From an uncultured Bacteroidaceae bacterium (GTDB lineage Bacteria > Bacteroidota > Bacteroidia > Bacteroidales > Bacteroidaceae): a DNA stretch of 61,903 nucleotides. The notes beneath the pieces are model-generated. The model saw only the letters and a program-made list of their open reading frames with translations, was not told where the DNA came from and made no database searches. Location of the stretch: the NCBI GenBank assembly GCA_944320785.1, contig CALUIR010000015.1:1-61903 (forward strand). The letters are read 5' to 3'. Position numbers and translations under genes: made by a program. The stretch's first letter is position 1. Each line of letters opens with the position of its first letter. This document shows positions 1 through 61,903 of this stretch, piece after piece.

Positions 1-880
<880 letters not shown>

Positions 881-917
881 AAGTGATACGGTATAGTTTA
901 TTGGGTATTCTGTTCGT

Positions 918-2195
918 TTATTGCTGGAATTTCACGACGGCCCTTCCGATGAGGCGGTCGTAGCGCCCGCCGAAGGGGCGGTGGTACACGAGTATCATGT
1001 ATTCGTTCTCCGTCTCATACGAGTTGCCCTCCACGGGCAGGGTGGAGCCTTGCGTGCTGCCGTCGGGGACGTAGAGGTACATGTAGTTGTAGGCTCCTTG
1101 CTTGAGGAGTTGCACGGCTTCGTACATCTGCGTCTGCGGGTTGTAGGTCATGCGGCTGGACGCATCGAACCGCCCGTTTGTGAATGCCCCTTGCAGGTAG
1201 AGGCTGCCATCATGGAGGGGCGCATCGTCCCATGCCAAGGCGAAGTGTATGAAGATGTAGTCGGCCTCGGTGTCGTTGTCCTCCGCCTCGTTGTAGCGGA
1301 TGAAGTAGCGTCCGTCCTGGTCCACGTCATAACTGTAGTTGCGCCGGCTTTTGTCGGTGAACAGCACGGCATGGTAATAAGGGTCGAAGAAGCGCACATG
1401 GTCCACTCCCTGTGTGGCATAATGCACGTTGGTCAGTTCGAAGCGGCGGTATTCGTTGCCTGCGTCGAAGATGAGGCGGCGGTTATGCACGTATTGCAAC
1501 TGCCCCGGTTGCTGGTAGGTGGGCGTGATGCCGGTCACCATGTTGTCCCGCCGTTGGTTTTGGAACACTTGCACTTTCACTTCCGATGCCGGGTTGCGGA
1601 TGTCGTAATTGTCGTGGTGGATGCTGAAGCTCACTTGCTGGTGGGTGCTGTTGGTGTCGATGTCGGTGTTGCTGCTCACGGAGGCGGCGATGCCCACTTG
1701 TTGCTCCACTACGGAGAAGCAGGCGTTCAATACATGCTCGCCGCCGTTGTCGTCATCGTAAACGCTCACGACGTAGTTGCCTGAAGCGGTGATGCTCACG
1801 TCTTCGTTGGGGATTTCCAGCGCATAGTGGGTGTAGAGCATGGTGGTGTTGAACGAGTTGGCGTAGTAGTCGATGGTGTTGCCGTTGAATCCGTCCAAAT
1901 AGTCTAGTTCCGACAGCCCCGATGGTTGCCAGTCGGCATTGCAGTGGGTGATTTTGTAAGTGTAGCGGTGGTATTGGTGGCTTAGTTCGTCAAAAGAGAT
2001 TTCGATGTACTCATCTGTGCCTAATTCGATGATGGGCGGCTGTTCCCAATTGCCGTTGGCCACGGTCCTGATGGTCTTGATGCTTTGGGTGAACGCCTTG
2101 TTGCGTTGGGCGTTTGCCGTGCCTGCGGCGCATGCCAGCAGCAGGGACAGCAGGAGGAGGGAACATGTCATGCCGGATGGCTTGATGGGTTGCAT
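918..2195 (-). CDS. Type IX secretion system plug protein (DUF5103 family)
   Basis: About 425 residues with an N-terminal signal peptide (LLLLSLLLACAAGTANA, cleavage before QRNK). The body matches the DUF5103 family: THCNADW, LDYLDGFN, SFNTT and YTHYALE in the N-terminal third, SGNYVVSVYDDD after it, and a C-terminal region beginning LYLQGAFTNG. In Flavobacterium the family member plugs the SprA translocon pore of the T9SS (family knowledge). An ATG at 2195 gives a basic n-region. An alternative ATG at 2171 forms an ATGA overlap with the stop of the upstream regulator gene, so translation is probably coupled. A much longer open frame continues upstream but only shadows the regulator gene and is rejected. 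The window also encodes several T9SS cargo proteins, so the secretion system is clearly in use. Confidence 0.88.
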   Translation of the reverse strand: MQPIKPSGMTCSLLLLSLLLACAAGTANAQRNKAFTQSIKTIRTVANGNWEQPPIIELGTDEYIEISFDELSHQYHRYTYKITHCNADWQPSGLSELDYLDGFNGNTIDYYANSFNTTMLYTHYALEIPNEDVSITASGNYVVSVYDDDNGGEHVLNACFSVVEQQVGIAASVSSNTDIDTNSTHQQVSFSIHHDNYDIRNPASEVKVQVFQNQRRDNMVTGITPTYQQPGQLQYVHNRRLIFDAGNEYRRFELTNVHYATQGVDHVRFFDPYYHAVLFTDKSRRNYSYDVDQDGRYFIRYNEAEDNDTEADYIFIHFALAWDDAPLHDGSLYLQGAFTNGRFDASSRMTYNPQTQMYEAVQLLKQGAYNYMYLYVPDGSTQGSTLPVEGNSYETENEYMILVYHRPFGGRYDRLIGRAVVKFQQ

Positions 2196-4705
2196 ATGTC
2201 GTTGAATGATTTGTCGTAGGGAGTCCCCAGCAGCCGTTTGTATTCCGTGCAGAAGTGGTCGTAGGCGCTTTTTGCCAGCCCTGCCTTCCCGTTCTTCACC
2301 AATACGCTGCATTCCAGGCGTATGGCGTTCTCGTCCGTGGGGTCGAACAGGAAGATGGCGTCGGCTATCCGGGTGAGGAGCTTGGAGTCGGTGAGGTTCC
2401 CGTTCTGCACGATGCTCCACAGCATGTCCTGCACGTGGTTGGCGTAGTCGGCCTTGAAGGGGTCTGCCCATTCTTGGTTGACGAAGGGCAGCGGCAGCCC
2501 TTTGTTGACGAGATGGAGGAGGTCGTACAGCTTGTTGACTTGCACGGCGGTTTGCTGGTGCAGTTCCTTCAGGCTGGCGAATACGGCATAGTAGTCGCTG
2601 AAGAAGGGCGCATGGCATTGGGTGGTCCAGTAGGAGTTGGTGTTGGCCAGTTCGATGCCTTCCAGCCTTTCCAGCAGCACTTTCAGCTTGCGGATGGTGA
2701 CCCGCCGGTTGTTTTGCGCGCTTTCCTCGTTCTTGTCCGGCCACAGGGTCTCGCACAGGGTGGAACTGGAGATTCCTTTCCCGTTCTTCTGCGTGTAGAG
2801 GAAGATGAGGATGAGCGTGTGCCTCAATGTCTTGGTAAACAGTTTGGTGATGTCGTTCCCTTCCTTGTCCCATACTTGGAAGCCGCCTAAGAACAGGATG
2901 GCAGAGCGGCGGGGGACGGGCTGAGGCGTGTATTCCTTGTTGTCGATGGAGATGGCGGCTTGGGGCATGGCTTTTTCCTTCCTTCCCCGCTTTGCCCGGC
3001 GGGCGAGGATGCCTGCCCCGATGGCGGTGATGAGGAGGGCGGATCCGGCGATGCCTGCCCAGGCGGGGAATGCCGGAGCCGCTTGCTGGATGGTGTCGGC
3101 GGCCGCCAAGGGGGGATAGGGGAGCGAGTAGATGCTGACCTGCGACTGTGCTTTCTCGTGGAAGATGGTCACGGCATACAGCATATGGCCCTTTTTGTCA
3201 TAATATAAGGAATTGTATGCGTTGATATCCTCGAATTTGTACGGAATTGTGTCGGCTAGGGCTTTGGACTGCCCGTTGCTGATGTTGAATGATTTCAGCA
3301 CGATGTGGCTGTTGCTTCGGTTGTTGGGGAAGCAAAGCACGTAGAACCTGTTGGCGGCGGAATCGATGACCATGGAGTTGGAGACGGCAAACGGTTCTTG
3401 TGGCTTTCCTAACGTCCACAGCCTTTTTGTCTCCCGTGTGCGGAGGTTGGCTTCATGCAGGTCGTAATAGTTGTAGGGGCCTAAATCCTGCAAGCCGCTG
3501 TGATGCCCGTATCCTCCGAACACCAGCACGGATTGCGCGTCCTTTATCCCGGCGGCGCTCAGGTAGCGGGGCGGGATGGGGGGGTGCATGCCTATCTTTT
3601 CCCATTTGGATTCGTCAGGAGGCAGGCGCAGGAAGTCGTTCTTGTACGTGTACCCTCCATAGCCTCCGAACACGTACAGGCAGGAATCCTCCGGGCAGAT
3701 GAATGCGTTGTGGTGGCTATGGTCTGGATTTTTGGTGTCTTTGTTGGAATGGCTCCATTCACGGGTGGCGAAGTTGAATTTGGAGATGTGCGGGCCGTCG
3801 AAGTCGTAGGACCATAATTCCTCTGTCATCGGATTGTAAATCATCTGGTTGCTGCTGGAATAATAAGGATTTCCTCCCAGCACGTGGAGGGTCTCGGCAC
3901 GGTGGCCGTTGGGGCGGATGGCAAGCACTTGGCATTGGTCGGCAAAGTAGAGCGTCCCGTCTTGCTCGTTGAATGCGGCTTGCACATAGTGGCCTGCCGT
4001 GAAAGACATCTCCTTTTCCCACCGGGCATGCTTGTCGATTTCCCAGACAGGGTTGCATGCTTTGGCCGGGCAGCGGGCGACGGAGTCGTAAACGTCTGTC
4101 ATGGCATGTTCCTTCAGCGGCCAATAGGCTTGCAGCTTGTTGTCCCCGTCCGTGAGCCGGATGTTGCGTATGGCGATGGGGGGGACATCGTAGGAGGTGA
4201 AGTCCGGATGGTCGCAGTATCCGAACCAGAAGCTGTAGTGGAGCAGCTTCTTGTACGGGTAGGGCAGCTTGAGGGTTTCATCGTTGAATGAAACAGTGAT
4301 TTCCTGGGTTTCGGGATGGATCTTGAGGCGCACTTTTGCCCAACTGTGTTTAGGGTATCCTTCCAGCACTTCATTGCTGAATGGGGCGAACGTGCGGTTC
4401 CCTTCGATGAAATTCAAGGATTTGCGCCCGTCCGTGTAGTTGGATACCAAGTCGAAGCTTACGGTGTCGTTGGCGATGATGCGGAAAATGTACCCGTAAT
4501 TATGCAGTTCTGTCCTGAAGCGCAGTTCAAAATCCAATGTGAAGCCTTCCGGGAAGCGGAAGGCTTTGCCGTTGTTCAGTTGCAGGGAGGTCCTTTCCTC
4601 TTTCATGACCTCGTGTGACGCGAAATTCAGCCCGGAAGCGGCATTTTGCGCTTCGGGCAGGATAGCGTGTAGAGATAGCAACAGGAGGAAAGCAAGCTTC
4701 TTCAT
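2168..4705 (-). CDS. Membrane-tethered regulator: periplasmic Kelch-like sensor, TM helix, cytoplasmic SARP-like winged helix
   Basis: 845 residues. Signal peptide 1-19; a concanavalin-like N-terminal module to about 215 (HNYGYIFRI); Kelch/galactose-oxidase-like blades to about 530 (VFGGYGG, VFGGYGHH); one TM helix near 544-566 (AGIAGSALLITAIGAGIL) followed by a basic stop-transfer RRAKRGRK. The cytoplasmic part starts near 598 with GFQVWDKEGNDIT and continues as an OmpR/SARP-type winged helix (TLCETLWPDKNEES, QNNRRVTIRKLK) and a helical BTAD-like tail (YDHFCTEYKRLLG) to the end. The architecture implies a one-component sensor that binds a periplasmic ligand and acts on DNA from the membrane; this is inferred. 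A paralogue of almost the same length lies at 18308-20839, and the locus between them is the obvious target. The gene diverges from 5141 and overlaps or abuts the T9SS plug gene. The ligand is unknown. Confidence 0.85.
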   Translation of the reverse strand: MKKLAFLLLLSLHAILPEAQNAASGLNFASHEVMKEERTSLQLNNGKAFRFPEGFTLDFELRFRTELHNYGYIFRIIANDTVSFDLVSNYTDGRKSLNFIEGNRTFAPFSNEVLEGYPKHSWAKVRLKIHPETQEITVSFNDETLKLPYPYKKLLHYSFWFGYCDHPDFTSYDVPPIAIRNIRLTDGDNKLQAYWPLKEHAMTDVYDSVARCPAKACNPVWEIDKHARWEKEMSFTAGHYVQAAFNEQDGTLYFADQCQVLAIRPNGHRAETLHVLGGNPYYSSSNQMIYNPMTEELWSYDFDGPHISKFNFATREWSHSNKDTKNPDHSHHNAFICPEDSCLYVFGGYGGYTYKNDFLRLPPDESKWEKIGMHPPIPPRYLSAAGIKDAQSVLVFGGYGHHSGLQDLGPYNYYDLHEANLRTRETKRLWTLGKPQEPFAVSNSMVIDSAANRFYVLCFPNNRSNSHIVLKSFNISNGQSKALADTIPYKFEDINAYNSLYYDKKGHMLYAVTIFHEKAQSQVSIYSLPYPPLAAADTIQQAAPAFPAWAGIAGSALLITAIGAGILARRAKRGRKEKAMPQAAISIDNKEYTPQPVPRRSAILFLGGFQVWDKEGNDITKLFTKTLRHTLILIFLYTQKNGKGISSSTLCETLWPDKNEESAQNNRRVTIRKLKVLLERLEGIELANTNSYWTTQCHAPFFSDYYAVFASLKELHQQTAVQVNKLYDLLHLVNKGLPLPFVNQEWADPFKADYANHVQDMLWSIVQNGNLTDSKLLTRIADAIFLFDPTDENAIRLECSVLVKNGKAGLAKSAYDHFCTEYKRLLGTPYDKSFNDICNPSSHPA

Positions 4706-4849
4706 ATTGTGGGCGATGATTTTTCTGCGAAAATAGCTTGTTTTCCTGAAACGGCCAATTTTTGCCTCTGTTTTTATGGGGCTGCTGGGCGGGTCGCGCG
4801 GGAAAGAAACCCAGTTTGCCCGGGCGGGAAGTTTGGTTCACCCCGGCAA

Positions 4850-4943
4850 CTTCTTTATCTTTAGGTTAGAGATGTGTATCCTTAGGCTAAAGATATACAT
4901 CCTTAGCTTAAAGATGCACATCTTTAGCCTAAGGATGAAGTTC
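4850..4943. repeat. Intergenic palindromic element copy 1: four 21-nt units
   Basis: Four contiguous 21-nt units at 4856-4876, 4877-4897, 4898-4918 and 4919-4939. Each is a near-perfect 19-nt palindrome of the form CATCYTTAG-N-CTAARGATG plus a 2-nt spacer. The array is bounded by CTTCTTTA on the left and GAAGTTC on the right. GC-rich flanks contain GCGGG and GGAAACTT/GGGACTTTC-like motifs at about 4800-4848 and 4950-5010. Because 21 is a multiple of three, the array stays open in several frames and creates spurious ORFs rich in LRLKMHI. It sits between the divergent regulator and GxGYxYP genes. Three more copies occur in this window. Confidence 0.93.
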
Positions 4944-5014
4944 TCACACGGCTGGCCGGGACTTTCTACGCGGGAAATTGGGGCTTCCCATGCTGGCAGG
5001 GCGGATTTCCCTCT

Positions 5015-5112
5015 TTAATGTTTTGTTAATGCAAGGCGGGCGGATTTCTGCTTATGTCGGGTTGTGTTAATGCTGCGTTGCCTTTGGCGTTAATGCCGCC
5101 ACGTTAAATTTG
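5015..5112 (+). promoter_or_regulatory. Operator/promoter of the GxGYxYP locus: TTAATG direct repeats and -7 box
   Basis: Distal pair: TTAATG at 5015-5020 and 5026-5031 (11-bp period). Proximal pair: TTAATG at 5067-5072 and a degenerate copy TTGCCT at 5078-5083 (again 11 bp), with another TTAATG at 5090-5095. A perfect Bacteroidetes -7 box TAAATTTG lies at 5105-5112, with TTTG at 5083-5086 as a possible -33 box (18-nt spacer). The proximal pair is 38 and 27 bp before the -7 box, the same spacing as in front of the gene at 7838. It is a candidate binding site for the SARP-like regulators; binding is inferred. The ATG follows at 5141. Confidence 0.7.
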
Positions 5113-5140
5113 CCATGCTAACTTATAATGTGACAGACTT

Positions 5141-7666
5141 ATGAATATGGGAAAATGCCTTTTGGGGGCCGGTGTGCTGCTGTTGTTAGGATGTCCTTGC
5201 AGGATGCATGGCCAAGACGTGATAGGGTTATATGATTTGCACTACACGTTGCAGACGGATTTGGGTACGGAAGAAGGCCGCAACGTGGCATGGGACGACG
5301 TGCATTTGGTGTCTGCGCTTCAAGGCATCGTCAACCGCGACGCTCCACGGCTGTATGTCTATTTTGTGGAACGCGACGGAGTGGACATCGATCGTTATTG
5401 GCTTGACAAGTACCGGCGGCGCGGCCAATGGCTTTACCGGAAGGAGACGGCGACTTACACTTCCATTGAAGATTTAGTGGCGGCATACGCAGGCAATGTG
5501 AAAGGCGTCGTGCTATACGACGGGAATGTCCCCTCCACGAGCAATGTCGCTTCCTCCGTGGCGGGCTGCGAGGATTTGCTGCCCGTGCGTTACGACCCTT
5601 CGCCCGGAAGCCTGTATGACCGGCTGGTGGCCCATGGCCCTTGCCTGCCGGTGAAATGCCGGCTGGTGAATGAAGACGGCAGCCCGATGTTCACGGGCAA
5701 AGGGATCATTCCCGGCACGGACCGTCCCAGCACAGGTTCCGTCAAGGCCGACCCCTACATTTGGTATATAGAAAACTATATGAAGCAGGGCAAATGCAAC
5801 ACGGAGTATGCAGGCTACTACATTGACCAGTATTGGAAACAGAAGCCTATGGCGACGAACCGCAACCACCATACGTTGTCCAACCATGACTTCTTCATCA
5901 GCAAACGCGGCTTCTTCTTCGACCTTTCCCCGTGGGGGGACGAGCCGGCGACGGACGACCCCGGGCAACCTGTCGGCATCGACTTGGCTACCTTGAAAGA
6001 AATGCTTTTGCTGGCCTATCATCAGAATGGCGGTGAACGCTTCTGCTACATTGGCGGCTTCCCGGCATGGGCCTACAAATACACGATGCATGCCGGGGGC
6101 ATGCACGACGATGTGCCGACCGAATGGGAATTCAGCCGCCTGATAGGTGCTTACAATGCCTTCAAGGATGCGGATGCCATTGGTTACGGCGCATTGGCCA
6201 ATGCTTCCTTCTGGCAACATTTCCCTTTGGAGGAAGAATATCCCCAGCCATGGGTGACCCATGCGCAATTGCAGGAAAGGGGGCTTCTGACGGCGGATGG
6301 CAAAGTCAACACGGGCGGGAAGCAGTTCATCATCTTTTATGTCGGCGACTATGACGCATCTTCGTGGGTGAGCCAGATGGCCTCCGTGAAATGGGACGAC
6401 CCGGCCCGTGGCAAGCTGCCCTTGATGTGGTCGGTAAGCCCGGTTTTGGAAGAACGGGTGCCTCATGCTTTGCACTACATGAGGACGACGGCCACCGGGA
6501 ATGATTACTTTGCTTCTGCCGACAATGGGGCGGGTTACCTCAATCCCGGCATGTTGCAGGAGCCGCGTCCTTTTTCCGGGCTGCCCTCTGGCACAGGAGC
6601 ATGGGCTCGCCATTGCATGCCATATTATAAAAGGTGGGGCATCACGGTGACTGGCTTTATCGTGGATGGCTATGCGCCGGGACTGGACAGGAGCGGCCTT
6701 GATGCTTATGCCTCCTTCAGCCCGAACGGCATTGTCCCGCAGAAAACCCCTTCCATGGCATGGCTTTATGGCAACATGCCAATACTCCAGGCAGACCTTG
6801 ACATCAACGACGATGACCCGAAAGTGGCGGCTTCCCGTATTGTGGAACGGGTGAAGGAACGTTCCGCCCGTTTGCCGTTCCATTGGTTCCGAAATATCTT
6901 GAAAAACCCTTCCTGGTATGTGGAGGTGATGGACGAGGTGGCCCGGCTCGATAAAGACATTGTGCTGCTCGATGCCCCGTCGTTTTTTGAATTGTTGCGC
7001 CTTTATTTGAAGGAGCAACATCCTTTTGCCGGAGGGGAAGGGACAGAGGAAAACCCGTTTCTGGTGGCAACACCTGAGCAGTTTGACCATATCCGTGATT
7101 ATCGTGATTGCTGTTTCCGCTTGGAAAGCGACTTGGATTTCTCCGGCTATGTGCGTGAAGACGGGCAACCGTGGTGGCCGCTTGGAGAATGGGGCGGCGG
7201 TACAGGCGCTTTGGAACGCTTCAGCGGTGTTTTTGACGGAAACGGGCATACTATTCGGAATCTGTCTGTGGAGAGGAAGGCTCACGATTTGAGCATCTTC
7301 GGCGTGACGGAAGGAGCCGTGATTAAGGATTTGAACGTGGAGCATTGCACGGTTGTCGGGGAAGGGCGTTTGGGAATTGTGACAGGCGCGGCCTTTTCCA
7401 CCCGTTTGCACCGTGTGGCATCCACGGATTGCCGTTGTGAGAACCGTTTGTCAGAACACGGATCTAATGCCGGAGGTCTGACCGGCCCGCTTTTTGCATC
7501 AGAAGTGGTTGCCTGCTCAGTACGTGGCGGGTATGTTTATGCGAAAGACTGTGCAGGCGGGATATCCAGTTCGATGGATTCGGACAGCAGTATATCCGAC
7601 AGTTATTCAACGGCAGAAGTAGAGGGCATCAGCCATGTGGGGGGCATTGTAGGCAAGGCGGATTAA
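5141..7666 (+). CDS. GxGYxYP-family putative carbohydrate-active lipoprotein with C-terminal GLUG repeats
   Basis: 841 residues. The N-terminus carries a lipobox (LLLLG-C18), so it is probably a lipoprotein. Residues about 25-610 match the GxGYxYP family: an N-terminal domain (DVHLVSALQGIVNRDAPRLY, VVLYDGN) and a core with the signature variant GAGYLNP at 463-469. The family is listed as a putative glycoside hydrolase of unknown substrate, so the reaction cannot be stated. Residues about 636-841 are GLUG-type repeats (FSGVFDGNGHTIRNL, GGIVG) very similar to the next gene, but they stop abruptly at GGIVGKAD with no T9SS sorting domain. The stop codon lies inside the next gene's TTAATG operator, suggesting a fusion or truncation by duplication. 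It is the first gene of the locus, and a second GxGYxYP protein is at 15118. Confidence 0.8.
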   Translation: MNMGKCLLGAGVLLLLGCPCRMHGQDVIGLYDLHYTLQTDLGTEEGRNVAWDDVHLVSALQGIVNRDAPRLYVYFVERDGVDIDRYWLDKYRRRGQWLYRKETATYTSIEDLVAAYAGNVKGVVLYDGNVPSTSNVASSVAGCEDLLPVRYDPSPGSLYDRLVAHGPCLPVKCRLVNEDGSPMFTGKGIIPGTDRPSTGSVKADPYIWYIENYMKQGKCNTEYAGYYIDQYWKQKPMATNRNHHTLSNHDFFISKRGFFFDLSPWGDEPATDDPGQPVGIDLATLKEMLLLAYHQNGGERFCYIGGFPAWAYKYTMHAGGMHDDVPTEWEFSRLIGAYNAFKDADAIGYGALANASFWQHFPLEEEYPQPWVTHAQLQERGLLTADGKVNTGGKQFIIFYVGDYDASSWVSQMASVKWDDPARGKLPLMWSVSPVLEERVPHALHYMRTTATGNDYFASADNGAGYLNPGMLQEPRPFSGLPSGTGAWARHCMPYYKRWGITVTGFIVDGYAPGLDRSGLDAYASFSPNGIVPQKTPSMAWLYGNMPILQADLDINDDDPKVAASRIVERVKERSARLPFHWFRNILKNPSWYVEVMDEVARLDKDIVLLDAPSFFELLRLYLKEQHPFAGGEGTEENPFLVATPEQFDHIRDYRDCCFRLESDLDFSGYVREDGQPWWPLGEWGGGTGALERFSGVFDGNGHTIRNLSVERKAHDLSIFGVTEGAVIKDLNVEHCTVVGEGRLGIVTGAAFSTRLHRVASTDCRCENRLSEHGSNAGGLTGPLFASEVVACSVRGGYVYAKDCAGGISSSMDSDSSISDSYSTAEVEGISHVGGIVGKAD

Positions 7667-7770
7667 TGTTTTGTTAATGGGGGCGGCGGGAAAAGTGCCG
7701 TCCCTTTTTGGGGAACCCCTGTTATTAATGCTCTGTTAATGCCGTTGTTTACCATGCGGCAATAACTTTG
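7663..7770 (+). promoter_or_regulatory. Second copy of the TTAATG operator/promoter
   Basis: Distal pair TTAATG at 7663-7668 and 7674-7679; proximal pair at 7725-7730 and 7736-7741. Both have an exact 11-bp period. A perfect -7 box TAACTTTG is at 7763-7770, 38 and 27 bp after the starts of the proximal repeats. There is no consensus -33 TTTG; the second proximal repeat occupies that position, as expected for activator-dependent promoters. The first repeat overlaps the stop codon of the upstream gene. The layout matches 5015-5112, with the distal pair shifted by 10 bp (about one helical turn). The implied leader to the ATG at 7838 is about 60 nt. Confidence 0.7.
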
Positions 7771-7837
7771 GCACTGTTAACGGGCCAGTGGCATGGCTCA
7801 CATTTAATATCATATTCATAATTAAAATTTAAGTATC

Positions 7838-9127
7838 ATGAAAAAACAGATTTTTACATTTTGTGCATGTGTGGCAATCGGCCAATGGATGGCGGCTCAA
7901 GAAACAGGTGATTTGTATGCAGGCGGAAGCGGCACCCGCACTGACCCTTACCTGATAGAAACCGAGGAGCAGTTTGATGCCATCCGTGAGAACAGGGCTG
8001 CGTATTTTAAACTGATGGCTGATTTGGACTTTAGTTCGTATGTGAAAGAAGGCGGTTGGTGGCCTCTTGGCGAATGGGGCGCCGGTGATGGTGATGCGCA
8101 ACGTTTCAGCGGGACCTTTGACGGCAACGGGCACAAGATATCCAATCTGCTGGCACGCCATGAGGGTGACGATGGCGCACACGACATGAGCATCTTTGGC
8201 GTGGTGGACGGCGGTACAATCCGTAATCTGCTTATTGATAATGTGACGGTTGTCGGTGGAGGACGTTTAGGTATCCTTTCCGGGCAGACACGGAATGCCA
8301 CCATAGAACAAATTGGCGTGATGAACAGTTCTTGTTCCAACATCGGGACGGGTTCCAATGCCGGCGGTGTGACTGGCCCTTGCGCAGGAACTACGACCAT
8401 CATCAACTGCTACACCGTGGATTGCACCATTTCAGCAGCTTCTCCTCATGAAGAAGGTGCGGAATGGACCGGCGATGCTGTAGGAGGAATTACGAGTTCA
8501 GGACAGGCAACGATTATGTATTGTTATTCAACTTCAACAGTGGAGGGAAAGACGAACATCGGCGGCATCATCGGTGCCAATGATGGGGCAACGGTTTATA
8601 ATTGCTTGTCGCTGAACAAAAATATTGTAGGTGAGGCAGAAGTGACACACCGCATTGTAGGCAAACGAAACGGCGGCGACGTGGCCGACAATTACGCACA
8701 TTCATCGGTGCTGGTCAATGGTGCGCCTGTGACAGAAGATGTTGGTCTCTCCATGGACAACGGTGAAACGGTGGAAGAACTCACCGAAAGCTTCTATGTG
8801 GATGAATTGTACTTCGATTTTGATGAAGTATGGACGTTGGATTCCAACATTTCTCCTTATCCTGTGTTCAAATGGCAGAGCAGCACGTCAGGCATCAGCG
8901 AAATAGCTGCTGAATCTCCTTTCAAGGTGTATGTTTCAGGCGGTAATGTCCGTGTGGAAGGCTTGAACGGTGGCGAGACGGTAAGCGTTTACACCTTAGA
9001 CGGTGTCTTAGTGGAAGAAATGAAGGCCGTTGGCAACGAAGAAACGCTTTCTTTGCCCGGAAGCGGATTCTATGTAGTGACGGTTTTGGCCAACGGGAAA
9101 GCAGAATCTTTTAAAGTTCTCAAGTAA
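7838..9127 (+). CDS. Secreted GLUG-repeat protein with T9SS sorting domain
   Basis: 429 residues with a Sec signal peptide (to about residue 20, MAAQ). Residues about 28-270 hold GLUG-type repeats (FSGTFDGNGHKISNL, GGVTGPC, VGGITSSG, IGGIIGAND) that probably form a right-handed beta-helix. They closely match the C-terminal third of the preceding GxGYxYP protein, including the WWPLGEWG block. Residues about 360-429 form a T9SS type-A sorting domain (GETVSVYTLDGVLVEE, LPGSGFYVVTVLANGK, FKVLK), so the protein should cross the outer membrane by T9SS and reach the surface. The function is probably adhesion or glycan binding; no catalytic residues are recognisable. It has its own copy of the TTAATG operator and a terminator-like hairpin just after the stop. 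Confidence 0.82.
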   Translation: MKKQIFTFCACVAIGQWMAAQETGDLYAGGSGTRTDPYLIETEEQFDAIRENRAAYFKLMADLDFSSYVKEGGWWPLGEWGAGDGDAQRFSGTFDGNGHKISNLLARHEGDDGAHDMSIFGVVDGGTIRNLLIDNVTVVGGGRLGILSGQTRNATIEQIGVMNSSCSNIGTGSNAGGVTGPCAGTTTIINCYTVDCTISAASPHEEGAEWTGDAVGGITSSGQATIMYCYSTSTVEGKTNIGGIIGANDGATVYNCLSLNKNIVGEAEVTHRIVGKRNGGDVADNYAHSSVLVNGAPVTEDVGLSMDNGETVEELTESFYVDELYFDFDEVWTLDSNISPYPVFKWQSSTSGISEIAAESPFKVYVSGGNVRVEGLNGGETVSVYTLDGVLVEEMKAVGNEETLSLPGSGFYVVTVLANGKAESFKVLK

Positions 9128-9140
9128 TACGAGTATGAGA

Positions 9141-9179
9141 AAGGGAAATCGGTATCCTTCCGGTTTCCCTTTTGTTTGT
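9141..9179 (+). terminator. Probable intrinsic terminator after the GLUG gene
   Basis: Arms AAGGGAAATCGG (9141-9152) and CCGGTTTCCCTT (9160-9171) pair with one wobble around a 7-nt loop, followed by a T-rich stretch. It separates the 7838 gene from susC, which appears to have its own start region. Confidence 0.6.
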
Positions 9180-9238
9180 TGGCATAGTCTTGCATCTTCA
9201 TGGGATTTATTTCTAATATTGCGCTCAGTTTTCTGTGA

Positions 9239-9284
9239 TAAATTTGTTTTTTTTCCTGAAAGATTCCGGCTTTTTTCAGGAAAA
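9239..9284 (+). promoter_or_regulatory. -7 box and leader hairpin upstream of susC-like gene
   Basis: A perfect -7 box TAAATTTG lies at 9239-9246; only a weak -33 candidate (ATTG, 9218-9221) precedes it. The transcript would begin close to an 11-bp perfect inverted repeat, TTTTCCTGAAA (9251-9261) and TTTCAGGAAAA (9274-9284), with a 12-nt loop. It may be a 5'-end stabilising hairpin, an attenuator or an operator. There is no TTAATG repeat here, so susC may be controlled differently from its two upstream neighbours. Confidence 0.5.
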
Positions 9285-9365
9285 ATTTTCGGATTATGTG
9301 CGTATCCTTTTCCATGAAGGCGTGCCGGGCAGATATAGAATAATTGTTTGACAAATCAACAAGAC

Positions 9366-12300
9366 ATGGATAATGTGAATAGGAAATTTCGGATATTCCG
9401 AAAGCAGTTTGCATGCTGCTTGGGGCTTTTCCTGCTGGTGTTTGCAGGAATTCCTTTGTCGGCAGCAGGACAAGTGAGAACGGTTTCAGGAACCGTCACG
9501 GATCAATCGGGAGAGCCTCTTCCTGGAGTGAATATATTGTGCGAAGGGACGGCAATGGGGACGATAACGGACATTGAGGGTGCATTTAGCCTGCAGCTTC
9601 CGGCTGGCAGTACGACATTGCGCTTTTCGTTAGTTGGTTTTGAGGCTGTGAACGTTTCAGTTGGAAACAAAACCGTCATCAATGTGGTGATGAAGGAAGA
9701 AACACAGCTTATCGATGAGGTGGTAGTAGTGGGTTACGGCACTCAGAAGAAGGCCACACTGACGGGTGCCGTCAGTTCAGTTGGTTCAGATGAGTTGCTG
9801 GTAACTCCTTCTTCCAATGTGCAAAACATGATTGCAGGCAAGTTGCCGGGCGTGCGTATCCAGCAGCGTACCGGCGAGCCGGGCAGTTATGACGCGAAGA
9901 TGGACATACGTGGATTGGGTACGCCTTTGATTGTCATTGATGGTGTGGTGAGGGACGTGGCCGATTTCCAACGTTTGGAAGCGAATGAGATAGAGAGCAT
10001 TTCCGTGCTGAAAGATGCTTCAGCAGCCATTTACGGCATGCGTGCTTCCAACGGCGTGTTCTTGGTGACCACCCGCAGGGGAAAAGAAGGGAAAACACAG
10101 ATAGATTACACGGGAAGTGTGGGATTCCAAAATCCATCTGGCCTTCCTGATGTACTGGATGCAGTGCAATATGCGGAATTGGTGCGTGAGGCAGATAAGA
10201 ACATGGGACGTGGCATTGATGCCACTTTCACGTTGGAGGATGTGGAACGCTTTCGTCAAGTGGGCGGGACAGATTGGTATGGTTTGGCCATGGACAACTT
10301 TGTGCCTCAGACCCATCATAACATCACGGCCAGCGGGAGTGGCGAGCGTTCTCAATATTTTGTGTCGTTCGGTTATTATGGCGAGGATGGCATTTGGAAA
10401 ACAGGTGATTTGAATTACCATCGTTATAACATACGTTCTAATTTGGGCTTCGACATCACACCGAACTTGAAAGTGGAAATGTTGATTAGCCTTATGAGCG
10501 ACAAGAAGAACCAACCTTATAAAGATACATGGGAACAGTTCAAGGCCATCTGGATGCTGAAGCCTACGGAAACGCCTTACGCAAACAACAATGAGAATTT
10601 CCCTAATGATGTCATGTACGGGTTGAACCCGTTGATGATAACGGATGCGGACAAGGTGGGTTATAAGACTTTTATGAACCGCACGCTGAACACTACGTTC
10701 TCATTGACCTACGATGCTCCTTTCCTTAAGGGGCTGAGTGCAAAGTTCCTTTATGGCTTTGATTACAGCAATAACCAGCAGAAGGAATACCAAAAGCAAT
10801 ATACGTTGTATAATTATGATGTCGGGCAGGACATTTATACGCCGCAAGTATATTCATCGCCTTCTTCCATCCGGCGGAGGTCATGGGAAGGCTTGCAGCA
10901 CCAGTTGCAGGCTTCGCTGAATTACGAGCGTTCATTCAACAAGAAACATAATTTGAAGTTGCTTCTCCTTTACGAGCAGAGTTCCAGCGAGGAAGACAAT
11001 ATTTGGGCAAAGCGGAACTTTGAGATGGATGCCGTGGACGAGATTTTCGCCGGTTCAGAGGAGGATCAGATGGGATCTGCTGATGCGGCAAATATTTTCC
11101 GTGTCACGAATATGGGTCTTGTGGGGCGTGTCAATTACGACTACATGTCAAAATACATTGCCGAGGTGAGCTTCCGTTACGATGGGTCGTCTAAATTCGC
11201 GAAAGGACATCGTTGGGGATTCTTTCCTTCTTTTTCTGTCGGTTACAGGATTTCAGAAGAAAGTTTCATAAAGGATGTTGCGCCTTTGTCGTTTATTACG
11301 AATTGGAAACTGCGTCTGTCATACGGCGTTATGGGCGATGATGGTTCATCTTCCTATCAGTATTTGGCAGGGTATGACTATCCGGGCGCAAGTTATGTGT
11401 TTGGTGATGAAGTGTATAAAGGATTGGGATTCAGGGGAATTCCCAATGAACTGATTACATGGTACACATCTAGGACTTTGAATGTCGGTACGGACATCGA
11501 TCTTTGGAACGGCTTGCTGTTCGGGCAAGTGGACTTCTTCTGGCGTTACAGGGACGGCCTATTGGGGAAACGAAGCGGCGAGGTTCCTGGCACGTTGGGT
11601 GCCGAATTGCCGGAAGAAAACTTGAATGAAGATTTGTACAAAGGCTTTGAGATTGTTTTGGGGCATCGCAACCGGGTGAGTGATTTCACTTATTCTGTCG
11701 CCTTGAATTTTGCGTTGACCCGTCGTCAGAACCGGTATTTGCAGGAAGGCGATGCGGTGAATTCTTATGACCGTTGGCGCAACAAATACACGGATCGTTA
11801 TTCAGACATGGGTTGGGCTTATGGTTCGGAAGGACAATTCACCTCGATGGAAGACATTTGGAACTCCCCGATACAAGATGGCCAAGGCGGTGCTACCCAG
11901 TTGCCCGGCGACTGGAAATATGAAGATTGGAACGGTGACGGTATCATTGACAACAATGACGTTTATCCCAATACCTATGAACATATGAACGACAACGGTA
12001 ATCCGAAAATGACTTTCGGCGCCAGTCTTTCAGCTGAATGGAGAGGGCTTGATGTCAACTTGTTGTTCCAAGGCGGTGCAGGCTTCAATGTCGTTTATTT
12101 TGAACAGTTGCAATATCCTTTGTGCTTTGGCGGCAATGGGTTGGCTCACTTCTATGATCGTTACCATCAGGATGAGAATGGTAACTGGATACCGGGTCGT
12201 TGGCCTACCACGCGGGATGCTGGTTCTTACAGCACGAACTATGCCCGATGCAAGCAAACTACTTATGATGCTTCTTATCTTCGCTTGAAAAGTATGGAAA

Positions 12301-12491
12301 TCGGTTATACAATTCCGCAGAAGATAACGCGGAAGTTCAAGGTGGATCGTTTGAGGGTATTTGCGAATGGTTACAACCTCTTTACAGTGTCAAATTTGGA
12401 CTTTGTTGACCCGGAACACCCGGAAGGTACCTATGGTTATTTGTATCCTATTATGAGGAATTTTAATTTTGGAGTGAATCTGACTTTCTAA
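9366..12491 (+). CDS. SusC/RagA-family TonB-dependent outer-membrane transporter
   Basis: 1041 residues from the ATG at 9366 (a TTG 18 nt upstream is also in frame but less likely). A signal peptide is followed by the carboxypeptidase-regulatory-like domain (VSGTVTDQSGEPLPGVNI, FSLQLPAG), the SusC signature DEVVVVGYGTQKK, the plug (MIAGKLPGVRIQQ, DIRGLGTPLIVIDGVVRD, SISVLKDASAAIYG, ASNGVFLVTT) and a long beta-barrel ending in aromatic NFGVNLTF. It imports an oligosaccharide (or other ligand) captured by its SusD partner, powered by TonB (family knowledge). SusD starts 12 bp downstream, the usual pair arrangement. The substrate cannot be read from the sequence. Length and domain order are typical. 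Confidence 0.95.
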   Translation: MDNVNRKFRIFRKQFACCLGLFLLVFAGIPLSAAGQVRTVSGTVTDQSGEPLPGVNILCEGTAMGTITDIEGAFSLQLPAGSTTLRFSLVGFEAVNVSVGNKTVINVVMKEETQLIDEVVVVGYGTQKKATLTGAVSSVGSDELLVTPSSNVQNMIAGKLPGVRIQQRTGEPGSYDAKMDIRGLGTPLIVIDGVVRDVADFQRLEANEIESISVLKDASAAIYGMRASNGVFLVTTRRGKEGKTQIDYTGSVGFQNPSGLPDVLDAVQYAELVREADKNMGRGIDATFTLEDVERFRQVGGTDWYGLAMDNFVPQTHHNITASGSGERSQYFVSFGYYGEDGIWKTGDLNYHRYNIRSNLGFDITPNLKVEMLISLMSDKKNQPYKDTWEQFKAIWMLKPTETPYANNNENFPNDVMYGLNPLMITDADKVGYKTFMNRTLNTTFSLTYDAPFLKGLSAKFLYGFDYSNNQQKEYQKQYTLYNYDVGQDIYTPQVYSSPSSIRRRSWEGLQHQLQASLNYERSFNKKHNLKLLLLYEQSSSEEDNIWAKRNFEMDAVDEIFAGSEEDQMGSADAANIFRVTNMGLVGRVNYDYMSKYIAEVSFRYDGSSKFAKGHRWGFFPSFSVGYRISEESFIKDVAPLSFITNWKLRLSYGVMGDDGSSSYQYLAGYDYPGASYVFGDEVYKGLGFRGIPNELITWYTSRTLNVGTDIDLWNGLLFGQVDFFWRYRDGLLGKRSGEVPGTLGAELPEENLNEDLYKGFEIVLGHRNRVSDFTYSVALNFALTRRQNRYLQEGDAVNSYDRWRNKYTDRYSDMGWAYGSEGQFTSMEDIWNSPIQDGQGGATQLPGDWKYEDWNGDGIIDNNDVYPNTYEHMNDNGNPKMTFGASLSAEWRGLDVNLLFQGGAGFNVVYFEQLQYPLCFGGNGLAHFYDRYHQDENGNWIPGRWPTTRDAGSYSTNYARCKQTTYDASYLRLKSMEIGYTIPQKITRKFKVDRLRVFANGYNLFTVSNLDFVDPEHPEGTYGYLYPIMRNFNFGVNLTF

Positions 12492-12503
12492 TTTGTGACA
12501 ATT

Positions 12504-14297
12504 ATGAAAATGAAAAAGATATTGGCCTCGGTAGTTGCATTGGCATTGTTGCATTCTTGCGACTATTTAGATGTGCCACCTATTAATATAATACAAGATG
12601 AGTCGATTTTCAATTCGGAATCGGGCATTAAGTCTTACTTGACAACTCTTTATTATGATTTGCCAGTGGAGGATTTCCGATTTACCCAGCAAGGGTTCAA
12701 TGTTTCCGGGAAAGGCGGCGCACGTTTGCCGCATGTGGCAGGTGAAGCCATGTGCAGCACGGCAGACGATATATCTTCCATTGGTGACGGTACGTGGTGG
12801 GGATGTTGGGATTATGGGAAGATACGCAGGGTAAACTATTTCATCCAGCAGTTCCCGGATTACAGTTCTGGCTTTTCGCAAGTCTTTGCCGATGCTTGGT
12901 TGGGAGAGGCTTATTTTATCCGTGCATACTGTTATTTCGCCATGGTGAAACGTTACGGCGGAGTGCCTCTTTTGGAGGAACCTCAGGAATATACGGGCGA
13001 TTTGGAGGCATTGCGTGTGCCGAGAAATACAGAGAAGGAATGCTATGATTTTATTGCCGAGGATTTGGACCGTGCAGCTCGTCTGCTGCCGGAAGATGAA
13101 TCATTGCTGGGCAAAGGAAGAGCTACGCGTTACGCAGCCTTGGCCTTGAAGTCGAGGGCGATGCTGTATGCTGGCTGTATAGCACGGTATGGCCATGTGG
13201 ATAAGGACGGTCTTGTAGGTATTGATGCATCCTTTGCTGACCATTATTTTGGCTTGGCGTACAGTGCTGCCAAGGAGATTGAGTTGTCGAAAAAGTATTC
13301 ATTGTATCGGAAAAATGCCGATAAAGAGAAGAACTTTTCGGAGTTGTTCTTGGCAGATGAAAGCCCTGAGAACATATTTGTGAAGTATTTTGCCCGCAAT
13401 GTCAATGCCCACGGATGGGATGTGTATTTCATACCTTACCAGTATCGTGGAACAGGTTACTCGTCTGGCATGAATCCATCGTTGGAGTTCGTGGAGATGT
13501 TTGAGAGGACGGATGGGACACCGGCTAATTTCGCGCAAAGGTCGCAAGGCGTTTATTTCGACGACCCGGCTGATTTGTTCCAAGGCATGGATGCCCGTTT
13601 CGGAGGATCTATCATTTATCCGAATGCTCTGTTTAAGGGAGAACCTTGTTCCATTCAGAAAGGGCTGATTATTGAGGATGGCTCAAAGCGGGAGAATGCA
13701 TCTGATTACGAGAGTGCCATTTATACGGCGGATGACGGTCAAGAATACCATATCGTTGGCAAGAGTGGCTGTGGCAATTATTCTGGCAATATGACAGGTT
13801 TCTTTGTGCGCAAATATTTGAATGAAAGTTTGCCTGCGGATGAGGTGTTGGAAAATTATTCAGAGCAGCATTGGATTGATTTCCGTTATGCAGAGGTTCT
13901 TTTGAACGGCGCGGAAGCGGCAGTGGAAATGCAGCAGCATTTAGATAGCGCGTTGATATGGATTAATGATATCCGTGATCGGGCTGGCATCAAATTGCTG
14001 ACGGCTTCAGAACTGACGGTTGACAAAGTCCGCCATGAACGCAGGATAGAATTGGCGTTTGAAAACCAAGCTTATTGGGATTTGCGGCGTTGGCGGATTG
14101 CCGACCAGGAAATCGAGGCAAAGCAGTACACCGGCTTATGCCCGTATTTTGATATCAATCACCAAAAATATGTATTTGAGGAAGTTCCGGCCAATAATTA
14201 TTATTACACGTTTGACGTGCAGATGTATTATGAAAGGATTCCGGATGCTGAGATTGCCAAGAACAAGTTGTTGATACAAAATCCGTATTATAATTAA
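12504..14297 (+). CDS. SusD/RagB-family surface glycan-binding lipoprotein
   Basis: 597 residues from ATG 12504 (an in-frame GTG at 12495 is less likely). Lipobox LLHSC within the first 20 residues. The N-terminal SusD-like helical repeats are visible (DAWLGEAYFIRAYCYFAMVKRYGGVPLL) and the C-terminal RagB/SusD region ends with the conserved block WIDFRYAEVLLNGAEA, LLTASELTVDKVRHERRIEL, AYWDLRRWR. It forms the lid of the SusC transporter and binds the glycan at the cell surface (family knowledge). Immediately downstream of susC and followed by a DUF3823 lipoprotein, so the three genes form one transport unit. Confidence 0.95.
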   Translation: MKMKKILASVVALALLHSCDYLDVPPINIIQDESIFNSESGIKSYLTTLYYDLPVEDFRFTQQGFNVSGKGGARLPHVAGEAMCSTADDISSIGDGTWWGCWDYGKIRRVNYFIQQFPDYSSGFSQVFADAWLGEAYFIRAYCYFAMVKRYGGVPLLEEPQEYTGDLEALRVPRNTEKECYDFIAEDLDRAARLLPEDESLLGKGRATRYAALALKSRAMLYAGCIARYGHVDKDGLVGIDASFADHYFGLAYSAAKEIELSKKYSLYRKNADKEKNFSELFLADESPENIFVKYFARNVNAHGWDVYFIPYQYRGTGYSSGMNPSLEFVEMFERTDGTPANFAQRSQGVYFDDPADLFQGMDARFGGSIIYPNALFKGEPCSIQKGLIIEDGSKRENASDYESAIYTADDGQEYHIVGKSGCGNYSGNMTGFFVRKYLNESLPADEVLENYSEQHWIDFRYAEVLLNGAEAAVEMQQHLDSALIWINDIRDRAGIKLLTASELTVDKVRHERRIELAFENQAYWDLRRWRIADQEIEAKQYTGLCPYFDINHQKYVFEEVPANNYYYTFDVQMYYERIPDAEIAKNKLLIQNPYYN

Positions 14298-14315
14298 TTA
14301 AATAGTAATGAGGTT

Positions 14316-15101
14316 ATGAAAAAGATATATTGTTTGTGCGGGGCTGTTCTTTTGCTGTTGTCGTCTTGTGGATATTTTGAATATGACAATTATGAAGCGC
14401 CCAATTCCGGACTGGAAGGGGAAGTGTTGGATGCCAAGACCGGCGCACCTATTTTGGGCGAGGCGGCCAACAGTTACAAAGTGGAGTATTATGAATTGAG
14501 TTGGGAGGAAGCTGGGCATGCCAACACCCAAAGCCAGTTCTTTTGGGGGAAGGCTGACGGTAGTTTCATGAACACGAAAATATTTGCAGGGAAATACCGC
14601 GTGACGTTGAAGGAAGGTGCTTTTTATGCGCCCGAGCCTGAAGTGGTGTTTTTGGATGAAGGCAAGTTGACGGAGTTGAGTTATTCAGTGGTTCCCTATG
14701 CTCGTGTCGCACTTGATGAAATATCCCTTTCCGGGAGCAGCCAGAGTGATTTGATCATCAAATATACGGTAGAAGATACGGAAACAGAAATTGATACAGA
14801 AGGCATAGATGAAGATGTGTATTCTTTAAGTGAAGCCCAAGTGTTCATTTCCAGCAAGTCGCCGAATGTGGGCATCAATAATTCGGAAACAAAGTACACT
14901 TTAAGGGCAAAGAAAGAGTTTGTCCGGGGGGATGATTATGTTCCCGGGGAACCATTCCAAGTGACGGAACGCAATGTGCGGAAATTGGCGCCGGGGCGGT
15001 ATTGGGTGAGAATCGGTGTGCGGACAGGCAATCCCCAGAAGCGTTACAATTTTAGTGAGACGAAGGAGATTGTTGTCCCTGAGCCTGATGCGGAAGAATA
15101 G
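14316..15101 (+). CDS. DUF3823-family surface lipoprotein (SusE/F-position)
   Basis: 261 residues with lipobox LLLSS-C18. The sequence (NYEAPNSGLEGEVLDAKTGAPIL, FFWGKADGSFMNTKIFAGKYRVTLKEGAFY) matches DUF3823, a two-domain lipoprotein family usually encoded directly after SusCD and thought to bind glycan at the surface. The C-terminal half is a beta-rich Ig-like domain (YTVEDTETEIDTEG, YSLSEAQVFISSKSPNVG, PGRYWVRIGVRTG). It starts 18 bp after SusD and is followed 16 bp later by the second GxGYxYP gene, consistent with one transcript. No enzymatic motif is seen. Confidence 0.85.
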   Translation: MKKIYCLCGAVLLLLSSCGYFEYDNYEAPNSGLEGEVLDAKTGAPILGEAANSYKVEYYELSWEEAGHANTQSQFFWGKADGSFMNTKIFAGKYRVTLKEGAFYAPEPEVVFLDEGKLTELSYSVVPYARVALDEISLSGSSQSDLIIKYTVEDTETEIDTEGIDEDVYSLSEAQVFISSKSPNVGINNSETKYTLRAKKEFVRGDDYVPGEPFQVTERNVRKLAPGRYWVRIGVRTGNPQKRYNFSETKEIVVPEPDAEE

Positions 15102-15117
15102 GATTTAGGTAAATAGA

Positions 15118-17094
15118 ATGATTATGGATGTAAAGTCAAGTGTATTGTTATTGGCGTTGGGCATGGCAAATGTATGTGTTGCCATGCCGTACATGACCTC
15201 AGACGGAGGCGGTTCAGTGCCGGAAGACGCTTTGTCGTTGGTGATGGATGAATCAAGCGTGTCGGTGGTTTATGACCCTAACGGGACGGCCATGTTCGCG
15301 GATGGAGGAATTCGTGGTACAGGTGATGGCCTGACGTTGGATTTAGGCGAAGTGGATTTCGGGGACGGCGGTTATAACACGGTGTGGGTGGAAATGGCCA
15401 ATATCGCGAAGCCGCAGGAAGGGAATGGCTTTGATTTCTATTTGGATGACATGCTTCTGGAGCCGGACACGGACTTCACGATAGGCCAAGTGCTTCCCCA
15501 TTTGGATACCTATGAATCGGACAAGCAGCCTCAAAGCGGTTTGTTTTTTAAGAATGAGAATGTGCCGTTGGAGCAGATTTCAGTGTTTGATGTGCGTGGG
15601 GATGACAGCTATGGGAAAATAACGGCGGCCGTAGCCCAAGGGGTGTTGAACCAAGAGCGGGCAGAAGTATATTTGGTGTACGAAGACCATCATCAAGTCC
15701 AGTTTGAGGATGTTTACGGGAAAGAGGGCGAGACGTGGACGCTTCTCCGGGATGAATGCCCGGTGAGCAAGTATGCCGGTTTGGCCACTTTGGTGGAAAA
15801 ATACAAAGGGCGTTTCCAAAAGATGGTTCTTTGGGACCCGGAAAAAGAATGGACATGGTGTCTGGCGCAGATGATATGCGCCCAGCAGCAAGGGATACCG
15901 GTGACGGAAGATATACGCGATTTCTTCCGTAGCGAATTGCAATGGGATATCCCTTGTGAGGACATTCCCGGCAAATGGGCCACGAAGTTGGAAGCTTACC
16001 AATGGGCCATTGACAATCTGGCAGATGGTTGCCACAAAACGTTGAGTTTCTCTGCTGGCTTGCGGAGCGATTACCTTTCAAATCCGTGGAAGATATATGA
16101 TTATGCCGTGGCTTCACGCGGGTTTGTATTCTTTTTGCAGAACTCGGTGCCGGAAGAATGCGACATGATACAGAAGATTTGCCGGAAAATGGGTTACCAG
16201 CCCGGTTCGTCCACGATGGGCTATGGCGCGGAGCATGACGGTGACGGCCTGAACAAGGCTACGAATCCTTACAATGTAGGGTTCATGGTGAGCGATTATT
16301 ATGCTAACGGGAGTTTCTGGTGTTCTTTCCCAAACAAGTCGTTCCAGCAGCGCAAGGGGAAGGCCATCGAGGCAAAGCCGGGGAAGATATACGTGAGCTT
16401 CCTGTGGAGCGATGGTGACAACGTGCAGTTTGATTCTAACCAGATGTATAACATGTTCAAGAATGCCAAAGGGCGCGGTGAAGTGCCTGTAGGCATGACC
16501 ATGGCGGCATCCTTGCAGGAACTGAACCCGGTGTTGCTGGAATTTTTCTACAAGAACTTGACGCCTAATGATGAATTGGTGGCAGGCCCTTCTGGTTTCC
16601 AGTTCATTTACGGCGATAGCTATAATGGTGATACTTATGAGCAATGGCTGAAGATGAACCATGACTGGATAGAAACTGCGGGTTTCCATACTGCCTGCTT
16701 GTGGAACACGACGGACAAGGAGCGTTTCGGCCGCTATATGGAAACGTGTGGGCTGCAAGGCGTTTTTGATGGTTTTGAGAACAACAAGGAACGTTACGAG
16801 ACGGGCGTGGACGGTGAAGGTATTGTCTGCATCATCCAAGGGGCGCACTGCTCCGTGGAGGGTGATGTTTACAAGGACTTGGCCAGCGTGAAGCCTGACA
16901 GCAAGCGGCCCGTGTTCCGCAATGTTTACCTGATAGCTGCCAACTACGGGGGGGCGGATGGTTATGAAAGGCTCATCCGTGAGTTGCAACGTCTGGAGAG
17001 TTATTTGCCCAACACGTATGAGTATCTGCTTCCCATGGACTTGTGCGCCACGCTGAAAGAATACCTCGAAAAGGAGGGGGGCATCCATGAATAG
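15118..17094 (+). CDS. GxGYxYP-family putative carbohydrate-active protein, second copy
   Basis: 658 residues. Signal peptide of the SPI type (SVLLLALGMANVCVA), with no lipobox and no T9SS tail. Residues about 60-140 form a CBM6-like beta-sandwich (LTLDLGEVDFGDGGYNTVWVEM, FDFYLDDMLLEPDTDF). The rest matches GxGYxYP: N-terminal block (SYGKITAAVAQGVLNQERAEVYLVYED), DYAVASRGFVFFLQ, then KIYVSFLWSDGDNVQFDSNQMYNM and the signature region PSGFQFIYGDSY. The first ATG is at 15118 and another is in frame at 15124. The family's reaction is unknown; the sugar-locus context and the CBM-like module suggest glycan degradation. It overlaps the next gene by 8 bp, so the two are translationally coupled. It is diverged from the 5141 protein, not a recent duplicate. 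Confidence 0.8.
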   Translation: MIMDVKSSVLLLALGMANVCVAMPYMTSDGGGSVPEDALSLVMDESSVSVVYDPNGTAMFADGGIRGTGDGLTLDLGEVDFGDGGYNTVWVEMANIAKPQEGNGFDFYLDDMLLEPDTDFTIGQVLPHLDTYESDKQPQSGLFFKNENVPLEQISVFDVRGDDSYGKITAAVAQGVLNQERAEVYLVYEDHHQVQFEDVYGKEGETWTLLRDECPVSKYAGLATLVEKYKGRFQKMVLWDPEKEWTWCLAQMICAQQQGIPVTEDIRDFFRSELQWDIPCEDIPGKWATKLEAYQWAIDNLADGCHKTLSFSAGLRSDYLSNPWKIYDYAVASRGFVFFLQNSVPEECDMIQKICRKMGYQPGSSTMGYGAEHDGDGLNKATNPYNVGFMVSDYYANGSFWCSFPNKSFQQRKGKAIEAKPGKIYVSFLWSDGDNVQFDSNQMYNMFKNAKGRGEVPVGMTMAASLQELNPVLLEFFYKNLTPNDELVAGPSGFQFIYGDSYNGDTYEQWLKMNHDWIETAGFHTACLWNTTDKERFGRYMETCGLQGVFDGFENNKERYETGVDGEGIVCIIQGAHCSVEGDVYKDLASVKPDSKRPVFRNVYLIAANYGGADGYERLIRELQRLESYLPNTYEYLLPMDLCATLKEYLEKEGGIHE

Positions 17095-17959
17095 GCTGAG
17101 AAGGATGGCACTGTTGCTTGCCCTGTTCCCGCTTTTTTCGCACGCCGATGACCTGCGCATCCCGGCGCGGGGAGGAGGGCTTTACCAAGTGGTGGTCGTG
17201 GACGGCGGGAGCAGCGGGGCTGCTTACGACCGGGAAACGGAGACGATTTCCAATACGAGCGACGGGACGCGCATCTGCATCCGTAGCATTGATTTCGGCG
17301 ATGAGCGGTATGGCTTGTATAACCGCTTCGTCATCGAATACACCCACCCGGAAGCTTGTGGGGAGGAGGCATATTTCGATGTCTATATAGAGGATACCAC
17401 GACGCCTGTCGCTTCGTTGCCAGTTGTGCAGACCTTGCCGGGCGAGTTTGTGGAGACGGAAATGCCTTTGGACGTGAACGTGTTGGGTAACCATTGGGTG
17501 TATGTGGGCTGGAGGAACCATTCGGCTTCCTTGCGGACGTTCGGCGCGGATGAACTGCGGCCTTTTGCTACGGTGGGTTTGGTGCGTACAGGTTCTCTGG
17601 CACAATATGAACTGGGGCAGGGCCGATTTGAACCTCTGACGGGCAAGCACCGCCTGAAGATGGTTTGGAAGGGGAACAATGCCCCCGTGTCTGCCGTCTA
17701 TATCGGCAAAGCCGGAGGGAGCGGCATGGGGGATGCCCCGCAGGCCGCCGTGCGCTTGTGGCAGACAGAAAGCGGCATCGGCATCGCATCGTCTGCCTCC
17801 CTCCCGTTGGGCAATGTGGAGGTTTACACGCCGGACGGGAAACAGGTGTCGCGCCTTTTGGCAGATGGCCCATCGTGTTTTCTTCCCTTGCCGGAAGGCA
17901 TTTACATTGTGCGGCTTCCGCAACAAGGCATGGTGGCCAAGGCAGCCGTGTGCGATTAA
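17087..17959 (+). CDS. Secreted CBM6-like protein with T9SS sorting domain
   Basis: 290 residues. Signal peptide to about residue 20 (FPLFSHA). Residues about 25-190 form a beta-sandwich resembling carbohydrate-binding family 6 modules (IRSIDFGDERYGLYNRFVIE, AYFDVYIEDTTTPVASLPV, HRLKMVWKG). The last 60 residues are a T9SS type-A sorting domain (GNVEVYTPDGKQVSRL, LPEGIYIVRLPQQG). Its N-terminal module resembles the CBM-like part of the GxGYxYP protein it overlaps by 8 bp, so the pair may act on the same glycan, one cell-associated and one on the surface. No catalytic residues are recognised. It is the last gene of the locus, followed by an intrinsic terminator. Confidence 0.7.
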   Translation: MNRLRRMALLLALFPLFSHADDLRIPARGGGLYQVVVVDGGSSGAAYDRETETISNTSDGTRICIRSIDFGDERYGLYNRFVIEYTHPEACGEEAYFDVYIEDTTTPVASLPVVQTLPGEFVETEMPLDVNVLGNHWVYVGWRNHSASLRTFGADELRPFATVGLVRTGSLAQYELGQGRFEPLTGKHRLKMVWKGNNAPVSAVYIGKAGGSGMGDAPQAAVRLWQTESGIGIASSASLPLGNVEVYTPDGKQVSRLLADGPSCFLPLPEGIYIVRLPQQGMVAKAAVCD

Positions 17960-17979
17960 GTCAGTTCTCGTTTATACTT

Positions 17980-18017
17980 CCCGTATGAAGTTGCGGCTTC
18001 ATGCGGGACTTTTTTGT
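17980..18017 (+). terminator. Intrinsic terminator ending the GxGYxYP locus
   Basis: Arms CCCGTATGAAG (17980-17990) and CTTCATGCGGG (17997-18007) form an 11-bp stem with one wobble, followed after AC by a T-run. It closes the plus-strand locus just before repeat element 2. Confidence 0.85.
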
Positions 18018-18020
18018 TTC

Positions 18021-18215
18021 CATGCGGGTGGAAACTTCCATCCACCCGCATGACTTCTTTATCTTTAGCCTAAGGATGTACATCCTTAGGCTAAAGATAC
18101 ACATCCTTAGGCTGAAGATGCACATCCTTAACCTAAAGATGAAGTTCTTGCGCGGGCGGGCGGGATTTTCCATGCGGGCAGATGGGACTTTCCGCGCAGA
18201 CGGCCAAGGTTTCTT
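18021..18215. repeat. Intergenic palindromic element copy 2: four 21-nt units plus GC-rich arms
   Basis: Units at 18060-18080, 18081-18101, 18102-18122 and 18123-18143, same consensus as copy 1. The left flank is a 12-bp perfect inverted repeat, CATGCGGGTGGA (18021-18032) and TCCACCCGCATG (18041-18052). The right flank repeats GCGGGC...GGGAnTTTCC twice (about 18151-18202). This copy lies between convergent genes, so the element is not tied to promoters. Confidence 0.92.
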
Positions 18216-18226
18216 GCTTGGCAAGG

Positions 18227-18279
18227 CAAAAAAAAGCAACGGCAGCCCGGATGGAATCCCCTCTTGGGCTGCCGTTGCT
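18227..18279 (-). terminator. Intrinsic terminator of the second Kelch/SARP regulator
   Basis: Perfect 14-bp stem AGCAACGGCAGCCC (18235-18248) with GGGCTGCCGTTGCT (18266-18279). On the minus strand it is followed by a run of T (plus-strand A-run 18228-18235). It terminates transcription from 18308-20839. Confidence 0.88.
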
Positions 18280-18307
18280 GCTGCAGATGCCTGCCGCATG
18301 GCATGGA

Positions 18308-20839
18308 TCAGTGCGTTTCGCTGATAATGTCGTTGAAACTTTTGGCGTATTCAGTGTCTAATAACATTTTGTATTCGTGGCGGAAAGACTCAAACGTGTT
18401 TTTCGCCAAACTGATGCGCCCGTTGCGGGTCAGTGCGCGGCATTTTAGCTTCAGTGCAAACTCATCGGTCTTGTCGTGGGCAAACATGACATCGGCTAAT
18501 TGGACGGCTAGGTCGTTGTTGTCGGCGCATTGTCCGGACAACCTCACGGCAGTGTCCAACACGGCATTGGAGTAGCTGGCTTTGAAGGGGTCAACCCATT
18601 CGGCTTGCACGTAGGGGAGCAATTGTCCGGACAGCAAGGCAATGGGGATGTCTTTCGCTGCCACGGGTTGCCCGTCTTTGACGCGGCCGATGAAACGGAG
18701 TGCTTCTATGTAGTCGCAATATGCCCGTGTGAAGACTATGGACCAGTAGGTATTTTCCTTGGCTAATTCTACCCCGTCTAGTTTCTCTAACAGTTGTTTC
18801 AGTTTGTGCATGTTGACCCTGCGGTTATTTTGCACGCTTTCTTCGTTCTTGTCGGCCCATAACGTTTCCCGCAGCGTGGCATTTGAAATTCCTTTTTTAT
18901 TGTTTTCCCCATACAGGATGATAAGGATCAGGAGTTGCTTGAGGATGGGGGTGAACAGGCGGGTGATGTCGTTCCCCTCCTTGTCCCATACTTGGAAGCC
19001 GTCCAAGAAGAGGATGGAGGACACCTTTTGCGGGGCAGGGGCATCCGTTGTGCCTGCGTCCTTGCTAGTGGCGGGCACGGCGCGGCTTCTTTCTTCGGGA
19101 GCCGGTGGCGCACTTTGCTTCCTGCATCTCTTTTCCCGTAAGAAGAGAACGGCAGCGATGGCTGCCAAAGCGGCGGCTATGCTTCCGATGGCGAAGCCGG
19201 AGGCACCTTGGCGTTTTGCTTCTTGTAGTGTGTCCCCTATGGTCAATGGCGGATAGTTCAGCGAATAGATGCCGATATGCGATTGCCCGTCTTCCTGGCA
19301 AGACGTGACGGCGTAGAGTTGCGACAGGGCGGGGTCGTAATACAAGGTGGCGAAAGAATTGACATCGTTGAATGCGAAGGGGATGGTGTCGGCATAGTTG
19401 GTGGCGTTGCCGTCGCGGATAGAGAACGATTTGAGTTGCAGGCTGGAATTAGAACGATCGTTGGCGAAGCACAAGGCATAGAACGTGTTTTTTTCCTTGT
19501 TGACAACTATATTGTTCCCGACGGCAAAGGCTTCTGCAGTCCGCCCGCTGGCATCCCATAATTGGCTGGTTTTGAAAGTCCGTATGTCTATCGCCCAAAG
19601 ATCAAAGTAATTCGTGATGCCTAATTCCTGTTTTCCTTGCGGGTTGCCGCACCCTCCGAACACAAGGATGGTGTCCTTGCCTTTCCAGCCTGTGCCTGCC
19701 AAATAGCGCGGGGGAATGGCAGGACTGTAGGGGACTTCCTCCCAATGCAGGTTTGGCCGGCTTTTCCGCAAGATGGCATTCTTGTAGTAATAGTTTCCGT
19801 ATCCCCCGAAAATGTACAGGCATGAGTCGTATGGTGACAGGAAAGCATTGTGTTGGGAATATTCGGGGTTTTTGATTTCCGTGTCATCGTGAGACCATGT
19901 CTTTGCGGCAAAGTCAAAACGAGAAAGGGGGGTATGGTCATCGAAGTCGTAAGACCAAAGCTCCTTGTAAGACTCATGATATATGAGCTGGTTGTTTTTC
20001 TCGATGAAAGGCGATCCGTATGCCACATGCAGTGTGTCGATGTGCTTCTCTTTGGTGTCATAACGCAGCACGTGCTGTGCGTTGGCCATGTAAATGCTGT
20101 GGTGTGACGGGGCGTGGCATATTTGCGTATGGGCAGGGAGTGTGAAGCCTTGGACTTTTTTCCATTTCGTATGTTGGTTGATTTCCCAAATAGGGTTGAT
20201 GGTTGTGGCAGGCGTACGATGCAAGCTGTCTAGGCTTTGAGTGCCGGTATGCTTTTTCAGCGGCCAATAGGCGATGGCATGCGCTAGGCTGTCACTTATC
20301 CTGACGTTGCGGATGCACATGGGTGGTACATCGTTAGAGTGGAATTTGGAATGGTTGGAATACCCGAAGTAAATCTGCACCTCATCGATGCTGATGGGCA
20401 TGATATTGCTTTGCAAGCTTTCTCCGTTGAAGGAGATGGCAACGCTGTCCGGGCGGACAGTGCATTCCACATGCGCCCATTCTCCATGCTTATATGTGGC
20501 TAATTGCTTTTCTGTGAAGCTGAGGCATATCTTGTTTCCTTCTATCAGGTTGAGGCTCCGTCTTTTGTCCGAGAAGTTGATAATGAGGTCGAAACTCTTG
20601 GCTTCATTGATGATGATGCGGAAAATGTAACCGTAATTATGCAACTCTTGCCTGAGATTGATGTCGAAGTCGAGCGACAATCCTTGGGAGGCATCGAATC
20701 GTGGAGCGATGTGCATGCCCGTCCTTTTTTCTTTGATGGCAGTGTGTGCGGAAAAATACAGGCCGGAGGATATGCCTTGAGCTTCAGATGAACAGATGTA
20801 GAATAGCGCAAACAAGAGAAAAACAATAAACTTTTTCAT
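18308..20839 (-). CDS. Second membrane-tethered Kelch/SARP-like regulator
   Basis: 843 residues from the ATG at 20839; a longer open frame upstream lacks a sensible signal peptide and was not used. The domain order is the same as 2168-4705: signal peptide 1-20, concanavalin-like module (HNYGYIFRIIINEAKSFDL), Kelch-like blades (YIFGGYGNYYY, LVFGGCGNPQG), one TM helix near 545-566 (GFAIGSIAAALAAIAAVLFL) and basic REKRCRKQ. A cytoplasmic winged helix follows (GFQVWDKEGNDITRLF, TLRETLWADKNEES, QNNRRVNMHKLK) with a BTAD-like tail. The DNA-binding domains of the two paralogues are much more alike than their sensor domains. They may therefore share operators but sense different ligands (inference). 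It is convergent with the GxGYxYP locus and divergent from the glycogen operon, so it could serve either. The terminator is at 18227-18279. Confidence 0.85.
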   Translation of the reverse strand: MKKFIVFLLFALFYICSSEAQGISSGLYFSAHTAIKEKRTGMHIAPRFDASQGLSLDFDINLRQELHNYGYIFRIIINEAKSFDLIINFSDKRRSLNLIEGNKICLSFTEKQLATYKHGEWAHVECTVRPDSVAISFNGESLQSNIMPISIDEVQIYFGYSNHSKFHSNDVPPMCIRNVRISDSLAHAIAYWPLKKHTGTQSLDSLHRTPATTINPIWEINQHTKWKKVQGFTLPAHTQICHAPSHHSIYMANAQHVLRYDTKEKHIDTLHVAYGSPFIEKNNQLIYHESYKELWSYDFDDHTPLSRFDFAAKTWSHDDTEIKNPEYSQHNAFLSPYDSCLYIFGGYGNYYYKNAILRKSRPNLHWEEVPYSPAIPPRYLAGTGWKGKDTILVFGGCGNPQGKQELGITNYFDLWAIDIRTFKTSQLWDASGRTAEAFAVGNNIVVNKEKNTFYALCFANDRSNSSLQLKSFSIRDGNATNYADTIPFAFNDVNSFATLYYDPALSQLYAVTSCQEDGQSHIGIYSLNYPPLTIGDTLQEAKRQGASGFAIGSIAAALAAIAAVLFLREKRCRKQSAPPAPEERSRAVPATSKDAGTTDAPAPQKVSSILFLDGFQVWDKEGNDITRLFTPILKQLLILIILYGENNKKGISNATLRETLWADKNEESVQNNRRVNMHKLKQLLEKLDGVELAKENTYWSIVFTRAYCDYIEALRFIGRVKDGQPVAAKDIPIALLSGQLLPYVQAEWVDPFKASYSNAVLDTAVRLSGQCADNNDLAVQLADVMFAHDKTDEFALKLKCRALTRNGRISLAKNTFESFRHEYKMLLDTEYAKSFNDIISETH

Positions 20840-20861
20840 GCTGTCAGAGGTGAATTTGGCG

Positions 20862-20869
20862 CAAAGATA
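20862..20869 (-). promoter_or_regulatory. -7 box of the second regulator gene
   Basis: TATCTTTG on the minus strand, 22 bp before the start codon at 20839. No well-placed -33 TTTG is seen, and no TTAATG pair, so there is no sign of autoregulation through that motif. Confidence 0.55.
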
Positions 20870-21088
20870 AAACATATTCGTGACAATATCGCTTGTCGTT
20901 TCTTCAAAATGGTGACGGTGGCCACAGGCTGGTGAATCTAATGTGCCTTTCTGTATGTCAGAAGTCTTTCCTTGGATGCCGCCTTGCAGATATGTCTGGG
21001 CCACATTTTCTGCTTTTTCTACAATAGCCTGTCACGGGATTTTCGCAATATTTTCTTCTTAACAGGTTATTTTTCAAAGAAGAATATG

Positions 21089-21096
21089 TAAATTTG
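21089..21096 (+). promoter_or_regulatory. -7 box of the glycogen synthase/phosphorylase operon
   Basis: Perfect TAAATTTG, 31 bp before the ATG at 21128. The -33 region is weak. The stretch from 20840 to 21127 otherwise holds only the two divergent promoters. Confidence 0.6.
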
Positions 21097-21127
21097 CGCC
21101 CAAATTACATGGCATAATACAAATTAA

Positions 21128-22789
21128 ATGGTAAAAGATTTGATGATACCTGATTACATCTTCGAAGCCAGTTGGGAAGTATGTAACAAAGTTGGGGGAA
21201 TATATACCGTACTGTCAACAAGAGCCAAAACTTTGCAGGAAGCATTTCACGACCGTATATTGTTTATCGGGCCTGATATCTGGCAGGGCAAAGAGAATCC
21301 ATTATTTATAGAATCAGATAATTTGTGCGCGGTGTGGAAGCAGCATGCATGGAAGCGTGACAATCTGAAGGTACGTGTGGGACGATGGAATGTACCCGGT
21401 GAACCGATTGCCATTTTGGTGGATTTCCAGTCCTTTTATGAAAGGAAGAACGAAATATACACGGAAGCATGGAACCGCTACCAAGTGGACTCCTTGCATG
21501 CTTACGGTGACTATGACGAGGCAAGCATGTTTTCTTATGCCGCAGGAAAGGTAGTGGAAAGCTTCTATCGTTTCAATTTGACTGAGACAGACAAAGTGGT
21601 TTATCAAGCGCATGAATGGATGACTGGTTTGGGCGCATTATATGTACAAACTTATGTGCCGGAGATTGCCACCATATTCACCACGCACGCCACTTCCATC
21701 GGGCGTTCCATTGCCGGTAACAATAAGCCGCTCTATGATTACCTTTTCGCATACAACGGCGACCAAATGGCCGGCGAATTGAACATGCAGTCCAAGCATT
21801 CCATTGAGAAGCAGACGGCGCATTACGTGGATTGCTTCACCACCGTGAGCCAAATCACGGCCAACGAATGCAAGGAACTGTTGGACAAAGATCCGGACGT
21901 TATTCTGATGAACGGTTTCGAGGACGACTTTGTGCCGCACGGGCAAACGTTTGCCCATAAGCGGAAACGCGCCCGCTCGCTGATGCTCTCGGTGGCTAAC
22001 AAGTTGTTGGGAACGAACTTGGGTGACGACACGCTGATTGTCGGCACAAGCGGGCGTTATGAGTTCAAGAACAAAGGCATTGATGTGTTTTTGGAATCGC
22101 TGAATCGGTTGAAGCGTGACCGCAACTTGCAGAAAACCGTTTTGGCTTTTATCAGCGTGCCGGGATGGGTAGGTGCGCCGCGTCCCGATTTGCAGGAACG
22201 TTTGAAGAGCCGCAAGACGTTCAACACGCCATTGGAAGTGCCTTGCATCACGCATTGGCTGCACAACATGAGCCACGACCAAGTGCTTGACATGTTGAAA
22301 TACTTGGATATGGGCAATCGTGCGGAAGACCATGTGAAGGTCATCTTTGTACCTTGTTATTTAGACGGGAAGGACGGCATCTTCAACAAGGAATATTACG
22401 ACCTTCTTTTAGGATTCGATATGAGTGTATATGCATCTTATTATGAACCATGGGGATATACTCCATTGGAGAGCGTGGCATTCCATGTACCGGCCATAAC
22501 AACAGATTTGGCTGGCTTTGGATTGTGGGTGAAATCTTTGAAGGGACAACACGGCATCGATACGGGGGTGGAAGTCATTCATCGTTCGGATTATAATTAT
22601 TCGGAAGTGGCCGATGCTATCAAGGATACAATAGCCGCATTTTCTACAAAGAATCCAACCGAGGTGGAAACTATTCGGAAGTGTGCATCGGCAGTGGCTG
22701 AGCAGGCTTTATGGAAGCATTTTATACAATATTATTATGAAGCATACGACATTGCTTTGCGCAATGCTATGAAACGTCAATTAAGATAG
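21128..22789 (+). CDS. Glycogen synthase, GT3-type
   Basis: 553 residues, no signal peptide, cytoplasmic. The N-terminus FEASWEVCNKVGGIYTVLSTRA carries the nucleotide-sugar-binding KVGGIYTV loop. The middle holds HEWMTGLGALYV and FTTHATSIGRSIAGN. The C-terminal catalytic region has SYYEPWGYTPLESVAFHVPAITTDLAGFG, the donor-site block with its conserved glutamate. This pattern matches the GT3 (eukaryote-like) glycogen synthases common in Bacteroidetes rather than bacterial GlgA (GT5). It extends alpha-1,4-glucan from a nucleotide-glucose. A phosphorylase gene follows after 30 bp, so synthesis and breakdown are encoded together. No branching enzyme is in the window. Confidence 0.93.
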   Translation: MVKDLMIPDYIFEASWEVCNKVGGIYTVLSTRAKTLQEAFHDRILFIGPDIWQGKENPLFIESDNLCAVWKQHAWKRDNLKVRVGRWNVPGEPIAILVDFQSFYERKNEIYTEAWNRYQVDSLHAYGDYDEASMFSYAAGKVVESFYRFNLTETDKVVYQAHEWMTGLGALYVQTYVPEIATIFTTHATSIGRSIAGNNKPLYDYLFAYNGDQMAGELNMQSKHSIEKQTAHYVDCFTTVSQITANECKELLDKDPDVILMNGFEDDFVPHGQTFAHKRKRARSLMLSVANKLLGTNLGDDTLIVGTSGRYEFKNKGIDVFLESLNRLKRDRNLQKTVLAFISVPGWVGAPRPDLQERLKSRKTFNTPLEVPCITHWLHNMSHDQVLDMLKYLDMGNRAEDHVKVIFVPCYLDGKDGIFNKEYYDLLLGFDMSVYASYYEPWGYTPLESVAFHVPAITTDLAGFGLWVKSLKGQHGIDTGVEVIHRSDYNYSEVADAIKDTIAAFSTKNPTEVETIRKCASAVAEQALWKHFIQYYYEAYDIALRNAMKRQLR

Positions 22790-22819
22790 ATATATTATTC
22801 ACAAATTATTTGAAACCTC

Positions 22820-25384
22820 ATGAAAATTGAAATTAGTAACTCCAATACTCCGAACTGGAGGGAGGTGGCGGTCAAATCAAGGATTCCTGAAGAATTGCAG
22901 AAGTTGTCGGAGATATCCCGCAATGTATGGTGGTCGTGGAATTATGAGGCTACCGAACTGTTCCGGGACTTGGATCCGGCATTGTGGAAAGAAGTGAAAC
23001 AGAATCCGATATTGCTGCTGGAGCGCATGAGCTATGAACAGTTGGAGGCATTGTCGAAAGACAAGGTGATATTGCGCCGCATGAATGATGTGTATTCAAA
23101 GTTCAGGGATTATATGGATGTCGATCCAGACAAGAAACGCCCTTCTGTGGCATATTTCAGCATGGAATATGGTTTGAACCACGTTTTGAAGATTTATTCA
23201 GGCGGTTTGGGCATCTTGGCCGGTGACTATTTGAAGGAAGCCTCCGACAGCAATGTAGATATGTGCGGTGTCGGTTTCCTGTACCGTTACGGTTATTTCA
23301 CCCAGTCCTTGTCGATGGACGGGCAGCAGATTGCCAATTATGAGGCTCAGAACTTTGGGCAACTGCCGATTGACCGGGTGTTGGACGAGGAAGGGAAACC
23401 TTTGGTGGTAGATGTGCCGTATTTGGATTATTATGTCCATGCTAATGTATGGAGAGTGAATGTGGGAAGGATTCCTTTGTACCTGTTGGATACGGACAAT
23501 GACATGAATAGCGAGTTCGACCGTCCCATTACCCACATGCTTTATGGTGGTGATTGGGAAAACCGATTGAAGCAGGAGATATTATTGGGCATCGGTGGCA
23601 TATTGACCTTGAAACGTTTGGGGATCAAGAAGGATGTGTACCACTGCAATGAGGGGCATGCCGCGCTGATTAATGTGCAGCGCATCTGTGATTATGTGGC
23701 AGAAGGGCTGACTTTCAATCAAGCTATCGAATTGGTGCGTGCTTCTTCGCTTTACACTGTCCATACGCCGGTGCCTGCCGGGCATGATTATTTCGATGAA
23801 GGTTTGTTCGGGAAATACATGGGTGGTTACCCGCAAAAGATGGGAATCACGTGGGATGACCTGATGAACCTTGGGCGCAACAACCCGGGTGACAAGGGCG
23901 AACGCTTCTGCATGTCTATATTCGCATGCAACACTTGCCAGGAAGTGAATGGCGTGAGCTGGTTGCATGGCAAAGTGTCTCAGGAGATGTTTTCGTCTAT
24001 TTGGAAGGGTTATTTCCCGGAAGAGAACCATGTGGGTTATGTGACCAACGGTGTGCATTTCCCCACTTGGAGTGCTACAGAGTGGAAACAGTTGTACCTG
24101 AAATATTTTAATGAGAACTTTTGGTACGATCAGTCCAATGAAAGCATTTGGGAAGGTATTTACAAGGTGCCTGACGAGGAGATATGGAAAGTGCGTGTGG
24201 CCATGAAAAACAAATTGGTGGACTTCATCCGCAAGGAATTCAGCAAGTCGTGGCTGAAGAACCAAGGCGACCCTTCGCGCATCGTTTCGTTGATGGAACA
24301 AATCAACCCGAATGCTTTGCTGATTGGCTTTGCGCGCCGTTTTGCTACTTACAAACGTGCGCATCTGCTGTTCACTGACCTCGACCGTCTGGCGAAGATT
24401 GTGAACAACCCGAATTATCCCGTGCAGTTCCTGTTTGCCGGGAAGGCGCATCCGCAAGACGGGGCAGGGCAAGGTTTGATAAAGAAGATTATCGAGGTGT
24501 CGCGCCGTCCGGAGTTCTTGGGCAAGATTATTTTCTTGGAGAATTATGACATGCATTTGGCACGCCGCTTGGTGAGCGGGGTTGATATTTGGCTGAACAC
24601 GCCGACTCGTCCCCTTGAGGCATCCGGCACATCGGGCGAGAAAGCGTTGATGAACGGTGTGCTGAATTTCTCCGTCTTGGACGGATGGTGGCTGGAAGGT
24701 TACCGTGAAGGAGCGGGATGGGCTTTGACCGACAAGCGCACCTATCAGAACCAGGAGCATCAGGACCAATTGGATGCGGCTACCATCTATTCGATGCTGG
24801 AGAACGAAATCATGCCGTTGTATTATGCGCGCAATGCAAAGGGTTATTCGGAAGGCTGGATAAGATACATCAAGAACTCCATTGCCCGCATCGCGCCGCA
24901 CTATACGATGAAACGCCAGTTGGATGACTATTTCTCCAAATTCTACGTGAAGGAGGCGAAGCGCTTCCACATGTTGGCAGCTGACAATTATGCGAAGGCC
25001 AAGGAGATTGCCGCATGGAAGGAAGAAGTGGTGTCGAAATGGAATGACATCCAAGTCGTGTCGTGCGAGAAGCCGGAGGAACTGCGGAACGGCACGATTG
25101 AGAGCGGAAAGGAATACACCATCACTTATGTCATCGATGAAAAAGGGTTGGACGATGCCATCGGCTTGGAGTTGGTGACGTTGTACACCAATAACGAAGG
25201 CAAGCAGCACATTTATTCCGTGGAGCCGTTCAGCTTGGTAAAGAGGGAGGGCGACTTGTACACCTTCCAAGTGAAGCACAGTTTGCAGAATGCAGGCAGC
25301 TTCAAGGTGGCCTACCGCATGTTCCCGAAGCATCCTGATTTGCCCCACCGTCAAGACTTCTGCTATGTGCGCTGGTTCAATTGA
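22820..25384 (+). CDS. glgP: Alpha-glucan (glycogen) phosphorylase
   Basis: 854 residues, cytoplasmic, GT35. It releases glucose-1-phosphate from alpha-1,4-glucan using PLP as cofactor. Visible features: an N-terminal region typical of the shorter bacterial/archaeal phosphorylases ([19 protein letters not shown]), [29 protein letters not shown], and HCNEGHAA. The C-terminal PLP-lysine segment is [19 protein letters not shown] with DGWWLEGY behind it. A beta-sandwich-like tail of about 130 residues follows the catalytic part. It lies 30 bp after the GT3 synthase in one operon and ends at a strong terminator (25416-25452). Confidence 0.95.
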
Positions 25385-25415
25385 AGTTCTGGCATACATG
25401 GCATGATGCATATGC

Positions 25416-25452
25416 AGAGAGGCACGCCGTCAGGCATGCCTCTCTTTTTTTC
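25416..25452 (+). terminator. Intrinsic terminator after glgP
   Basis: AGAGAGGCACGCC and GGCATGCCTCTC form a stem with one mismatch, followed by TTTTTTTT. It lies between convergent glgP and the GH28 gene and could serve the plus strand strongly. Confidence 0.85.
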
Positions 25453-25469
25453 CGGCATGGGCGGCCGTC

Positions 25470-26873
25470 TTATTGGGCAAAGAGGTTGTCTTTGGCGCTG
25501 GCGGTGGAGGGGGGTGTGCCGACGTATCCTCCGAGGTTGCAGTCCTTCAGCAGGACGGCCTCCGTGTTTGAGAAGCTCAGCCCGATGGTTGCCTTGTCTG
25601 CGTTCACGTTCTCGAAGCTGACGTTGCGGATGGGTTGCGCTTTGGTGCCTTGCAGCACGATGGCGGCAGCCTTGGCGTTGCGGCATCTCAGGTTCTTCAC
25701 ATGGATGTCATGCACTTGCGTGAAATGATGGTTGTCCATGCCTTCGCCTGCATACATGGAGGTGACGTAGAACAAGTCTTCCACTTCATCGAATTCGCAG
25801 TCGTTCACATAGATGTGGCGCACGAATCCTCCCCGGTCGGGATTGGTCTTGATGTAGATGCCCCGTTTGCAATAGCCGCCGTAGGTGCAGTTTTCCACAA
25901 AGACGTTCTGCACGCCTGCCGACATTTCGCTGCCGATGACTACGGCATGCAGCCCTTTGAACTTGCAGTTGCGGATGATGATGTTTTCCGACGGGCGTGC
26001 CGTGCGCCAGCCGTCGTTGTCGCGCCCGCATTTGATGGCCACGTTGTCGTCGCCGTTGTTGAATTCGATGCCTTCAATCAGCAGGTTGCGGGTGTATTCG
26101 GGGTCGATGCCGTCATTGTTCACTAATTTGGCGTCGTAGCGGATGTTGCGGCAGATGATGTTCTCAGACATCAGCAGGTGGATGCACCAGAAGGGGGAAT
26201 TGGTGATGAACACGCCTTCGATGGTGATGCCCTTGCAGTCGAAGAACTGGATGAGCTGGGGGCGCAGCCAGTGTCCTTCGCCGAAGTTGCGTTCTTCGAC
26301 GGGCGTTTCGCGGTGGTTCATGTCGCGGCTTGCGTCGCGGTCGGGCTTTTGCTGCTTGTTCCAAGTGGAGAATGTGGCTCCGGCGTTGCCGTCGATGGTG
26401 CCTTTCCCGATGATGGAGACGTTTTCAAGCTGGTAGCCGTAGATGAAGGGGGAATAGTTTTGCAGGAATGTCCCTTCCCAGCTGGTTTTCACCATCGGCA
26501 GGTAATACTGGGGATCCGGTGAGAATTTCAATGTGGCGCCTTCTTGCAGTTCCAGGCACACGTTGCTGGCGAAGTGGATGGGGCCGTTGAGCCGGTATTC
26601 GCCCGCAGGGACGGTGATGCGTGCGCCGCCTTGCTTTCTGGCGCGTGCCATGGCTTTGTCGAAGGCGGGCTTGCAGTCCTTCTTGCCGTCGCCTTTGGCA
26701 CCGAACCGGGTGATGGGCCATGCCGCTTCTTGCGGGATGTCGGCGCCGGTGATTTGCGACAGGATGGAGTCGCGCTTGGCTACGCGTGTCTCATCGCTTA
26801 TGGCCTCGCAGGGGGATGCCAGCCCGATGAGGGCGGCGGCTAACAGGAACGGGATGAATCTGTTTGTTTTCAT
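25470..26873 (-). CDS. Glycoside hydrolase family 28 protein (polygalacturonase-like)
   Basis: 467 residues with a Sec signal peptide (FLLAAALIGLASPCEA). A right-handed beta-helix with the GH28 landmarks: pectate-lyase-like start (ITRFGAKGDGKKDCKPAFDKAM), WCIHLLMSENI, NNDGIDPEYTRN (canonical NxD aspartate), NGDDNVAIKCG (paired aspartates), HAVVIGSEMSAG (GHG-region histidine) and RGIYIKTNP (RxK). The catalytic residues therefore appear intact. Expected activity is hydrolysis of galacturonan or a related pectic link, in the periplasm or at the outer membrane; no lipobox or T9SS tail is seen. It stands alone, convergent with glgP and divergent from mntH across repeat element 3, and is not part of an obvious pectin locus. 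Confidence 0.93.
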   Translation of the reverse strand: MKTNRFIPFLLAAALIGLASPCEAISDETRVAKRDSILSQITGADIPQEAAWPITRFGAKGDGKKDCKPAFDKAMARARKQGGARITVPAGEYRLNGPIHFASNVCLELQEGATLKFSPDPQYYLPMVKTSWEGTFLQNYSPFIYGYQLENVSIIGKGTIDGNAGATFSTWNKQQKPDRDASRDMNHRETPVEERNFGEGHWLRPQLIQFFDCKGITIEGVFITNSPFWCIHLLMSENIICRNIRYDAKLVNNDGIDPEYTRNLLIEGIEFNNGDDNVAIKCGRDNDGWRTARPSENIIIRNCKFKGLHAVVIGSEMSAGVQNVFVENCTYGGYCKRGIYIKTNPDRGGFVRHIYVNDCEFDEVEDLFYVTSMYAGEGMDNHHFTQVHDIHVKNLRCRNAKAAAIVLQGTKAQPIRNVSFENVNADKATIGLSFSNTEAVLLKDCNLGGYVGTPPSTASAKDNLFAQ

Positions 26874-27000
26874 GGTTGATGATAGTTGGGTTAATAATGG
26901 AATTTTGCTTCAAATTAAGCATGATTCGCGCATACAGGCAAGTGCTTTCCGATAATTTAACGGGAAGGATGCCTGGCCCATGCGGGAAGGAAACTTGGCT

Positions 27001-27172
27001 TATGCGGGCAACAAACCCGGTTTTCCCGCGCGGCTTCTTTATCTTTAGGTTAAAGATGCACATCCTTAGGCTAAAGATGCACATCCTCAGGCTAGAGATG
27101 TACATCCTTAGCCTAGAGATGAAGTTCCCAAGCGGGCAACTGGGATTTTCTTCCCTTGCAAGCGGAAGTTTG
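27001..27172. repeat. Intergenic palindromic element copy 3: four 21-nt units
   Basis: Units at 27040-27060, 27061-27081, 27082-27102 and 27103-27123, bounded by CTTCTTTA and GAAGTTC. Flanks contain GCGGGCAAC and GGGATTTTC-type motifs (about 27001-27035 and 27130-27172). It lies between the divergent GH28 and mntH genes. Its right flank runs into the presumed -33 region of mntH, so here the element may shape promoter activity. The rest of 26874-27229 shows no gene. Confidence 0.92.
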
Positions 27173-27202
27173 CATGCCGTTATCCGCATTTTTGTATCTT
27201 TG
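27169..27202 (+). promoter_or_regulatory. Promoter of mntH
   Basis: TTTG at 27169-27172, a 22-nt spacer (slightly long) and a perfect -7 box TATCTTTG at 27195-27202. The ATG is 28 bp downstream at 27230. No obvious metal-regulator palindrome is seen. Confidence 0.6.
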
Positions 27203-27229
27203 TGGCGTGATTGCAAGAGCGGAGGGAAA

Positions 27230-28483
27230 ATGTATGATTTGCTGAAGGAACTGAAGAACAAGCGGCACAAGCGTTATTTGGGCGGACTTGATTTTTTCAA
27301 ATACATCGGCCCAGGCCTGTTGGTGACCGTGGGCTTTATCGATCCCGGCAATTGGGCGTCCAATTTTGCTGCGGGGTCTGAGTTCGGCTATGCGCTTTTG
27401 TGGGTGGTGACTTTAAGCACCGTTATGCTGGTTGTCTTGCAGCACAATGTGGCTCATTTGGGAATTGCCACCGGGCTTTGCCTTTCCGAAGCCGCCACGC
27501 GGTATGCGCCTAAGTGGGTCTCCCGCCCTGTGCTGGCCACTGCCGTGTTGGCCTCCGTTTCCACTTCCTTGGCGGAGATATTGGGCGGCGCTATTGCCTT
27601 GGAGATGCTGTTCGGCATCCCCATCCGCTTGGGCGCCGCGCTGGTCGCCGCCTTTGCCCTTGTCATGCTTTTCACCAACACGTACAGGCGCATTGAGCGT
27701 TCCATCATCGCCTTCGTCTCCGTCATCGGCCTGTCGTTCCTGTATGAACTGTTCTTGGTGGACGTGGAGTGGGGCGATGCGGTCCGCTCATGGGTCGTGC
27801 CAAGCCTTCCTGAAGGCAGCATGCTGGTGGTGATGAGCATTTTGGGTGCGGTGGTCATGCCCCACAACCTGTTCCTGCACTCCGAGGTGGTGCAAAGCCA
27901 TGAATACAACAAGGAGGATGCCCCTTCCATCCGGAAGCGGTTGAAATATGAGTTTTACGACACCCTGTTCTCGATGCTGGTGGGTTGGGCCATCAACAGT
28001 GCCATGATTCTGCTGGCAGCGGCCACGTTCTTCAAGCAGGGCGCGTCGGTGGAGGAATTACAGCAAGCGAAGTCGTTGCTTGAGCCTTTGCTGGGCAACA
28101 ATGCCGCCGTGGTTTTTGCCTTGGCCTTGCTGATGGCAGGCGTTTCGTCCACCATTACCAGCGGGATGGCCGCCGGTTCCATCTTTGCCGGCATCTTCGG
28201 CGAGTCCTACCACATCAAGGACGTGCATTCGCGTGTCGGCGTGCTTCTCTCTTTGGGATTGGCTCTGTTGGGTGTCTTTTTCATCAGCAACCCTTTCAAA
28301 GGCTTGTTGGTGTCGCAGATGGTACTCAGCATGCAGCTTCCCCTCACCGTTTTCCTGCAAGTGTCCCTCACCTCCTCGCGCAAAGTGATGGGGCCGTATG
28401 CCAACAGCCGGTGGAGCAAGTCCGTCTTGTTCGCGATAGCCGGCATTGTGTCCGCGCTGAACATCCTGCTGTTGCTTTCATGA
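27230..28483 (+). CDS. mntH: NRAMP-family divalent metal transporter
   Basis: 417 residues from the ATG at 27230; an upstream in-frame extension runs through repeat element 3 and is not coding. About eleven hydrophobic segments. TM1 carries DPGN (38-41) and TM6 carries AVVMPHNLFLHSE with M210 and H212. These are the metal-binding motifs of Mn2+/Fe2+ NRAMP transporters, and the methionine favours transition metals over Mg2+. It takes up Mn2+ or Fe2+ across the inner membrane with protons (family knowledge). It is monocistronic: its own promoter lies upstream and a small-RNA gene follows 170 bp downstream. Confidence 0.95.
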   Translation: MYDLLKELKNKRHKRYLGGLDFFKYIGPGLLVTVGFIDPGNWASNFAAGSEFGYALLWVVTLSTVMLVVLQHNVAHLGIATGLCLSEAATRYAPKWVSRPVLATAVLASVSTSLAEILGGAIALEMLFGIPIRLGAALVAAFALVMLFTNTYRRIERSIIAFVSVIGLSFLYELFLVDVEWGDAVRSWVVPSLPEGSMLVVMSILGAVVMPHNLFLHSEVVQSHEYNKEDAPSIRKRLKYEFYDTLFSMLVGWAINSAMILLAAATFFKQGASVEELQQAKSLLEPLLGNNAAVVFALALLMAGVSSTITSGMAAGSIFAGIFGESYHIKDVHSRVGVLLSLGLALLGVFFISNPFKGLLVSQMVLSMQLPLTVFLQVSLTSSRKVMGPYANSRWSKSVLFAIAGIVSALNILLLLS

Positions 28484-28613
28484 CAGGGAGCATGATGGCG
28501 CACACGGAGGATGGCTTGGTGCGGCGGAATGGGTTTCATAGGACACGGATATTGTATAAATATTTGTATGGCAGTTAAATGATGTTATATGGCGGAGTTT
28601 TATGCGGGGAATC

Positions 28614-28645
28614 CTTGCATTATTGTGGATAAACCGCTACGTTTG
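28614..28645 (+). promoter_or_regulatory. Promoter of small RNA copy A
   Basis: -33 CTTG (28614-28617, followed by CA), 20-nt spacer, -7 TACGTTTG (28638-28645). The same CTTGCA/TACnTTTG layout precedes small RNA copy B at 49657-49687. Confidence 0.65.
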
Positions 28646-28651
28646 CAACGT

Positions 28652-28719
28652 GTTTTTCATAGTATTAGATTTAAGGTTAACGAAAGATTGGTTGCCCGTG
28701 ACGGGTAGCCTTTTTTTTT
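28652..28719 (+). ncRNA. Small RNA, copy A of a two-copy family
   Basis: About 68 nt from the predicted start to the end of the T-run. About 47 aligned positions from 28644 to 28691 match copy B on the minus strand at 49586-49660, with one substitution and one single-base indel. The body includes the blocks GTGTTTTTCATAGTATTAG and AAGGTTAACGAAAGATTGG. A terminator hairpin follows (28690-28710) with TTTTTTTTT. The hairpin sequence differs from copy B but the pairing is kept, which argues for a real RNA. No convincing ORF is present. It lies between mntH and a C_GCAxxG_C_C gene and could base-pair with mRNAs in trans (inference). I cannot match it to a named family without a search. Confidence 0.75.
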
Positions 28720-28759
28720 GCCCGTTTCTATGAGAGCAACCGAGAAAAGCAAATGAATA

Positions 28760-29233
28760 ATGAATATGGAAATAGACGAAAGCAGGGTAGAAAGAGCTGT
28801 TGGCTTGTTCAAGAGCGGATATAATTGCTCACAGTCAGTGGTGGCGGCGTTTGCCGACCTGTATGGTTTCACGCCGGAACAGGCATTGCGCATGTCCGCT
28901 TCTTTTGGAGGGGGCATCGGCAGGATGCGGATGACCTGCGGCGCGGCTTGCGGCATCTTTATGCTGGCTGGCTTGGAGAAAGGCAGCGTGGACGGCAGCC
29001 GTCAGGCGAAATTGGCAAACTATGCATTGGTGCAGGAACTGGCCGCCGAGTTCAAGAAACGGATGGGTTCGGTGGTGTGCAGTGAACTGTTGGGTTTAGC
29101 AAGCGGCACGCCAGTGGTGCCAGTGCCGGAAGAACGTACTTCGGAATATTACAAAAAGCGGCCTTGCCCCAAAATCATCGAAGAAGCTGCCCGGATTTGG
29201 GTGGAACATCTCAAAAGCAAGCATAATGAATAA
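28760..29233 (+). CDS. C_GCAxxG_C_C family protein (probable redox protein)
   Basis: 157 residues, no signal peptide. Conserved cysteines follow the family pattern: YNCSQSVVAAF near residue 22, the core TCGAACGIFMLAG (C-GAACG) near 60, a cysteine in SVVCSELLG near 105 and a final CP near 140. FGGGIGRMRMTCGA is the family's glycine-rich lead-in. The family is predicted to bind a metal or Fe-S centre and to act in redox chemistry, but the reaction is not established. The ATG at 28760 is followed by a second at 28766. It starts about 40 bp after the small RNA terminator, so it needs its own promoter or read-through. Confidence 0.88.
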   Translation: MNMEIDESRVERAVGLFKSGYNCSQSVVAAFADLYGFTPEQALRMSASFGGGIGRMRMTCGAACGIFMLAGLEKGSVDGSRQAKLANYALVQELAAEFKKRMGSVVCSELLGLASGTPVVPVPEERTSEYYKKRPCPKIIEEAARIWVEHLKSKHNE

Positions 29234-29305
29234 TAAAAAAAGTGAATTGAGCGCAACCCTGTTCAAAAAGTAGAATGAAGAAACCCCTTTGTAATAAAAA
29301 AGGCA

Positions 29306-29313
29306 TATCTTTG
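29306..29313 (+). promoter_or_regulatory. -7 box of the small winged-helix gene
   Basis: Perfect TATCTTTG. The only nearby TTTG (29288-29291) is too close (14-nt spacer) to be a standard -33 box. The leader to the ATG at 29389 is about 70 nt. Confidence 0.55.
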
Positions 29314-29388
29314 CAGCGAATTAAGAATACATAAACATCCTGAAGAAAAAAAGGATGCGGATTTGTTTAATTTAAAAGCAATTTGAAA

Positions 29389-29589
29389 ATGTTGAAAGAA
29401 AAAGCAGGTATTATTGCAGGACAGATTTGGAATGCATTGAATGGTACTGAGGGTTTGACCCATAAGCAGATTAAAAAAGCGACGAAGCTGGTTGACAAAG
29501 ATTTCTTCTTGGGATTGGGTTGGTTGCTGAGAGAGGACAAGGTCGCTACCTCAGAAGTGGAAGGCGAATTGTTCGTTAAGTTGAACTAA
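29389..29589 (+). CDS. Small winged helix-turn-helix protein (DUF2582-like)
   Basis: 66 residues. The sequence (GIIAGQIWNALNGTEGLTHKQIKKATKL, FFLGLGWLLREDKVATSEVEGELFVKL) has the helix-turn-helix plus beta-wing pattern of the DUF2582 family of small winged-helix proteins in Bacteroidetes. The start at 29389 is preferred to an in-frame TTG two codons earlier. It is expressed alone, with a long leader and a strong terminator at 29619-29646. DNA binding is likely from the fold, but the target is unknown. Confidence 0.85.
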   Translation: MLKEKAGIIAGQIWNALNGTEGLTHKQIKKATKLVDKDFFLGLGWLLREDKVATSEVEGELFVKLN

Positions 29590-29618
29590 GTATCTATTTC
29601 ATACTGGTGGTCGTGAAA

Positions 29619-29646
29619 GGCTTGGCGATTTTGCCAAGCCTTTTTT
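29619..29646 (+). terminator. Intrinsic terminator of the winged-helix gene
   Basis: Perfect GGCTTGGC/GCCAAGCC stem (29619-29640) followed by TTTTTT. Confidence 0.88.
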
Positions 29647-29662
29647 GCGGGTCGTTCACTGC

Positions 29663-29700
29663 GAAAACAAAACGGTTGCCCTGGAAAGGCAACCGTTTTG
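29663..29700 (-). terminator. Terminator of the T9SS cargo genes
   Basis: Perfect 12-bp stem AAAACGGTTGCC (29669-29680) with GGCAACCGTTTT (29688-29699). On the minus strand it is followed by a T-rich stretch. It lies 27 bp after the stop of the gene at 29727. Confidence 0.8.
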
Positions 29701-29726
29701 TTTGTAGATGTTTATGAGCCGGATTG

Positions 29727-31835
29727 CTATCTGACGATGGCTTTGCAGACGGTTTCACCTGCACGTACCAAGTAGATGCCGGCTGGGAGGCTGATGCGGG
29801 CTGTGCCGTCCACATTGGCCGTTGCCACTTGCTGGCCAGACAGGTTGTAGATGCATGCCGTGGTCGGGGAGGGCGTTTCCACAGTGAGCAGGCCGTCATT
29901 GCCGATGACGCGCAAGCCGTTGCCTGTCTGGGTGTCGATGCTGGTGGCATCCTCCACCGAGAACACAATGCTTACTTCATAGCCCATGCTGTTCAAGGGC
30001 ATGTACGTTTGGAGGTCTAGCAAATAGTAAGTGTTTTCATCCACCGTGCTGTCATAGCAGGTCACTTCCAGTGCATTCTGTTCTTCCGAGTAGTACATCT
30101 CCACGTTCGGTGTGTTGTATGCAGCATCATACAGGGCATAGGCGTTCCCGTCTGCAAACACATCGGTGAAATAAGACGGGTCTTGGCTGTCCCAGTCCGC
30201 TTTCAGGTCGGCTAGAGAGATAGTGCCTGTGGCGGATTCGCCTGTGAACAAGAGGTGGGTCTCTGGCAGTGTCCCGGTCACTAACGTGCGTGCGGCGATG
30301 GTCAGGTTGAGGTAGATGTCGATGTCCAAATCGACAGCCGCACCTTCTTCGCCGATGTTCCAGTCAAAGCCCGTCAACTGTACACGCTCGTTGTCCACCG
30401 ACACGCTTTCAGAGGAGATGAGCATCTCGAAATAATACTCGTCGTCTGTGCCAGTACGCAGATTCAAGGATACGCCGTCCACTACCTCGCCGGTCTCCAC
30501 TACACGGAATTTGTAGGTATTTCCCGAAGAGAATGTACTGTTGAACAAGTTCTCGCCCAGCAGGCTCATCATGCTCTCTGCATACCCTTCGATGGTCTGG
30601 GGTGCATACACGTCGTAGTCTTCAACCACGATGGGTTCGGCTTCGTATTCGGACAATAGCGGGGCATCTACCGTCAACACAATGTAAATCGTGATGCCTT
30701 CATCGCGCCAGTCCGTGTAGCTGCCGTCATCGTTCACCGTAGCCAGATAGTAATTCCCTTTAGCCACAGAGGTGCCTGCAGCAATCTGCAGGTAGAAACC
30801 GCCGAAGCTGTTGTAGTATGCCGACACGCCTTCCAATGCCTCTCCGTTCTCATCGAGCAGCACATACTCTGAACCGTTGGCGAAGATTTCGTCGTAGCGG
30901 TCGCCTGCGGCATCCTCAAACGGGGTGAGGTCGTTAATGTATTCTACCATGGATTCGCTTGCATCGCTTTGCACGGTGACCACCGGCATTGTTTCGCCTG
31001 CAGACAGTTGGATGGTGAAGTTGTAGCCTTGGTCGCGCAAGTCTTCATGCTCTAAGGTGCTGATGTTCAGTTTGCCAAGGTGGAACACTTCTTTGTCGAA
31101 TTGCGTGTTGGCGGGGACACTCACAGACAATCCGTCTGCCGTGGTGTAGGCAGACAGCCCGTTGCCTCCCCAAGCGTTCGGGACAGTCAGTTCCTCGCCT
31201 GCCTCGTTGATGAAATAGATGGTGGTATAGGACGGGAACAATTGGTCATACAAACCGCTTTCCACAGCTTCGAGTGCTGTTCTCACATTATCCATCGGGA
31301 TGGTTATTCTTTGCGTGGAACTGCTCATCGGGAAATGCGTGGCAGGCAGTTCAGCATTGGCCGTGTATTCGCCATCGGATGGGTCATCGCCATTGTCGCC
31401 GATTGACAGCACGATGGTGATGTTGTAGCCTTCGCTGCGCAAATCCACATGTGTCGCCGTGGCGTTGTCCATTTTCCCAAGGTGGAATGTCTGAGCTTCT
31501 ACAATGTCATTGGTCTTGACACTGACAGATATGCCTTCATTGGTGGTGTATGCAGAAATGCCATTGGTGCTGAAAGGCGATGTGGAAGAGACTTTCAGTT
31601 CCTCGCCTGCCTCATTGAAGAAATAGATAGTGGTATATGCGGGAAATACTTCATTGAAAAGTTCAGCACTGACGGCATTGAAAGCTGTTTCCACCGTCTC
31701 CATCGGGATGATTGTTGTTCCATCGGCGGCAAGGTTTGTTTCCGGCAGTGCCACCTCCACCGTGTAAGCATCTTGAGCTTTTGATATCGGCAAGAAAGCC
31801 ACGCTTAATAATAAAATGGATAAAATTCTTCTCAT
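29727..31835 (-). CDS. Secreted tandem-repeat protein with T9SS sorting domain
   Basis: 702 residues, signal peptide to about 20 (SVAFLPISKA). Four to five tandem domains of about 125-130 residues follow. The first two are clearly alike (FPAYTTIYFFNEAGEEL and FPSYTTIYFINEAGEEL; ISAYTTNEGISVSV and LSAYTTADGLSVSV; LRSEGYNITIVLS and LRDQGYNFTIQLS) and the later ones are diverged. The arrangement resembles DUF4859-type repeats, but I am not certain of that name. The last 75 residues are a T9SS sorting domain (TTACIYNLSGQQVATANV, LPAGIYLVRAGETVCKAIV). It is probably surface-exposed and acidic; binding of a glycan or protein is only a guess. Last gene of the minus-strand cargo group, 52 bp after its neighbour. 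Confidence 0.75.
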   Translation of the reverse strand: MRRILSILLLSVAFLPISKAQDAYTVEVALPETNLAADGTTIIPMETVETAFNAVSAELFNEVFPAYTTIYFFNEAGEELKVSSTSPFSTNGISAYTTNEGISVSVKTNDIVEAQTFHLGKMDNATATHVDLRSEGYNITIVLSIGDNGDDPSDGEYTANAELPATHFPMSSSTQRITIPMDNVRTALEAVESGLYDQLFPSYTTIYFINEAGEELTVPNAWGGNGLSAYTTADGLSVSVPANTQFDKEVFHLGKLNISTLEHEDLRDQGYNFTIQLSAGETMPVVTVQSDASESMVEYINDLTPFEDAAGDRYDEIFANGSEYVLLDENGEALEGVSAYYNSFGGFYLQIAAGTSVAKGNYYLATVNDDGSYTDWRDEGITIYIVLTVDAPLLSEYEAEPIVVEDYDVYAPQTIEGYAESMMSLLGENLFNSTFSSGNTYKFRVVETGEVVDGVSLNLRTGTDDEYYFEMLISSESVSVDNERVQLTGFDWNIGEEGAAVDLDIDIYLNLTIAARTLVTGTLPETHLLFTGESATGTISLADLKADWDSQDPSYFTDVFADGNAYALYDAAYNTPNVEMYYSEEQNALEVTCYDSTVDENTYYLLDLQTYMPLNSMGYEVSIVFSVEDATSIDTQTGNGLRVIGNDGLLTVETPSPTTACIYNLSGQQVATANVDGTARISLPAGIYLVRAGETVCKAIVR

Positions 31836-31887
31836 AACAATTGGTTTTTAGTGAGACATAAGATAATATGAATATTGTATTTGTTGC

Positions 31888-33828
31888 TTATTTCAGAAAT
31901 TTGCCCGTTACAGTTCCTTCAGGCATAACGGCACGGTAAAGGAAGATGCCTTCAGGCAAATTATTTATGGAGATTGAACGTTTGCCGGTCTCAGCAGAAT
32001 GCATCAAGATGCCGTTGGCCGAATAGATTTGAATTTCTGTGCAGGCTTCCGGTAATACCAGTGACTCACCGTCAAAGAATACATTACCACTGTTGGCAGT
32101 ATGCTTGTCGATGGCATTTCCATCGGGCGCATCTCCGAAAGCCACCATGTCTGCGTTGACGATAGTCCCGTCCTCACCGTTGATGAGCAAGGCGGCAACA
32201 GCCAATGTGACTTGTTCGTTGATATTGATGCAATCTTCTAAGTTGATGTCGATGCGGTGTGGATAAGTTTCGGCAATTGCGATTTCGTCAGGGAAGATGC
32301 CCGTTGCCCCGTTGAATGACGGGAAGATGCCGCAGGCCACGTCATCATAGGGATACCCTTCAATCACTTTTTGTCCATATTCCTCGCCATCGGCAAATTT
32401 TCCGAATGTCGGATATTCGTCCACGGTGAAATCTGCCAGATAATTGTTTTGGCCTCCTTGTGCCACATAGTTGTTGCATACGATGACATAGGCTATCTGG
32501 TAGGTGGATGAGACCGTAGGCAGGAGGGCGAAGCGTGTTTCTGTGGATACATGCACGATGCTGTCGGCATCCATTTCCACATCGGTGATGCGTATTTCCG
32601 CCTCGGGCAACAAATTTAATGCGGTGATGAAGGCATCATGGAAACTGCCAGACCCTTCAAACTGGTAATCCTCCGTAGTGGGAGTAACCGTAGTGCTGCT
32701 GCGGTTTACACGGCCTGTGGGATATTGGCTGAATCCCAAGGCATAATCATATTCATCAATCGCCATTTCATCCCTGTCGTGTACGGCTATCGGAACCAAG
32801 TGGTCCGGGTAATGTTCTTTTAGGTACTCAAACGTCAGGATGCCTAAGGGACACCACCCGCACCATTGCCCGGTGCCTTCCTCAATGACCACTTTGTGCA
32901 TTGGCTCAAACGGGAGCAGGGCTATGGAATCGGCAATAGATTCAGTGGTTTCGCCGTACTCCACCCATATTTGCATGTGGGTGTATTTACCCATGTTTTC
33001 TAAATGGACTGGTTGTGCGAACGCGAACGGGTGGCTTTCGCCCGGCTGGATGGATAAATCTGCAAATTCTTGTTCTACCACATCATTCCCCTCTACTTGG
33101 TAGAATGCTCGGAACGAATCGATTGCATCTTCAGTGGCTGTCACAATGCCGCTTACCGTGATTTCATTTTCCAGCGTGCATTGGGGCAGGGTGCTTTCCA
33201 ATGTCAGATAACGGCGTGTTGTTACGGTGATGTCATCTAGGCAAAGGATGTTTTTGTCGTAGCTGTCATTTACAAAAGCAATGTAGATGCTTTGTCCTGC
33301 ATATTCGTCAAGCGGGAGTTGATGTTCTGCCCATTCATTTTCTGTGTTTCCCGTAGGACCGCTTTCTTCTTCTTCGATGTGGAATGCTGCTTCATCGGTG
33401 AAATCCTCCGGGGCGTTTCCTGTGGTGGATATGTAGATGCTGAAGCCATCCTTTTTTTCCAAATCCAAAGCTTGCGATTTCCAATATAGTACGTATCCAT
33501 CAGAGGGGATGGCAATAGGATTCCTAGTGACAAGCCAGTCGTTGGCTTGGCCTGCCGGTGAATAGGAGGAAGTGGAGCCTGCAAAGTAATTGGTTGACGT
33601 ATAGCTGTCTTGCAGTGTCAGAATCCATCCCGTTCCAGCAGCAAAACCTAGTTGTGTCATAAAGAGTGTAGGGGTGAGTCCGTCCACGTCATAAGTGGAC
33701 ATCATTTCTCGTTCAGTCTCGTCTTGGAAGCCGCAGGAAAACAAGGTGTTTTCGTTATCAGCAGATAAGGAAGCGTTGGTCATTCCCAAGGCAAGGATGC
33801 ATATGCCAATTTTTGGAATTTTGTTCAT
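31888..33828 (-). CDS. Secreted choice-of-anchor-J/Omp28-like protein with CxxC and T9SS sorting domain
   Basis: 646 residues, signal peptide to about 22. Residues about 28-210 are a jelly-roll module of the cleaved-adhesin/choice-of-anchor-J type (NDWLVTRNPIAIPSDGYVLYWKSQA, LDDITVTTRRYL). A thioredoxin-like Omp28 domain follows, with VVIEEGTGQWCGWCPLGILTFEYL (CGWC active site), HYPDHLVPIAVH and YPTGRVNR. The C-terminus is a T9SS sorting domain (TEIQIYSANGILMHSAE, LPEGIFLYRAVMPEG). It is probably a surface protein with disulfide or thiol chemistry, or a binding protein using that fold. It lies 22 bp after its Omp28-like neighbour at 33851 and shares its sorting-tail sequence closely. Confidence 0.85.
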   Translation of the reverse strand: MNKIPKIGICILALGMTNASLSADNENTLFSCGFQDETEREMMSTYDVDGLTPTLFMTQLGFAAGTGWILTLQDSYTSTNYFAGSTSSYSPAGQANDWLVTRNPIAIPSDGYVLYWKSQALDLEKKDGFSIYISTTGNAPEDFTDEAAFHIEEEESGPTGNTENEWAEHQLPLDEYAGQSIYIAFVNDSYDKNILCLDDITVTTRRYLTLESTLPQCTLENEITVSGIVTATEDAIDSFRAFYQVEGNDVVEQEFADLSIQPGESHPFAFAQPVHLENMGKYTHMQIWVEYGETTESIADSIALLPFEPMHKVVIEEGTGQWCGWCPLGILTFEYLKEHYPDHLVPIAVHDRDEMAIDEYDYALGFSQYPTGRVNRSSTTVTPTTEDYQFEGSGSFHDAFITALNLLPEAEIRITDVEMDADSIVHVSTETRFALLPTVSSTYQIAYVIVCNNYVAQGGQNNYLADFTVDEYPTFGKFADGEEYGQKVIEGYPYDDVACGIFPSFNGATGIFPDEIAIAETYPHRIDINLEDCININEQVTLAVAALLINGEDGTIVNADMVAFGDAPDGNAIDKHTANSGNVFFDGESLVLPEACTEIQIYSANGILMHSAETGKRSISINNLPEGIFLYRAVMPEGTVTGKFLK

Positions 33829-33850
33829 GGGTGATAGTTTTTGTTTATGG

Positions 33851-35677
33851 TTAGAGGATAATTTTCCCGGTCACAGTTGTTTGATGCATGGTTGCAGCAT
33901 ATAGATAGATGCCTTGGGGCAGATGATGCAGGGGAATCGGTTGACCGTTTGTATCTTCGCTGTGCATCAGGATGCCATCCGGCGTGTAAATGTTTATGTG
34001 GGTGCAGTCGTCCGGCACGGCCAATGCTTTTCCTTGCATGAAGATGCCGCCGTCGGCTTTGTATTGGGAATTGCTGCTTGCTGGAATCAGGCTGCTTAGC
34101 TTGATTGAAGCAGAATTATATATTTCGCAATCGTTGCGGTCGTTCTCATTGTAGTTTCCAACAAAAGCCACGGCTTCCATCCGTCTCATATCCCATCCCT
34201 CAGGAATCAGCACGCTGTATGTTTTTTCGTAACCGGTGTCAAGGTCGATAGGGTCGCCCCAAATGCTTGTGACGCATTGCCGGACTACATGCCTGTGGCA
34301 GTAATCGCCTGTTGCCCCTGATTGGTTTTCTGTGAAGATGCTGTCTTCGGTCAGGTAAATGTACAAGCGGTTGTCGCGGCCTTCGGGCAATGGCTGCAAG
34401 CCGTAGCCGCTGGCATGTATTGTGATTTGGCGGTAGTTGCTTTCGCCATCATTCGTTGCTTCTATGTTGACAGAAGCGAAAGCCGGTGTCCGAAATGCAT
34501 CGTCCAACACTTCCGTCACGTTGCCCACACTGCTGACAGGCCCGCTTGTCCCGTAATTGTAGATGCCGGGAAAACGTTCGTGGCGGTTGGTGCGATCCAC
34601 CATGTATGCAGGGGCATGCAGCATGCTGCCATAGAACCATTCATACGCCACGCTGGCTTCTATGGTGTAGGGATCAGTGTAGAAACCTGCATGATGCTCC
34701 ATCCTTATGATTCTTTCGTTGCCGTCTGTCAATGGGTCGATGACCCGATGGGCGGCAGGGCAATTGGGGCATAATTCGGTGGTGAACACTTCCAGCAGCA
34801 CGTTGCGTTGTCCCATCTCATTGAAGCATTGGATGGGGAAGGAAGCGGAGGTGTTGTCATCCATCGACAGGTCTGGGTTGTCATTGATTGCGGCCAGTTC
34901 CACGGTCAGTTCATAATTGCCACTTTCATTGAAGGAGGGGCCTTGCAGTTGCACGTTCATGGATTCGAGGTATGCAATGTCAAGCCCTGATATTGTTTCT
35001 GTGCTTGTGTTGTTTCCATATTTGTAGGAGAAGGTAAGGCTGTGGATGGTGGCCAGCCCTTTGTTGGTGACAGTACCTTCGATGGGGATTGGTTCACCGG
35101 CCAATGCGTAGCCGAAAGGTGTTCTGCAATCCCATGCGGCATCGTACAAGGGGAGGGTTTCCCCTCTCACCACTCCATACATGGCGATGCTGTATGTGTC
35201 GTTCCCGTATGGTTGCCATTCGCCGTTTTCCAATAGGTATTCTTGTCCTTCAAATTGGCGTATGGCGAACGAAACGGGCGAACCTTCCATGGTGAAGCCG
35301 ATGTACAAGTCGCCTCCATCTATCAAGTAAGGTGTGTCTAATTTTATCTTGTTCCATCCGGTGCGGCTTACTTGCGCATTGAAAGAACTGCCGTAGGGTT
35401 CTGAGAGGCTTTCGGACAGGAATACTTGCAAGTTGCTGACCATGGAAGGGTAGTACATATAGATGTAGATGCTTTCCACGTAGTTGCCTTTATAGGCCTC
35501 CATGCGGGATTGGGGGAAGAAAAGCGCTCCTCCGTTGACGTTGCTTTCCGACAGGCTTACTCCTCTTCCTTGGCAATTGCCCAAAAAGATGGAGTCGGTG
35601 GCGGCTTCGCCCTCAGCCCTTGCGTTCATGGCAAACGTTGCAATGAAGAGGCATGCAAGGAGGATTTGCTTTTTCAT
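33851..35677 (-). CDS. Secreted Omp28-like protein with CPNC motif and T9SS sorting domain
   Basis: 608 residues from the ATG at 35677 (ATGs at 35683 and 35701 are in frame but lie before the natural signal peptide KKQILLACLFIATFAMNARA). The first 180 residues are a beta-rich module (GALFFPQSRMEAYKG, LIDGGDLYIGFTMEG). After an Ig-like segment comes the Omp28 thioredoxin-like domain with LLEVFTTELCPNCPAAHRVID (CPNC), MEHHAGFYTDPYT and APAYMVDR. A T9SS sorting tail ends the protein (THINIYTPDGILMHSEDTNG, LPQGIYLYAATMHQ). The paired CxxC cargo proteins at 31888 and 33851 may cooperate. A bidirectional hairpin separates this gene from 35784, so it may need read-through or its own promoter. Confidence 0.85.
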   Translation of the reverse strand: MKKQILLACLFIATFAMNARAEGEAATDSIFLGNCQGRGVSLSESNVNGGALFFPQSRMEAYKGNYVESIYIYMYYPSMVSNLQVFLSESLSEPYGSSFNAQVSRTGWNKIKLDTPYLIDGGDLYIGFTMEGSPVSFAIRQFEGQEYLLENGEWQPYGNDTYSIAMYGVVRGETLPLYDAAWDCRTPFGYALAGEPIPIEGTVTNKGLATIHSLTFSYKYGNNTSTETISGLDIAYLESMNVQLQGPSFNESGNYELTVELAAINDNPDLSMDDNTSASFPIQCFNEMGQRNVLLEVFTTELCPNCPAAHRVIDPLTDGNERIIRMEHHAGFYTDPYTIEASVAYEWFYGSMLHAPAYMVDRTNRHERFPGIYNYGTSGPVSSVGNVTEVLDDAFRTPAFASVNIEATNDGESNYRQITIHASGYGLQPLPEGRDNRLYIYLTEDSIFTENQSGATGDYCHRHVVRQCVTSIWGDPIDLDTGYEKTYSVLIPEGWDMRRMEAVAFVGNYNENDRNDCEIYNSASIKLSSLIPASSNSQYKADGGIFMQGKALAVPDDCTHINIYTPDGILMHSEDTNGQPIPLHHLPQGIYLYAATMHQTTVTGKIIL

Positions 35678-35712
35678 ATGCATGTTGGAAGTATGATTCA
35701 TTTTTGTTGTAA

Positions 35713-35768
35713 AGGCAGGGATGCCCGCCCGCTTTCCACTTTGCAGGGATGGCGGGCATCCTTTGCCT
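35713..35768. terminator. Hairpin between T9SS cargo genes
   Basis: GGATGCCCGCC (35719-35729) pairs with GGCGGGCATCC (35751-35761), extended by AGGCA/TGCCT. On the minus strand it lies 20 bp after the stop of the 35784 gene. No strong T-run follows, so termination may be partial. Confidence 0.55.
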
Positions 35769-35783
35769 GTTCCTTTTCAATCT

Positions 35784-37169
35784 TTATTCCACGATGACTT
35801 TGCGGACCTTCGTGTAGTTGTCCCCTTTTACTTTCACGAGGTAAACGCCGCTTCCCAGCGTGGTGAGGTTCATGTTGCCTTTGGCTGCGTCTTCCTGCAT
35901 CAGGCATTGCCCGTTCAAGTTATAGACCGACAGTTCTTGGTAGCCGCCTGCCACGCTGACGGTGTTGTTGGCATAGCCGATGGTGGCTTCTTGGATGGCT
36001 TTCCCTTCGTTGATGCTTACGTCATCGTCTGCTTCCTCGAAGCAAACGACCATGGGGCATTGCACGCTTCCCATGCTGCCGGCCGAGTAGATGAGCGAAG
36101 TGCCGAACAGGGTTTCGTCTGCGGACGTGGCGTTGATGGCTGCCGGAGTGCGGGGGTTGTCTGTGATGCCGTAATAGCTCAAGAAGCTGTACACGTTCCC
36201 GCTGTCATATACAGTGCCGCTGCCGCCGCTCATGCCTCCGCCAAAGAATTTGCCGTCCTTGCCGCCTGCTGCCAGCAGGGTGTTGGTCTCAGCCACTTCG
36301 CCTGCGTTTTCCTGGCTGAACACTTCGGGGATATCCCAGACGATGCCATACGTGCGGCCTGCCATCCCTTCCGAGAAATACCCGGCCACTTTCGAGGCAT
36401 CCGTGCTGAAGGCGTACATTTGGCCTTCGTAGAACTCTGGCCACTTGTCGGGATTGGATATTGCCGGTTCGGTGCCGACCAGGCGCACCATTGTGCCGTC
36501 TTTCCACACGGCGGGGCTGCGCGAGCCGTCGTCCCATTCCGCGTAGCCGCACAGCATGGTGCCGTCGGCGCTCATGTCGTTGATCCAGCACCCTTGGCCT
36601 ACGTATTCCGCATCGTCGTAGCGTTCAATCTCGCCGTTGCGCCAAAGCACCGGCACCTTGGGGCCACCTATCACGATGGTCTGTCCCGGAAGCACATCTG
36701 AGTTGATGATTTCCGCCGAGGCCATGCCGCCGATGAGGTTGCCATCGGGGGATATGACCATGGGGTATGCCGAGCTTTTGATGTCCACCAATGTGGGGAG
36801 AGGAGTCCATGCGCCGTCTTTGTAAAGTCCCGGCCATTTGCCGCCTTTGGCTGCGTCTTCGTAAACGCCGACTGCCGTGCCGTCGTCGGCTACGTCATAG
36901 AGGGCAGCTTCGTATCCTTCGGCCATTTCGCCGTTTTCATCCAGTCCGAACACGTCCACGAACCTTTGCTCGTCCTTGTTCCAGATGAAAGCGGCGTAGG
37001 TCAGCTGGTCATCGTAGCCTACGGCCCATTGCCCGTTGTCGGAAACACCCCATACGATACCGGGGATTTCCTCATCATAGTAAAATGTGGCTACCATGTC
37101 TTCTTCTTGCGCCGGGCATGTGGCTGTCCCGGCCAAAAGAATTGTGGAGAGTAATAAAAATTTTCTCAT
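35784..37169 (-). CDS. Secreted beta-propeller-like (HAF-type) protein with T9SS sorting domain
   Basis: 461 residues, signal peptide to about 20 (LLAGTATCPA). The body has repeating blades with the pattern V-D-G-x-x-V-G-Y (VWGVSDNGQWAVGYDD, ALYDVADDGTAVGVYED, PMVISPDGNLIGGMAS, MSADGTMLCGYAEW, STDASKVAGYFSEG), like HAF repeats of extracellular proteins. The C-terminus is a T9SS sorting domain (YQELSVYNLNGQCLMQED, LGSGVYLVKVKGDNY, VRKVIVE). The role is unknown; propellers of this kind usually bind. It is the first gene downstream of the TPR-AraC regulator on the same strand, with its own candidate promoter. Confidence 0.8.
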   Translation of the reverse strand: MRKFLLLSTILLAGTATCPAQEEDMVATFYYDEEIPGIVWGVSDNGQWAVGYDDQLTYAAFIWNKDEQRFVDVFGLDENGEMAEGYEAALYDVADDGTAVGVYEDAAKGGKWPGLYKDGAWTPLPTLVDIKSSAYPMVISPDGNLIGGMASAEIINSDVLPGQTIVIGGPKVPVLWRNGEIERYDDAEYVGQGCWINDMSADGTMLCGYAEWDDGSRSPAVWKDGTMVRLVGTEPAISNPDKWPEFYEGQMYAFSTDASKVAGYFSEGMAGRTYGIVWDIPEVFSQENAGEVAETNTLLAAGGKDGKFFGGGMSGGSGTVYDSGNVYSFLSYYGITDNPRTPAAINATSADETLFGTSLIYSAGSMGSVQCPMVVCFEEADDDVSINEGKAIQEATIGYANNTVSVAGGYQELSVYNLNGQCLMQEDAAKGNMNLTTLGSGVYLVKVKGDNYTKVRKVIVE

Positions 37170-37170
37170 A

Positions 37171-37280
37171 ATTCAAGAATAATTAATTGTTATGCTTGTT
37201 TTTGTTTTCAGCGACTAAATTACATTATTCAGCAGAAAAGACAATCATTTTGTCGCTTTTCTTGTTTCTAATTCTTGAAT
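37171..37280 (-). promoter_or_regulatory. Candidate promoter with bracketing inverted repeat for the T9SS cargo genes
   Basis: On the minus strand: -33 ATTG (37242-37245), a 19-nt spacer and -7 TAATTTAG (37215-37222, 7 of 8). The region is bracketed by ATTCAAGAAT (37171-37180) and its reverse complement ATTCTTGAAT (37271-37280), exactly 100 bp apart. AGCGAC/GTCGCT blocks also flank the core. It could be a site for the adjacent TPR-AraC regulator (inference). Confidence 0.45.
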
Positions 37281-37306
37281 AAGTAATGTCGTGTGGCGGT
37301 CGTTTG

Positions 37307-39046
37307 TCAGTCCTCGTGAACAGTTCCTGTTTGTGTTTCAGCTTCTTCAAGCTTCTCTTGCGCCATTTTCTGGTAGATGGAAGGGGTCATGCCGGTTTGT
37401 TTGCGGAAAGCATCGATGAAGTTGGCTTGTGACTTGTAGCCTACGCTTTCCCCGATGGCGCGGATGGTCTGGTTGCCGTAGTTGCGGGTGTCGAGCAGGC
37501 GGCGCTGGGCTTCGTTGATGCGCAGTTCGTTGGTGAAGGTGCGGAAGTTCTTCCCGAGGGTCTCGTTGATGATTTGCGAGACGTAGCGGCTGTTGGTGCC
37601 TGCGAGGGTGGCGAGGTGTTCCAGCGAGAAGTTGTTGTCACAGAACACGGCGGGGTCGCGCATCACCTTGTTGATGCGGTGGAGGATGATGCTGCGCTGT
37701 TCGTCGGTCATTTTGTTGGAACTGTATTTGGCTTCGTTGCCTGCTGCCGGGGCGGGTTTTCCGTCTGCGGGATGTGTGTTGCTCATTTCGTCCAGTTGCT
37801 GCGCCAGTTTCCTGTTTTCGGCTTTGAGGGAGGCTATCTGCTGTTCGTAGGCATCTTTTTCGGCTTCGTTGGCCTGTTCGGCGTGGATGATGTCTTTGTT
37901 GCGCCGGAACAGGCTTTTGTAGGCTTCTGTCAGTTTCCTTTTCTGCACGGTGACCATCCACAGCATGGTGATGAACACGAGCAGGCACACGAATGTGCAT
38001 GCTAGGATGATGCGTTGCTTGCTGATTTGGTTGGTTTTCCGGATGCCGTCTTGTGTGAGCCGTGCGATTTCCTTGTGGCTTTTGTCGGATTCGTAGAGGA
38101 TGTAGAGGTTCTTTATCCTGTTGTACTCGGCGGCGTTCATGACGGAGTCGGCCAAGTCGAGGTATTTTTCGCGGTAGAAGCTGCTTTTCGCGCTGTTGCC
38201 TTTTGCCTTGTAGAGCCTGTAGAGGGCTTTCAGGTTTTTCAGTTCGATGGACGAGAGTTTTTCCTGCCGGGCCAGTTTCAGGTTGAGTTGGCAGTAGTGC
38301 AACACGGAGTCGGGTTGTTGCTTCTGCTCGTAGATGTTGGCGAGTTCGGCGTATGCGGCGGCGATGAATTGCGAGCCGAGTTTTTTCTGCCGTGCGTATT
38401 CTCCGGCTTCGTGAAGTTTCCTGACGGCTTCTTCCTGCTGTCCTTCGGCATTCATGATGAGTGCGGTGCTGAGTTGCCCGAAGTAGGGCAGCAGTGGGTT
38501 GCCGGTGGTGTCGCATTGCATCATCAGGCGGTGGTATTCCTTCGCGCTCGCTAGGTCGCCTTCGTAGATGTGGATGCCGCTCAGGTTGATGAGCAGCCTC
38601 ACTTCCAGTTCGGGGTTGCGGTTCTTCCGCGCCAAGGCAAGTCCTTTTTCGTAGCAGTTGATGGCCAGCTTGTTGTCGCCGAAGGTGCTGTAAATATTCC
38701 CGATGTTCTTGTAGAACATGGGCAGCAGCCTGTCGAAATAGTTCTCTTCGCAGATTTGCAGGCCGAGCAGGTAGAAGTTGAGCGCTTGCGAGTAGCCTTC
38801 TTTTTGGAAATAGAGGTCGCCCATGCAAAGGCTTGCTTCGGCGCAGCGGTGCTTTTCGGCGGGTGCCATGTTTTCATCATATTGGCGGATGATTTGGAGG
38901 CAACGGCTTGCCGTGGAGTCGGCTGTGGCGATTGCCTCGCTGCGCAGGCTTGCCGGTGCCAAGGCTGTGCAACAAATTATGATGAAGCGCACTGCGGCTT
39001 GCCGGAAGGCTTGGCACGTGGATGATATGTGAGGGCGGTTGCGCAT
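37307..39046 (-). CDS. Membrane-anchored TPR sensor with AraC-type DNA-binding domain
   Basis: 579 residues. N-terminal signal or anchor segment (FIIICCTALAPASL), then TPR-like helical pairs over about 60-330 (ASLCMGDLYFQKEGYSQALNFYLLGL, YKNIGNIYSTFGDNKLAINCYEKGL). One TM helix lies near 349-370 (IILACTFVCLLVFITMLWMV) and a coiled coil near 385-425. The AraC/XylS helix-turn-helix is at about 470-560 (NFSLEHLATLAGTNSRYVSQIINE, TIRAIGESVGYKSQANFIDAFRKQTGMTPSIY). Both HTH helices are present. TPR-AraC proteins of this build are common in Bacteroidetes as one-component membrane sensors. The downstream T9SS cargo genes, starting 137 bp away, are the natural target. It diverges from lepA across repeat element 4. 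Confidence 0.9.
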   Translation of the reverse strand: MRNRPHISSTCQAFRQAAVRFIIICCTALAPASLRSEAIATADSTASRCLQIIRQYDENMAPAEKHRCAEASLCMGDLYFQKEGYSQALNFYLLGLQICEENYFDRLLPMFYKNIGNIYSTFGDNKLAINCYEKGLALARKNRNPELEVRLLINLSGIHIYEGDLASAKEYHRLMMQCDTTGNPLLPYFGQLSTALIMNAEGQQEEAVRKLHEAGEYARQKKLGSQFIAAAYAELANIYEQKQQPDSVLHYCQLNLKLARQEKLSSIELKNLKALYRLYKAKGNSAKSSFYREKYLDLADSVMNAAEYNRIKNLYILYESDKSHKEIARLTQDGIRKTNQISKQRIILACTFVCLLVFITMLWMVTVQKRKLTEAYKSLFRRNKDIIHAEQANEAEKDAYEQQIASLKAENRKLAQQLDEMSNTHPADGKPAPAAGNEAKYSSNKMTDEQRSIILHRINKVMRDPAVFCDNNFSLEHLATLAGTNSRYVSQIINETLGKNFRTFTNELRINEAQRRLLDTRNYGNQTIRAIGESVGYKSQANFIDAFRKQTGMTPSIYQKMAQEKLEEAETQTGTVHED

Positions 39047-39169
39047 GGTTCAAAGTCGTTTTGGGGCGGGCGTTTCCGCCGGTTTCCTGCCAAGGGTTGT
39101 TCGGAAAACGGGGGCAAGGTATGCAAAAAAAGGCATACGGCCAAAAAAAGGCAGGAAAATAATGCCGTT

Positions 39170-39401
39170 GGGAACTTCCGTTCAACCGCATGGGTTGTCC
39201 GGCTTTCCCGTGTGGAAAGTTCGGTTTGCGCCGTCGGCTTCTTTATCTTTAGCTTAGAGATGCATATCTTTAGGTTAAAGATGTGCATCCTTAGCCTAAA
39301 GATGCACATCCTTAGGTTAGAGAAGAAGATTCTTTGCCGCATGTTTGGATGTTCCTATGTCGGCGGGTTGAAGTTTCCATGTGGGCGGGCGGGAGTTTCC
39401 A
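39170..39401. repeat. Intergenic palindromic element copy 4: four 21-nt units
   Basis: Units at 39244-39264, 39265-39285, 39286-39306 and 39307-39327, after CTTCTTTA as in the other copies; the right end is slightly decayed (AGAAGAAGATTC). Flanks carry GGGAACTTCC, TTTCCCGTGTGG, GTGGGCGGGCGGG and AGTTTCC-type motifs. It lies between the divergent TPR-AraC gene and lepA. The remainder of 39047-39437 holds only the lepA promoter. Confidence 0.92.
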
Positions 39402-39411
39402 CGTTTTTTCT

Positions 39412-39419
39412 TACTTTTG
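39412..39419 (+). promoter_or_regulatory. -7 box of lepA
   Basis: Perfect TACTTTTG followed by CACCGC, the same 14-nt string as before gapA at 61121. The ATG is 19 bp downstream at 39438. Confidence 0.65.
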
Positions 39420-39437
39420 CACCGCAAAGAGGTTTTT

Positions 39438-41219
39438 ATGAAGAATATAAGGAATTTTTGTATCATCGCGCATATTGACCATGGGAAGTCCACCTTGGCC
39501 GACCGCTTGCTGGAACACACGCACACCATCCAGATTACGGAAGGGCAGATGCTGGACGACATGGACTTGGAGCGCGAACGGGGCATCACCATCAAGAGCC
39601 ACGCCATCCAGATGGAATACGAATACAAGGGGGAGAAGTACGTGCTGAACCTGATAGATACGCCGGGCCATGTGGACTTTTCCTACGAAGTGTCGCGATC
39701 CATCGCGGCCTGCGAGGGTGCGCTGCTCATCGTGGATGCTTCGCAGGGCGTGCAGGCTCAGACCATCTCGAACCTTTACATGGCGATAGAGCATGACTTG
39801 GAAATCATTCCCGTCATCAACAAGTGCGACATGGCGAGTGCCATGCCTGACGAGGTGGAGGACGAAATCATCGACCTCTTGGGGTGCAAGCGGGAAGAAA
39901 TCATCCGCGCTTCAGGCAAGACGGGCATGGGCGTGGAGGAAATCTTGGGAGCAGTGATTGAGCGCATCCCTTGCCCGGTGGGTGACGAGAACGCCCCGCT
40001 CCAGGCGTTGATTTTCGATTCGGTGTTCAATTCGTTCCGTGGCATCATTGCGTATTTCAAGATAGAAAATGGCATTATCCGGACGGGCGACAAGGTGAAG
40101 TTCTTCAATACGGGGAAGGAATACGATGCCGACGAAATCGGCGTGCTGAAGATGGACATGATTCCCCGCAAGGAATTGCGCACGGGGGACGTGGGCTATA
40201 TCATCTCTGGCATCAAAACCTCGAAGGAAGTGAAGGTGGGCGACACCATCACTCATATAGCCCGTCCTTGCGAAAAGGCCATATCTGGGTTTGAGGAAGT
40301 GAAGCCCATGGTGTTTGCCGGCGTTTACCCGATAGAGGCGGAGGATTTTGAAGACCTCCGTGCCTCGCTGGAGAAACTACAGTTGAATGATGCCTCGTTG
40401 ACCTTCCAGCCTGAATCGTCCTTGGCGCTGGGTTTCGGCTTCCGTTGCGGCTTTTTGGGGTTGCTCCACATGGAAATCGTGCAGGAGAGGCTCGACCGGG
40501 AATTCGACATGAACGTGATTACAACCGTCCCCAACGTGTCGTACCGCATTTATGACAAACAAGGGAACATGACGGAGGTCCATAATCCCGGCGGCATGCC
40601 TGACCCTACGATGATAGACCACATTGAGGAACCCTACATCAAGGCTTCCATCATCACGACGACCGACTATATCGGTCCCATCATGACTTTGTGCCTGGGC
40701 AAGCGAGGCGAACTGGTCAAGCAAGAGTACATTTCCGGCAACCGCGTGGAGCTGCACTATTGCATGCCGTTGGGCGAAATTGTCATCGACTTTTACGACA
40801 AGCTGAAAAGCATCTCCAAGGGCTATGCGTCCTTTGATTACCATCAGGACGGTTTCCGCCCGTCAAAGCTGGTGAAGCTCGATATCCTGCTCAACGGCGA
40901 GCCGGTGGATGCCCTCTCCACCCTGACGCATGTGGACAATGCTTATGACCTTGGGCGGAGGATGTGTGAAAAGCTGAAGGAACTTATCCCGCGCCAGCAG
41001 TTTGAGATAGCCATACAGGCGGCTATCGGATCGAAAATCATAGCAAGGGAGACAATAAAGGCCGTGCGCAAGGACGTGACGGCGAAGTGCTACGGCGGCG
41101 ACGTGAGCCGCAAGCGCAAGTTGCTGGAGAAGCAAAAGCGGGGAAAGAAGCGCATGAAACAAATCGGGACGGTGGAAGTCCCGCAGAAAGCTTTCTTGGC
41201 TGTGCTGAAGTTGGATTAA
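39438..41219 (+). CDS. lepA: Elongation factor 4 (back-translocating GTPase)
   Basis: 593 residues, cytoplasmic. The GTPase domain is complete: G1 [10 protein letters not shown]2 RERGITI, G3 DTPGHVDF, G4 NKCD. EF-G-like domains II and III follow, then [15 protein letters not shown] and the LepA-specific C-terminal domain ([41 protein letters not shown]). The factor binds stalled ribosomes and affects translocation and initiation (family knowledge). The start at 39438 gives the canonical [16 protein letters not shown]; the longer upstream frame comes from the repeat region. Monocistronic, with a strong hairpin after the stop. Confidence 0.98.
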
Positions 41220-41238
41220 GCCTCCATGGCGGATATAT

Positions 41239-41281
41239 GGGCGAGGCTTCCTGTTTCATTTCAAGGCAGGAAGCCTCGCCC
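41239..41281. terminator. Bidirectional hairpin between lepA and rmuC
   Basis: Perfect 15-bp stem GGGCGAGGCTTCCTG (41239-41253) with CAGGAAGCCTCGCCC (41267-41281). No long T-run on either side, but it lies between convergent genes, so a terminator role is likely. Confidence 0.65.
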
Positions 41282-41321
41282 ACATGCTTTCAAATGCGTT
41301 TCAAGCACCGTCCAAGCGTAG

Positions 41322-42581
41322 TCAGGGCAATTCCTTTCCCTCTCCAGGCCATTCTTCCTGTTCGCTGGGCAGGATGCGGCGGGTTTCTTCATCGGGCAAT
41401 GCTTCCACATCGCGCAATTTCCGTTCGATGGCCCGTGTGCGTTTTCCCATGACTTCTTCCAATTGCTCGCCCGCGTACTGCAAGTTCTTTTGCACCTTTT
41501 GGAGCATCCCGCCGAATTTGGCAAACTCCGTCTTCACTGCTCCGAGGATGTTCCATACTTCACTGGTGCGTTTCTGGATAGCCAATGTGCGGAATCCCAT
41601 TTGCAGGCTGTTGAGGATGGCGCCTAACGTGGTGGGGCCTGTGACGATGACCTTGCAGTCCCTTTGCAGGCTTTCTACCAATGCCGTCCGCCGGATGATT
41701 TCCGCGTAGATGTTCTCAAAGGGCAGGAACAAGATGGCGAAATCTGTGGTGTAGGGCGGGTCAAGGTATTTGTCGTGGATGTCTTTCGCCATTTTCCGCA
41801 GGGTTTGTTCCAATTGGCGCGATGTGGCATGGATGGGAGCCGGGTCGCCGGCCTCGCAGGCATTCTCGTATTGTTCATAAGCATCTTGGGGGAACTTGGC
41901 ATCGATGGGCAGGAACACGCTGTCTCCTGTGCCGCCTTTTCCGGGAAGTTTGATGGCGTATTCCACAAATTCATTGCTGCTTCTCCGGGTTTTCACGTTC
42001 GCTTCGTATTGCTCCGGGCTGAGCATCTGCTCCAGTAGTGCGCCCAGTTGCACTTCGCCGAACGTGCCTCTTGTCTTTACGTTGCCGAGTATTTTCTTCA
42101 GGCCGCCTACGTCCTGTGCCAAGGTTTTCATTTCGCCTAAGCCTTTTTGCACATTTTCCAGTTGCGAACGCACGATTTCAAATGAAAGGCCAATGCGTTC
42201 GTTCAGGGTCTTTTGCAGTTTTTCTTCCACTACGGTGCGCATCTCGTCCAGTTTCTTTTCCGTGGAGGCCACCAATTCGGCTTGCGTCTGTTGCATGCGT
42301 TCTAGTTTTTCCTTTTGCAGCCCGTGGATGGTTGCCAGGTTCTGGTGGAGCGTGTCTTGCATTTGGCGGGCAGAGTTGTTCAGCGCCTGCATCACTTCCG
42401 AGCGGAAATCGTGGATGTTCCGGTTCAGTTCGTCGCGGTTCTCGCGCAGTTGTTTTTCCAGCAGTTCCCGCATTTCCGCCCATGCTTTGCGGGAGTTGTG
42501 CCGCATAAGGTACAGGATGACGGCCACAATGTTTCCGGCCAGCAGCAACAGGAACAGGATGGTCAAGACAGATGGTTCCAT
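41322..42581 (-). CDS. rmuC: DNA recombination protein RmuC
   Basis: 419 residues. N-terminal TM helix (LTILFLLLLAGNIVAVILYLM), a long coiled coil to about 170 (ALNNSARQMQDTLHQNLATIHGLQKEKLERMQQTQAELV), then the RmuC domain: GTFGEVQLGALLEQMLSPEQYE, VFLPIDAKFPQDAYEQYENA, LFLPFENIYAEIIRR and VTGPTTLGAILNSLQMGFRTLAIQKR. The nuclease-like core is typical. RmuC proteins limit recombination at inverted repeats (family knowledge), a notable partner in a genome rich in palindromic elements. It diverges from a small lipoprotein gene. Confidence 0.93.
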   Translation of the reverse strand: MEPSVLTILFLLLLAGNIVAVILYLMRHNSRKAWAEMRELLEKQLRENRDELNRNIHDFRSEVMQALNNSARQMQDTLHQNLATIHGLQKEKLERMQQTQAELVASTEKKLDEMRTVVEEKLQKTLNERIGLSFEIVRSQLENVQKGLGEMKTLAQDVGGLKKILGNVKTRGTFGEVQLGALLEQMLSPEQYEANVKTRRSSNEFVEYAIKLPGKGGTGDSVFLPIDAKFPQDAYEQYENACEAGDPAPIHATSRQLEQTLRKMAKDIHDKYLDPPYTTDFAILFLPFENIYAEIIRRTALVESLQRDCKVIVTGPTTLGAILNSLQMGFRTLAIQKRTSEVWNILGAVKTEFAKFGGMLQKVQKNLQYAGEQLEEVMGKRTRAIERKLRDVEALPDEETRRILPSEQEEWPGEGKELP

Positions 42582-42605
42582 AAAGCCGTTTTAAATATTT
42601 CCCGG

Positions 42606-42644
42606 TAAAGATAGGGAATTTCTTGTTCCCTTTTCGTATCTTTG
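42606..42644. promoter_or_regulatory. Divergent promoters of rmuC and a small lipoprotein gene
   Basis: Minus strand: TATCTTTA (42606-42613, 7 of 8 to the -7 consensus). Plus strand: perfect TATCTTTG (42637-42644). Between them lies an interrupted palindrome GGGAA-N7-TTCCC (42614-42630), a possible shared operator. Confidence 0.5.
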
Positions 42645-42682
42645 AGGCATTCGGAAAAACTGAAAATGGCAAGGCATTGGAT

Positions 42683-43072
42683 ATGAAGGCAAAAGTGAGG
42701 GAATATTTGGTAGCCGTGTGGGTGCTGCTGGCATCGGTTGTGGGCTTTTCTTCCTGCGATGTGGATTTTTACAGGGATTATGGCACCTATACCGAACGTT
42801 TGTGCGGCCCTACATGGACGGACATCTGGGATGATGGTTTTTTCCATTATGAGCAACGTTTCATTTTTTACACCGGCGGCAGGGGCGTGGAATATTATTT
42901 CGATGGGATGGAATACCGTTATGACTTCTATTGGTATTGGGACAACAACGGGCGCAGCATCATCATGGAATACGGCCCTCGTGATGTCTCCTATTTTGAT
43001 GATGTGGTCATCGGCCGTGGAATCTTGAGCGGTTATCTGGATGGGCAGTACGTAGAGTTCGTTGGATATTGA
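42683..43072 (+). CDS. Small hypothetical lipoprotein
   Basis: 129 residues from the ATG at 42683; a longer in-frame extension lies upstream of the -7 box and is excluded. The signal peptide ends in a lipobox (VVGFSS-C). The mature part is short, acidic and aromatic (YGTYTERLCGPTWTDIWDDGFFHYEQRFIFYTGGRGVEYY, given here only as its tyrosine- and tryptophan-rich block), with alternating strands ending YLDGQYVEFVGY, suggesting a small beta-barrel. I do not recognise the family. It has its own promoter and no operon partner. Confidence 0.7.
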   Translation: MKAKVREYLVAVWVLLASVVGFSSCDVDFYRDYGTYTERLCGPTWTDIWDDGFFHYEQRFIFYTGGRGVEYYFDGMEYRYDFYWYWDNNGRSIIMEYGPRDVSYFDDVVIGRGILSGYLDGQYVEFVGY

Positions 43073-43081
43073 GGTTTGTCA

Positions 43082-43253
43082 TGCCAAGTTCTCATTTTGT
43101 CTGGTCAAATTCTTATTTTGACCCGTCAAATTCCTCCGCTTGGCAGCAAGTAATGTCCCAAGATTCCCGTGAGAATTTGGGAAAGGACCGTTTTAAACCT
43201 TCCAAAGGTCTTTGAAATGCTTCCAATGTTTCATGCAAGGCCATGGAAGGTTT
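43082..43253. repeat. Intergenic inverted repeats downstream of the small lipoprotein gene
   Basis: Nested pairs: TGCCAAG (43082-43088) with CTTGGCA (43139-43145), enclosing GGTCAAA (43103-43109) with TTTTGACC (43116-43123). Next is AAACCTTCCA (43195-43204) with TGGAAGGTTT (43244-43253). A similar AACCTTCCAA/GAAGGTTTT hairpin occurs at 58339-58380. This may be termination or another palindromic family. Confidence 0.45.
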
Positions 43254-43272
43254 TTGGGGGTATGGAAGTTCA

Positions 43273-43659
43273 TTACCCAATGCATGGCGGCTCCCGGCGG
43301 CGGGATATCTCTACTTCAGCACGGTCCAGCAATGCCCCGATAGGCGGGTTCAGCTTGGCTACATGCACTTGCACGGCTTCCACTTGGGGAAATTCCTGGA
43401 AGATGCGGCGCATGATGCGTCCGGCTACATGCTCGATGAGCCGTGAGGGTATTGCCATTTCTTCGCACACGATGCGGTATAAGGCGGCATAATTCACCGT
43501 GCCTTCCAAACAGTCTGTTTCAGCGGCATGGGAAAAATCTGTTTCCACCCGCAAATCTACTTCAAATTCATTGCCTACGGTTCGCTCCTGGCTTGCCACC
43601 CCATGGTAAGCATACAGGCGGATGCCGCGCAGGCTGACGTACATGCCTTCTTCTGCCAT
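43273..43659 (-). CDS. folB: Dihydroneopterin aldolase
   Basis: 128 residues, cytoplasmic, the usual FolB length. It converts 7,8-dihydroneopterin to 6-hydroxymethyl-dihydropterin in folate synthesis. Visible landmarks: YVSLRGIRLYAYHGV with the YHG turn at 18-20, ERTVGNEFEVDL, TVNYAALYRIV, RLIEHVAGRIM and the catalytic-lysine segment VHVAKLNPPIG near the C-terminus. It starts 4 bp after the stop of malQ on the same strand, so the two form an operon despite unrelated roles. Confidence 0.95.
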   Translation of the reverse strand: MAEEGMYVSLRGIRLYAYHGVASQERTVGNEFEVDLRVETDFSHAAETDCLEGTVNYAALYRIVCEEMAIPSRLIEHVAGRIMRRIFQEFPQVEAVQVHVAKLNPPIGALLDRAEVEISRRREPPCIG

Positions 43660-43663
43660 TCGA

Positions 43664-46369
43664 CTAAATGTTAGGGTTACGCCCGTTCTGGGCTATGAGT
43701 CTTTTTATTTTTTCATTCAGGGCATCGCAAGCAAGGAGTTGCTCCAGCGTCAGGTGCATCCGCCAACGCCAGTAATGCCTTGGGTTGGCAGGTATGTTGA
43801 TGCGTTCGGCAGCAGGGTCGGCTTGCCGGAGAGAACCATCGATGCTCATCCAATCCTGCCATGCCAATATGCAAAGGATGGAGCCGGCACGCAGTTGCCT
43901 TTCGATGACGGCAGTGCAAACTTCGGGCGTGGCAATGGCAGGCGATTGGCCTTCAAGGCCAAGAATGGAGGCATAGTAGCGGGCGGATCGTTCCGGTTCT
44001 TCTTCCCACCAGCCACGCAAGGTGGACATGTCATGTGTGGAGAAGGTGCATACGGACAGGTAAGGATAATGTTCCGGCGTGCCGAATTCTGCCCATTCCT
44101 TTGGCATTCTTTCTACTTCGAGGCTGAGTATCTGGAGCGCATCCATGACGCGCGGGACGCATGCCGGGATCATTCCCAAATCTTCCCCGCACACGAGCAT
44201 CCCGGTGCTTTCAAGGAGGGCGGGCAGGCGTTTCATGGCCTTGTCATGCCAGTAATCATTATGCCGGTGGTAATAGTAATCTTCATAGAGGTTGTCGAAG
44301 GCGCGTTGCTCTGTTTCCTTCAAGAGCTGGTAGGCAGAGGTGCGTTTCCCGTCGATGCGGGGATGGTAACGGGAGGTATCGTGCCGGTCTTTTAAGAACA
44401 GCACGTTGCTGATGATGGAATACAGCCCGTCGCGCACGAGGATGCATTCTTCCGGCATATTTCGGAAGCGGGCTTCTATTTGCCGCTGGGTGGCATATTG
44501 CGTCTTGGGGAGATAGCGTCCTGTTATGCTGGAAGGTTCCATGAATTCTGTGCGGACCCAATCAGCCTGTGTCCCGAAGACGCGGTCGAGAAGTTTGTCG
44601 TCAGCATAAGGTTGCAAATACAATTCAGGGCGCCACGGCAACCCGGATGCCTCTATTTCCTGTTGTGAAAGGGGCAGTGACGGCTCGAAGTGCCCGAGTA
44701 GCCCATGCACGGCATCGGCGGGTATCTCCCATATTCGGAAGAAACCTAAGATGTGGTCGATGCGGTAGGCATCGAAGTATTCAGCCATCTTTTGGAAACG
44801 TCGCTTCCACCATGCGTAGCCCGTACGAGCCATCTCGTCCCAGTTGTATGTGGGGAAGCCCCAGTTCTGTCCGTTTGTAGAAAAATCATCAGGTGGCGCT
44901 CCTGCTTGCCCGTTCATGTTGAACAAGCTGGGTTCTGTCCAAGCTTCTACGCTGCACCGGCTGATGCCGATGGGGATGTCGCCTTTCAGCGCCACGCCAA
45001 GGCTGTGCGCCAGTTCGCTGGCTGCACGCAATTGCATGTGCAATATATACTGCACATAATAAAAAAAGGTGATATCTGAATGGTGGGGGGCTGCCGGTGA
45101 ACACAGCTCTTCCACCTGTCCGCGATGGAAGGTGGCGAAGTCCTTCCAAGCGCGAAAGTCCGAGGTGCCGTGCAGTTCCCGCAAGTAGCAATATGCGGCA
45201 TACGGCACGAGCCAGTCCTTGTTGTCTGCAAAGAAGCTGCGGAAACTGTCTGAGGCAAACGCTGTTTGCTTTTCTTGTACATACATTTCGCGGAGGTATG
45301 CCCATTTCACGTGGTCAACGGTTTCGTAATCCACCGTTGCGCCTGCATTCAATATTTGCTGTTGTGCCTTGAAATAACTTCTTCTTGCCGGGTCGGCCAG
45401 TTCTCCAAGGGCATGAAGGTCTGCGTACATCGGGTGCAGGGCATAGATGGATATCCCATTGTAGGGGTAGGAATCCATCCATGTGTGGGTCATCGTGGTG
45501 TCGTTAATGGGAAGCAGTTGGACGAACTTCATGCCGGTCTGTGCCGCCCATTGAATAAGGAACTTCAGGTCGCCGAAGTCGCCGATGCCGAAACTGTGTT
45601 CTGACCGTAAGGAAAATACCGGAATGGCAACGCCTGTACCTTTCCATGCGGGCAGGCTGAATTGCGGGGACGGTAGTGTCTGCACATAGGTAGTCCCGGC
45701 TTGCAAGGGCTTTGGGACGAGTAGCCGGTTGGGGCCTTCTTCCCATTGTTCCATGCATCCTTCTTGGGTGTCGATGAGTATGAACTTGTATTCTGAGGGT
45801 TGGTTGAAGACGGCCATGTCCAATTCTAATTGCCACATTGGAAATGTGTTGCTGTCCATGATGAGGGCTTGTTCCGGGTTCCATCCTCCCAATGCAGGAT
45901 GTGTACCGCATACGGCTAAAGTGTAGCCGGGCAACAGGCGGGGGCATGCAATGCGGAGCAGCAGGCGGCACGACCCGTGCGTCCCGGCAGGCGCATTTCC
46001 CACGTGCCGGAACAGGCATTCTGCGAAAGCAGAAGAGTAGAAAATTCCGTCTGCCGGGCGGTCAGACCATCGATCCACTATCTCATAACGGCGCGTGCCT
46101 GCATCTTCGCTTATCCATAGCGTGTGGCGGCACTGTTCCCATTCCTTTCGGACGGGGTAACCGTCGCGATATATATAATAGGTGTAATGCAGTTCCTTTT
46201 GGCCGGGACGGGCGGGCAGTTCTGCTTCTCCTTTCCAAGTGATGCCGTCGTTGGTGTGCAGGAGGAGTGGATGCAGGATATCGTTGTCGCCCAATTCGGG
46301 TGCGGAACCGACGATGCCTACTTCTTCTCCCCAACAGGTCTTGTATTCTATTGTGAAACAGAGCTTCAT
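43664..46369 (-). CDS. malQ: 4-alpha-glucanotransferase with N-terminal starch-binding modules (DPE2-like)
   Basis: 901 residues, no signal peptide. The first 250 residues contain two CBM20-like starch-binding domains (YKTCWGEEVGIVGSAPELGDND; YTLAVCGTHPALGGWNPEQAL). The GH77 catalytic domain follows, with YRIDHILGFFRIWEIP (nucleophile Asp near 540), MLVCGEDLGMIP (acid/base Glu near 726) and FSTHDMSTLRGWW (Asp near 781). The two CBM20 modules make it like the plant cytosolic DPE2 and its bacterial relatives. The enzyme transfers glucan chains from maltose or oligosaccharides to branched acceptors and fits the glycogen genes elsewhere in the window. It is followed by folB after 4 bp, and a candidate structured RNA lies in the space upstream. 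Confidence 0.96.
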   Translation of the reverse strand: MKLCFTIEYKTCWGEEVGIVGSAPELGDNDILHPLLLHTNDGITWKGEAELPARPGQKELHYTYYIYRDGYPVRKEWEQCRHTLWISEDAGTRRYEIVDRWSDRPADGIFYSSAFAECLFRHVGNAPAGTHGSCRLLLRIACPRLLPGYTLAVCGTHPALGGWNPEQALIMDSNTFPMWQLELDMAVFNQPSEYKFILIDTQEGCMEQWEEGPNRLLVPKPLQAGTTYVQTLPSPQFSLPAWKGTGVAIPVFSLRSEHSFGIGDFGDLKFLIQWAAQTGMKFVQLLPINDTTMTHTWMDSYPYNGISIYALHPMYADLHALGELADPARRSYFKAQQQILNAGATVDYETVDHVKWAYLREMYVQEKQTAFASDSFRSFFADNKDWLVPYAAYCYLRELHGTSDFRAWKDFATFHRGQVEELCSPAAPHHSDITFFYYVQYILHMQLRAASELAHSLGVALKGDIPIGISRCSVEAWTEPSLFNMNGQAGAPPDDFSTNGQNWGFPTYNWDEMARTGYAWWKRRFQKMAEYFDAYRIDHILGFFRIWEIPADAVHGLLGHFEPSLPLSQQEIEASGLPWRPELYLQPYADDKLLDRVFGTQADWVRTEFMEPSSITGRYLPKTQYATQRQIEARFRNMPEECILVRDGLYSIISNVLFLKDRHDTSRYHPRIDGKRTSAYQLLKETEQRAFDNLYEDYYYHRHNDYWHDKAMKRLPALLESTGMLVCGEDLGMIPACVPRVMDALQILSLEVERMPKEWAEFGTPEHYPYLSVCTFSTHDMSTLRGWWEEEPERSARYYASILGLEGQSPAIATPEVCTAVIERQLRAGSILCILAWQDWMSIDGSLRQADPAAERINIPANPRHYWRWRMHLTLEQLLACDALNEKIKRLIAQNGRNPNI

Positions 46370-46439
46370 ATGGTTTCTTTTGTCATAGGTTCAACGGAGG
46401 AGTGTGCGGGGTAGTTTTCATTTCTTTGGCAAGGGAATA

Positions 46440-46628
46440 TGAAGAAAGCCGCATTGGTACTTTATGTGATGAAACTCCGAATGACATGATTTGAGTGCTC
46501 GTCCCCTTTGTAATCCACCGGCTTAAAGCTCCCGAAGGTGTGGCCCGCCATTGGGAATCGAAGCTTGTCTCGGTTTTCTGATTTACTTTGATGAGTTTCC
46601 CAGTAAAACCAATGCGGCTTGTATTTTT
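46440..46628 (-). ncRNA. Structured RNA, probable 6S-like RNA
   Basis: A 13-bp perfect inverted repeat, ACCAATGCGGCTT (46608-46620) and AAGCCGCATTGGT (46446-46458), encloses about 150 nt. Read on the minus strand, further pairing continues inward: GAAACUC with GAGUUUC, then GCU-CG-UCCC with GGGG-A-CG-AGC. A large unpaired central region remains and a GC-rich apical hairpin lies at the tip. A consensus promoter (46635-46665) would start the RNA near 46628. Length (about 175-190 nt), rod shape and central bubble all fit 6S RNA, the RNA polymerase regulator. The alternative is a long 5' leader of malQ, whose ATG is at 46369. Confidence 0.55.
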
Positions 46629-46634
46629 CTGTCA

Positions 46635-46665
46635 CAAATATACGGATATTAAACTAAATTGCAAA
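46635..46665 (-). promoter_or_regulatory. Strong promoter of the 6S-like RNA
   Basis: On the minus strand: -33 TTTG (46662-46665), 19-nt spacer and -7 TATATTTG (46635-46642). All consensus positions match. It is about 265 bp from malQ, much too far for an ordinary leader. Confidence 0.8.
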
Positions 46666-46954
46666 TAAAATCGTGAAAAAAATGCGCCTATTTGCGTTTT
46701 ATTGCTCATTTTCTTGCGGAGGTGGATGGATAGGGGTTGTTGTTGGGCAGTACGGTTGAGGTTAGGTGTGGAAACGTGATGTCTCGCGGCTTGTTGTGCT
46801 TTGGGTTCTGTGTGGGGCAAGATATCTTCCGAGGGGTGCGGGTGGCTTGTCGGAATTTGCTATATTTGCCTGCGCATTCCCGGTGGGGAGATGTGCGGTG
46901 CGCGATGTAAAGTCTGCTTTATATATTTATATATTAGGTGTAAAAGTATAAGGA
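46666..46954. other. Gene-free stretch upstream of thiD
   Basis: No gene is seen. A -7 box TATATTTG lies at 46861-46868 and probably serves thiD, though the -33 region is weak. I looked for TPP riboswitch core motifs in front of thiD and found none. Confidence 0.5.
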
Positions 46955-47791
46955 ATGATGAGAAAGGTATATCCCATATTATTGACGGTGGCCGGTTCCG
47001 ACTGTAGCGGTGGGGCGGGCATCTTGGCAGATGTGAAAACGGCATGCGCCCTTGGCGTTTATGCTGCCAGTGTGGTGACAGCGGTGACATCGCAAGATTC
47101 GCGGGGTTTTTTCCGCTCGCACGTGGTGTCGCCGGAGGTTGTGGAAGAACAGTTGCGCACGGTGCTTTCCGACCTGCGTCCCAATGTGGTGAAGATTGGC
47201 ATGTTAGGATCTGAGGAGAATGTGCGTACTGTGGCGCGGACACTCCGCGATTTGTGCCATGCCCCGGTGGTAGTGGATCCAGTGATGGGTAGCACGAGCG
47301 GGGGACGGATGCTCGATGAGAGCGGCGTGGCGGCAATGATAGAAGAGTTGTTTCCGCTCTCCACAGTGGTGACGCCTAATGCGCCAGAGGCTGAGGCGCT
47401 ATCGGGTTGCCGTGTGCGAACGGTGGAGGAAGCTCGTCTTGCGGCTTGCCGCTTGCAAACCTGCGGGCCTGAGGCGGTGTTGGTGACAGGTGGCCACCTG
47501 CCGGGGGAGGAGGTGACGGACGTGCTTTGTGCGGGCTTGAACGATGTGGTGGACTTCCACACGCCGCGCATCGCTACGCGCAACTTGCATGGCACAGGTT
47601 GTACGCTTTCCTCTGCTATCGCCTGCATGCTGGCCATGGGACATCCGGTGAAGAAGGCCGTGGGCTGCGCCATTTCATACATGCACAATGCCATTAGGGC
47701 GGGGGCAGACGTGGATTTCGGTTTCGGGGCGGGGCCGGTGAACCACGGGTATGATCCGGTGCCGATGCATATTTGCGAACTGAAATATTGA
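46955..47791 (+). CDS. thiD: Hydroxymethylpyrimidine/phosphomethylpyrimidine kinase
   Basis: 278 residues, cytoplasmic ribokinase-fold enzyme phosphorylating HMP and HMP-P for thiamine synthesis. The N-terminal signature AGSDCSGGAGILADVKTACALGVYA is clear, with TSQDSRGF next. The anion-hole and catalytic segment GTGCTLSSAIACML appears near 209-222. ATGs at 46955 and 46958 are both possible. No other thi gene is adjacent and no TPP riboswitch is seen, so it may act in salvage. fabD follows under its own promoter. Confidence 0.95.
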   Translation: MMRKVYPILLTVAGSDCSGGAGILADVKTACALGVYAASVVTAVTSQDSRGFFRSHVVSPEVVEEQLRTVLSDLRPNVVKIGMLGSEENVRTVARTLRDLCHAPVVVDPVMGSTSGGRMLDESGVAAMIEELFPLSTVVTPNAPEAEALSGCRVRTVEEARLAACRLQTCGPEAVLVTGGHLPGEEVTDVLCAGLNDVVDFHTPRIATRNLHGTGCTLSSAIACMLAMGHPVKKAVGCAISYMHNAIRAGADVDFGFGAGPVNHGYDPVPMHICELKY

Positions 47792-47818
47792 CCATGACGG
47801 GAGGATTGCTTACCTTTG
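47787..47818 (+). promoter_or_regulatory. Promoter of fabD
   Basis: -33 ATTG (47787-47790), 20-nt spacer and perfect -7 TACCTTTG (47811-47818). The ATG is at 47855. Confidence 0.65.
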
Positions 47819-47854
47819 CGCCGTTTTTCGGATTTTACACTAAAAAACTGAGAT

Positions 47855-48739
47855 ATGAAAGCATTCGTTTTTCCCGGCCAGGGTGCCCAGTTTGTGGGCA
47901 TGGGGAAGGAGCTTTATGAAAGCTCTGCGCTGGCGAAGGATTTGTTTGAAAGGGCGGATGGCATCCTCGGTTACCGCATTACGGATTTGATGTTCAGCGG
48001 GACGGACGAGGATTTGCGCCAGACAAAAGTGACGCAACCCGCCGTGTTCCTCCATTCTGTGGTGACAGCGATGTGCTTGGGCGAGGCGTTCCGGCCAGAT
48101 ATGACGGCAGGCCACTCCTTGGGCGAGTTCTCCGCGCTGGTGGCTGCTGGTGCCCTTAGCTTTGATGACGGCTTGAGGCTGGTACTGGCTCGCGCCCTTG
48201 CTATGCAGAAGGCTTGCGAGGCTCGTCCCTCCACAATGGCAGCCATATTGGGTTTGCCTGATGGAAAGGTGGAGGAAATTTGTAGCCGCGTGTCCGTTGA
48301 AGATATTTGCGTCCCTGCTAACTACAACTGTCCCGGACAGGTGGTTATCTCCGGCACCGTGGAGGGCGTTTCCGCCGCTTGTGCGCTGGCCAAGGAGGAA
48401 GGAGCCAAGCGCGCGCTGCCGCTCAAGGTGGGTGGCGCGTTCCACTCCCCGCTGATGGAGCCAGCCCGCGCTGAGTTGGCTGAAGCTATTCAGCACACCG
48501 AGTTCCATACACCAAAATGTCCTGTCTATCAGAATGTTGACGGCTTACCGCACACCGACTCTGAGGACATCAAGCGCAACCTTGTGTCGCAACTTACATC
48601 GTCCGTTCGCTGGACGCAATCCGTTCTCCGCATGGTAGAGGACGGTGCAGATGAGTTTGTGGAATGCGGTCCCGGCAGTGTCCTCCAAGGGCTCGTCAAA
48701 AAAATAGCACCGGAGGCCAACGCGCACGCTGCGATGTAA
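47855..48739 (+). CDS. fabD: Malonyl-CoA:ACP transacylase
   Basis: 294 residues, cytoplasmic. It loads malonyl groups onto acyl-carrier protein for fatty-acid synthesis. The start FVFPGQGAQFVGMGKELYE is canonical. The nucleophile elbow GHSLGE has Ser88, and the catalytic histidine is in GGAFHSPLM (about H197). QPAVFLHSV and NCPGQVVISG are also family blocks. It stands alone here with its own promoter and a strong terminator at 48831-48857, not in a fab cluster. Confidence 0.97.
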   Translation: MKAFVFPGQGAQFVGMGKELYESSALAKDLFERADGILGYRITDLMFSGTDEDLRQTKVTQPAVFLHSVVTAMCLGEAFRPDMTAGHSLGEFSALVAAGALSFDDGLRLVLARALAMQKACEARPSTMAAILGLPDGKVEEICSRVSVEDICVPANYNCPGQVVISGTVEGVSAACALAKEEGAKRALPLKVGGAFHSPLMEPARAELAEAIQHTEFHTPKCPVYQNVDGLPHTDSEDIKRNLVSQLTSSVRWTQSVLRMVEDGADEFVECGPGSVLQGLVKKIAPEANAHAAM

Positions 48740-48830
48740 GCATGACTCACTTGGCGGGAGCAGGACATTGCCCAGATTGGCTCATGATGGCAAACCTATT
48801 TTGATAGGAATGTCATCTTTTGTAAAAGAG

Positions 48831-48857
48831 AAGCCCCAGCGTGAACTGGGGCTTTTT
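48831..48857 (+). terminator. Intrinsic terminator after fabD
   Basis: AAGCCCCAG (48831-48839) pairs with CTGGGGCTT (48846-48854) across a 6-nt loop, followed by TTTTT. Confidence 0.88.
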
Positions 48858-48953
48858 CGTGCTGTGTGAAAAGGCCGGATACCCCGTTTGGGTACGTTGC
48901 TTGGATGTCGGCCGTATTTTCGTCTTGCTTCTTCCTGTTCCGCCAGACAGCCA

Positions 48954-49427
48954 TCAAACCTCTTTCTCTTTCTCTAATTTGAAGCGGATGCGCAGGATGC
49001 CGTCCTTGTAGTCGTGGCTGGTGATGTGGAACACGCCGATTTCCGACGTGCAGGTCACGTGCGCTCCGATGCAAAGGCAAGCATCATAATTGCCCACACG
49101 CACGATGCGCACGCGATCCGTCGCGTTTTCGGGCAGCCGACCGAGATCGAATTTTTTTGCGACTTCCGCTTGCGTGGCATACTCCGCCGTAACGGGCAGC
49201 CCTTGGCGTATCACGCTGTTCACTTCCTCCTCTACGTGTCGTAGTGCCTCCTCAGAAGGGGCTTCAGGCAAGACAAAGTCCAGCTTGCTTTTCTTTCGTT
49301 CCACATGTGCCGATACGGCACGCCCGCACCCGAAGGCGTTGTCCATCGCCCGGTTCAGGATGTGTTCCGCCGTATGCATCGGCGGGTATTCTTGCTTGTT
49401 GTGAGCGTTCAGCAAAGGTTGTTCCAT
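48954..49427 (-). CDS. AlaX-type alanyl-tRNA editing domain protein
   Basis: 157 residues, cytoplasmic. A free-standing editing domain related to those of alanyl- and threonyl-tRNA synthetases. The first zinc-binding pair is in MHTAEHIL (H18, H22) and the second is in the CIGAHV segment near 118-123, giving the HxxxH...CxxxH pattern. It hydrolyses mischarged Ser- or Gly-tRNA(Ala) in trans (family knowledge). The usual AlaX N-terminal beta-barrel is absent, so it is a short form. It is convergent with fabD. Confidence 0.88.
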   Translation of the reverse strand: MEQPLLNAHNKQEYPPMHTAEHILNRAMDNAFGCGRAVSAHVERKKSKLDFVLPEAPSEEALRHVEEEVNSVIRQGLPVTAEYATQAEVAKKFDLGRLPENATDRVRIVRVGNYDACLCIGAHVTCTSEIGVFHITSHDYKDGILRIRFKLEKEKEV

Positions 49428-49585
49428 GATTCCCGATATGTGAATGTCGCAAAGGTAGCGTTTTTTTCGTAATCTCCAACAGAACGGCCTGTTCCTGTCC
49501 CCGTTTGCGGAACGGAATGCGGCATGCTGTCCGTTCTCCCCTCCCGTTGGCTACCAGGAAGCTGACCTTCGGACTAAACGGGCAT

Positions 49586-49650
49586 AAAAAAAAGGAGTAC
49601 CGCCGTACTCCAATCTTTCGTTAACCTTAAAATCTAATACTATGAAAAAC
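49586..49650 (-). ncRNA. Small RNA, copy B of a two-copy family
   Basis: About 65 nt on the minus strand. The body matches copy A (28652-28719) nearly base for base, with one substitution and one inserted T. It ends in a perfect hairpin GGAGTAC-GGCG-GTACTCC (49594-49611), followed by eight T (plus-strand A-run 49586-49593). The stem sequence differs completely from copy A but the fold is kept. The promoter is at 49657-49687. It lies downstream of the GH13 gene but has its own start, so it is not just that gene's terminator. The rest of 49428-49802 shows no gene. Confidence 0.75.
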
Positions 49651-49656
49651 ACATTG

Positions 49657-49687
49657 CAAAGGTACATAAATTCTGTTTGCCTGCAAG
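49657..49687 (-). promoter_or_regulatory. Promoter of small RNA copy B
   Basis: On the minus strand: -33 CTTG (49684-49687, followed by CA), 19-nt spacer and perfect -7 TACCTTTG (49657-49664). It parallels the copy A promoter. Confidence 0.65.
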
Positions 49688-49802
49688 TGTTCTGTACCAA
49701 AAAAGCATCAAAATAACATACTTTAATAAAATCCTATCCCAATGTGTCAATATTGTAAAGGAAATGTAACCAATGTGTCGGTGCGAATGAGTAGGCGGCG
49801 TG

Positions 49803-51521
49803 TCAGTTCCGCCTGTCCGGGTATGTCTCGAACGTGACCTTTAGGATTTTTCCGCTAGTGGCTTCCACTGACACCTCTGTGGCTTTGTAGGGAAGCAGGC
49901 TAATGTTTTCCTCCTTCCCTGTCAGTAAGTCTGTAGCTCGGCATGCCTCTTTTTGCGGCATGCCTAAATATTCGAACGCGTGCGGCGGGATATTGACCGC
50001 CACGTGGACAGGGTTTCTGTCGAAGTTCACCACGATGAACAGCATCTCTGCCCCGTGCTGGCGGATGAAAGCAAACTGGCGGTGTTCGTTGAACCGCCAC
50101 CCGTTGCAGTTGGCGTAAGTCAGGTCGAAAAATTTGCCTTCGCTCACTGCTTTTTCTTCTCGGCAAAGGTGCAGCAGGCAGGCGTAGAATTGCTGGAGTC
50201 TCCGTGTTTCTTCTGGCAGCAGTTTCCCATCAAACTTGCCGCCGTTTCGCCATTGCCGCACGGTGCTGATGCTCCAATAGTCGAAGATGGAAGTCCGCCC
50301 GTCGCGTCCGCTGAACCCTTCATTATCCATTCCTCGCTCACCAAGTTCCTGGCCAAAATAGATCATGATCGGATTGGTATTCATGCAGGCAGACACGATC
50401 ATGGCAGGGATGCCCCGATGCCCGTTTCCGGCGAAGAAGTCGGATGCGATGCGTTGCTCGTCGTGGTTCTCCATGAAGTTGAGCATGCGGGGGGCAATGT
50501 CTCCTAGGCTTTGCCAACATTGGGTGAGCATGGTAGCGGAGCCGGTGCCGCAAGTGATGTTGCGGAGTGTGTCGTACAGCCCCACTTTGTCGTACAGGTA
50601 ATCGAAGTGACCTCTATGGAGATAATCCCGGTACAAGTTAGGGTTGTACACCTCGGCAATAAACAGGATGCCGGGATAGTATGCTTTGATTTGCGGAATG
50701 ACCCATCCCCAAAATTCCACAGGCACCATTTCTGCCATGTCGCATCTGAATCCGTCTATTTGCTTGCCGGCCCAGAACAGGAGGATGTTTTTCATTTTTA
50801 TCCAAGTGTCCGGGATGGGATGGAAGTGGCAGGCATGCCCATTGGCATAGTCAATCCCATAATTCAGTTTGATGGTTTCATACCAATCGTTGATGGTCGG
50901 GTGTGCATCGAACCGGTCGTTTCCGGTTGCTTTGGCAGGCATTTCTGCATAGGCTTCGTCTGCGCCTGCTTTCATGTCGAATTGTCCTTTTAACGGGACG
51001 GATGGCATGTAATAAAAATTGTTGTGAGGGCTGAATGCCTGTGAGGTGTCATCGTTTTCGCCTAAGTCTATGACCCCTTCAGGTTTTGCATCAGATTTGT
51101 ATTGCCTTGAAACATGATTGGGTACAAAGTCGATGATGGCTTTCAGCCCTGCATGGTGGGTGCGTTTTATCAGGTTTTCGAATTCTTTCATTCTTCCCTG
51201 CACGTCGTTTGCCAAATCAGGGTCCACATCGTAGTAGTCTTTGATTGCATAAGGTGACCCGGCTTTTCCTTTCACGATGGCGGGATGGTCAGGTTGGATA
51301 TTATAACGGCGGTAATCGGTTTGCGTGGCATGTTCAATGATGCCGGTGTACCATACGTGTGTCACTCCTAATTTCTTTATTTCATTCAATGCTTTTATCG
51401 TGAAATCCGACAGTTTCCCGCATCCGTTCTCATCGATGTTCCCGTTGGGGACGCAATGGCTGTTGTTGTTGCCAAATAGCCTTGTAAGTATTTGGTAAAT
51501 GATGATTTTGTTTTCAGGCAT
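49803..51521 (-). CDS. Cytoplasmic GH13 alpha-amylase family protein
   Basis: 572 residues with no signal peptide. GH13 barrel motifs: IIDFVPNHVSRQ (region I), DGFRCDMAEM (region II with nucleophile Asp near 260), FIAEVYNPNLY (region III, acid/base Glu near 287) and FMENHDEQR (region IV, transition-state Asp near 350). All catalytic residues are present. The C-terminal beta-domain ends KILKVTFETYPDRRN. Lacking a signal, it probably works on intracellular glycogen or imported maltodextrins, alongside GlgP, the GT3 synthase and MalQ; exact specificity cannot be stated. It lies 12 bp after the patatin gene on the same strand. Confidence 0.93.
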   Translation of the reverse strand: MPENKIIIYQILTRLFGNNNSHCVPNGNIDENGCGKLSDFTIKALNEIKKLGVTHVWYTGIIEHATQTDYRRYNIQPDHPAIVKGKAGSPYAIKDYYDVDPDLANDVQGRMKEFENLIKRTHHAGLKAIIDFVPNHVSRQYKSDAKPEGVIDLGENDDTSQAFSPHNNFYYMPSVPLKGQFDMKAGADEAYAEMPAKATGNDRFDAHPTINDWYETIKLNYGIDYANGHACHFHPIPDTWIKMKNILLFWAGKQIDGFRCDMAEMVPVEFWGWVIPQIKAYYPGILFIAEVYNPNLYRDYLHRGHFDYLYDKVGLYDTLRNITCGTGSATMLTQCWQSLGDIAPRMLNFMENHDEQRIASDFFAGNGHRGIPAMIVSACMNTNPIMIYFGQELGERGMDNEGFSGRDGRTSIFDYWSISTVRQWRNGGKFDGKLLPEETRRLQQFYACLLHLCREEKAVSEGKFFDLTYANCNGWRFNEHRQFAFIRQHGAEMLFIVVNFDRNPVHVAVNIPPHAFEYLGMPQKEACRATDLLTGKEENISLLPYKATEVSVEATSGKILKVTFETYPDRRN

Positions 51522-51533
51522 ATTTTGATGAAT

Positions 51534-52340
51534 TTATTTCCAAATTGTATTTTTGTTGTCTATCAATTGTCTTAAGATCTCGTTTCCGCATTTATAGCCT
51601 AAGCTGAATATTTCTTCGGCCTTTTCCAGTTCTGTATTGTTGTATCCTTCCAGTCCTGTGGGTTCTATCAGTAAGTCACTCATCATCTTGTCTGCAAATG
51701 TGTTTGCCCGGAACATGAAGTGGTAAGAGCGGAGGGCAATGTTGATGATGTTCCGCTTGTATTCTTTAGGGGCGATGGGGCTGACGTTGATTGCGATTAC
51801 TTTTTCGCAATCGCGTCTGATGACAGACGCAGGCAGGTTCTTGAACACGCCTCCATCCACATAATCGGTGTTGCCGATGCGGATAGGCGTGAAAAGCACA
51901 GGCATGCAGCATGATGCGGCTATCCTTGGGGCAATGTCGCCTGTGCGGAATTGCACGCAAGTTCCATGGTCAAGGTCAGTAGCTGTGACGATGAGCGGTG
52001 TTTTCAAATCTTCCAGTTTTTGCGCTTTCAAGTTGCTCCGTAAGAAGTCCATGAAATCGTCCAACTTCAGCAAACCGGCGGCATTGCGCGACCAGCTGGT
52101 GAGGTCCATGAATTTGTGGTGCGAGAAGAATTGGAGTACTTCATGCGGTTCATTGCCGTCTGCGCAGAACACGCCGGCTAAGGCTCCTGCGCTTACGCCG
52201 GAGATGATGTCCGGCCTGATGTCATGTTCCAGCAAAGCTTGCATCACGCCTAAGTGGGCGAATCCCTTGATGAATCCGCCGCTGAGCGCATAGCCTATCT
52301 TATAAGGCTTATCTGTTTTGATGTCATTGAGGTTTTCCAT
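51534..52340 (-). CDS. Patatin-like phospholipase family protein
   Basis: 268 residues from the ATG at 52340; an upstream in-frame extension has no support. It has the patatin motifs: oxyanion loop LSGGFIKGFAHLG (20-31), nucleophile GVSAG with Ser50, and the dyad aspartate in YVDGGVF near 168. This is the short bacterial form of a serine acyl-hydrolase acting on phospholipids or other acyl esters. No signal peptide, so it is probably cytoplasmic or membrane-associated. It is followed 12 bp later by the GH13 gene, likely one operon, though a functional link is not evident. Confidence 0.93.
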   Translation of the reverse strand: MENLNDIKTDKPYKIGYALSGGFIKGFAHLGVMQALLEHDIRPDIISGVSAGALAGVFCADGNEPHEVLQFFSHHKFMDLTSWSRNAAGLLKLDDFMDFLRSNLKAQKLEDLKTPLIVTATDLDHGTCVQFRTGDIAPRIAASCCMPVLFTPIRIGNTDYVDGGVFKNLPASVIRRDCEKVIAINVSPIAPKEYKRNIINIALRSYHFMFRANTFADKMMSDLLIEPTGLEGYNNTELEKAEEIFSLGYKCGNEILRQLIDNKNTIWK

Positions 52341-52855
52341 CCGGCAATTTTTTTGCGTCACGAAAATACAAAAATCCAAAGAATTGCGCAAAAGAAACGT
52401 TTTTTCTGTATGGCGAATTTCGTTTGCTTGGACTTTTTTCACTTTCTTCTTTCCCAAAACACGGCATTCAATCCGAAAATCCCTTTTTTAGCTGAGCCAT
52501 ATTTCCGGAATGCATTCAAAGCATGTGGCATTCCATCAAACCCACTGTTCTTCTCAGAATTTGAAAATTCTGGTCTTATCGTAGGATAGAAGGTAACATG
52601 TGGACTTGGAAGAACAAACGTCCTATCCATCATCGGATGCTGCAAAGCATCTATGGCACAGTATCAGAAGAAAGCGAATGGCTATTTAAACACCTGCTAT
52701 AAATATAAATTGGAAATAAAGAGGTTCGAATCCTCTGCTCTCACCAAGTTGTTTAATTGTCACCGCCACGAGATGATGAATTGAAATAGTTGGCTGGCTG
52801 CCTTGGCAAAGAGTCCAAAGGATGGAACCGATTTTGCAATTTTATGCCTGAATCC
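52341..52855. other. Gene-free stretch with possible gene remnant
   Basis: No full gene is seen between the patatin and wza-like genes. A 34-codon open frame (52598-52702, starting MWTWKNKRP) ends just before the tRNA-like remnant at 52720-52746. It has no recognisable family and may be the tail of a lost gene. The stretch is AT-richer than its surroundings, as expected at an insertion or deletion scar. Confidence 0.4.
52720..52746 (+). pseudogene. tRNA 3'-end-like fragment, possible attachment-site scar
   Basis: A T-arm with 5-bp stem AGAGG/CCTCT around the loop TTCGAAT (52725-52731), followed by GCTCTCACCA, looks like the T-arm, acceptor strand and CCA of a tRNA. The acceptor part is one base shorter than canonical. 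No matching 5' acceptor strand, D-arm or anticodon arm exists in the 80 bp upstream. Fragments like this are left by integrases that insert into tRNA 3' ends. Confidence 0.5.
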
Positions 52856-52886
52856 GTTGGGGATAAATGAAAAAGTTTTATCTTTG
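52856..52886 (+). promoter_or_regulatory. Promoter of the wza/wzc-like operon
   Basis: -33 GTTG (52856-52859), 19-nt spacer and perfect -7 TATCTTTG (52879-52886). The ATG is at 52919. Confidence 0.65.
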
Positions 52887-52918
52887 CCCAATTATTACGG
52901 TAAAACAACGATTCTTTT

Positions 52919-53701
52919 ATGAGAATAGCTTTAAAAATCTTGACTTTGATGATGTCGGTGGCCGTTGCCGGTTGTGCATCTCATAAGAAAATTCCTTATA
53001 TGATGGATTCAGGCGTGGTGGATGTTTCTGAGGGAAAAAACCTGTATGATGCACGCATTATGCCCAAAGATTTGTTGTCTATTACGGTGAGTTCTGTGGA
53101 TCCAGCCGCTGCTGCGCCCTATAACATGGATGTGCGTGTCTCTGAAGGCCCATCTTCCTCTTCCTCTGGGGGAAGCACTTATCTTGTGGATAATGAAGGG
53201 AACATCCTTTTCCCGGTGTTGGGCGTGTTGCATTTGGAAGGCATGACCAAGCCGGAAGCTGAAAAGTATATCACGGAACGGTTGAAACCCTCTTTCAAGG
53301 AACCGCCTATTGTCAACGTGCGATTGGTGAATTATAAAGTATCCGTGTTGGGCGAAGTCAACAGGCCGGGTACCTTTGTGGTGGCTAATGAAAAAATCAA
53401 TTTGTTTGAGGCTTTGGCCTTGGCGGGTGACATGACTATTTACGGGAAACGTGACAATGTGAAGCTCCTTCGTGAAGGTAGCGATGGAGCAAAAAGCATT
53501 GTGACATTGGATCTCAACAAGAGTGAAATCGTCAATTCGCCTTATTTTTATATGCAGCAGAACGATGTGCTGTATGTGGAGCCGAACAAGGCAAAGGCGA
53601 GAAACGCGGATGTCAGTCAATCCACGTCCCTTTGGATTTCATTTACTTCAGCAATCATATCTTTGGCTAACTTAGTGGTTACTATCGTAAGGTTAAACTA
53701 A
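52919..53701 (+). CDS. Wza-like polysaccharide export lipoprotein
   Basis: 260 residues with lipobox VAG-C19. The polysaccharide-export domain starts at DARIMPKDLLSITVSS and is followed by an SLBB-like domain (SVLGEVNRPGTFVVANEKINLFEALALAGD). A C-terminal hydrophobic helix (LWISFTSAIISLANLVVTIV) is the likely outer-membrane segment. The protein forms the outer-membrane channel for capsule or exopolysaccharide (family knowledge). It lies 22 bp before a Wzc-like co-polymerase/kinase. No flippase, polymerase or glycosyltransferase genes follow, so the export pair is separated from any biosynthesis cluster here. Confidence 0.94.
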   Translation: MRIALKILTLMMSVAVAGCASHKKIPYMMDSGVVDVSEGKNLYDARIMPKDLLSITVSSVDPAAAAPYNMDVRVSEGPSSSSSGGSTYLVDNEGNILFPVLGVLHLEGMTKPEAEKYITERLKPSFKEPPIVNVRLVNYKVSVLGEVNRPGTFVVANEKINLFEALALAGDMTIYGKRDNVKLLREGSDGAKSIVTLDLNKSEIVNSPYFYMQQNDVLYVEPNKAKARNADVSQSTSLWISFTSAIISLANLVVTIVRLN

Positions 53702-53723
53702 TCTTCAATTTGGAGACAGGAAT

Positions 53724-56114
53724 ATGGCACAAGAGCAACTTTTTAACGAGGAAGATAAGGAAAGTGTAGATTTCCAGGAGATATTATTTCGGTATTTGTC
53801 TTATTGGAAATGGATTGCCGCTTCTGTGGTTGTTTTCTTGGCAGGCGCCTATGTTTATTTGAAATGTTCGGTGCCGGTCTATAACATATCTTCTACCATA
53901 TTGCTGAAAGATGACAAGAGGGGAGGGGGCGTCGATGAACTGTCTGCCCTTCAGGATTGGGGAGTGGTCAGCAGCAAGAATAACATAGACAATGAGATAG
54001 AGATTCTCAAGTCAAAGAACCTGCTGAAGTCCGTGGTTGCCGAATTGAAGCTTTATGCTTCTTATTCGTTGGATGACCGGATACCTTCCGTGCAGTTATA
54101 CAAGCATTCGCCTGTTGTGGTGGATATGGATTCCATTGATCGGCTTGTTTATCCTGTTTTCATGACGCTGTCGATGTCTAAAGACGGGACGGTGAGCGTG
54201 GACGGTACCTGCAAGGACGAGAAATTCAGCACGGTCTTGTCCCGATTCCCGGCTGTTTTGAACACGGCAAGCGGAGAGGTACATGTCTCTTTGAACGAGA
54301 AGGTCACACCCATTTACGATGAAAAGATTTCCGTCACCATCGTTAACCCGTTGTGGGTGGCACGCGGTTACGCTGGAAGATTGGGGGTAGCCCCGACTTC
54401 GAAGACTACTTCTGTCATCAACCTGACGCTTTCAGAAACGAATGTGAGCCGTGGAAAGGATTTCCTGAACAAATTAGTGGATGTGTACAACCTTGAGACA
54501 ATAAAGGACAAGAACCGGGTGGCGTTGAATACGGAAAAGTTCTTGGATGACCGCCTTGCGAAATTGGATTTGGAGTTAGGAACCGCCGAGCGCGATTTGG
54601 AGCAATATAAGAAAAAGGAGAAGATTACCGACATACAAGCTGACGCGCAACTGGCATTGCAGACCAACAATGAGTACCAGAAAAAGAAGGTGGAAGTGGA
54701 GACCCAGTTGAATCTGGTGAAGTATTTGGAAAACTACCTGAAGGCGGACAACAGCATGACCCAGTTGGTTCCTTCCAACATCGGCATCACCGACCCGACG
54801 CTTTCCAGCCTGACGGCGGAATACAATGCTTTGTTGATAGAACGCGACCGCCTTGCGTTGACTTCTTCCGAAGAGAACCCGGCTTTGACCGTCATGGACA
54901 ACACCATCCAGTCGGTTTATAAGACCATATTGGCTTCCTTGCACAGCATTCACGAAGGCTTGATGATTTCGAAGAACGACCTGGACCGTCAGGCGGAATT
55001 GCTGGAAGTGCAGATTGGCAACGTGCCGACCATTGAGCGCGAGTATGCGGAAAAGGCGCGCCAGCAGCAGATAAAGTCGCAATTGTATTTGATTCTTTTG
55101 CAGAAAAGGGAGGAAAACTCATTGGCTTTGTCAGCCACGACCACCAATGCCAAAGTCATCGATGACGCTTTTGCCAGCGGGCCTGTCTCGCCTAAGCGCT
55201 CCAATATTTACATGATTGCCTTTGTGCTGGGCATTGCTTTGCCGGTTGGCATCATTTATTTGCGCGATTTGTTGAATTTCAAGGTGCAGAACCCGAATGA
55301 CATCCGGAAACTGACGGATGCGTCCATATTGGGGGAAGTGCCGCTTGCGGACACGGATGAAAAGGTCGCGGTGAAGGAGAACGTGAACGACGTGATGGCC
55401 GAATCCTTCCGGGGCATCCGCACCAATCTGCAATTCATGCTGGAGAATGTGAGCCATAAAGTCATCATGGTGACCTCGTCCATGCCGGGAGAAGGGAAAA
55501 GTTTCATCGCCATCAACCTTGCCATCAGCATGGCATTGGTGGACAAACGGGTGCTGCTCATCGGTTTGGACGTGCGGAAGCCTGCTTTGGCGAGATACTT
55601 GAACATCGACAGCAAGTCAGGCGTCACGAATTATCTGGCCAATTTGGAAACGGATTTGGGCAAATTAATCCGTAATTCCCGCTTCAATGACAATCTGGAC
55701 GTGTTGCCCGCAGGGCCGATTCCGCCGAATCCTGCTGAACTTCTTCTAAGTGAGCGCCTGGACATGCTTGTCAAGGACTTGCGCGACCGTTATGATTACA
55801 TCATCATTGACACGGCGCCGGTGGGGCTGGTGAGCGATTCTTTGATTGTAGGCCGTGTGGCTGACCGCACGATTTATGTGACGCGCGCCAATGTCACTTA
55901 TAAACGGCATCTCAATTGGGTGAACGATTTGGCCAAGACGAAAAAGCTGCCAGCTTTGGCTTTGGTGTTGAACGGCATGCAAATGGGCAAGCGTGGCTAT
56001 GGTTATGGCTATGGTTATGGTTATGGCTACAGTTACGGTTACGGTTATTCCTATGGTTATGGAGAACATGCACATGGGCATAAGCCGAAGAAGCGCCGTT
56101 GGCTAAGGAAATGA
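53724..56114 (+). CDS. Wzc-like polysaccharide co-polymerase/tyrosine kinase with Tyr-rich tail
   Basis: 796 residues. Wzz-type N-terminal domain with TM near 30-50 (WIAASVVVFLAGAYVYL), periplasmic coiled coils and a second TM near 492-512 (IYMIAFVLGIALPVGIIYL). A BY-kinase domain follows, with Walker A SSMPGEGKS (near 582), Walker A' LLIGLDVRKPA (first Asp of the usual DxDxR replaced by Gly) and Walker B YDYIIIDTAP (near 689). The C-terminal tail at about 755-778 alternates Gly/Ser and Tyr and holds 11 tyrosines, then HAHGHKPKKRR. Wzc autophosphorylation on such tails controls chain length and export (family knowledge). The tail's hexameric DNA repeat could vary in number by slippage. Co-transcribed with the wza-like gene. 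Confidence 0.95.
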   Translation: MAQEQLFNEEDKESVDFQEILFRYLSYWKWIAASVVVFLAGAYVYLKCSVPVYNISSTILLKDDKRGGGVDELSALQDWGVVSSKNNIDNEIEILKSKNLLKSVVAELKLYASYSLDDRIPSVQLYKHSPVVVDMDSIDRLVYPVFMTLSMSKDGTVSVDGTCKDEKFSTVLSRFPAVLNTASGEVHVSLNEKVTPIYDEKISVTIVNPLWVARGYAGRLGVAPTSKTTSVINLTLSETNVSRGKDFLNKLVDVYNLETIKDKNRVALNTEKFLDDRLAKLDLELGTAERDLEQYKKKEKITDIQADAQLALQTNNEYQKKKVEVETQLNLVKYLENYLKADNSMTQLVPSNIGITDPTLSSLTAEYNALLIERDRLALTSSEENPALTVMDNTIQSVYKTILASLHSIHEGLMISKNDLDRQAELLEVQIGNVPTIEREYAEKARQQQIKSQLYLILLQKREENSLALSATTTNAKVIDDAFASGPVSPKRSNIYMIAFVLGIALPVGIIYLRDLLNFKVQNPNDIRKLTDASILGEVPLADTDEKVAVKENVNDVMAESFRGIRTNLQFMLENVSHKVIMVTSSMPGEGKSFIAINLAISMALVDKRVLLIGLDVRKPALARYLNIDSKSGVTNYLANLETDLGKLIRNSRFNDNLDVLPAGPIPPNPAELLLSERLDMLVKDLRDRYDYIIIDTAPVGLVSDSLIVGRVADRTIYVTRANVTYKRHLNWVNDLAKTKKLPALALVLNGMQMGKRGYGYGYGYGYGYSYGYGYSYGYGEHAHGHKPKKRRWLRK

Positions 56115-56256
56115 AGCGGTTTCCTTTATTAATTAAATTCAATAAAAGCTGTCGGCTTTCCTTTTTTGTTGGTTTATTCTTGTGGTTTGCGTATCTTTGC
56201 TGTTGTGAAGACAGGATGCGGATCAGCAAAATCAAGCTGGAAAGCATTGTTTCCCG

Positions 56257-56287
56257 TTTGCCTTTGCGTTCGCCTTTCTTATCTTTG
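56257..56287 (+). promoter_or_regulatory. Promoter of the aminotransferase gene
   Basis: -33 TTTG (56257-56260), 19-nt spacer and -7 TATCTTTG (56280-56287), all at consensus. The ATG is at 56323. Confidence 0.75.
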
Positions 56288-56322
56288 TGGATGAAAAGAT
56301 TAAACCTTAACGTGATACAGTC

Positions 56323-57642
56323 ATGAAGAATACCCCGATTAGCAAAGATGTAGTGGATGCTGCCATCCGTGAGTTTGGCGTGCGTGATTTCTCAAGAGCC
56401 ACTATTCGTGAAGTGAAAGCCATAGCGGCTCGTGTGGAGCAAGTCTCAGGCGTGGAGTTTGTCAAGATGGAAATGGGAGTTCCCGGGCTTCCTCCCTCGG
56501 AAATTGGCGTGAATGCGGAAATATCGGCTTTGCAGGAAGGCATCGCCAGCCTTTATCCGGATATCAGCGGCCTGCCGGAACTGAAGAAGGAGGCATCCCG
56601 TTTTGTGAAAGCTTTCATCGGCCTTGACATACATCCGGATGGATGTGTGCCGGTCACGGGTTCCATGCAGGGCAGTTATGCTTCTTTCCTGTTGTGCGCG
56701 CAGTGCGACAAGCGGAAAGACACGATTCTGTTCATCGACCCCGGTTTCCCGGTGCAGAAGCAGCAGGTCACGGTGATGGGCGGCAAATATGAGACATTCG
56801 ACGTGTTCCATTTCCGGGGCGAAAAGTTGCGCGGCAAGTTGGAGTCGTACCTGTCGAAAGGAAATGTGGCGGCAATTGTTTATTCCAACCCCAACAACCC
56901 AAGCTGGATTTGCCTGAAGGACGAGGAACTGAAGGTGATTGCCGAATTGGCCGGGAAATATGATGCAGTGGTCATCGAAGACCTTGCTTATTTTGCGATG
57001 GATTTCCGCACTGATTTGGGGAAACCTTTCCAGCCGCCCTACCAGCCCTCCGTCGGCAACTATGCAGACAATTACATCCTCTTGATATCCGGCTCGAAAG
57101 TGTTCAGCTATGCAGGTCAACGCATCGGTCTGGCCTGCATTTCCGACAAATTGTACCATCGTGTTTACGAAGGGCTTGTGGAAAAATATGGCGGAGGCAC
57201 GTTCGGAAGCATTTTTGTGCAACGCGTCCTGTATGCATTGAGTTCCGGCACTTCCCATTCCGCGCAATATGCCTTGGCAGCCATGTTGAAAGCGGCCAAC
57301 GATGGGCAGTATCGTTTTTTGGAGGATGTGAAGGTGTATGGCGAAAGGGCTCGCAAACTGAAAGACATTTTTCTCCGCCATGGCTTCCGTTTGGTGTACG
57401 ACAATGATTTGGGCGATCCGGTGGCCGATGGCTTCTATTTCACGATTGCCTATCCGGGCATGACGGGCGGCCAGCTGGTGGAAGCGTTGATGTGTTATGG
57501 GGTCAGCGCCATCTCTTTGGTCACCACGGGCAGCGGCCAAGAGGGGCTTCGTGCCTGCACTTCGTTCATACAGGACCATCAGTATGCATTGTTGGAGGAA
57601 CGCATGAAGCTATTTGCGGAAAATAATCCTGTGAATGCGTGA
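56323..57642 (+). CDS. PLP-dependent class I/II aminotransferase
   Basis: 439 residues, cytoplasmic. Fold-type I features: SLYPDISGLPELKKEASRFV, VTGSMQGSYASFLLC, YSNPNNPSWICL (NPNNP), VIEDLAYFAMD (Asp contacting the pyridine ring) and the Schiff-base lysine in LISGSKVFSYAGQRIGLACIS. It resembles general aspartate/aromatic-type aminotransferases of Bacteroidetes; the amino-acid specificity cannot be read. It has its own strong promoter and terminator, so it is a single-gene unit, unrelated to the upstream export genes. Confidence 0.9.
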   Translation: MKNTPISKDVVDAAIREFGVRDFSRATIREVKAIAARVEQVSGVEFVKMEMGVPGLPPSEIGVNAEISALQEGIASLYPDISGLPELKKEASRFVKAFIGLDIHPDGCVPVTGSMQGSYASFLLCAQCDKRKDTILFIDPGFPVQKQQVTVMGGKYETFDVFHFRGEKLRGKLESYLSKGNVAAIVYSNPNNPSWICLKDEELKVIAELAGKYDAVVIEDLAYFAMDFRTDLGKPFQPPYQPSVGNYADNYILLISGSKVFSYAGQRIGLACISDKLYHRVYEGLVEKYGGGTFGSIFVQRVLYALSSGTSHSAQYALAAMLKAANDGQYRFLEDVKVYGERARKLKDIFLRHGFRLVYDNDLGDPVADGFYFTIAYPGMTGGQLVEALMCYGVSAISLVTTGSGQEGLRACTSFIQDHQYALLEERMKLFAENNPVNA

Positions 57643-57671
57643 AATAAATCCGTTTTTTCTTGCATAATTGG

Positions 57672-57706
57672 AATCAAGCCCTTATATTTAGGGCTTGATT
57701 TTTTTA
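57672..57706 (+). terminator. Intrinsic terminator after the aminotransferase gene
   Basis: AATCAAGCCC (57672-57681) pairs with GGGCTTGATT (57691-57700) across a 9-nt loop, followed by a T-run. Confidence 0.9.
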
Positions 57707-57727
57707 TATGCCAAGATAAAGACTTCG

Positions 57728-58318
57728 ATGGAAAAAGGTTGGGATGTATTTGATGTGGAGCCTAAATTCTTGTCGCCGGCTAAGGGTCATGTGCTTATCT
57801 CTGAACCTTTTTTGCGTGATATCAATTTTGCTCGGACCGTTGTTTTCCTGGTGGAACACGGGAAGGATGGAAGTGTAGGGATTATCCTGAACCGGTTGTC
57901 GTCGCTGCATGTGAACGATGTGGTGCGGGAATTCAGGTATTTGGGCGACATCCCTCTGTACAGCGGCGGGCCGGTCAGCACCGACACGTTGTTTTACCTG
58001 CATGTGCTGCCGGGGGTGGAAGGCTCGTTGCCGATGGGCGACGGGGTATATCTGAACGGCGATTTCGCAGCCATCAAGCGGTATGTGCTGCAAGGGAACC
58101 CGCTCGACGGGAAGATACGTTTCTTCATCGGCTGCTCCGGGTGGGACAGCGGCCAGCTTCAGCAGGAGATTGACGAGCATGTGTGGCTCATCAGCCGTAT
58201 CGGCCGGGCGCAGGTCATGGATGCTTCGGGGGATGATTTGTGGAAAATGGCGTTGGCCGGGTTAGGGCAGGGGTATGCCCGCTGGGCTCGTTTCCCGGAA
58301 GACCCTTCGCTGAACTGA
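57728..58318 (+). CDS. YqgE/AlgH family protein
   Basis: 196 residues from the ATG at 57728; an upstream in-frame extension lies inside the terminator and is excluded. Family landmarks: GHVLISEPFLRDINFARTVV, GSVGIILNRLS, YSGGPVSTDTLFYLHV and FIGCSGWDSGQLQQEI. The function of this conserved family is not established; it has been linked loosely to regulation. No signal peptide. It lies 22 bp after a strong terminator, so its promoter must be very close or expression comes from read-through. Confidence 0.93.
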   Translation: MEKGWDVFDVEPKFLSPAKGHVLISEPFLRDINFARTVVFLVEHGKDGSVGIILNRLSSLHVNDVVREFRYLGDIPLYSGGPVSTDTLFYLHVLPGVEGSLPMGDGVYLNGDFAAIKRYVLQGNPLDGKIRFFIGCSGWDSGQLQQEIDEHVWLISRIGRAQVMDASGDDLWKMALAGLGQGYARWARFPEDPSLN

Positions 58319-58338
58319 CCCTTTCCCAAAGTTTTTTG

Positions 58339-58380
58339 AAAAACCTTCCAAGGCTTAGGTCAAAACCTTAGAAGGTTTTG
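58339..58380. repeat. Palindromic hairpin after yqgE
   Basis: CAAAACCTT-AG-AAGGTTTTG (58361-58380) is a perfect 9-bp palindrome. An alternative pairing uses AAAACCTTC at 58340-58348. It resembles the hairpin at 43195-43253. Probable terminator or dispersed palindrome. Confidence 0.5.
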
Positions 58381-58442
58381 TGCAAGACGTGCTAAGGTCT
58401 TTTTATCCTTCAGGAGGATTGGCCGGGGCCATTCCGATAATT

Positions 58443-58556
58443 TTCAAAAAAGTTCACTGAACTTTTTCAAAATCTTCTAAGAAGAATTTCAAAAATTTCC
58501 TAGAAAAATTTCAAAAACTTCTGTGAACTTTTTCGGAGACTTCCTGTGGAGTCTCC
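58443..58556. repeat. Tandem array of four 22-23-nt palindromic units
   Basis: Units at 58443-58465, 58466-58487, 58488-58509 and 58510-58531. Each starts TTCAAAA and carries an imperfect palindrome such as AGTTCACTGAACT or CTTCTAAGAAG. The array is followed by a hairpin GGAGACT...AGTCTCC (58535-58556). The design (four palindromes in tandem) is like the 21-nt family elsewhere, but the sequence is unrelated. The rest of 58319-58832 shows no gene. Confidence 0.7.
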
Positions 58557-58764
58557 GGCACGGTGTTAATCATGCAGGAATTCTTCTATGCAAAATTCAA
58601 AGTCTTATGGGTAAATGCATGTGTTTTATGCGAAAACCGGGAATTTTGTTGGGAAAATGCTTGTGGCTTATGGGGAGAGGTTTCCCTTGCTTTTCCGAAA
58701 GGCCGGGCCGGATGATGCAGTTGCATCTCGGTTGCTTGCAGGGAAGGCGGCGTGCTTATGCCAC

Positions 58765-58799
58765 GCAGCCCCTGCCATGATGTGCATGGCAAGGGCTGC
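58765..58799 (-). terminator. Probable terminator hairpin of guaA
   Basis: Stem GCAGCCCCTGCCATG with CATGGCAAGGGCTGC (one mismatch), 33 bp past the guaA stop. No strong T-run on the minus strand, so termination is likely but not certain. Confidence 0.55.
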
Positions 58800-58832
58800 T
58801 GTGTCGTTCAAATAGCCATGAAGGCTGCCTTC

Positions 58833-60386
58833 TTATTCCCACTCGATGGTCGAAGGCGGTTTGGAAGATATGTCGTAAGTGACGCGGTTCACGCCTTTCA
58901 CCTTGTTGATGATGTCGTTGGACACCTTCGCGAGGAAGTCGTAAGGCAGGCGTGCCCAGTCGGCTGTCATGGCATCCGTGCTGGTGACGGCGCGCAAGGC
59001 TACGGCACGTTCGTAAGTGCGTTCGTCGCCCATCACGCCGACGCTTTGCACCGGCAGCAGCACCACTCCCGCTTGCCACACTTGGTTGTACAGGGACGTT
59101 TCCTTCCCGTCGGCATCTTTCACCGTCCATTCACGGAGGCTTCGGATGAAGATGTCGTCAGCATCTTGCAGGATGCGCACTTTCTCGCGGGTGATGTCGC
59201 CCAAGATGCGCACCGCCAGCCCGGGGCCGGGGAAAGGATGTCGCCCGATGAGGTGTTCGGGGATGCCCAATTCACGGCCTACGCGGCGCACTTCGTCTTT
59301 GAACAGCCATTTCAACGGTTCGCACAGCTTCAGGTTCATGTCCTTAGGCAACCCGCCTACGTTGTGGTGGCTTTTGATGACCTTCCCGGTGATGTTCAGG
59401 CTTTCGATGCGGTCGGGATAGATGGTGCCTTGTGCCAGCCAGCGTGCATCGGTAATTTTTCGCGCTTCGGCATTGAACACTTCCACGAAATCGCGGCCGA
59501 TGATTTTCCGTTTTTGTTCAGGGTCGGTCACGCCTTCCAAGTCGCGGAAGAATTTTTCGGATGCGTCGACGCCGATGACATTTAGTCCCAAGCATTCATA
59601 GTCGTGCAGCACGTTGGGGAACTCGTCGTTGGGAAGCAGCCCGTGGTCCACGAAGATGCAGGTGAGGTTCCGCCCGATGGCGCGGTTCAGCAGCACGGCG
59701 GCCACCGATGAGTCCACGCCTCCCGACAGGCCGAGGATGACACGGTCGTTGCCGATTTGCGCTTTCAATTCGTCCACCGTGGTATCTACAAAGGAAGCGG
59801 AACTCCAGGTCTGGCGGCAACCGCAGATGCCGGTGACGAAGTTTTTCAGGATTTGCGTGCCGTCTTCGCTGTGGGATACTTCCGGGTGGAACTGCACGCC
59901 CCACACTTTTTCGCCTTTGATTTGGTAAGCGGCCACCTGCACTTCCTTGGTGGAGGCGATGGTTTCAAACTGCGGAGGCACGGAAGTGATGGTGTCGCCA
60001 TGGCTCATCCATACTTGCGAATGGGGCCTTACGCCTTTCAGCAGAGGATTTCCCGTGTCGAACCTGTCCAGGTTGGCACGCCCGTACTCACGGCTGTCCG
60101 CAGGCTCCACGGTGCCGCCGTTGGAATAGGCGATGAATTGCGCCCCGTAGCAGATGCCTAACAGGGGGTATTTGCCGCGCAGGGCGGACAAGTCTGCCTT
60201 GAATGCGGCTTGGTCGTAAACAGAAAACGGGCTTCCTGAAAGGATGACGCCTTTGATGCTGTCATCGCCTTGGGGGAATTTGTTGTACGGCAGGATTTCG
60301 CAATACACGTTCAATTCGCGGATGCGCCGCCCGATGAGTTGTGTGGTTTGCGAGCCGAAATCAAGGATGATGATTTTTTCTTCCAT
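58833..60386 (-). CDS. guaA: GMP synthase (glutamine-hydrolysing)
   Basis: 517 residues, cytoplasmic. N-terminal class I glutamine amidotransferase ([21 protein letters not shown]; nucleophile Cys in [16 protein letters not shown] near 170 with His/Glu). The ATP-pyrophosphatase domain carries [14 protein letters not shown]. The C-terminal dimerisation domain is complete ([30 protein letters not shown], and the terminal [10 protein letters not shown]). It converts XMP to GMP in purine synthesis. Standard length. It precedes nothing in an obvious operon; mscL lies 80 bp upstream on the same strand under its own promoter, and read-through from it is possible. Confidence 0.98.
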
Positions 60387-60466
60387 AAAATTTGCGATCT
60401 ATCGGATATTATTGGGATTATAATGTATTGTCAAAAATGTGCGGATAGGGGGACACGCGGGTTCGT

Positions 60467-60904
60467 TCACTTGTTTTTCAGCAAATCCCGTATTTCTGCC
60501 AGCAATTCTTCTTCGCGGCTTGGGGTAGGCGGGGTGGGAGGAGCCCCAGGCGTTTCGGCTTTTTTTCGGGCCGTGAGCCGCGTGACAAGCTTGATGAACA
60601 AGAAGATGGAGAAAGCGATAATCAGGAAATCAAAGGTCACTTGCAGGAAATTGCCGTAATTCAGCGTGACGGCGGCGGCAACTTCCTTGCCGTCCTCTAT
60701 GACAGCCGGTTTCATGACCCACTTCAAGTCGGTGAAGTTCACCCCTCCCACCAATAGGCCGATGGGAGGCATGATGATGTCTGCCACGAGCGAAGACACG
60801 ATTTTCCCGAAAGCGCCGCCGATGATTACGCCGACTGCCATGTCCAAAACATTCCCTTTCAATGCAAAAGCCTTGAAGTCCTGCAACAATGTGTTTTTCT
60901 TCAT
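60467..60904 (-). CDS. mscL: Large-conductance mechanosensitive channel
   Basis: 145 residues from the ATG at 60904, giving the canonical start [33 protein letters not shown] (quoted here as its amphipathic N-helix plus TM1). TM1 carries the pore-lining [17 protein letters not shown] and the loop contains [12 protein letters not shown]2 is [15 protein letters not shown], followed by a proline-rich linker (APPTPPTPS) and the C-terminal helix [12 protein letters not shown]. It releases solutes on hypo-osmotic shock. The longer upstream frame runs past the promoter and is rejected. Confidence 0.97.
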
Positions 60905-60924
60905 AAATACCTTTATTTGGAGGA

Positions 60925-60956
60925 CAAAGGTACGCAAACTTCCTTTCTGCCGCAAA
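60925..60956 (-). promoter_or_regulatory. Promoter of mscL
   Basis: On the minus strand: -33 TTTG (60953-60956), 20-nt spacer and -7 TACCTTTG (60925-60932), all at consensus, 20 bp before the ATG. Confidence 0.75.
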
Positions 60957-61120
60957 CTTTTTGAACTGAAAAGCACGGCGCCGCTGTTCGGATGGGCGAA
61001 ATGCCAACTGTGGTTTGCAATAGCGCGGTGCTTTAACAATAAATAACCTCAATGGCAACGGGTTAAAGCATTAAAAGGAAAAATTAAATGTGCGCGGCCG
61101 GTATTATGAAAACAAATTCG

Positions 61121-61128
61121 TACTTTTG
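61121..61128 (+). promoter_or_regulatory. -7 box of gapA
   Basis: Perfect TACTTTTG followed by CACCGC, identical to the lepA start region. No clear -33 TTTG. The leader to the ATG at 61210 is about 75 nt. Nothing else is seen in 60957-61120. Confidence 0.65.
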
Positions 61129-61197
61129 CACCGCGTTTCGGAAGAGCGCATAAGGAAAGGTAAAGAGAGATTTGTTGTGATATTATAGAACACTTAA

Positions 61198-61903
<706 letters not shown>

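Follow-up and report, generated by a model that had tools for sequence, protein, structure and literature searches.

The locus and its two promoters

The DNA analysed here (the window) is a stretch of 61,903 nucleotides from an uncultured Bacteroidaceae bacterium. It contains a polysaccharide-utilisation locus, in which SusC, SusD and DUF3823 genes lie together with two GxGYxYP genes, the latter being only putative glycoside hydrolases. Two regulator genes, both intact open reading frames (ORFs), flank the locus:

2168..4705, minus strand: regulator 1, with a Kelch domain, a helix read as transmembrane and a predicted C-terminal SARP-type domain
5141..7666, plus strand: GxGYxYP putative glycoside hydrolase, first gene 3' of promoter 1; its C-terminal region is related to the 7838 protein
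7838..9127, plus strand: secreted protein bearing a T9SS sorting tail; a relative of the 5141 protein's C-terminal part
9139..9173, plus strand: terminator-like hairpin separating the 7838 gene from susC
9348..12491, plus strand: SusC-like TonB-dependent receptor
12495..14297, plus strand: SusD-like protein
15118..17094, plus strand: second GxGYxYP putative glycoside hydrolase
18308..20839, minus strand: regulator 2, 45% identical to its paralogue, regulator 1

The listed ORF of regulator 2 starts at 21004, with the likely ATG at 20839. Upstream of the 5141 and 7838 genes, repeats of TTAATG precede a -7 box:

5015..5031, plus strand: promoter 1 distal repeat pair, TTAATG-N5-TTAATG, copies at 5015 and 5026, 90 and 79 bp 5' of the -7 box
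5067..5072, plus strand: promoter 1 proximal half-site 1, TTAATG, -38 from the box
5078..5083, plus strand: promoter 1 proximal half-site 2, TTGCCT, degenerate, -27 from the box
5090..5095, plus strand: promoter 1 proximal half-site 3, exact TTAATG, -15 from the box
5105..5112, plus strand: promoter 1 -7 box, TAAATTTG
7663..7679, plus strand: promoter 2 distal repeat pair, copies at 7663 and 7674, 100 and 89 bp 5' of the box
7725..7741, plus strand: promoter 2 proximal half-sites 1 and 2, TTAATG-N5-TTAATG at 7725 and 7736, -38 and -27 from the box
7748..7753, plus strand: promoter 2 proximal half-site 3, TTTACC, degenerate, -15 from the box
7763..7770, plus strand: promoter 2 -7 box, TAACTTTG

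On recheck, the coordinates and sequences in the original prediction were all correct, including the degenerate copy at 5078, as were the distal distances and the identical distances of 38 and 27 bp between the proximal repeats and the box in the two promoters. The proximal copies themselves stand, but not their description as a pair; both proximal arrays are triplets, with spacings of 11, 12 and 15, because a further half-site, overlooked at 5090 and 7748, lies 15 bp 5' of each -7 box. Both promoters are imperfect, each having one degenerate proximal half-site. The 7663 copy and the stop codon of ORF 5141–7666 overlap. By itself the -7 box carries little weight (the window has 39, versus 31 expected), and a scan of the window for sigma-70-type promoters found 5 versus 4.5 in shuffles. 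The susC gene itself lacks an array and is set apart from the 7838 gene by the terminator-like hairpin; we count both points against the reading of the repeats as operators.

A spacing rule around TTAA half-sites

The repeats in the window are beyond chance: the exact pair TTAATG-N5-TTAATG occurs three times, versus 0 in 100 dinucleotide-preserving shuffles. With two mismatches allowed, it is unremarkable there (7 versus 5.4 expected). The genome as a whole (2.57 Mb) holds four exact copies, versus none for a reversed-pattern control, and the fourth (C22:30181) lies 157 bp 5' of a GH92 gene. Exact pairs are present in 29 of 61 genomes, the source genome included; the 60 relatives gave 46 matches, versus 76 for the reversed control (44 versus 53 when genome G046 is left out), and the pair is not special among them. 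None of 28 relatives' loci drawn from the 46 matches, one per genome (L005–L032, one of which comes from G055, a genome that has the regulator family), had a -7 box at 26/27 from the exact pair. The exact pair was rejected as a diagnostic for other genomes, since the reversed control is commoner in relatives, and TTAATG was rejected as the conserved word; the core in relatives is TTAA, with T or G as the usual next base.

We then examined a discovery set of 62 loci, 61 of which were fetched by the family of the flanking regulators. In an unbiased scan for triplets of all mixed 4-mers at periods 8–24 (58 loci, with L065 in place of L041), TTAA at period 11 ranked first, with 27 matches in 19 loci; after the overlapping words ATTA and TAAT, the best other entry reached 6 loci. 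When the spacing between half-sites and the distance to the box were tabulated for the 62 loci, four cells stood out, (11,15) with 14, (11,27) with 13, (11,26) with 12 and (12,15) with 9, together with (11,4), whose 8 cases are close Labilibaculum/Marinifilum promoters plus L046; every other cell held 0–3. The layout that emerges is TTAA-11-TTAA-11/12-TTAA-15-box, and it is represented by 33 promoters in 29 of the 62 loci. These amount to fewer independent events because near-copies were kept: 7 of 10 SusC cases come from Labilibaculum or its near relatives, and L070 is almost the same as L101. L065 and L089 (the same as L041 and L042) were excluded from the spacing, promoter, replication, strict-rule and proximity counts.

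In a replication set of 44 further loci, the first four cells, fixed beforehand, held 9 + 7 + 3 + 2 = 21 cases, versus 0.65 expected from the remaining cells of the grid. L203 (the same as L068) was removed from this set, which retains L204–L208, other regulators of two discovery genomes, and three loci distantly orthologous to discovery loci (identical stretches of 81–87% for L195, 73–76% for L197 and 73% for L222). The strict rule was passed by a promoter in 34 of 93 regulator loci (10 of the 44 replication loci), and by none of seven loci of relatives with other sensor types (L175–L181). What is kept in relatives is the TTAA spacing, in both sets, and not the exact TTAATG pair.

A sequence model of the layout, R1, was trained on 20 promoters taken from named genomes and on none from the source genome. 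There, with 150 of 576 candidates scored, half of its 14 matches at E<=10 were GH92 promoters at C1 and C22 together with window sites 7722, 7661 and 5014, and the 5067–5112 array was not found. Two of the seven other matches, C5 and C23, were read; both lack the layout and were rejected as chance. Across 393 genomes, R1 matched at E<=0.003 in 11 of 29 genomes with the family versus 22 of 364 without; at that threshold, with 14 candidate stretches scored per genome, it found nothing in 18 of the 29, the source genome among them. Training promoters occur in two of the 11 positive genomes; the match in G200 is the training promoter itself, and the three in G066 lie elsewhere.

Distal pairs at 11 bp accompany 15 of 32 discovery promoters (L062:19172 was omitted from this count of the 33) and 9 of 16 replication promoters. 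The distal array, where present, mostly lies 4 to 13 helical turns further upstream, and the offsets of 90 and 100 seen here compare with 91 and 101 in Bacteroides nordii and B. salyersiae. At an assumed turn of 10.5 bp, 11 gaps cluster in phase (Rayleigh p=0.0026; p=0.012 for 8 less related ones); they cluster at 11 bp too, and not at 10.0 bp (p=0.2). Of the far gaps in the replication set, worked out by hand, 4 of 6 fit this phasing and those of L196 and L205 do not; in L207, L209 and L231 the arrays are near the proximal array or continuous with it. Helical phasing of the distal with the proximal arrays is therefore suggestive.

The original prediction had proposed asking whether the motif clusters at genes for Kelch-TM-SARP proteins. 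For the corrected motif it does: of 48 promoters, 32 have a regulator ORF within 500 bp, and the zone so defined makes up 5.2% of bases. The genes 3' of the 33 discovery promoters are GH92 (14), SusC (10), GH125 (2) and GH43 (2), with single cases of GH95, GH2, GxGYxYP and the 7838 gene and one promoter without a clear gene. The layout precedes 19 of 49 GH92 ORFs in regulator loci (two of which sit at almost the same place in L045 and are probably one gene) versus none of 27 in relatives that yielded no family member, a control (30 loci listed from 39 GH92-bearing genomes, minus three from family genomes) that is smaller and less A+T rich than the regulator loci. The strict layout also occurs, twice each, at loci fetched from two of the 22 genomes that match R1 and yielded no family member, G422 (L182, 26.9 bits) and G195 (L183).

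Predicted architecture of the flanking regulators

Regulator 1 consists, in order, of a hydrophobic N-terminal helix, a beta-rich N-terminal domain, a Kelch domain, a helix at residues 548–571 and a C-terminal domain. The 548–571 helix is presumably transmembrane, placing the sensor outside the cytoplasm; a TM-like hydrophobic stretch is present in all 44 family members, and a hydrophobic N-terminal stretch in 41 of them. Sensors vary within the family, with Kelch in the window regulators, a LamG-bearing form in L127 and a short one in L131.

The C-terminal part (about 600–838) is predicted to form a SARP-type winged helix (about 600–700) followed by BTAD-like helices. Its modelled structure (m3f0ae041d449, pLDDT 94.6) matched six PDB chains at E<=0.001, all of them AfsR or EmbR; the match is moderate (TM 0.56–0.62 by query length, rmsd about 6, 14% identity). 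The model thus has the SARP succession of an OmpR-type winged helix and then BTAD helices, and the original suggestion that two SARP-like membrane regulators flank the locus gains from the fact that only SARP chains were retrieved at that threshold. In the window proteins, the DNA-binding domain went unrecognised by Pfam and NCBIfam at E<=0.01 (neither BTAD nor Trans_reg_C). BTAD appeared weakly in 11 of 43 members (E 0.0031 at best) and Trans_reg_C in one of 43 (0.082), and when the domain's sequence was searched for a relative of solved structure, Kelch or chance matches were all that came up. In both window regulators, Pfam at E<=0.01 detected Kelch-type domains alone, and neither the histidine kinase nor the receiver of hybrid two-component systems. 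They would instead combine a DNA-binding domain and a TM segment in one chain with the sensor outside, as in transmembrane regulators, if the topology is as we read it.

A proposed membrane-anchored activator and known systems

We infer from the layout, its conservation, its linkage and the predicted fold that the repeats are operators, and think it likely that they serve a Bacteroidota family of membrane-anchored SARP-type activators, two members of which flank this locus. The original idea, an operator of a transmembrane activation system, is to that extent supported. In the scheme that we propose, an N-terminal sensor outside the cytoplasm, made up of a beta-rich, perhaps lectin-like domain and a Kelch propeller, would be joined by one transmembrane helix to a cytoplasmic C-terminal DNA-binding domain folded like AfsR (an OmpR-type winged helix plus BTAD). 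Binding of a ligand, probably a glycan fragment, would line up two or three cytoplasmic domains next to one another on TTAA half-sites that are spaced by one helical turn. From the last half-site, which starts 15 bp (7-mer + 8 bp) 5' of the -7 box, the activator would recruit the primary sigma factor, standing in for a -33 element, and a distal array may add cooperative binding.

The same arrays might belong to another linked regulator, for example of the AraC, ECF or hybrid two-component type, with the SARP-like proteins as bystanders. Polysaccharide-utilisation loci often contain several regulators, and the strict layout in G422 and G195 would fit such an arrangement. We nevertheless hold it to be improbable, given that the loci were gathered with the regulator as sole criterion and span several families of the phylum, that the promoters crowd around regulator ORFs, and that the layout is the published SARP one and the predicted fold that of a SARP. 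It is also possible, though about as doubtful, that the two window promoters are decayed former operators that no longer work, which would be compatible with our explanation at the level of the family. The degenerate proximal half-site of each promoter and the end of the 5141 ORF at the distal array of promoter 2 would agree with decay; the distal pairs, however, are exact, with offsets nearly those of B. nordii and B. salyersiae, and both regulators are intact. Finally, a mere A+T-rich feature of glycan-degradation promoters (UP-element-like or nucleoid-protein sites) with no dedicated regulator seems very improbable, for although TTAA is A+T rich, palindromic and more frequent in regulator loci than in the GH92 control (5.96 versus 3.55 per kb), the values that alone stand out within the same sequence are a period of 11 (or its variant, 12) and distances of 15 and 26/27 (4 in Labilibaculum and kin), and the layout is absent from all 27 GH92 loci of that smaller, less A+T-rich control.

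Returning to the membrane-anchored SARPs, we lean slightly towards regarding them as a hitherto unrecognised class of polysaccharide-utilisation regulators, which would replace the -33 element at primary-sigma promoters of Bacteroidota, bridge two helically phased arrays while fixed in the membrane and carry exchangeable sensors, although the seven loci with other sensor types yielded no array. The code TTAA-11-TTAA-11/12-TTAA-15-TAnnTTTG would then predict part of the targets of a regulator family that has so far gone unannotated, and the question raised is how an activator fixed in the membrane uses two distant arrays. The literature searched held no description of membrane-anchored SARP activators of such promoters, and switching on of glycan degradation by regulators of this kind is apparently undescribed. 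A survey of transmembrane transcription regulators stresses Bacteroidota, but a term search of its main text found no SARP, BTAD or Kelch (PMC10269533).

The systems that come closest each share part of the design. ToxR and CadC likewise unite in one chain a sensor on the outside, a single TM helix and a winged helix in the cytoplasm (the topology of the window family being our reading), but their DNA-binding domain is N-terminal, whereas the predicted one of the window family is C-terminal and carries a BTAD. The hybrid two-component and SusR-type regulators of Bacteroides are membrane-bound, have a propeller-like sensor and control SusCD and glycosidase genes, as we suppose for the window regulators, which differ in having no kinase or receiver by Pfam and a SARP-like output domain. 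Known SARPs are soluble, have an N-terminal DNA-binding domain, occupy their repeats side by side in contact with sigma region 4, and act in actinomycetes.

With AfsR-type SARPs of Streptomyces and EmbR of mycobacteria, the window family shares the predicted winged-helix and BTAD fold. According to PMC10936776, AfsR is soluble with an N-terminal DNA-binding domain, and SARPs bind direct repeats at 11 bp whose 3' repeat lies 8 bp from the -10 element. The 11-bp repeats noted originally agree with that account, as does the distance to the -7 box if a 7-mer is counted, the last TTAA starting 15 bp (7 + 8) 5' of it; the window deviates in its last spacing of 12 and in one degenerate half-site per array. 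Unlike known SARPs, the window proteins carry the domain C-terminally, behind a TM-like helix and a Kelch sensor and not at the N-terminus of a soluble protein, and their presumed promoters have a -7 box of the Bacteroides type, TTAA half-sites, triplets and often a distal second array. SARPs are antibiotic-pathway activators of actinomycetes; if our reading is true, the family extends to another phylum and another job, as membrane sensors beside alpha-mannosidase and SusCD genes.

Repeat arrays ahead of two related genes

The original prediction placed TTAATG direct repeats with an 11-bp period upstream of 5141 and 7838; on recount the pairs, the -7 boxes at 5105 (promoter 1) and 7763 (promoter 2) and the distances between them were all correct. 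The proximal repeat is present as the pair then described, but it actually includes a third half-site ahead of each box:

5090, promoter 1: third proximal half-site, exact TTAATG, 15 bp before the box
7748, promoter 2: third proximal half-site, degenerate TTTACC, 15 bp before the box

Exact TTAATG-N5-TTAATG pairs occur three times in the window (5015, 7663 and 7725), and even one such pair was seen in 0 of 100 shuffles of it. The whole genome (84% complete) holds four, with no match to the reversed-pattern control; the fourth (30181 on contig C22) lies 157 bp upstream of a GH92 gene.

The 5141 and 7838 proteins are 45% identical across 229 residues; the 7838 product is secreted and carries a type IX (T9SS) sorting tail, whereas the 5141 protein ends without one. 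The arrangement suggests duplication of a gene together with its promoter, the first copy being truncated. The distal array of promoter 2 (7663-7679) begins where the 5141 gene ends, at its stop codon. Between the flanking regulators, which are paralogues (45% identical), lie the GxGYxYP gene at 5141, the related 7838 gene, SusC, SusD, DUF3823 and a second GxGYxYP gene; this is a polysaccharide-utilisation locus. A strong terminator-like hairpin (9139-9173) separates the 7838 gene from susC; the TAAATTTG box of susC, at 9239, is not accompanied by TTAA repeats. The window further contains four arrays whose 21-bp unit is based on the near-palindrome CCTTAGGCTAAAGAT:

4859-4936: array of the 21-bp unit
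18061-18140: array of the 21-bp unit
27041-27120: array of the 21-bp unit
39245-39324: array of the 21-bp unit

With up to three mismatches allowed, the window contains 28 matches to the unit, all but one within the four arrays, against 0.9 expected. There are 25 exact copies in the genome, and period 21 is also visible among triplet words of other loci.

Spacing of TTAA half-sites across regulator loci

The regulator family is uncommon, being found in 3 of 61 genomes among relatives and 29 of 393 in the order. A third paralogue, on contig C1, adjoins another GH92 gene; a same-genus genome carries its counterpart among the same neighbouring genes. The promoter of the C1 GH92 gene and the corresponding promoter of that genome each carry two triplets of 11-bp repeats, the last half-site of the proximal triplet lying 15 bp before TAATTTCG.

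The genome collection yielded 58 loci carrying relatives of the regulator, which we scanned for mixed-letter 4-mers occurring as triplets at periods of 8 to 24. TTAA at period 11 ranked top (27 matches in 19 of the 58 loci); past two overlapping words, the best remaining entry reached 6 loci. Counts of TTAA-p-TTAA-d-TAnnTT[TC]G in 62 loci (56 of the 58, the window and fetched loci L039-L043) peaked at (p,d) of (11,15) with 14, (11,27) with 13, (11,26) with 12, (12,15) with 9 and (11,4) with 8, all remaining cells holding 0 to 3. These peaks are two layouts, 11-11-15 and 11-12-15, the window having the latter. Because the layouts were first noticed in this discovery set, the first four cells were fixed and the count repeated on 45 other loci (44 once a duplicate was removed), which include three distant orthologues of discovery loci. 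The counts were 2, 9, 3 and 7, respectively, giving 21 matches against 0.65 expected; the mean over all 462 cells was 0.206, and the next cell, (12,27), held 3. The original prediction proposed conservation in relatives as a check; in a corrected form, with TTAA in place of TTAATG as the core, the motif is conserved there, the spacing peaks recurring in the replication loci.

Distal 11-bp TTAA pairs 45-220 bp before the box were found at 15 of 32 promoters in the discovery set and 9 of 16 in the replication set; no other period exceeded 4 in either. The two distal offsets of the window, 90 and 100, have near equivalents of 91 and 101 in B. nordii and B. salyersiae; there the second stands ahead of a GH92 gene that shares 68% identity with the one on C22. 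The distal-proximal gaps tend to approach whole helical turns, although replication cases partly disagree.

Association with regulators and glycan genes

Counting a promoter when two or more of its three half-sites were exact, or when it had the Labilibaculum variant, we found 33 in 29 of the 62 discovery loci and 16 in 10 of the 44 replication loci. The discovery promoters precede genes for GH92 (14), SusC (10, of which 7 come from Labilibaculum and kin), GH125 (2), GH43 (2) and, once each, GH95, GH2, GxGYxYP and the 7838 protein; one has no clear gene. In a corrected form, the proposed clustering at Kelch-TM-SARP genes was observed: of 48 promoters from both sets, 32 lie no more than 500 bp from a regulator ORF, and this zone makes up 5.2% of the bases. 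In regulator loci the layout accompanies 19 of the 49 GH92 ORFs; it is absent, among the matches listed, at 27 of 27 in relatives where the family was not found, these control loci being shorter and poorer in TTAA. Most regulator loci are without the strict array (TTAA-11-TTAA-11/12-TTAA-15-box), possibly because their half-sites or target genes differ or because their contigs are cut.

A sequence model, R1, was built from 20 promoters of named genomes and searched against the 393 genomes with strict filters, 14 candidates being scored per genome. At E<=0.003 it matched 11 of 29 genomes with the family and 22 of 364 without (Fisher p=3.3e-6); at >=25 bits, 5 of 29 and 1 of 364. Training promoters are present in two of the 11 positive genomes, G200 and G066; the G200 match is itself a training promoter, and the three G066 matches are not. 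Within those 14 candidates, 18 of the 29 family genomes, our own included, gave no match at E<=0.003. Searched alone at E<=10, our genome gave 14 matches, seven of them at the four promoters, the two of the window and those of the C1 and C22 GH92 genes (best E overall 0.013). In two genomes where the family was not found, the loci fetched for their R1 matches hold the strict layout twice each; the G422 match scores 26.9 bits:

L182 (G422), 9867 and 17473: strict layouts
L183 (G195), 5428 and 171: strict layouts

The regulator and known SARP systems

The AlphaFold2 model of the regulator (44 sequences; mean pLDDT 88.9, pTM 0.64) has a hydrophobic helix, a beta-rich domain and a Kelch part (Kelch by Pfam) on its N-terminal side, and on its C-terminal side a helix (548-571) that, as modelled, would be fit for a membrane, followed by a winged helix and seven further helices. 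Pfam found nothing in the beta-rich domain; our guess is that it is lectin-like. Sequence libraries barely detect the C-terminal domain. Modelled alone (pLDDT 94.6), it matched six PDB chains at E<=0.001, every one AfsR or EmbR. In the presumed recognition helix N68, V72 and L77 occur in 43 of 43, and position 70 is R or K; this strong conservation fits the conserved TTAA core. The same domain stands on other N-terminal parts in some relatives (L127-L131, L175-L181): LamG was found in that of L127, no Pfam domain in that of L131, and the strict layout in none of the seven loci L175-L181, whose sensors differ. By eye, a neighbouring ORF in L128-L130 seems to join a NapC-type cytochrome to a formylglycine-generating-enzyme-like domain.

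The simplest account, which we consider probable, is that the regulator is a membrane-anchored SARP activator acting at TTAA-array promoters. It would sense a ligand, bind the arrays and recruit polymerase. Three points slightly reduce our confidence in this account, and in the more novel reading of a whole new class of such regulators, which we rate a little likelier than not: G066 contributed to the training of R1, the seven loci with other sensors show no array, and the layout is present in two genomes where the family was not found. No such system was found in open-licence literature, mostly abstract openings, on Bacteroides/Bacteroidetes SARP, BTAD, Kelch, SusC and transmembrane one-component regulators, nor in the portion of PMC10269533 consulted; it may have been described outside the open-licence literature.

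According to the accessible parts of the sources, the -7 consensus is TAnnTTTG in B. fragilis, with TTTG near -33, a -33 motif not being identified in Flavobacterium johnsoniae (PMC7366714), and is elsewhere given as TANNTTTGY (PMC12632263). SARPs, as far as the text available from PMC10936776 describes them, use 11-bp direct repeats whose 3' repeat lies 8 bp from the -10 element. The arrays described here agree with this: the distance from the start of the last TTAA to the box is 15 bp, equivalent to a 7-mer (a count chosen here) plus 8 bp.
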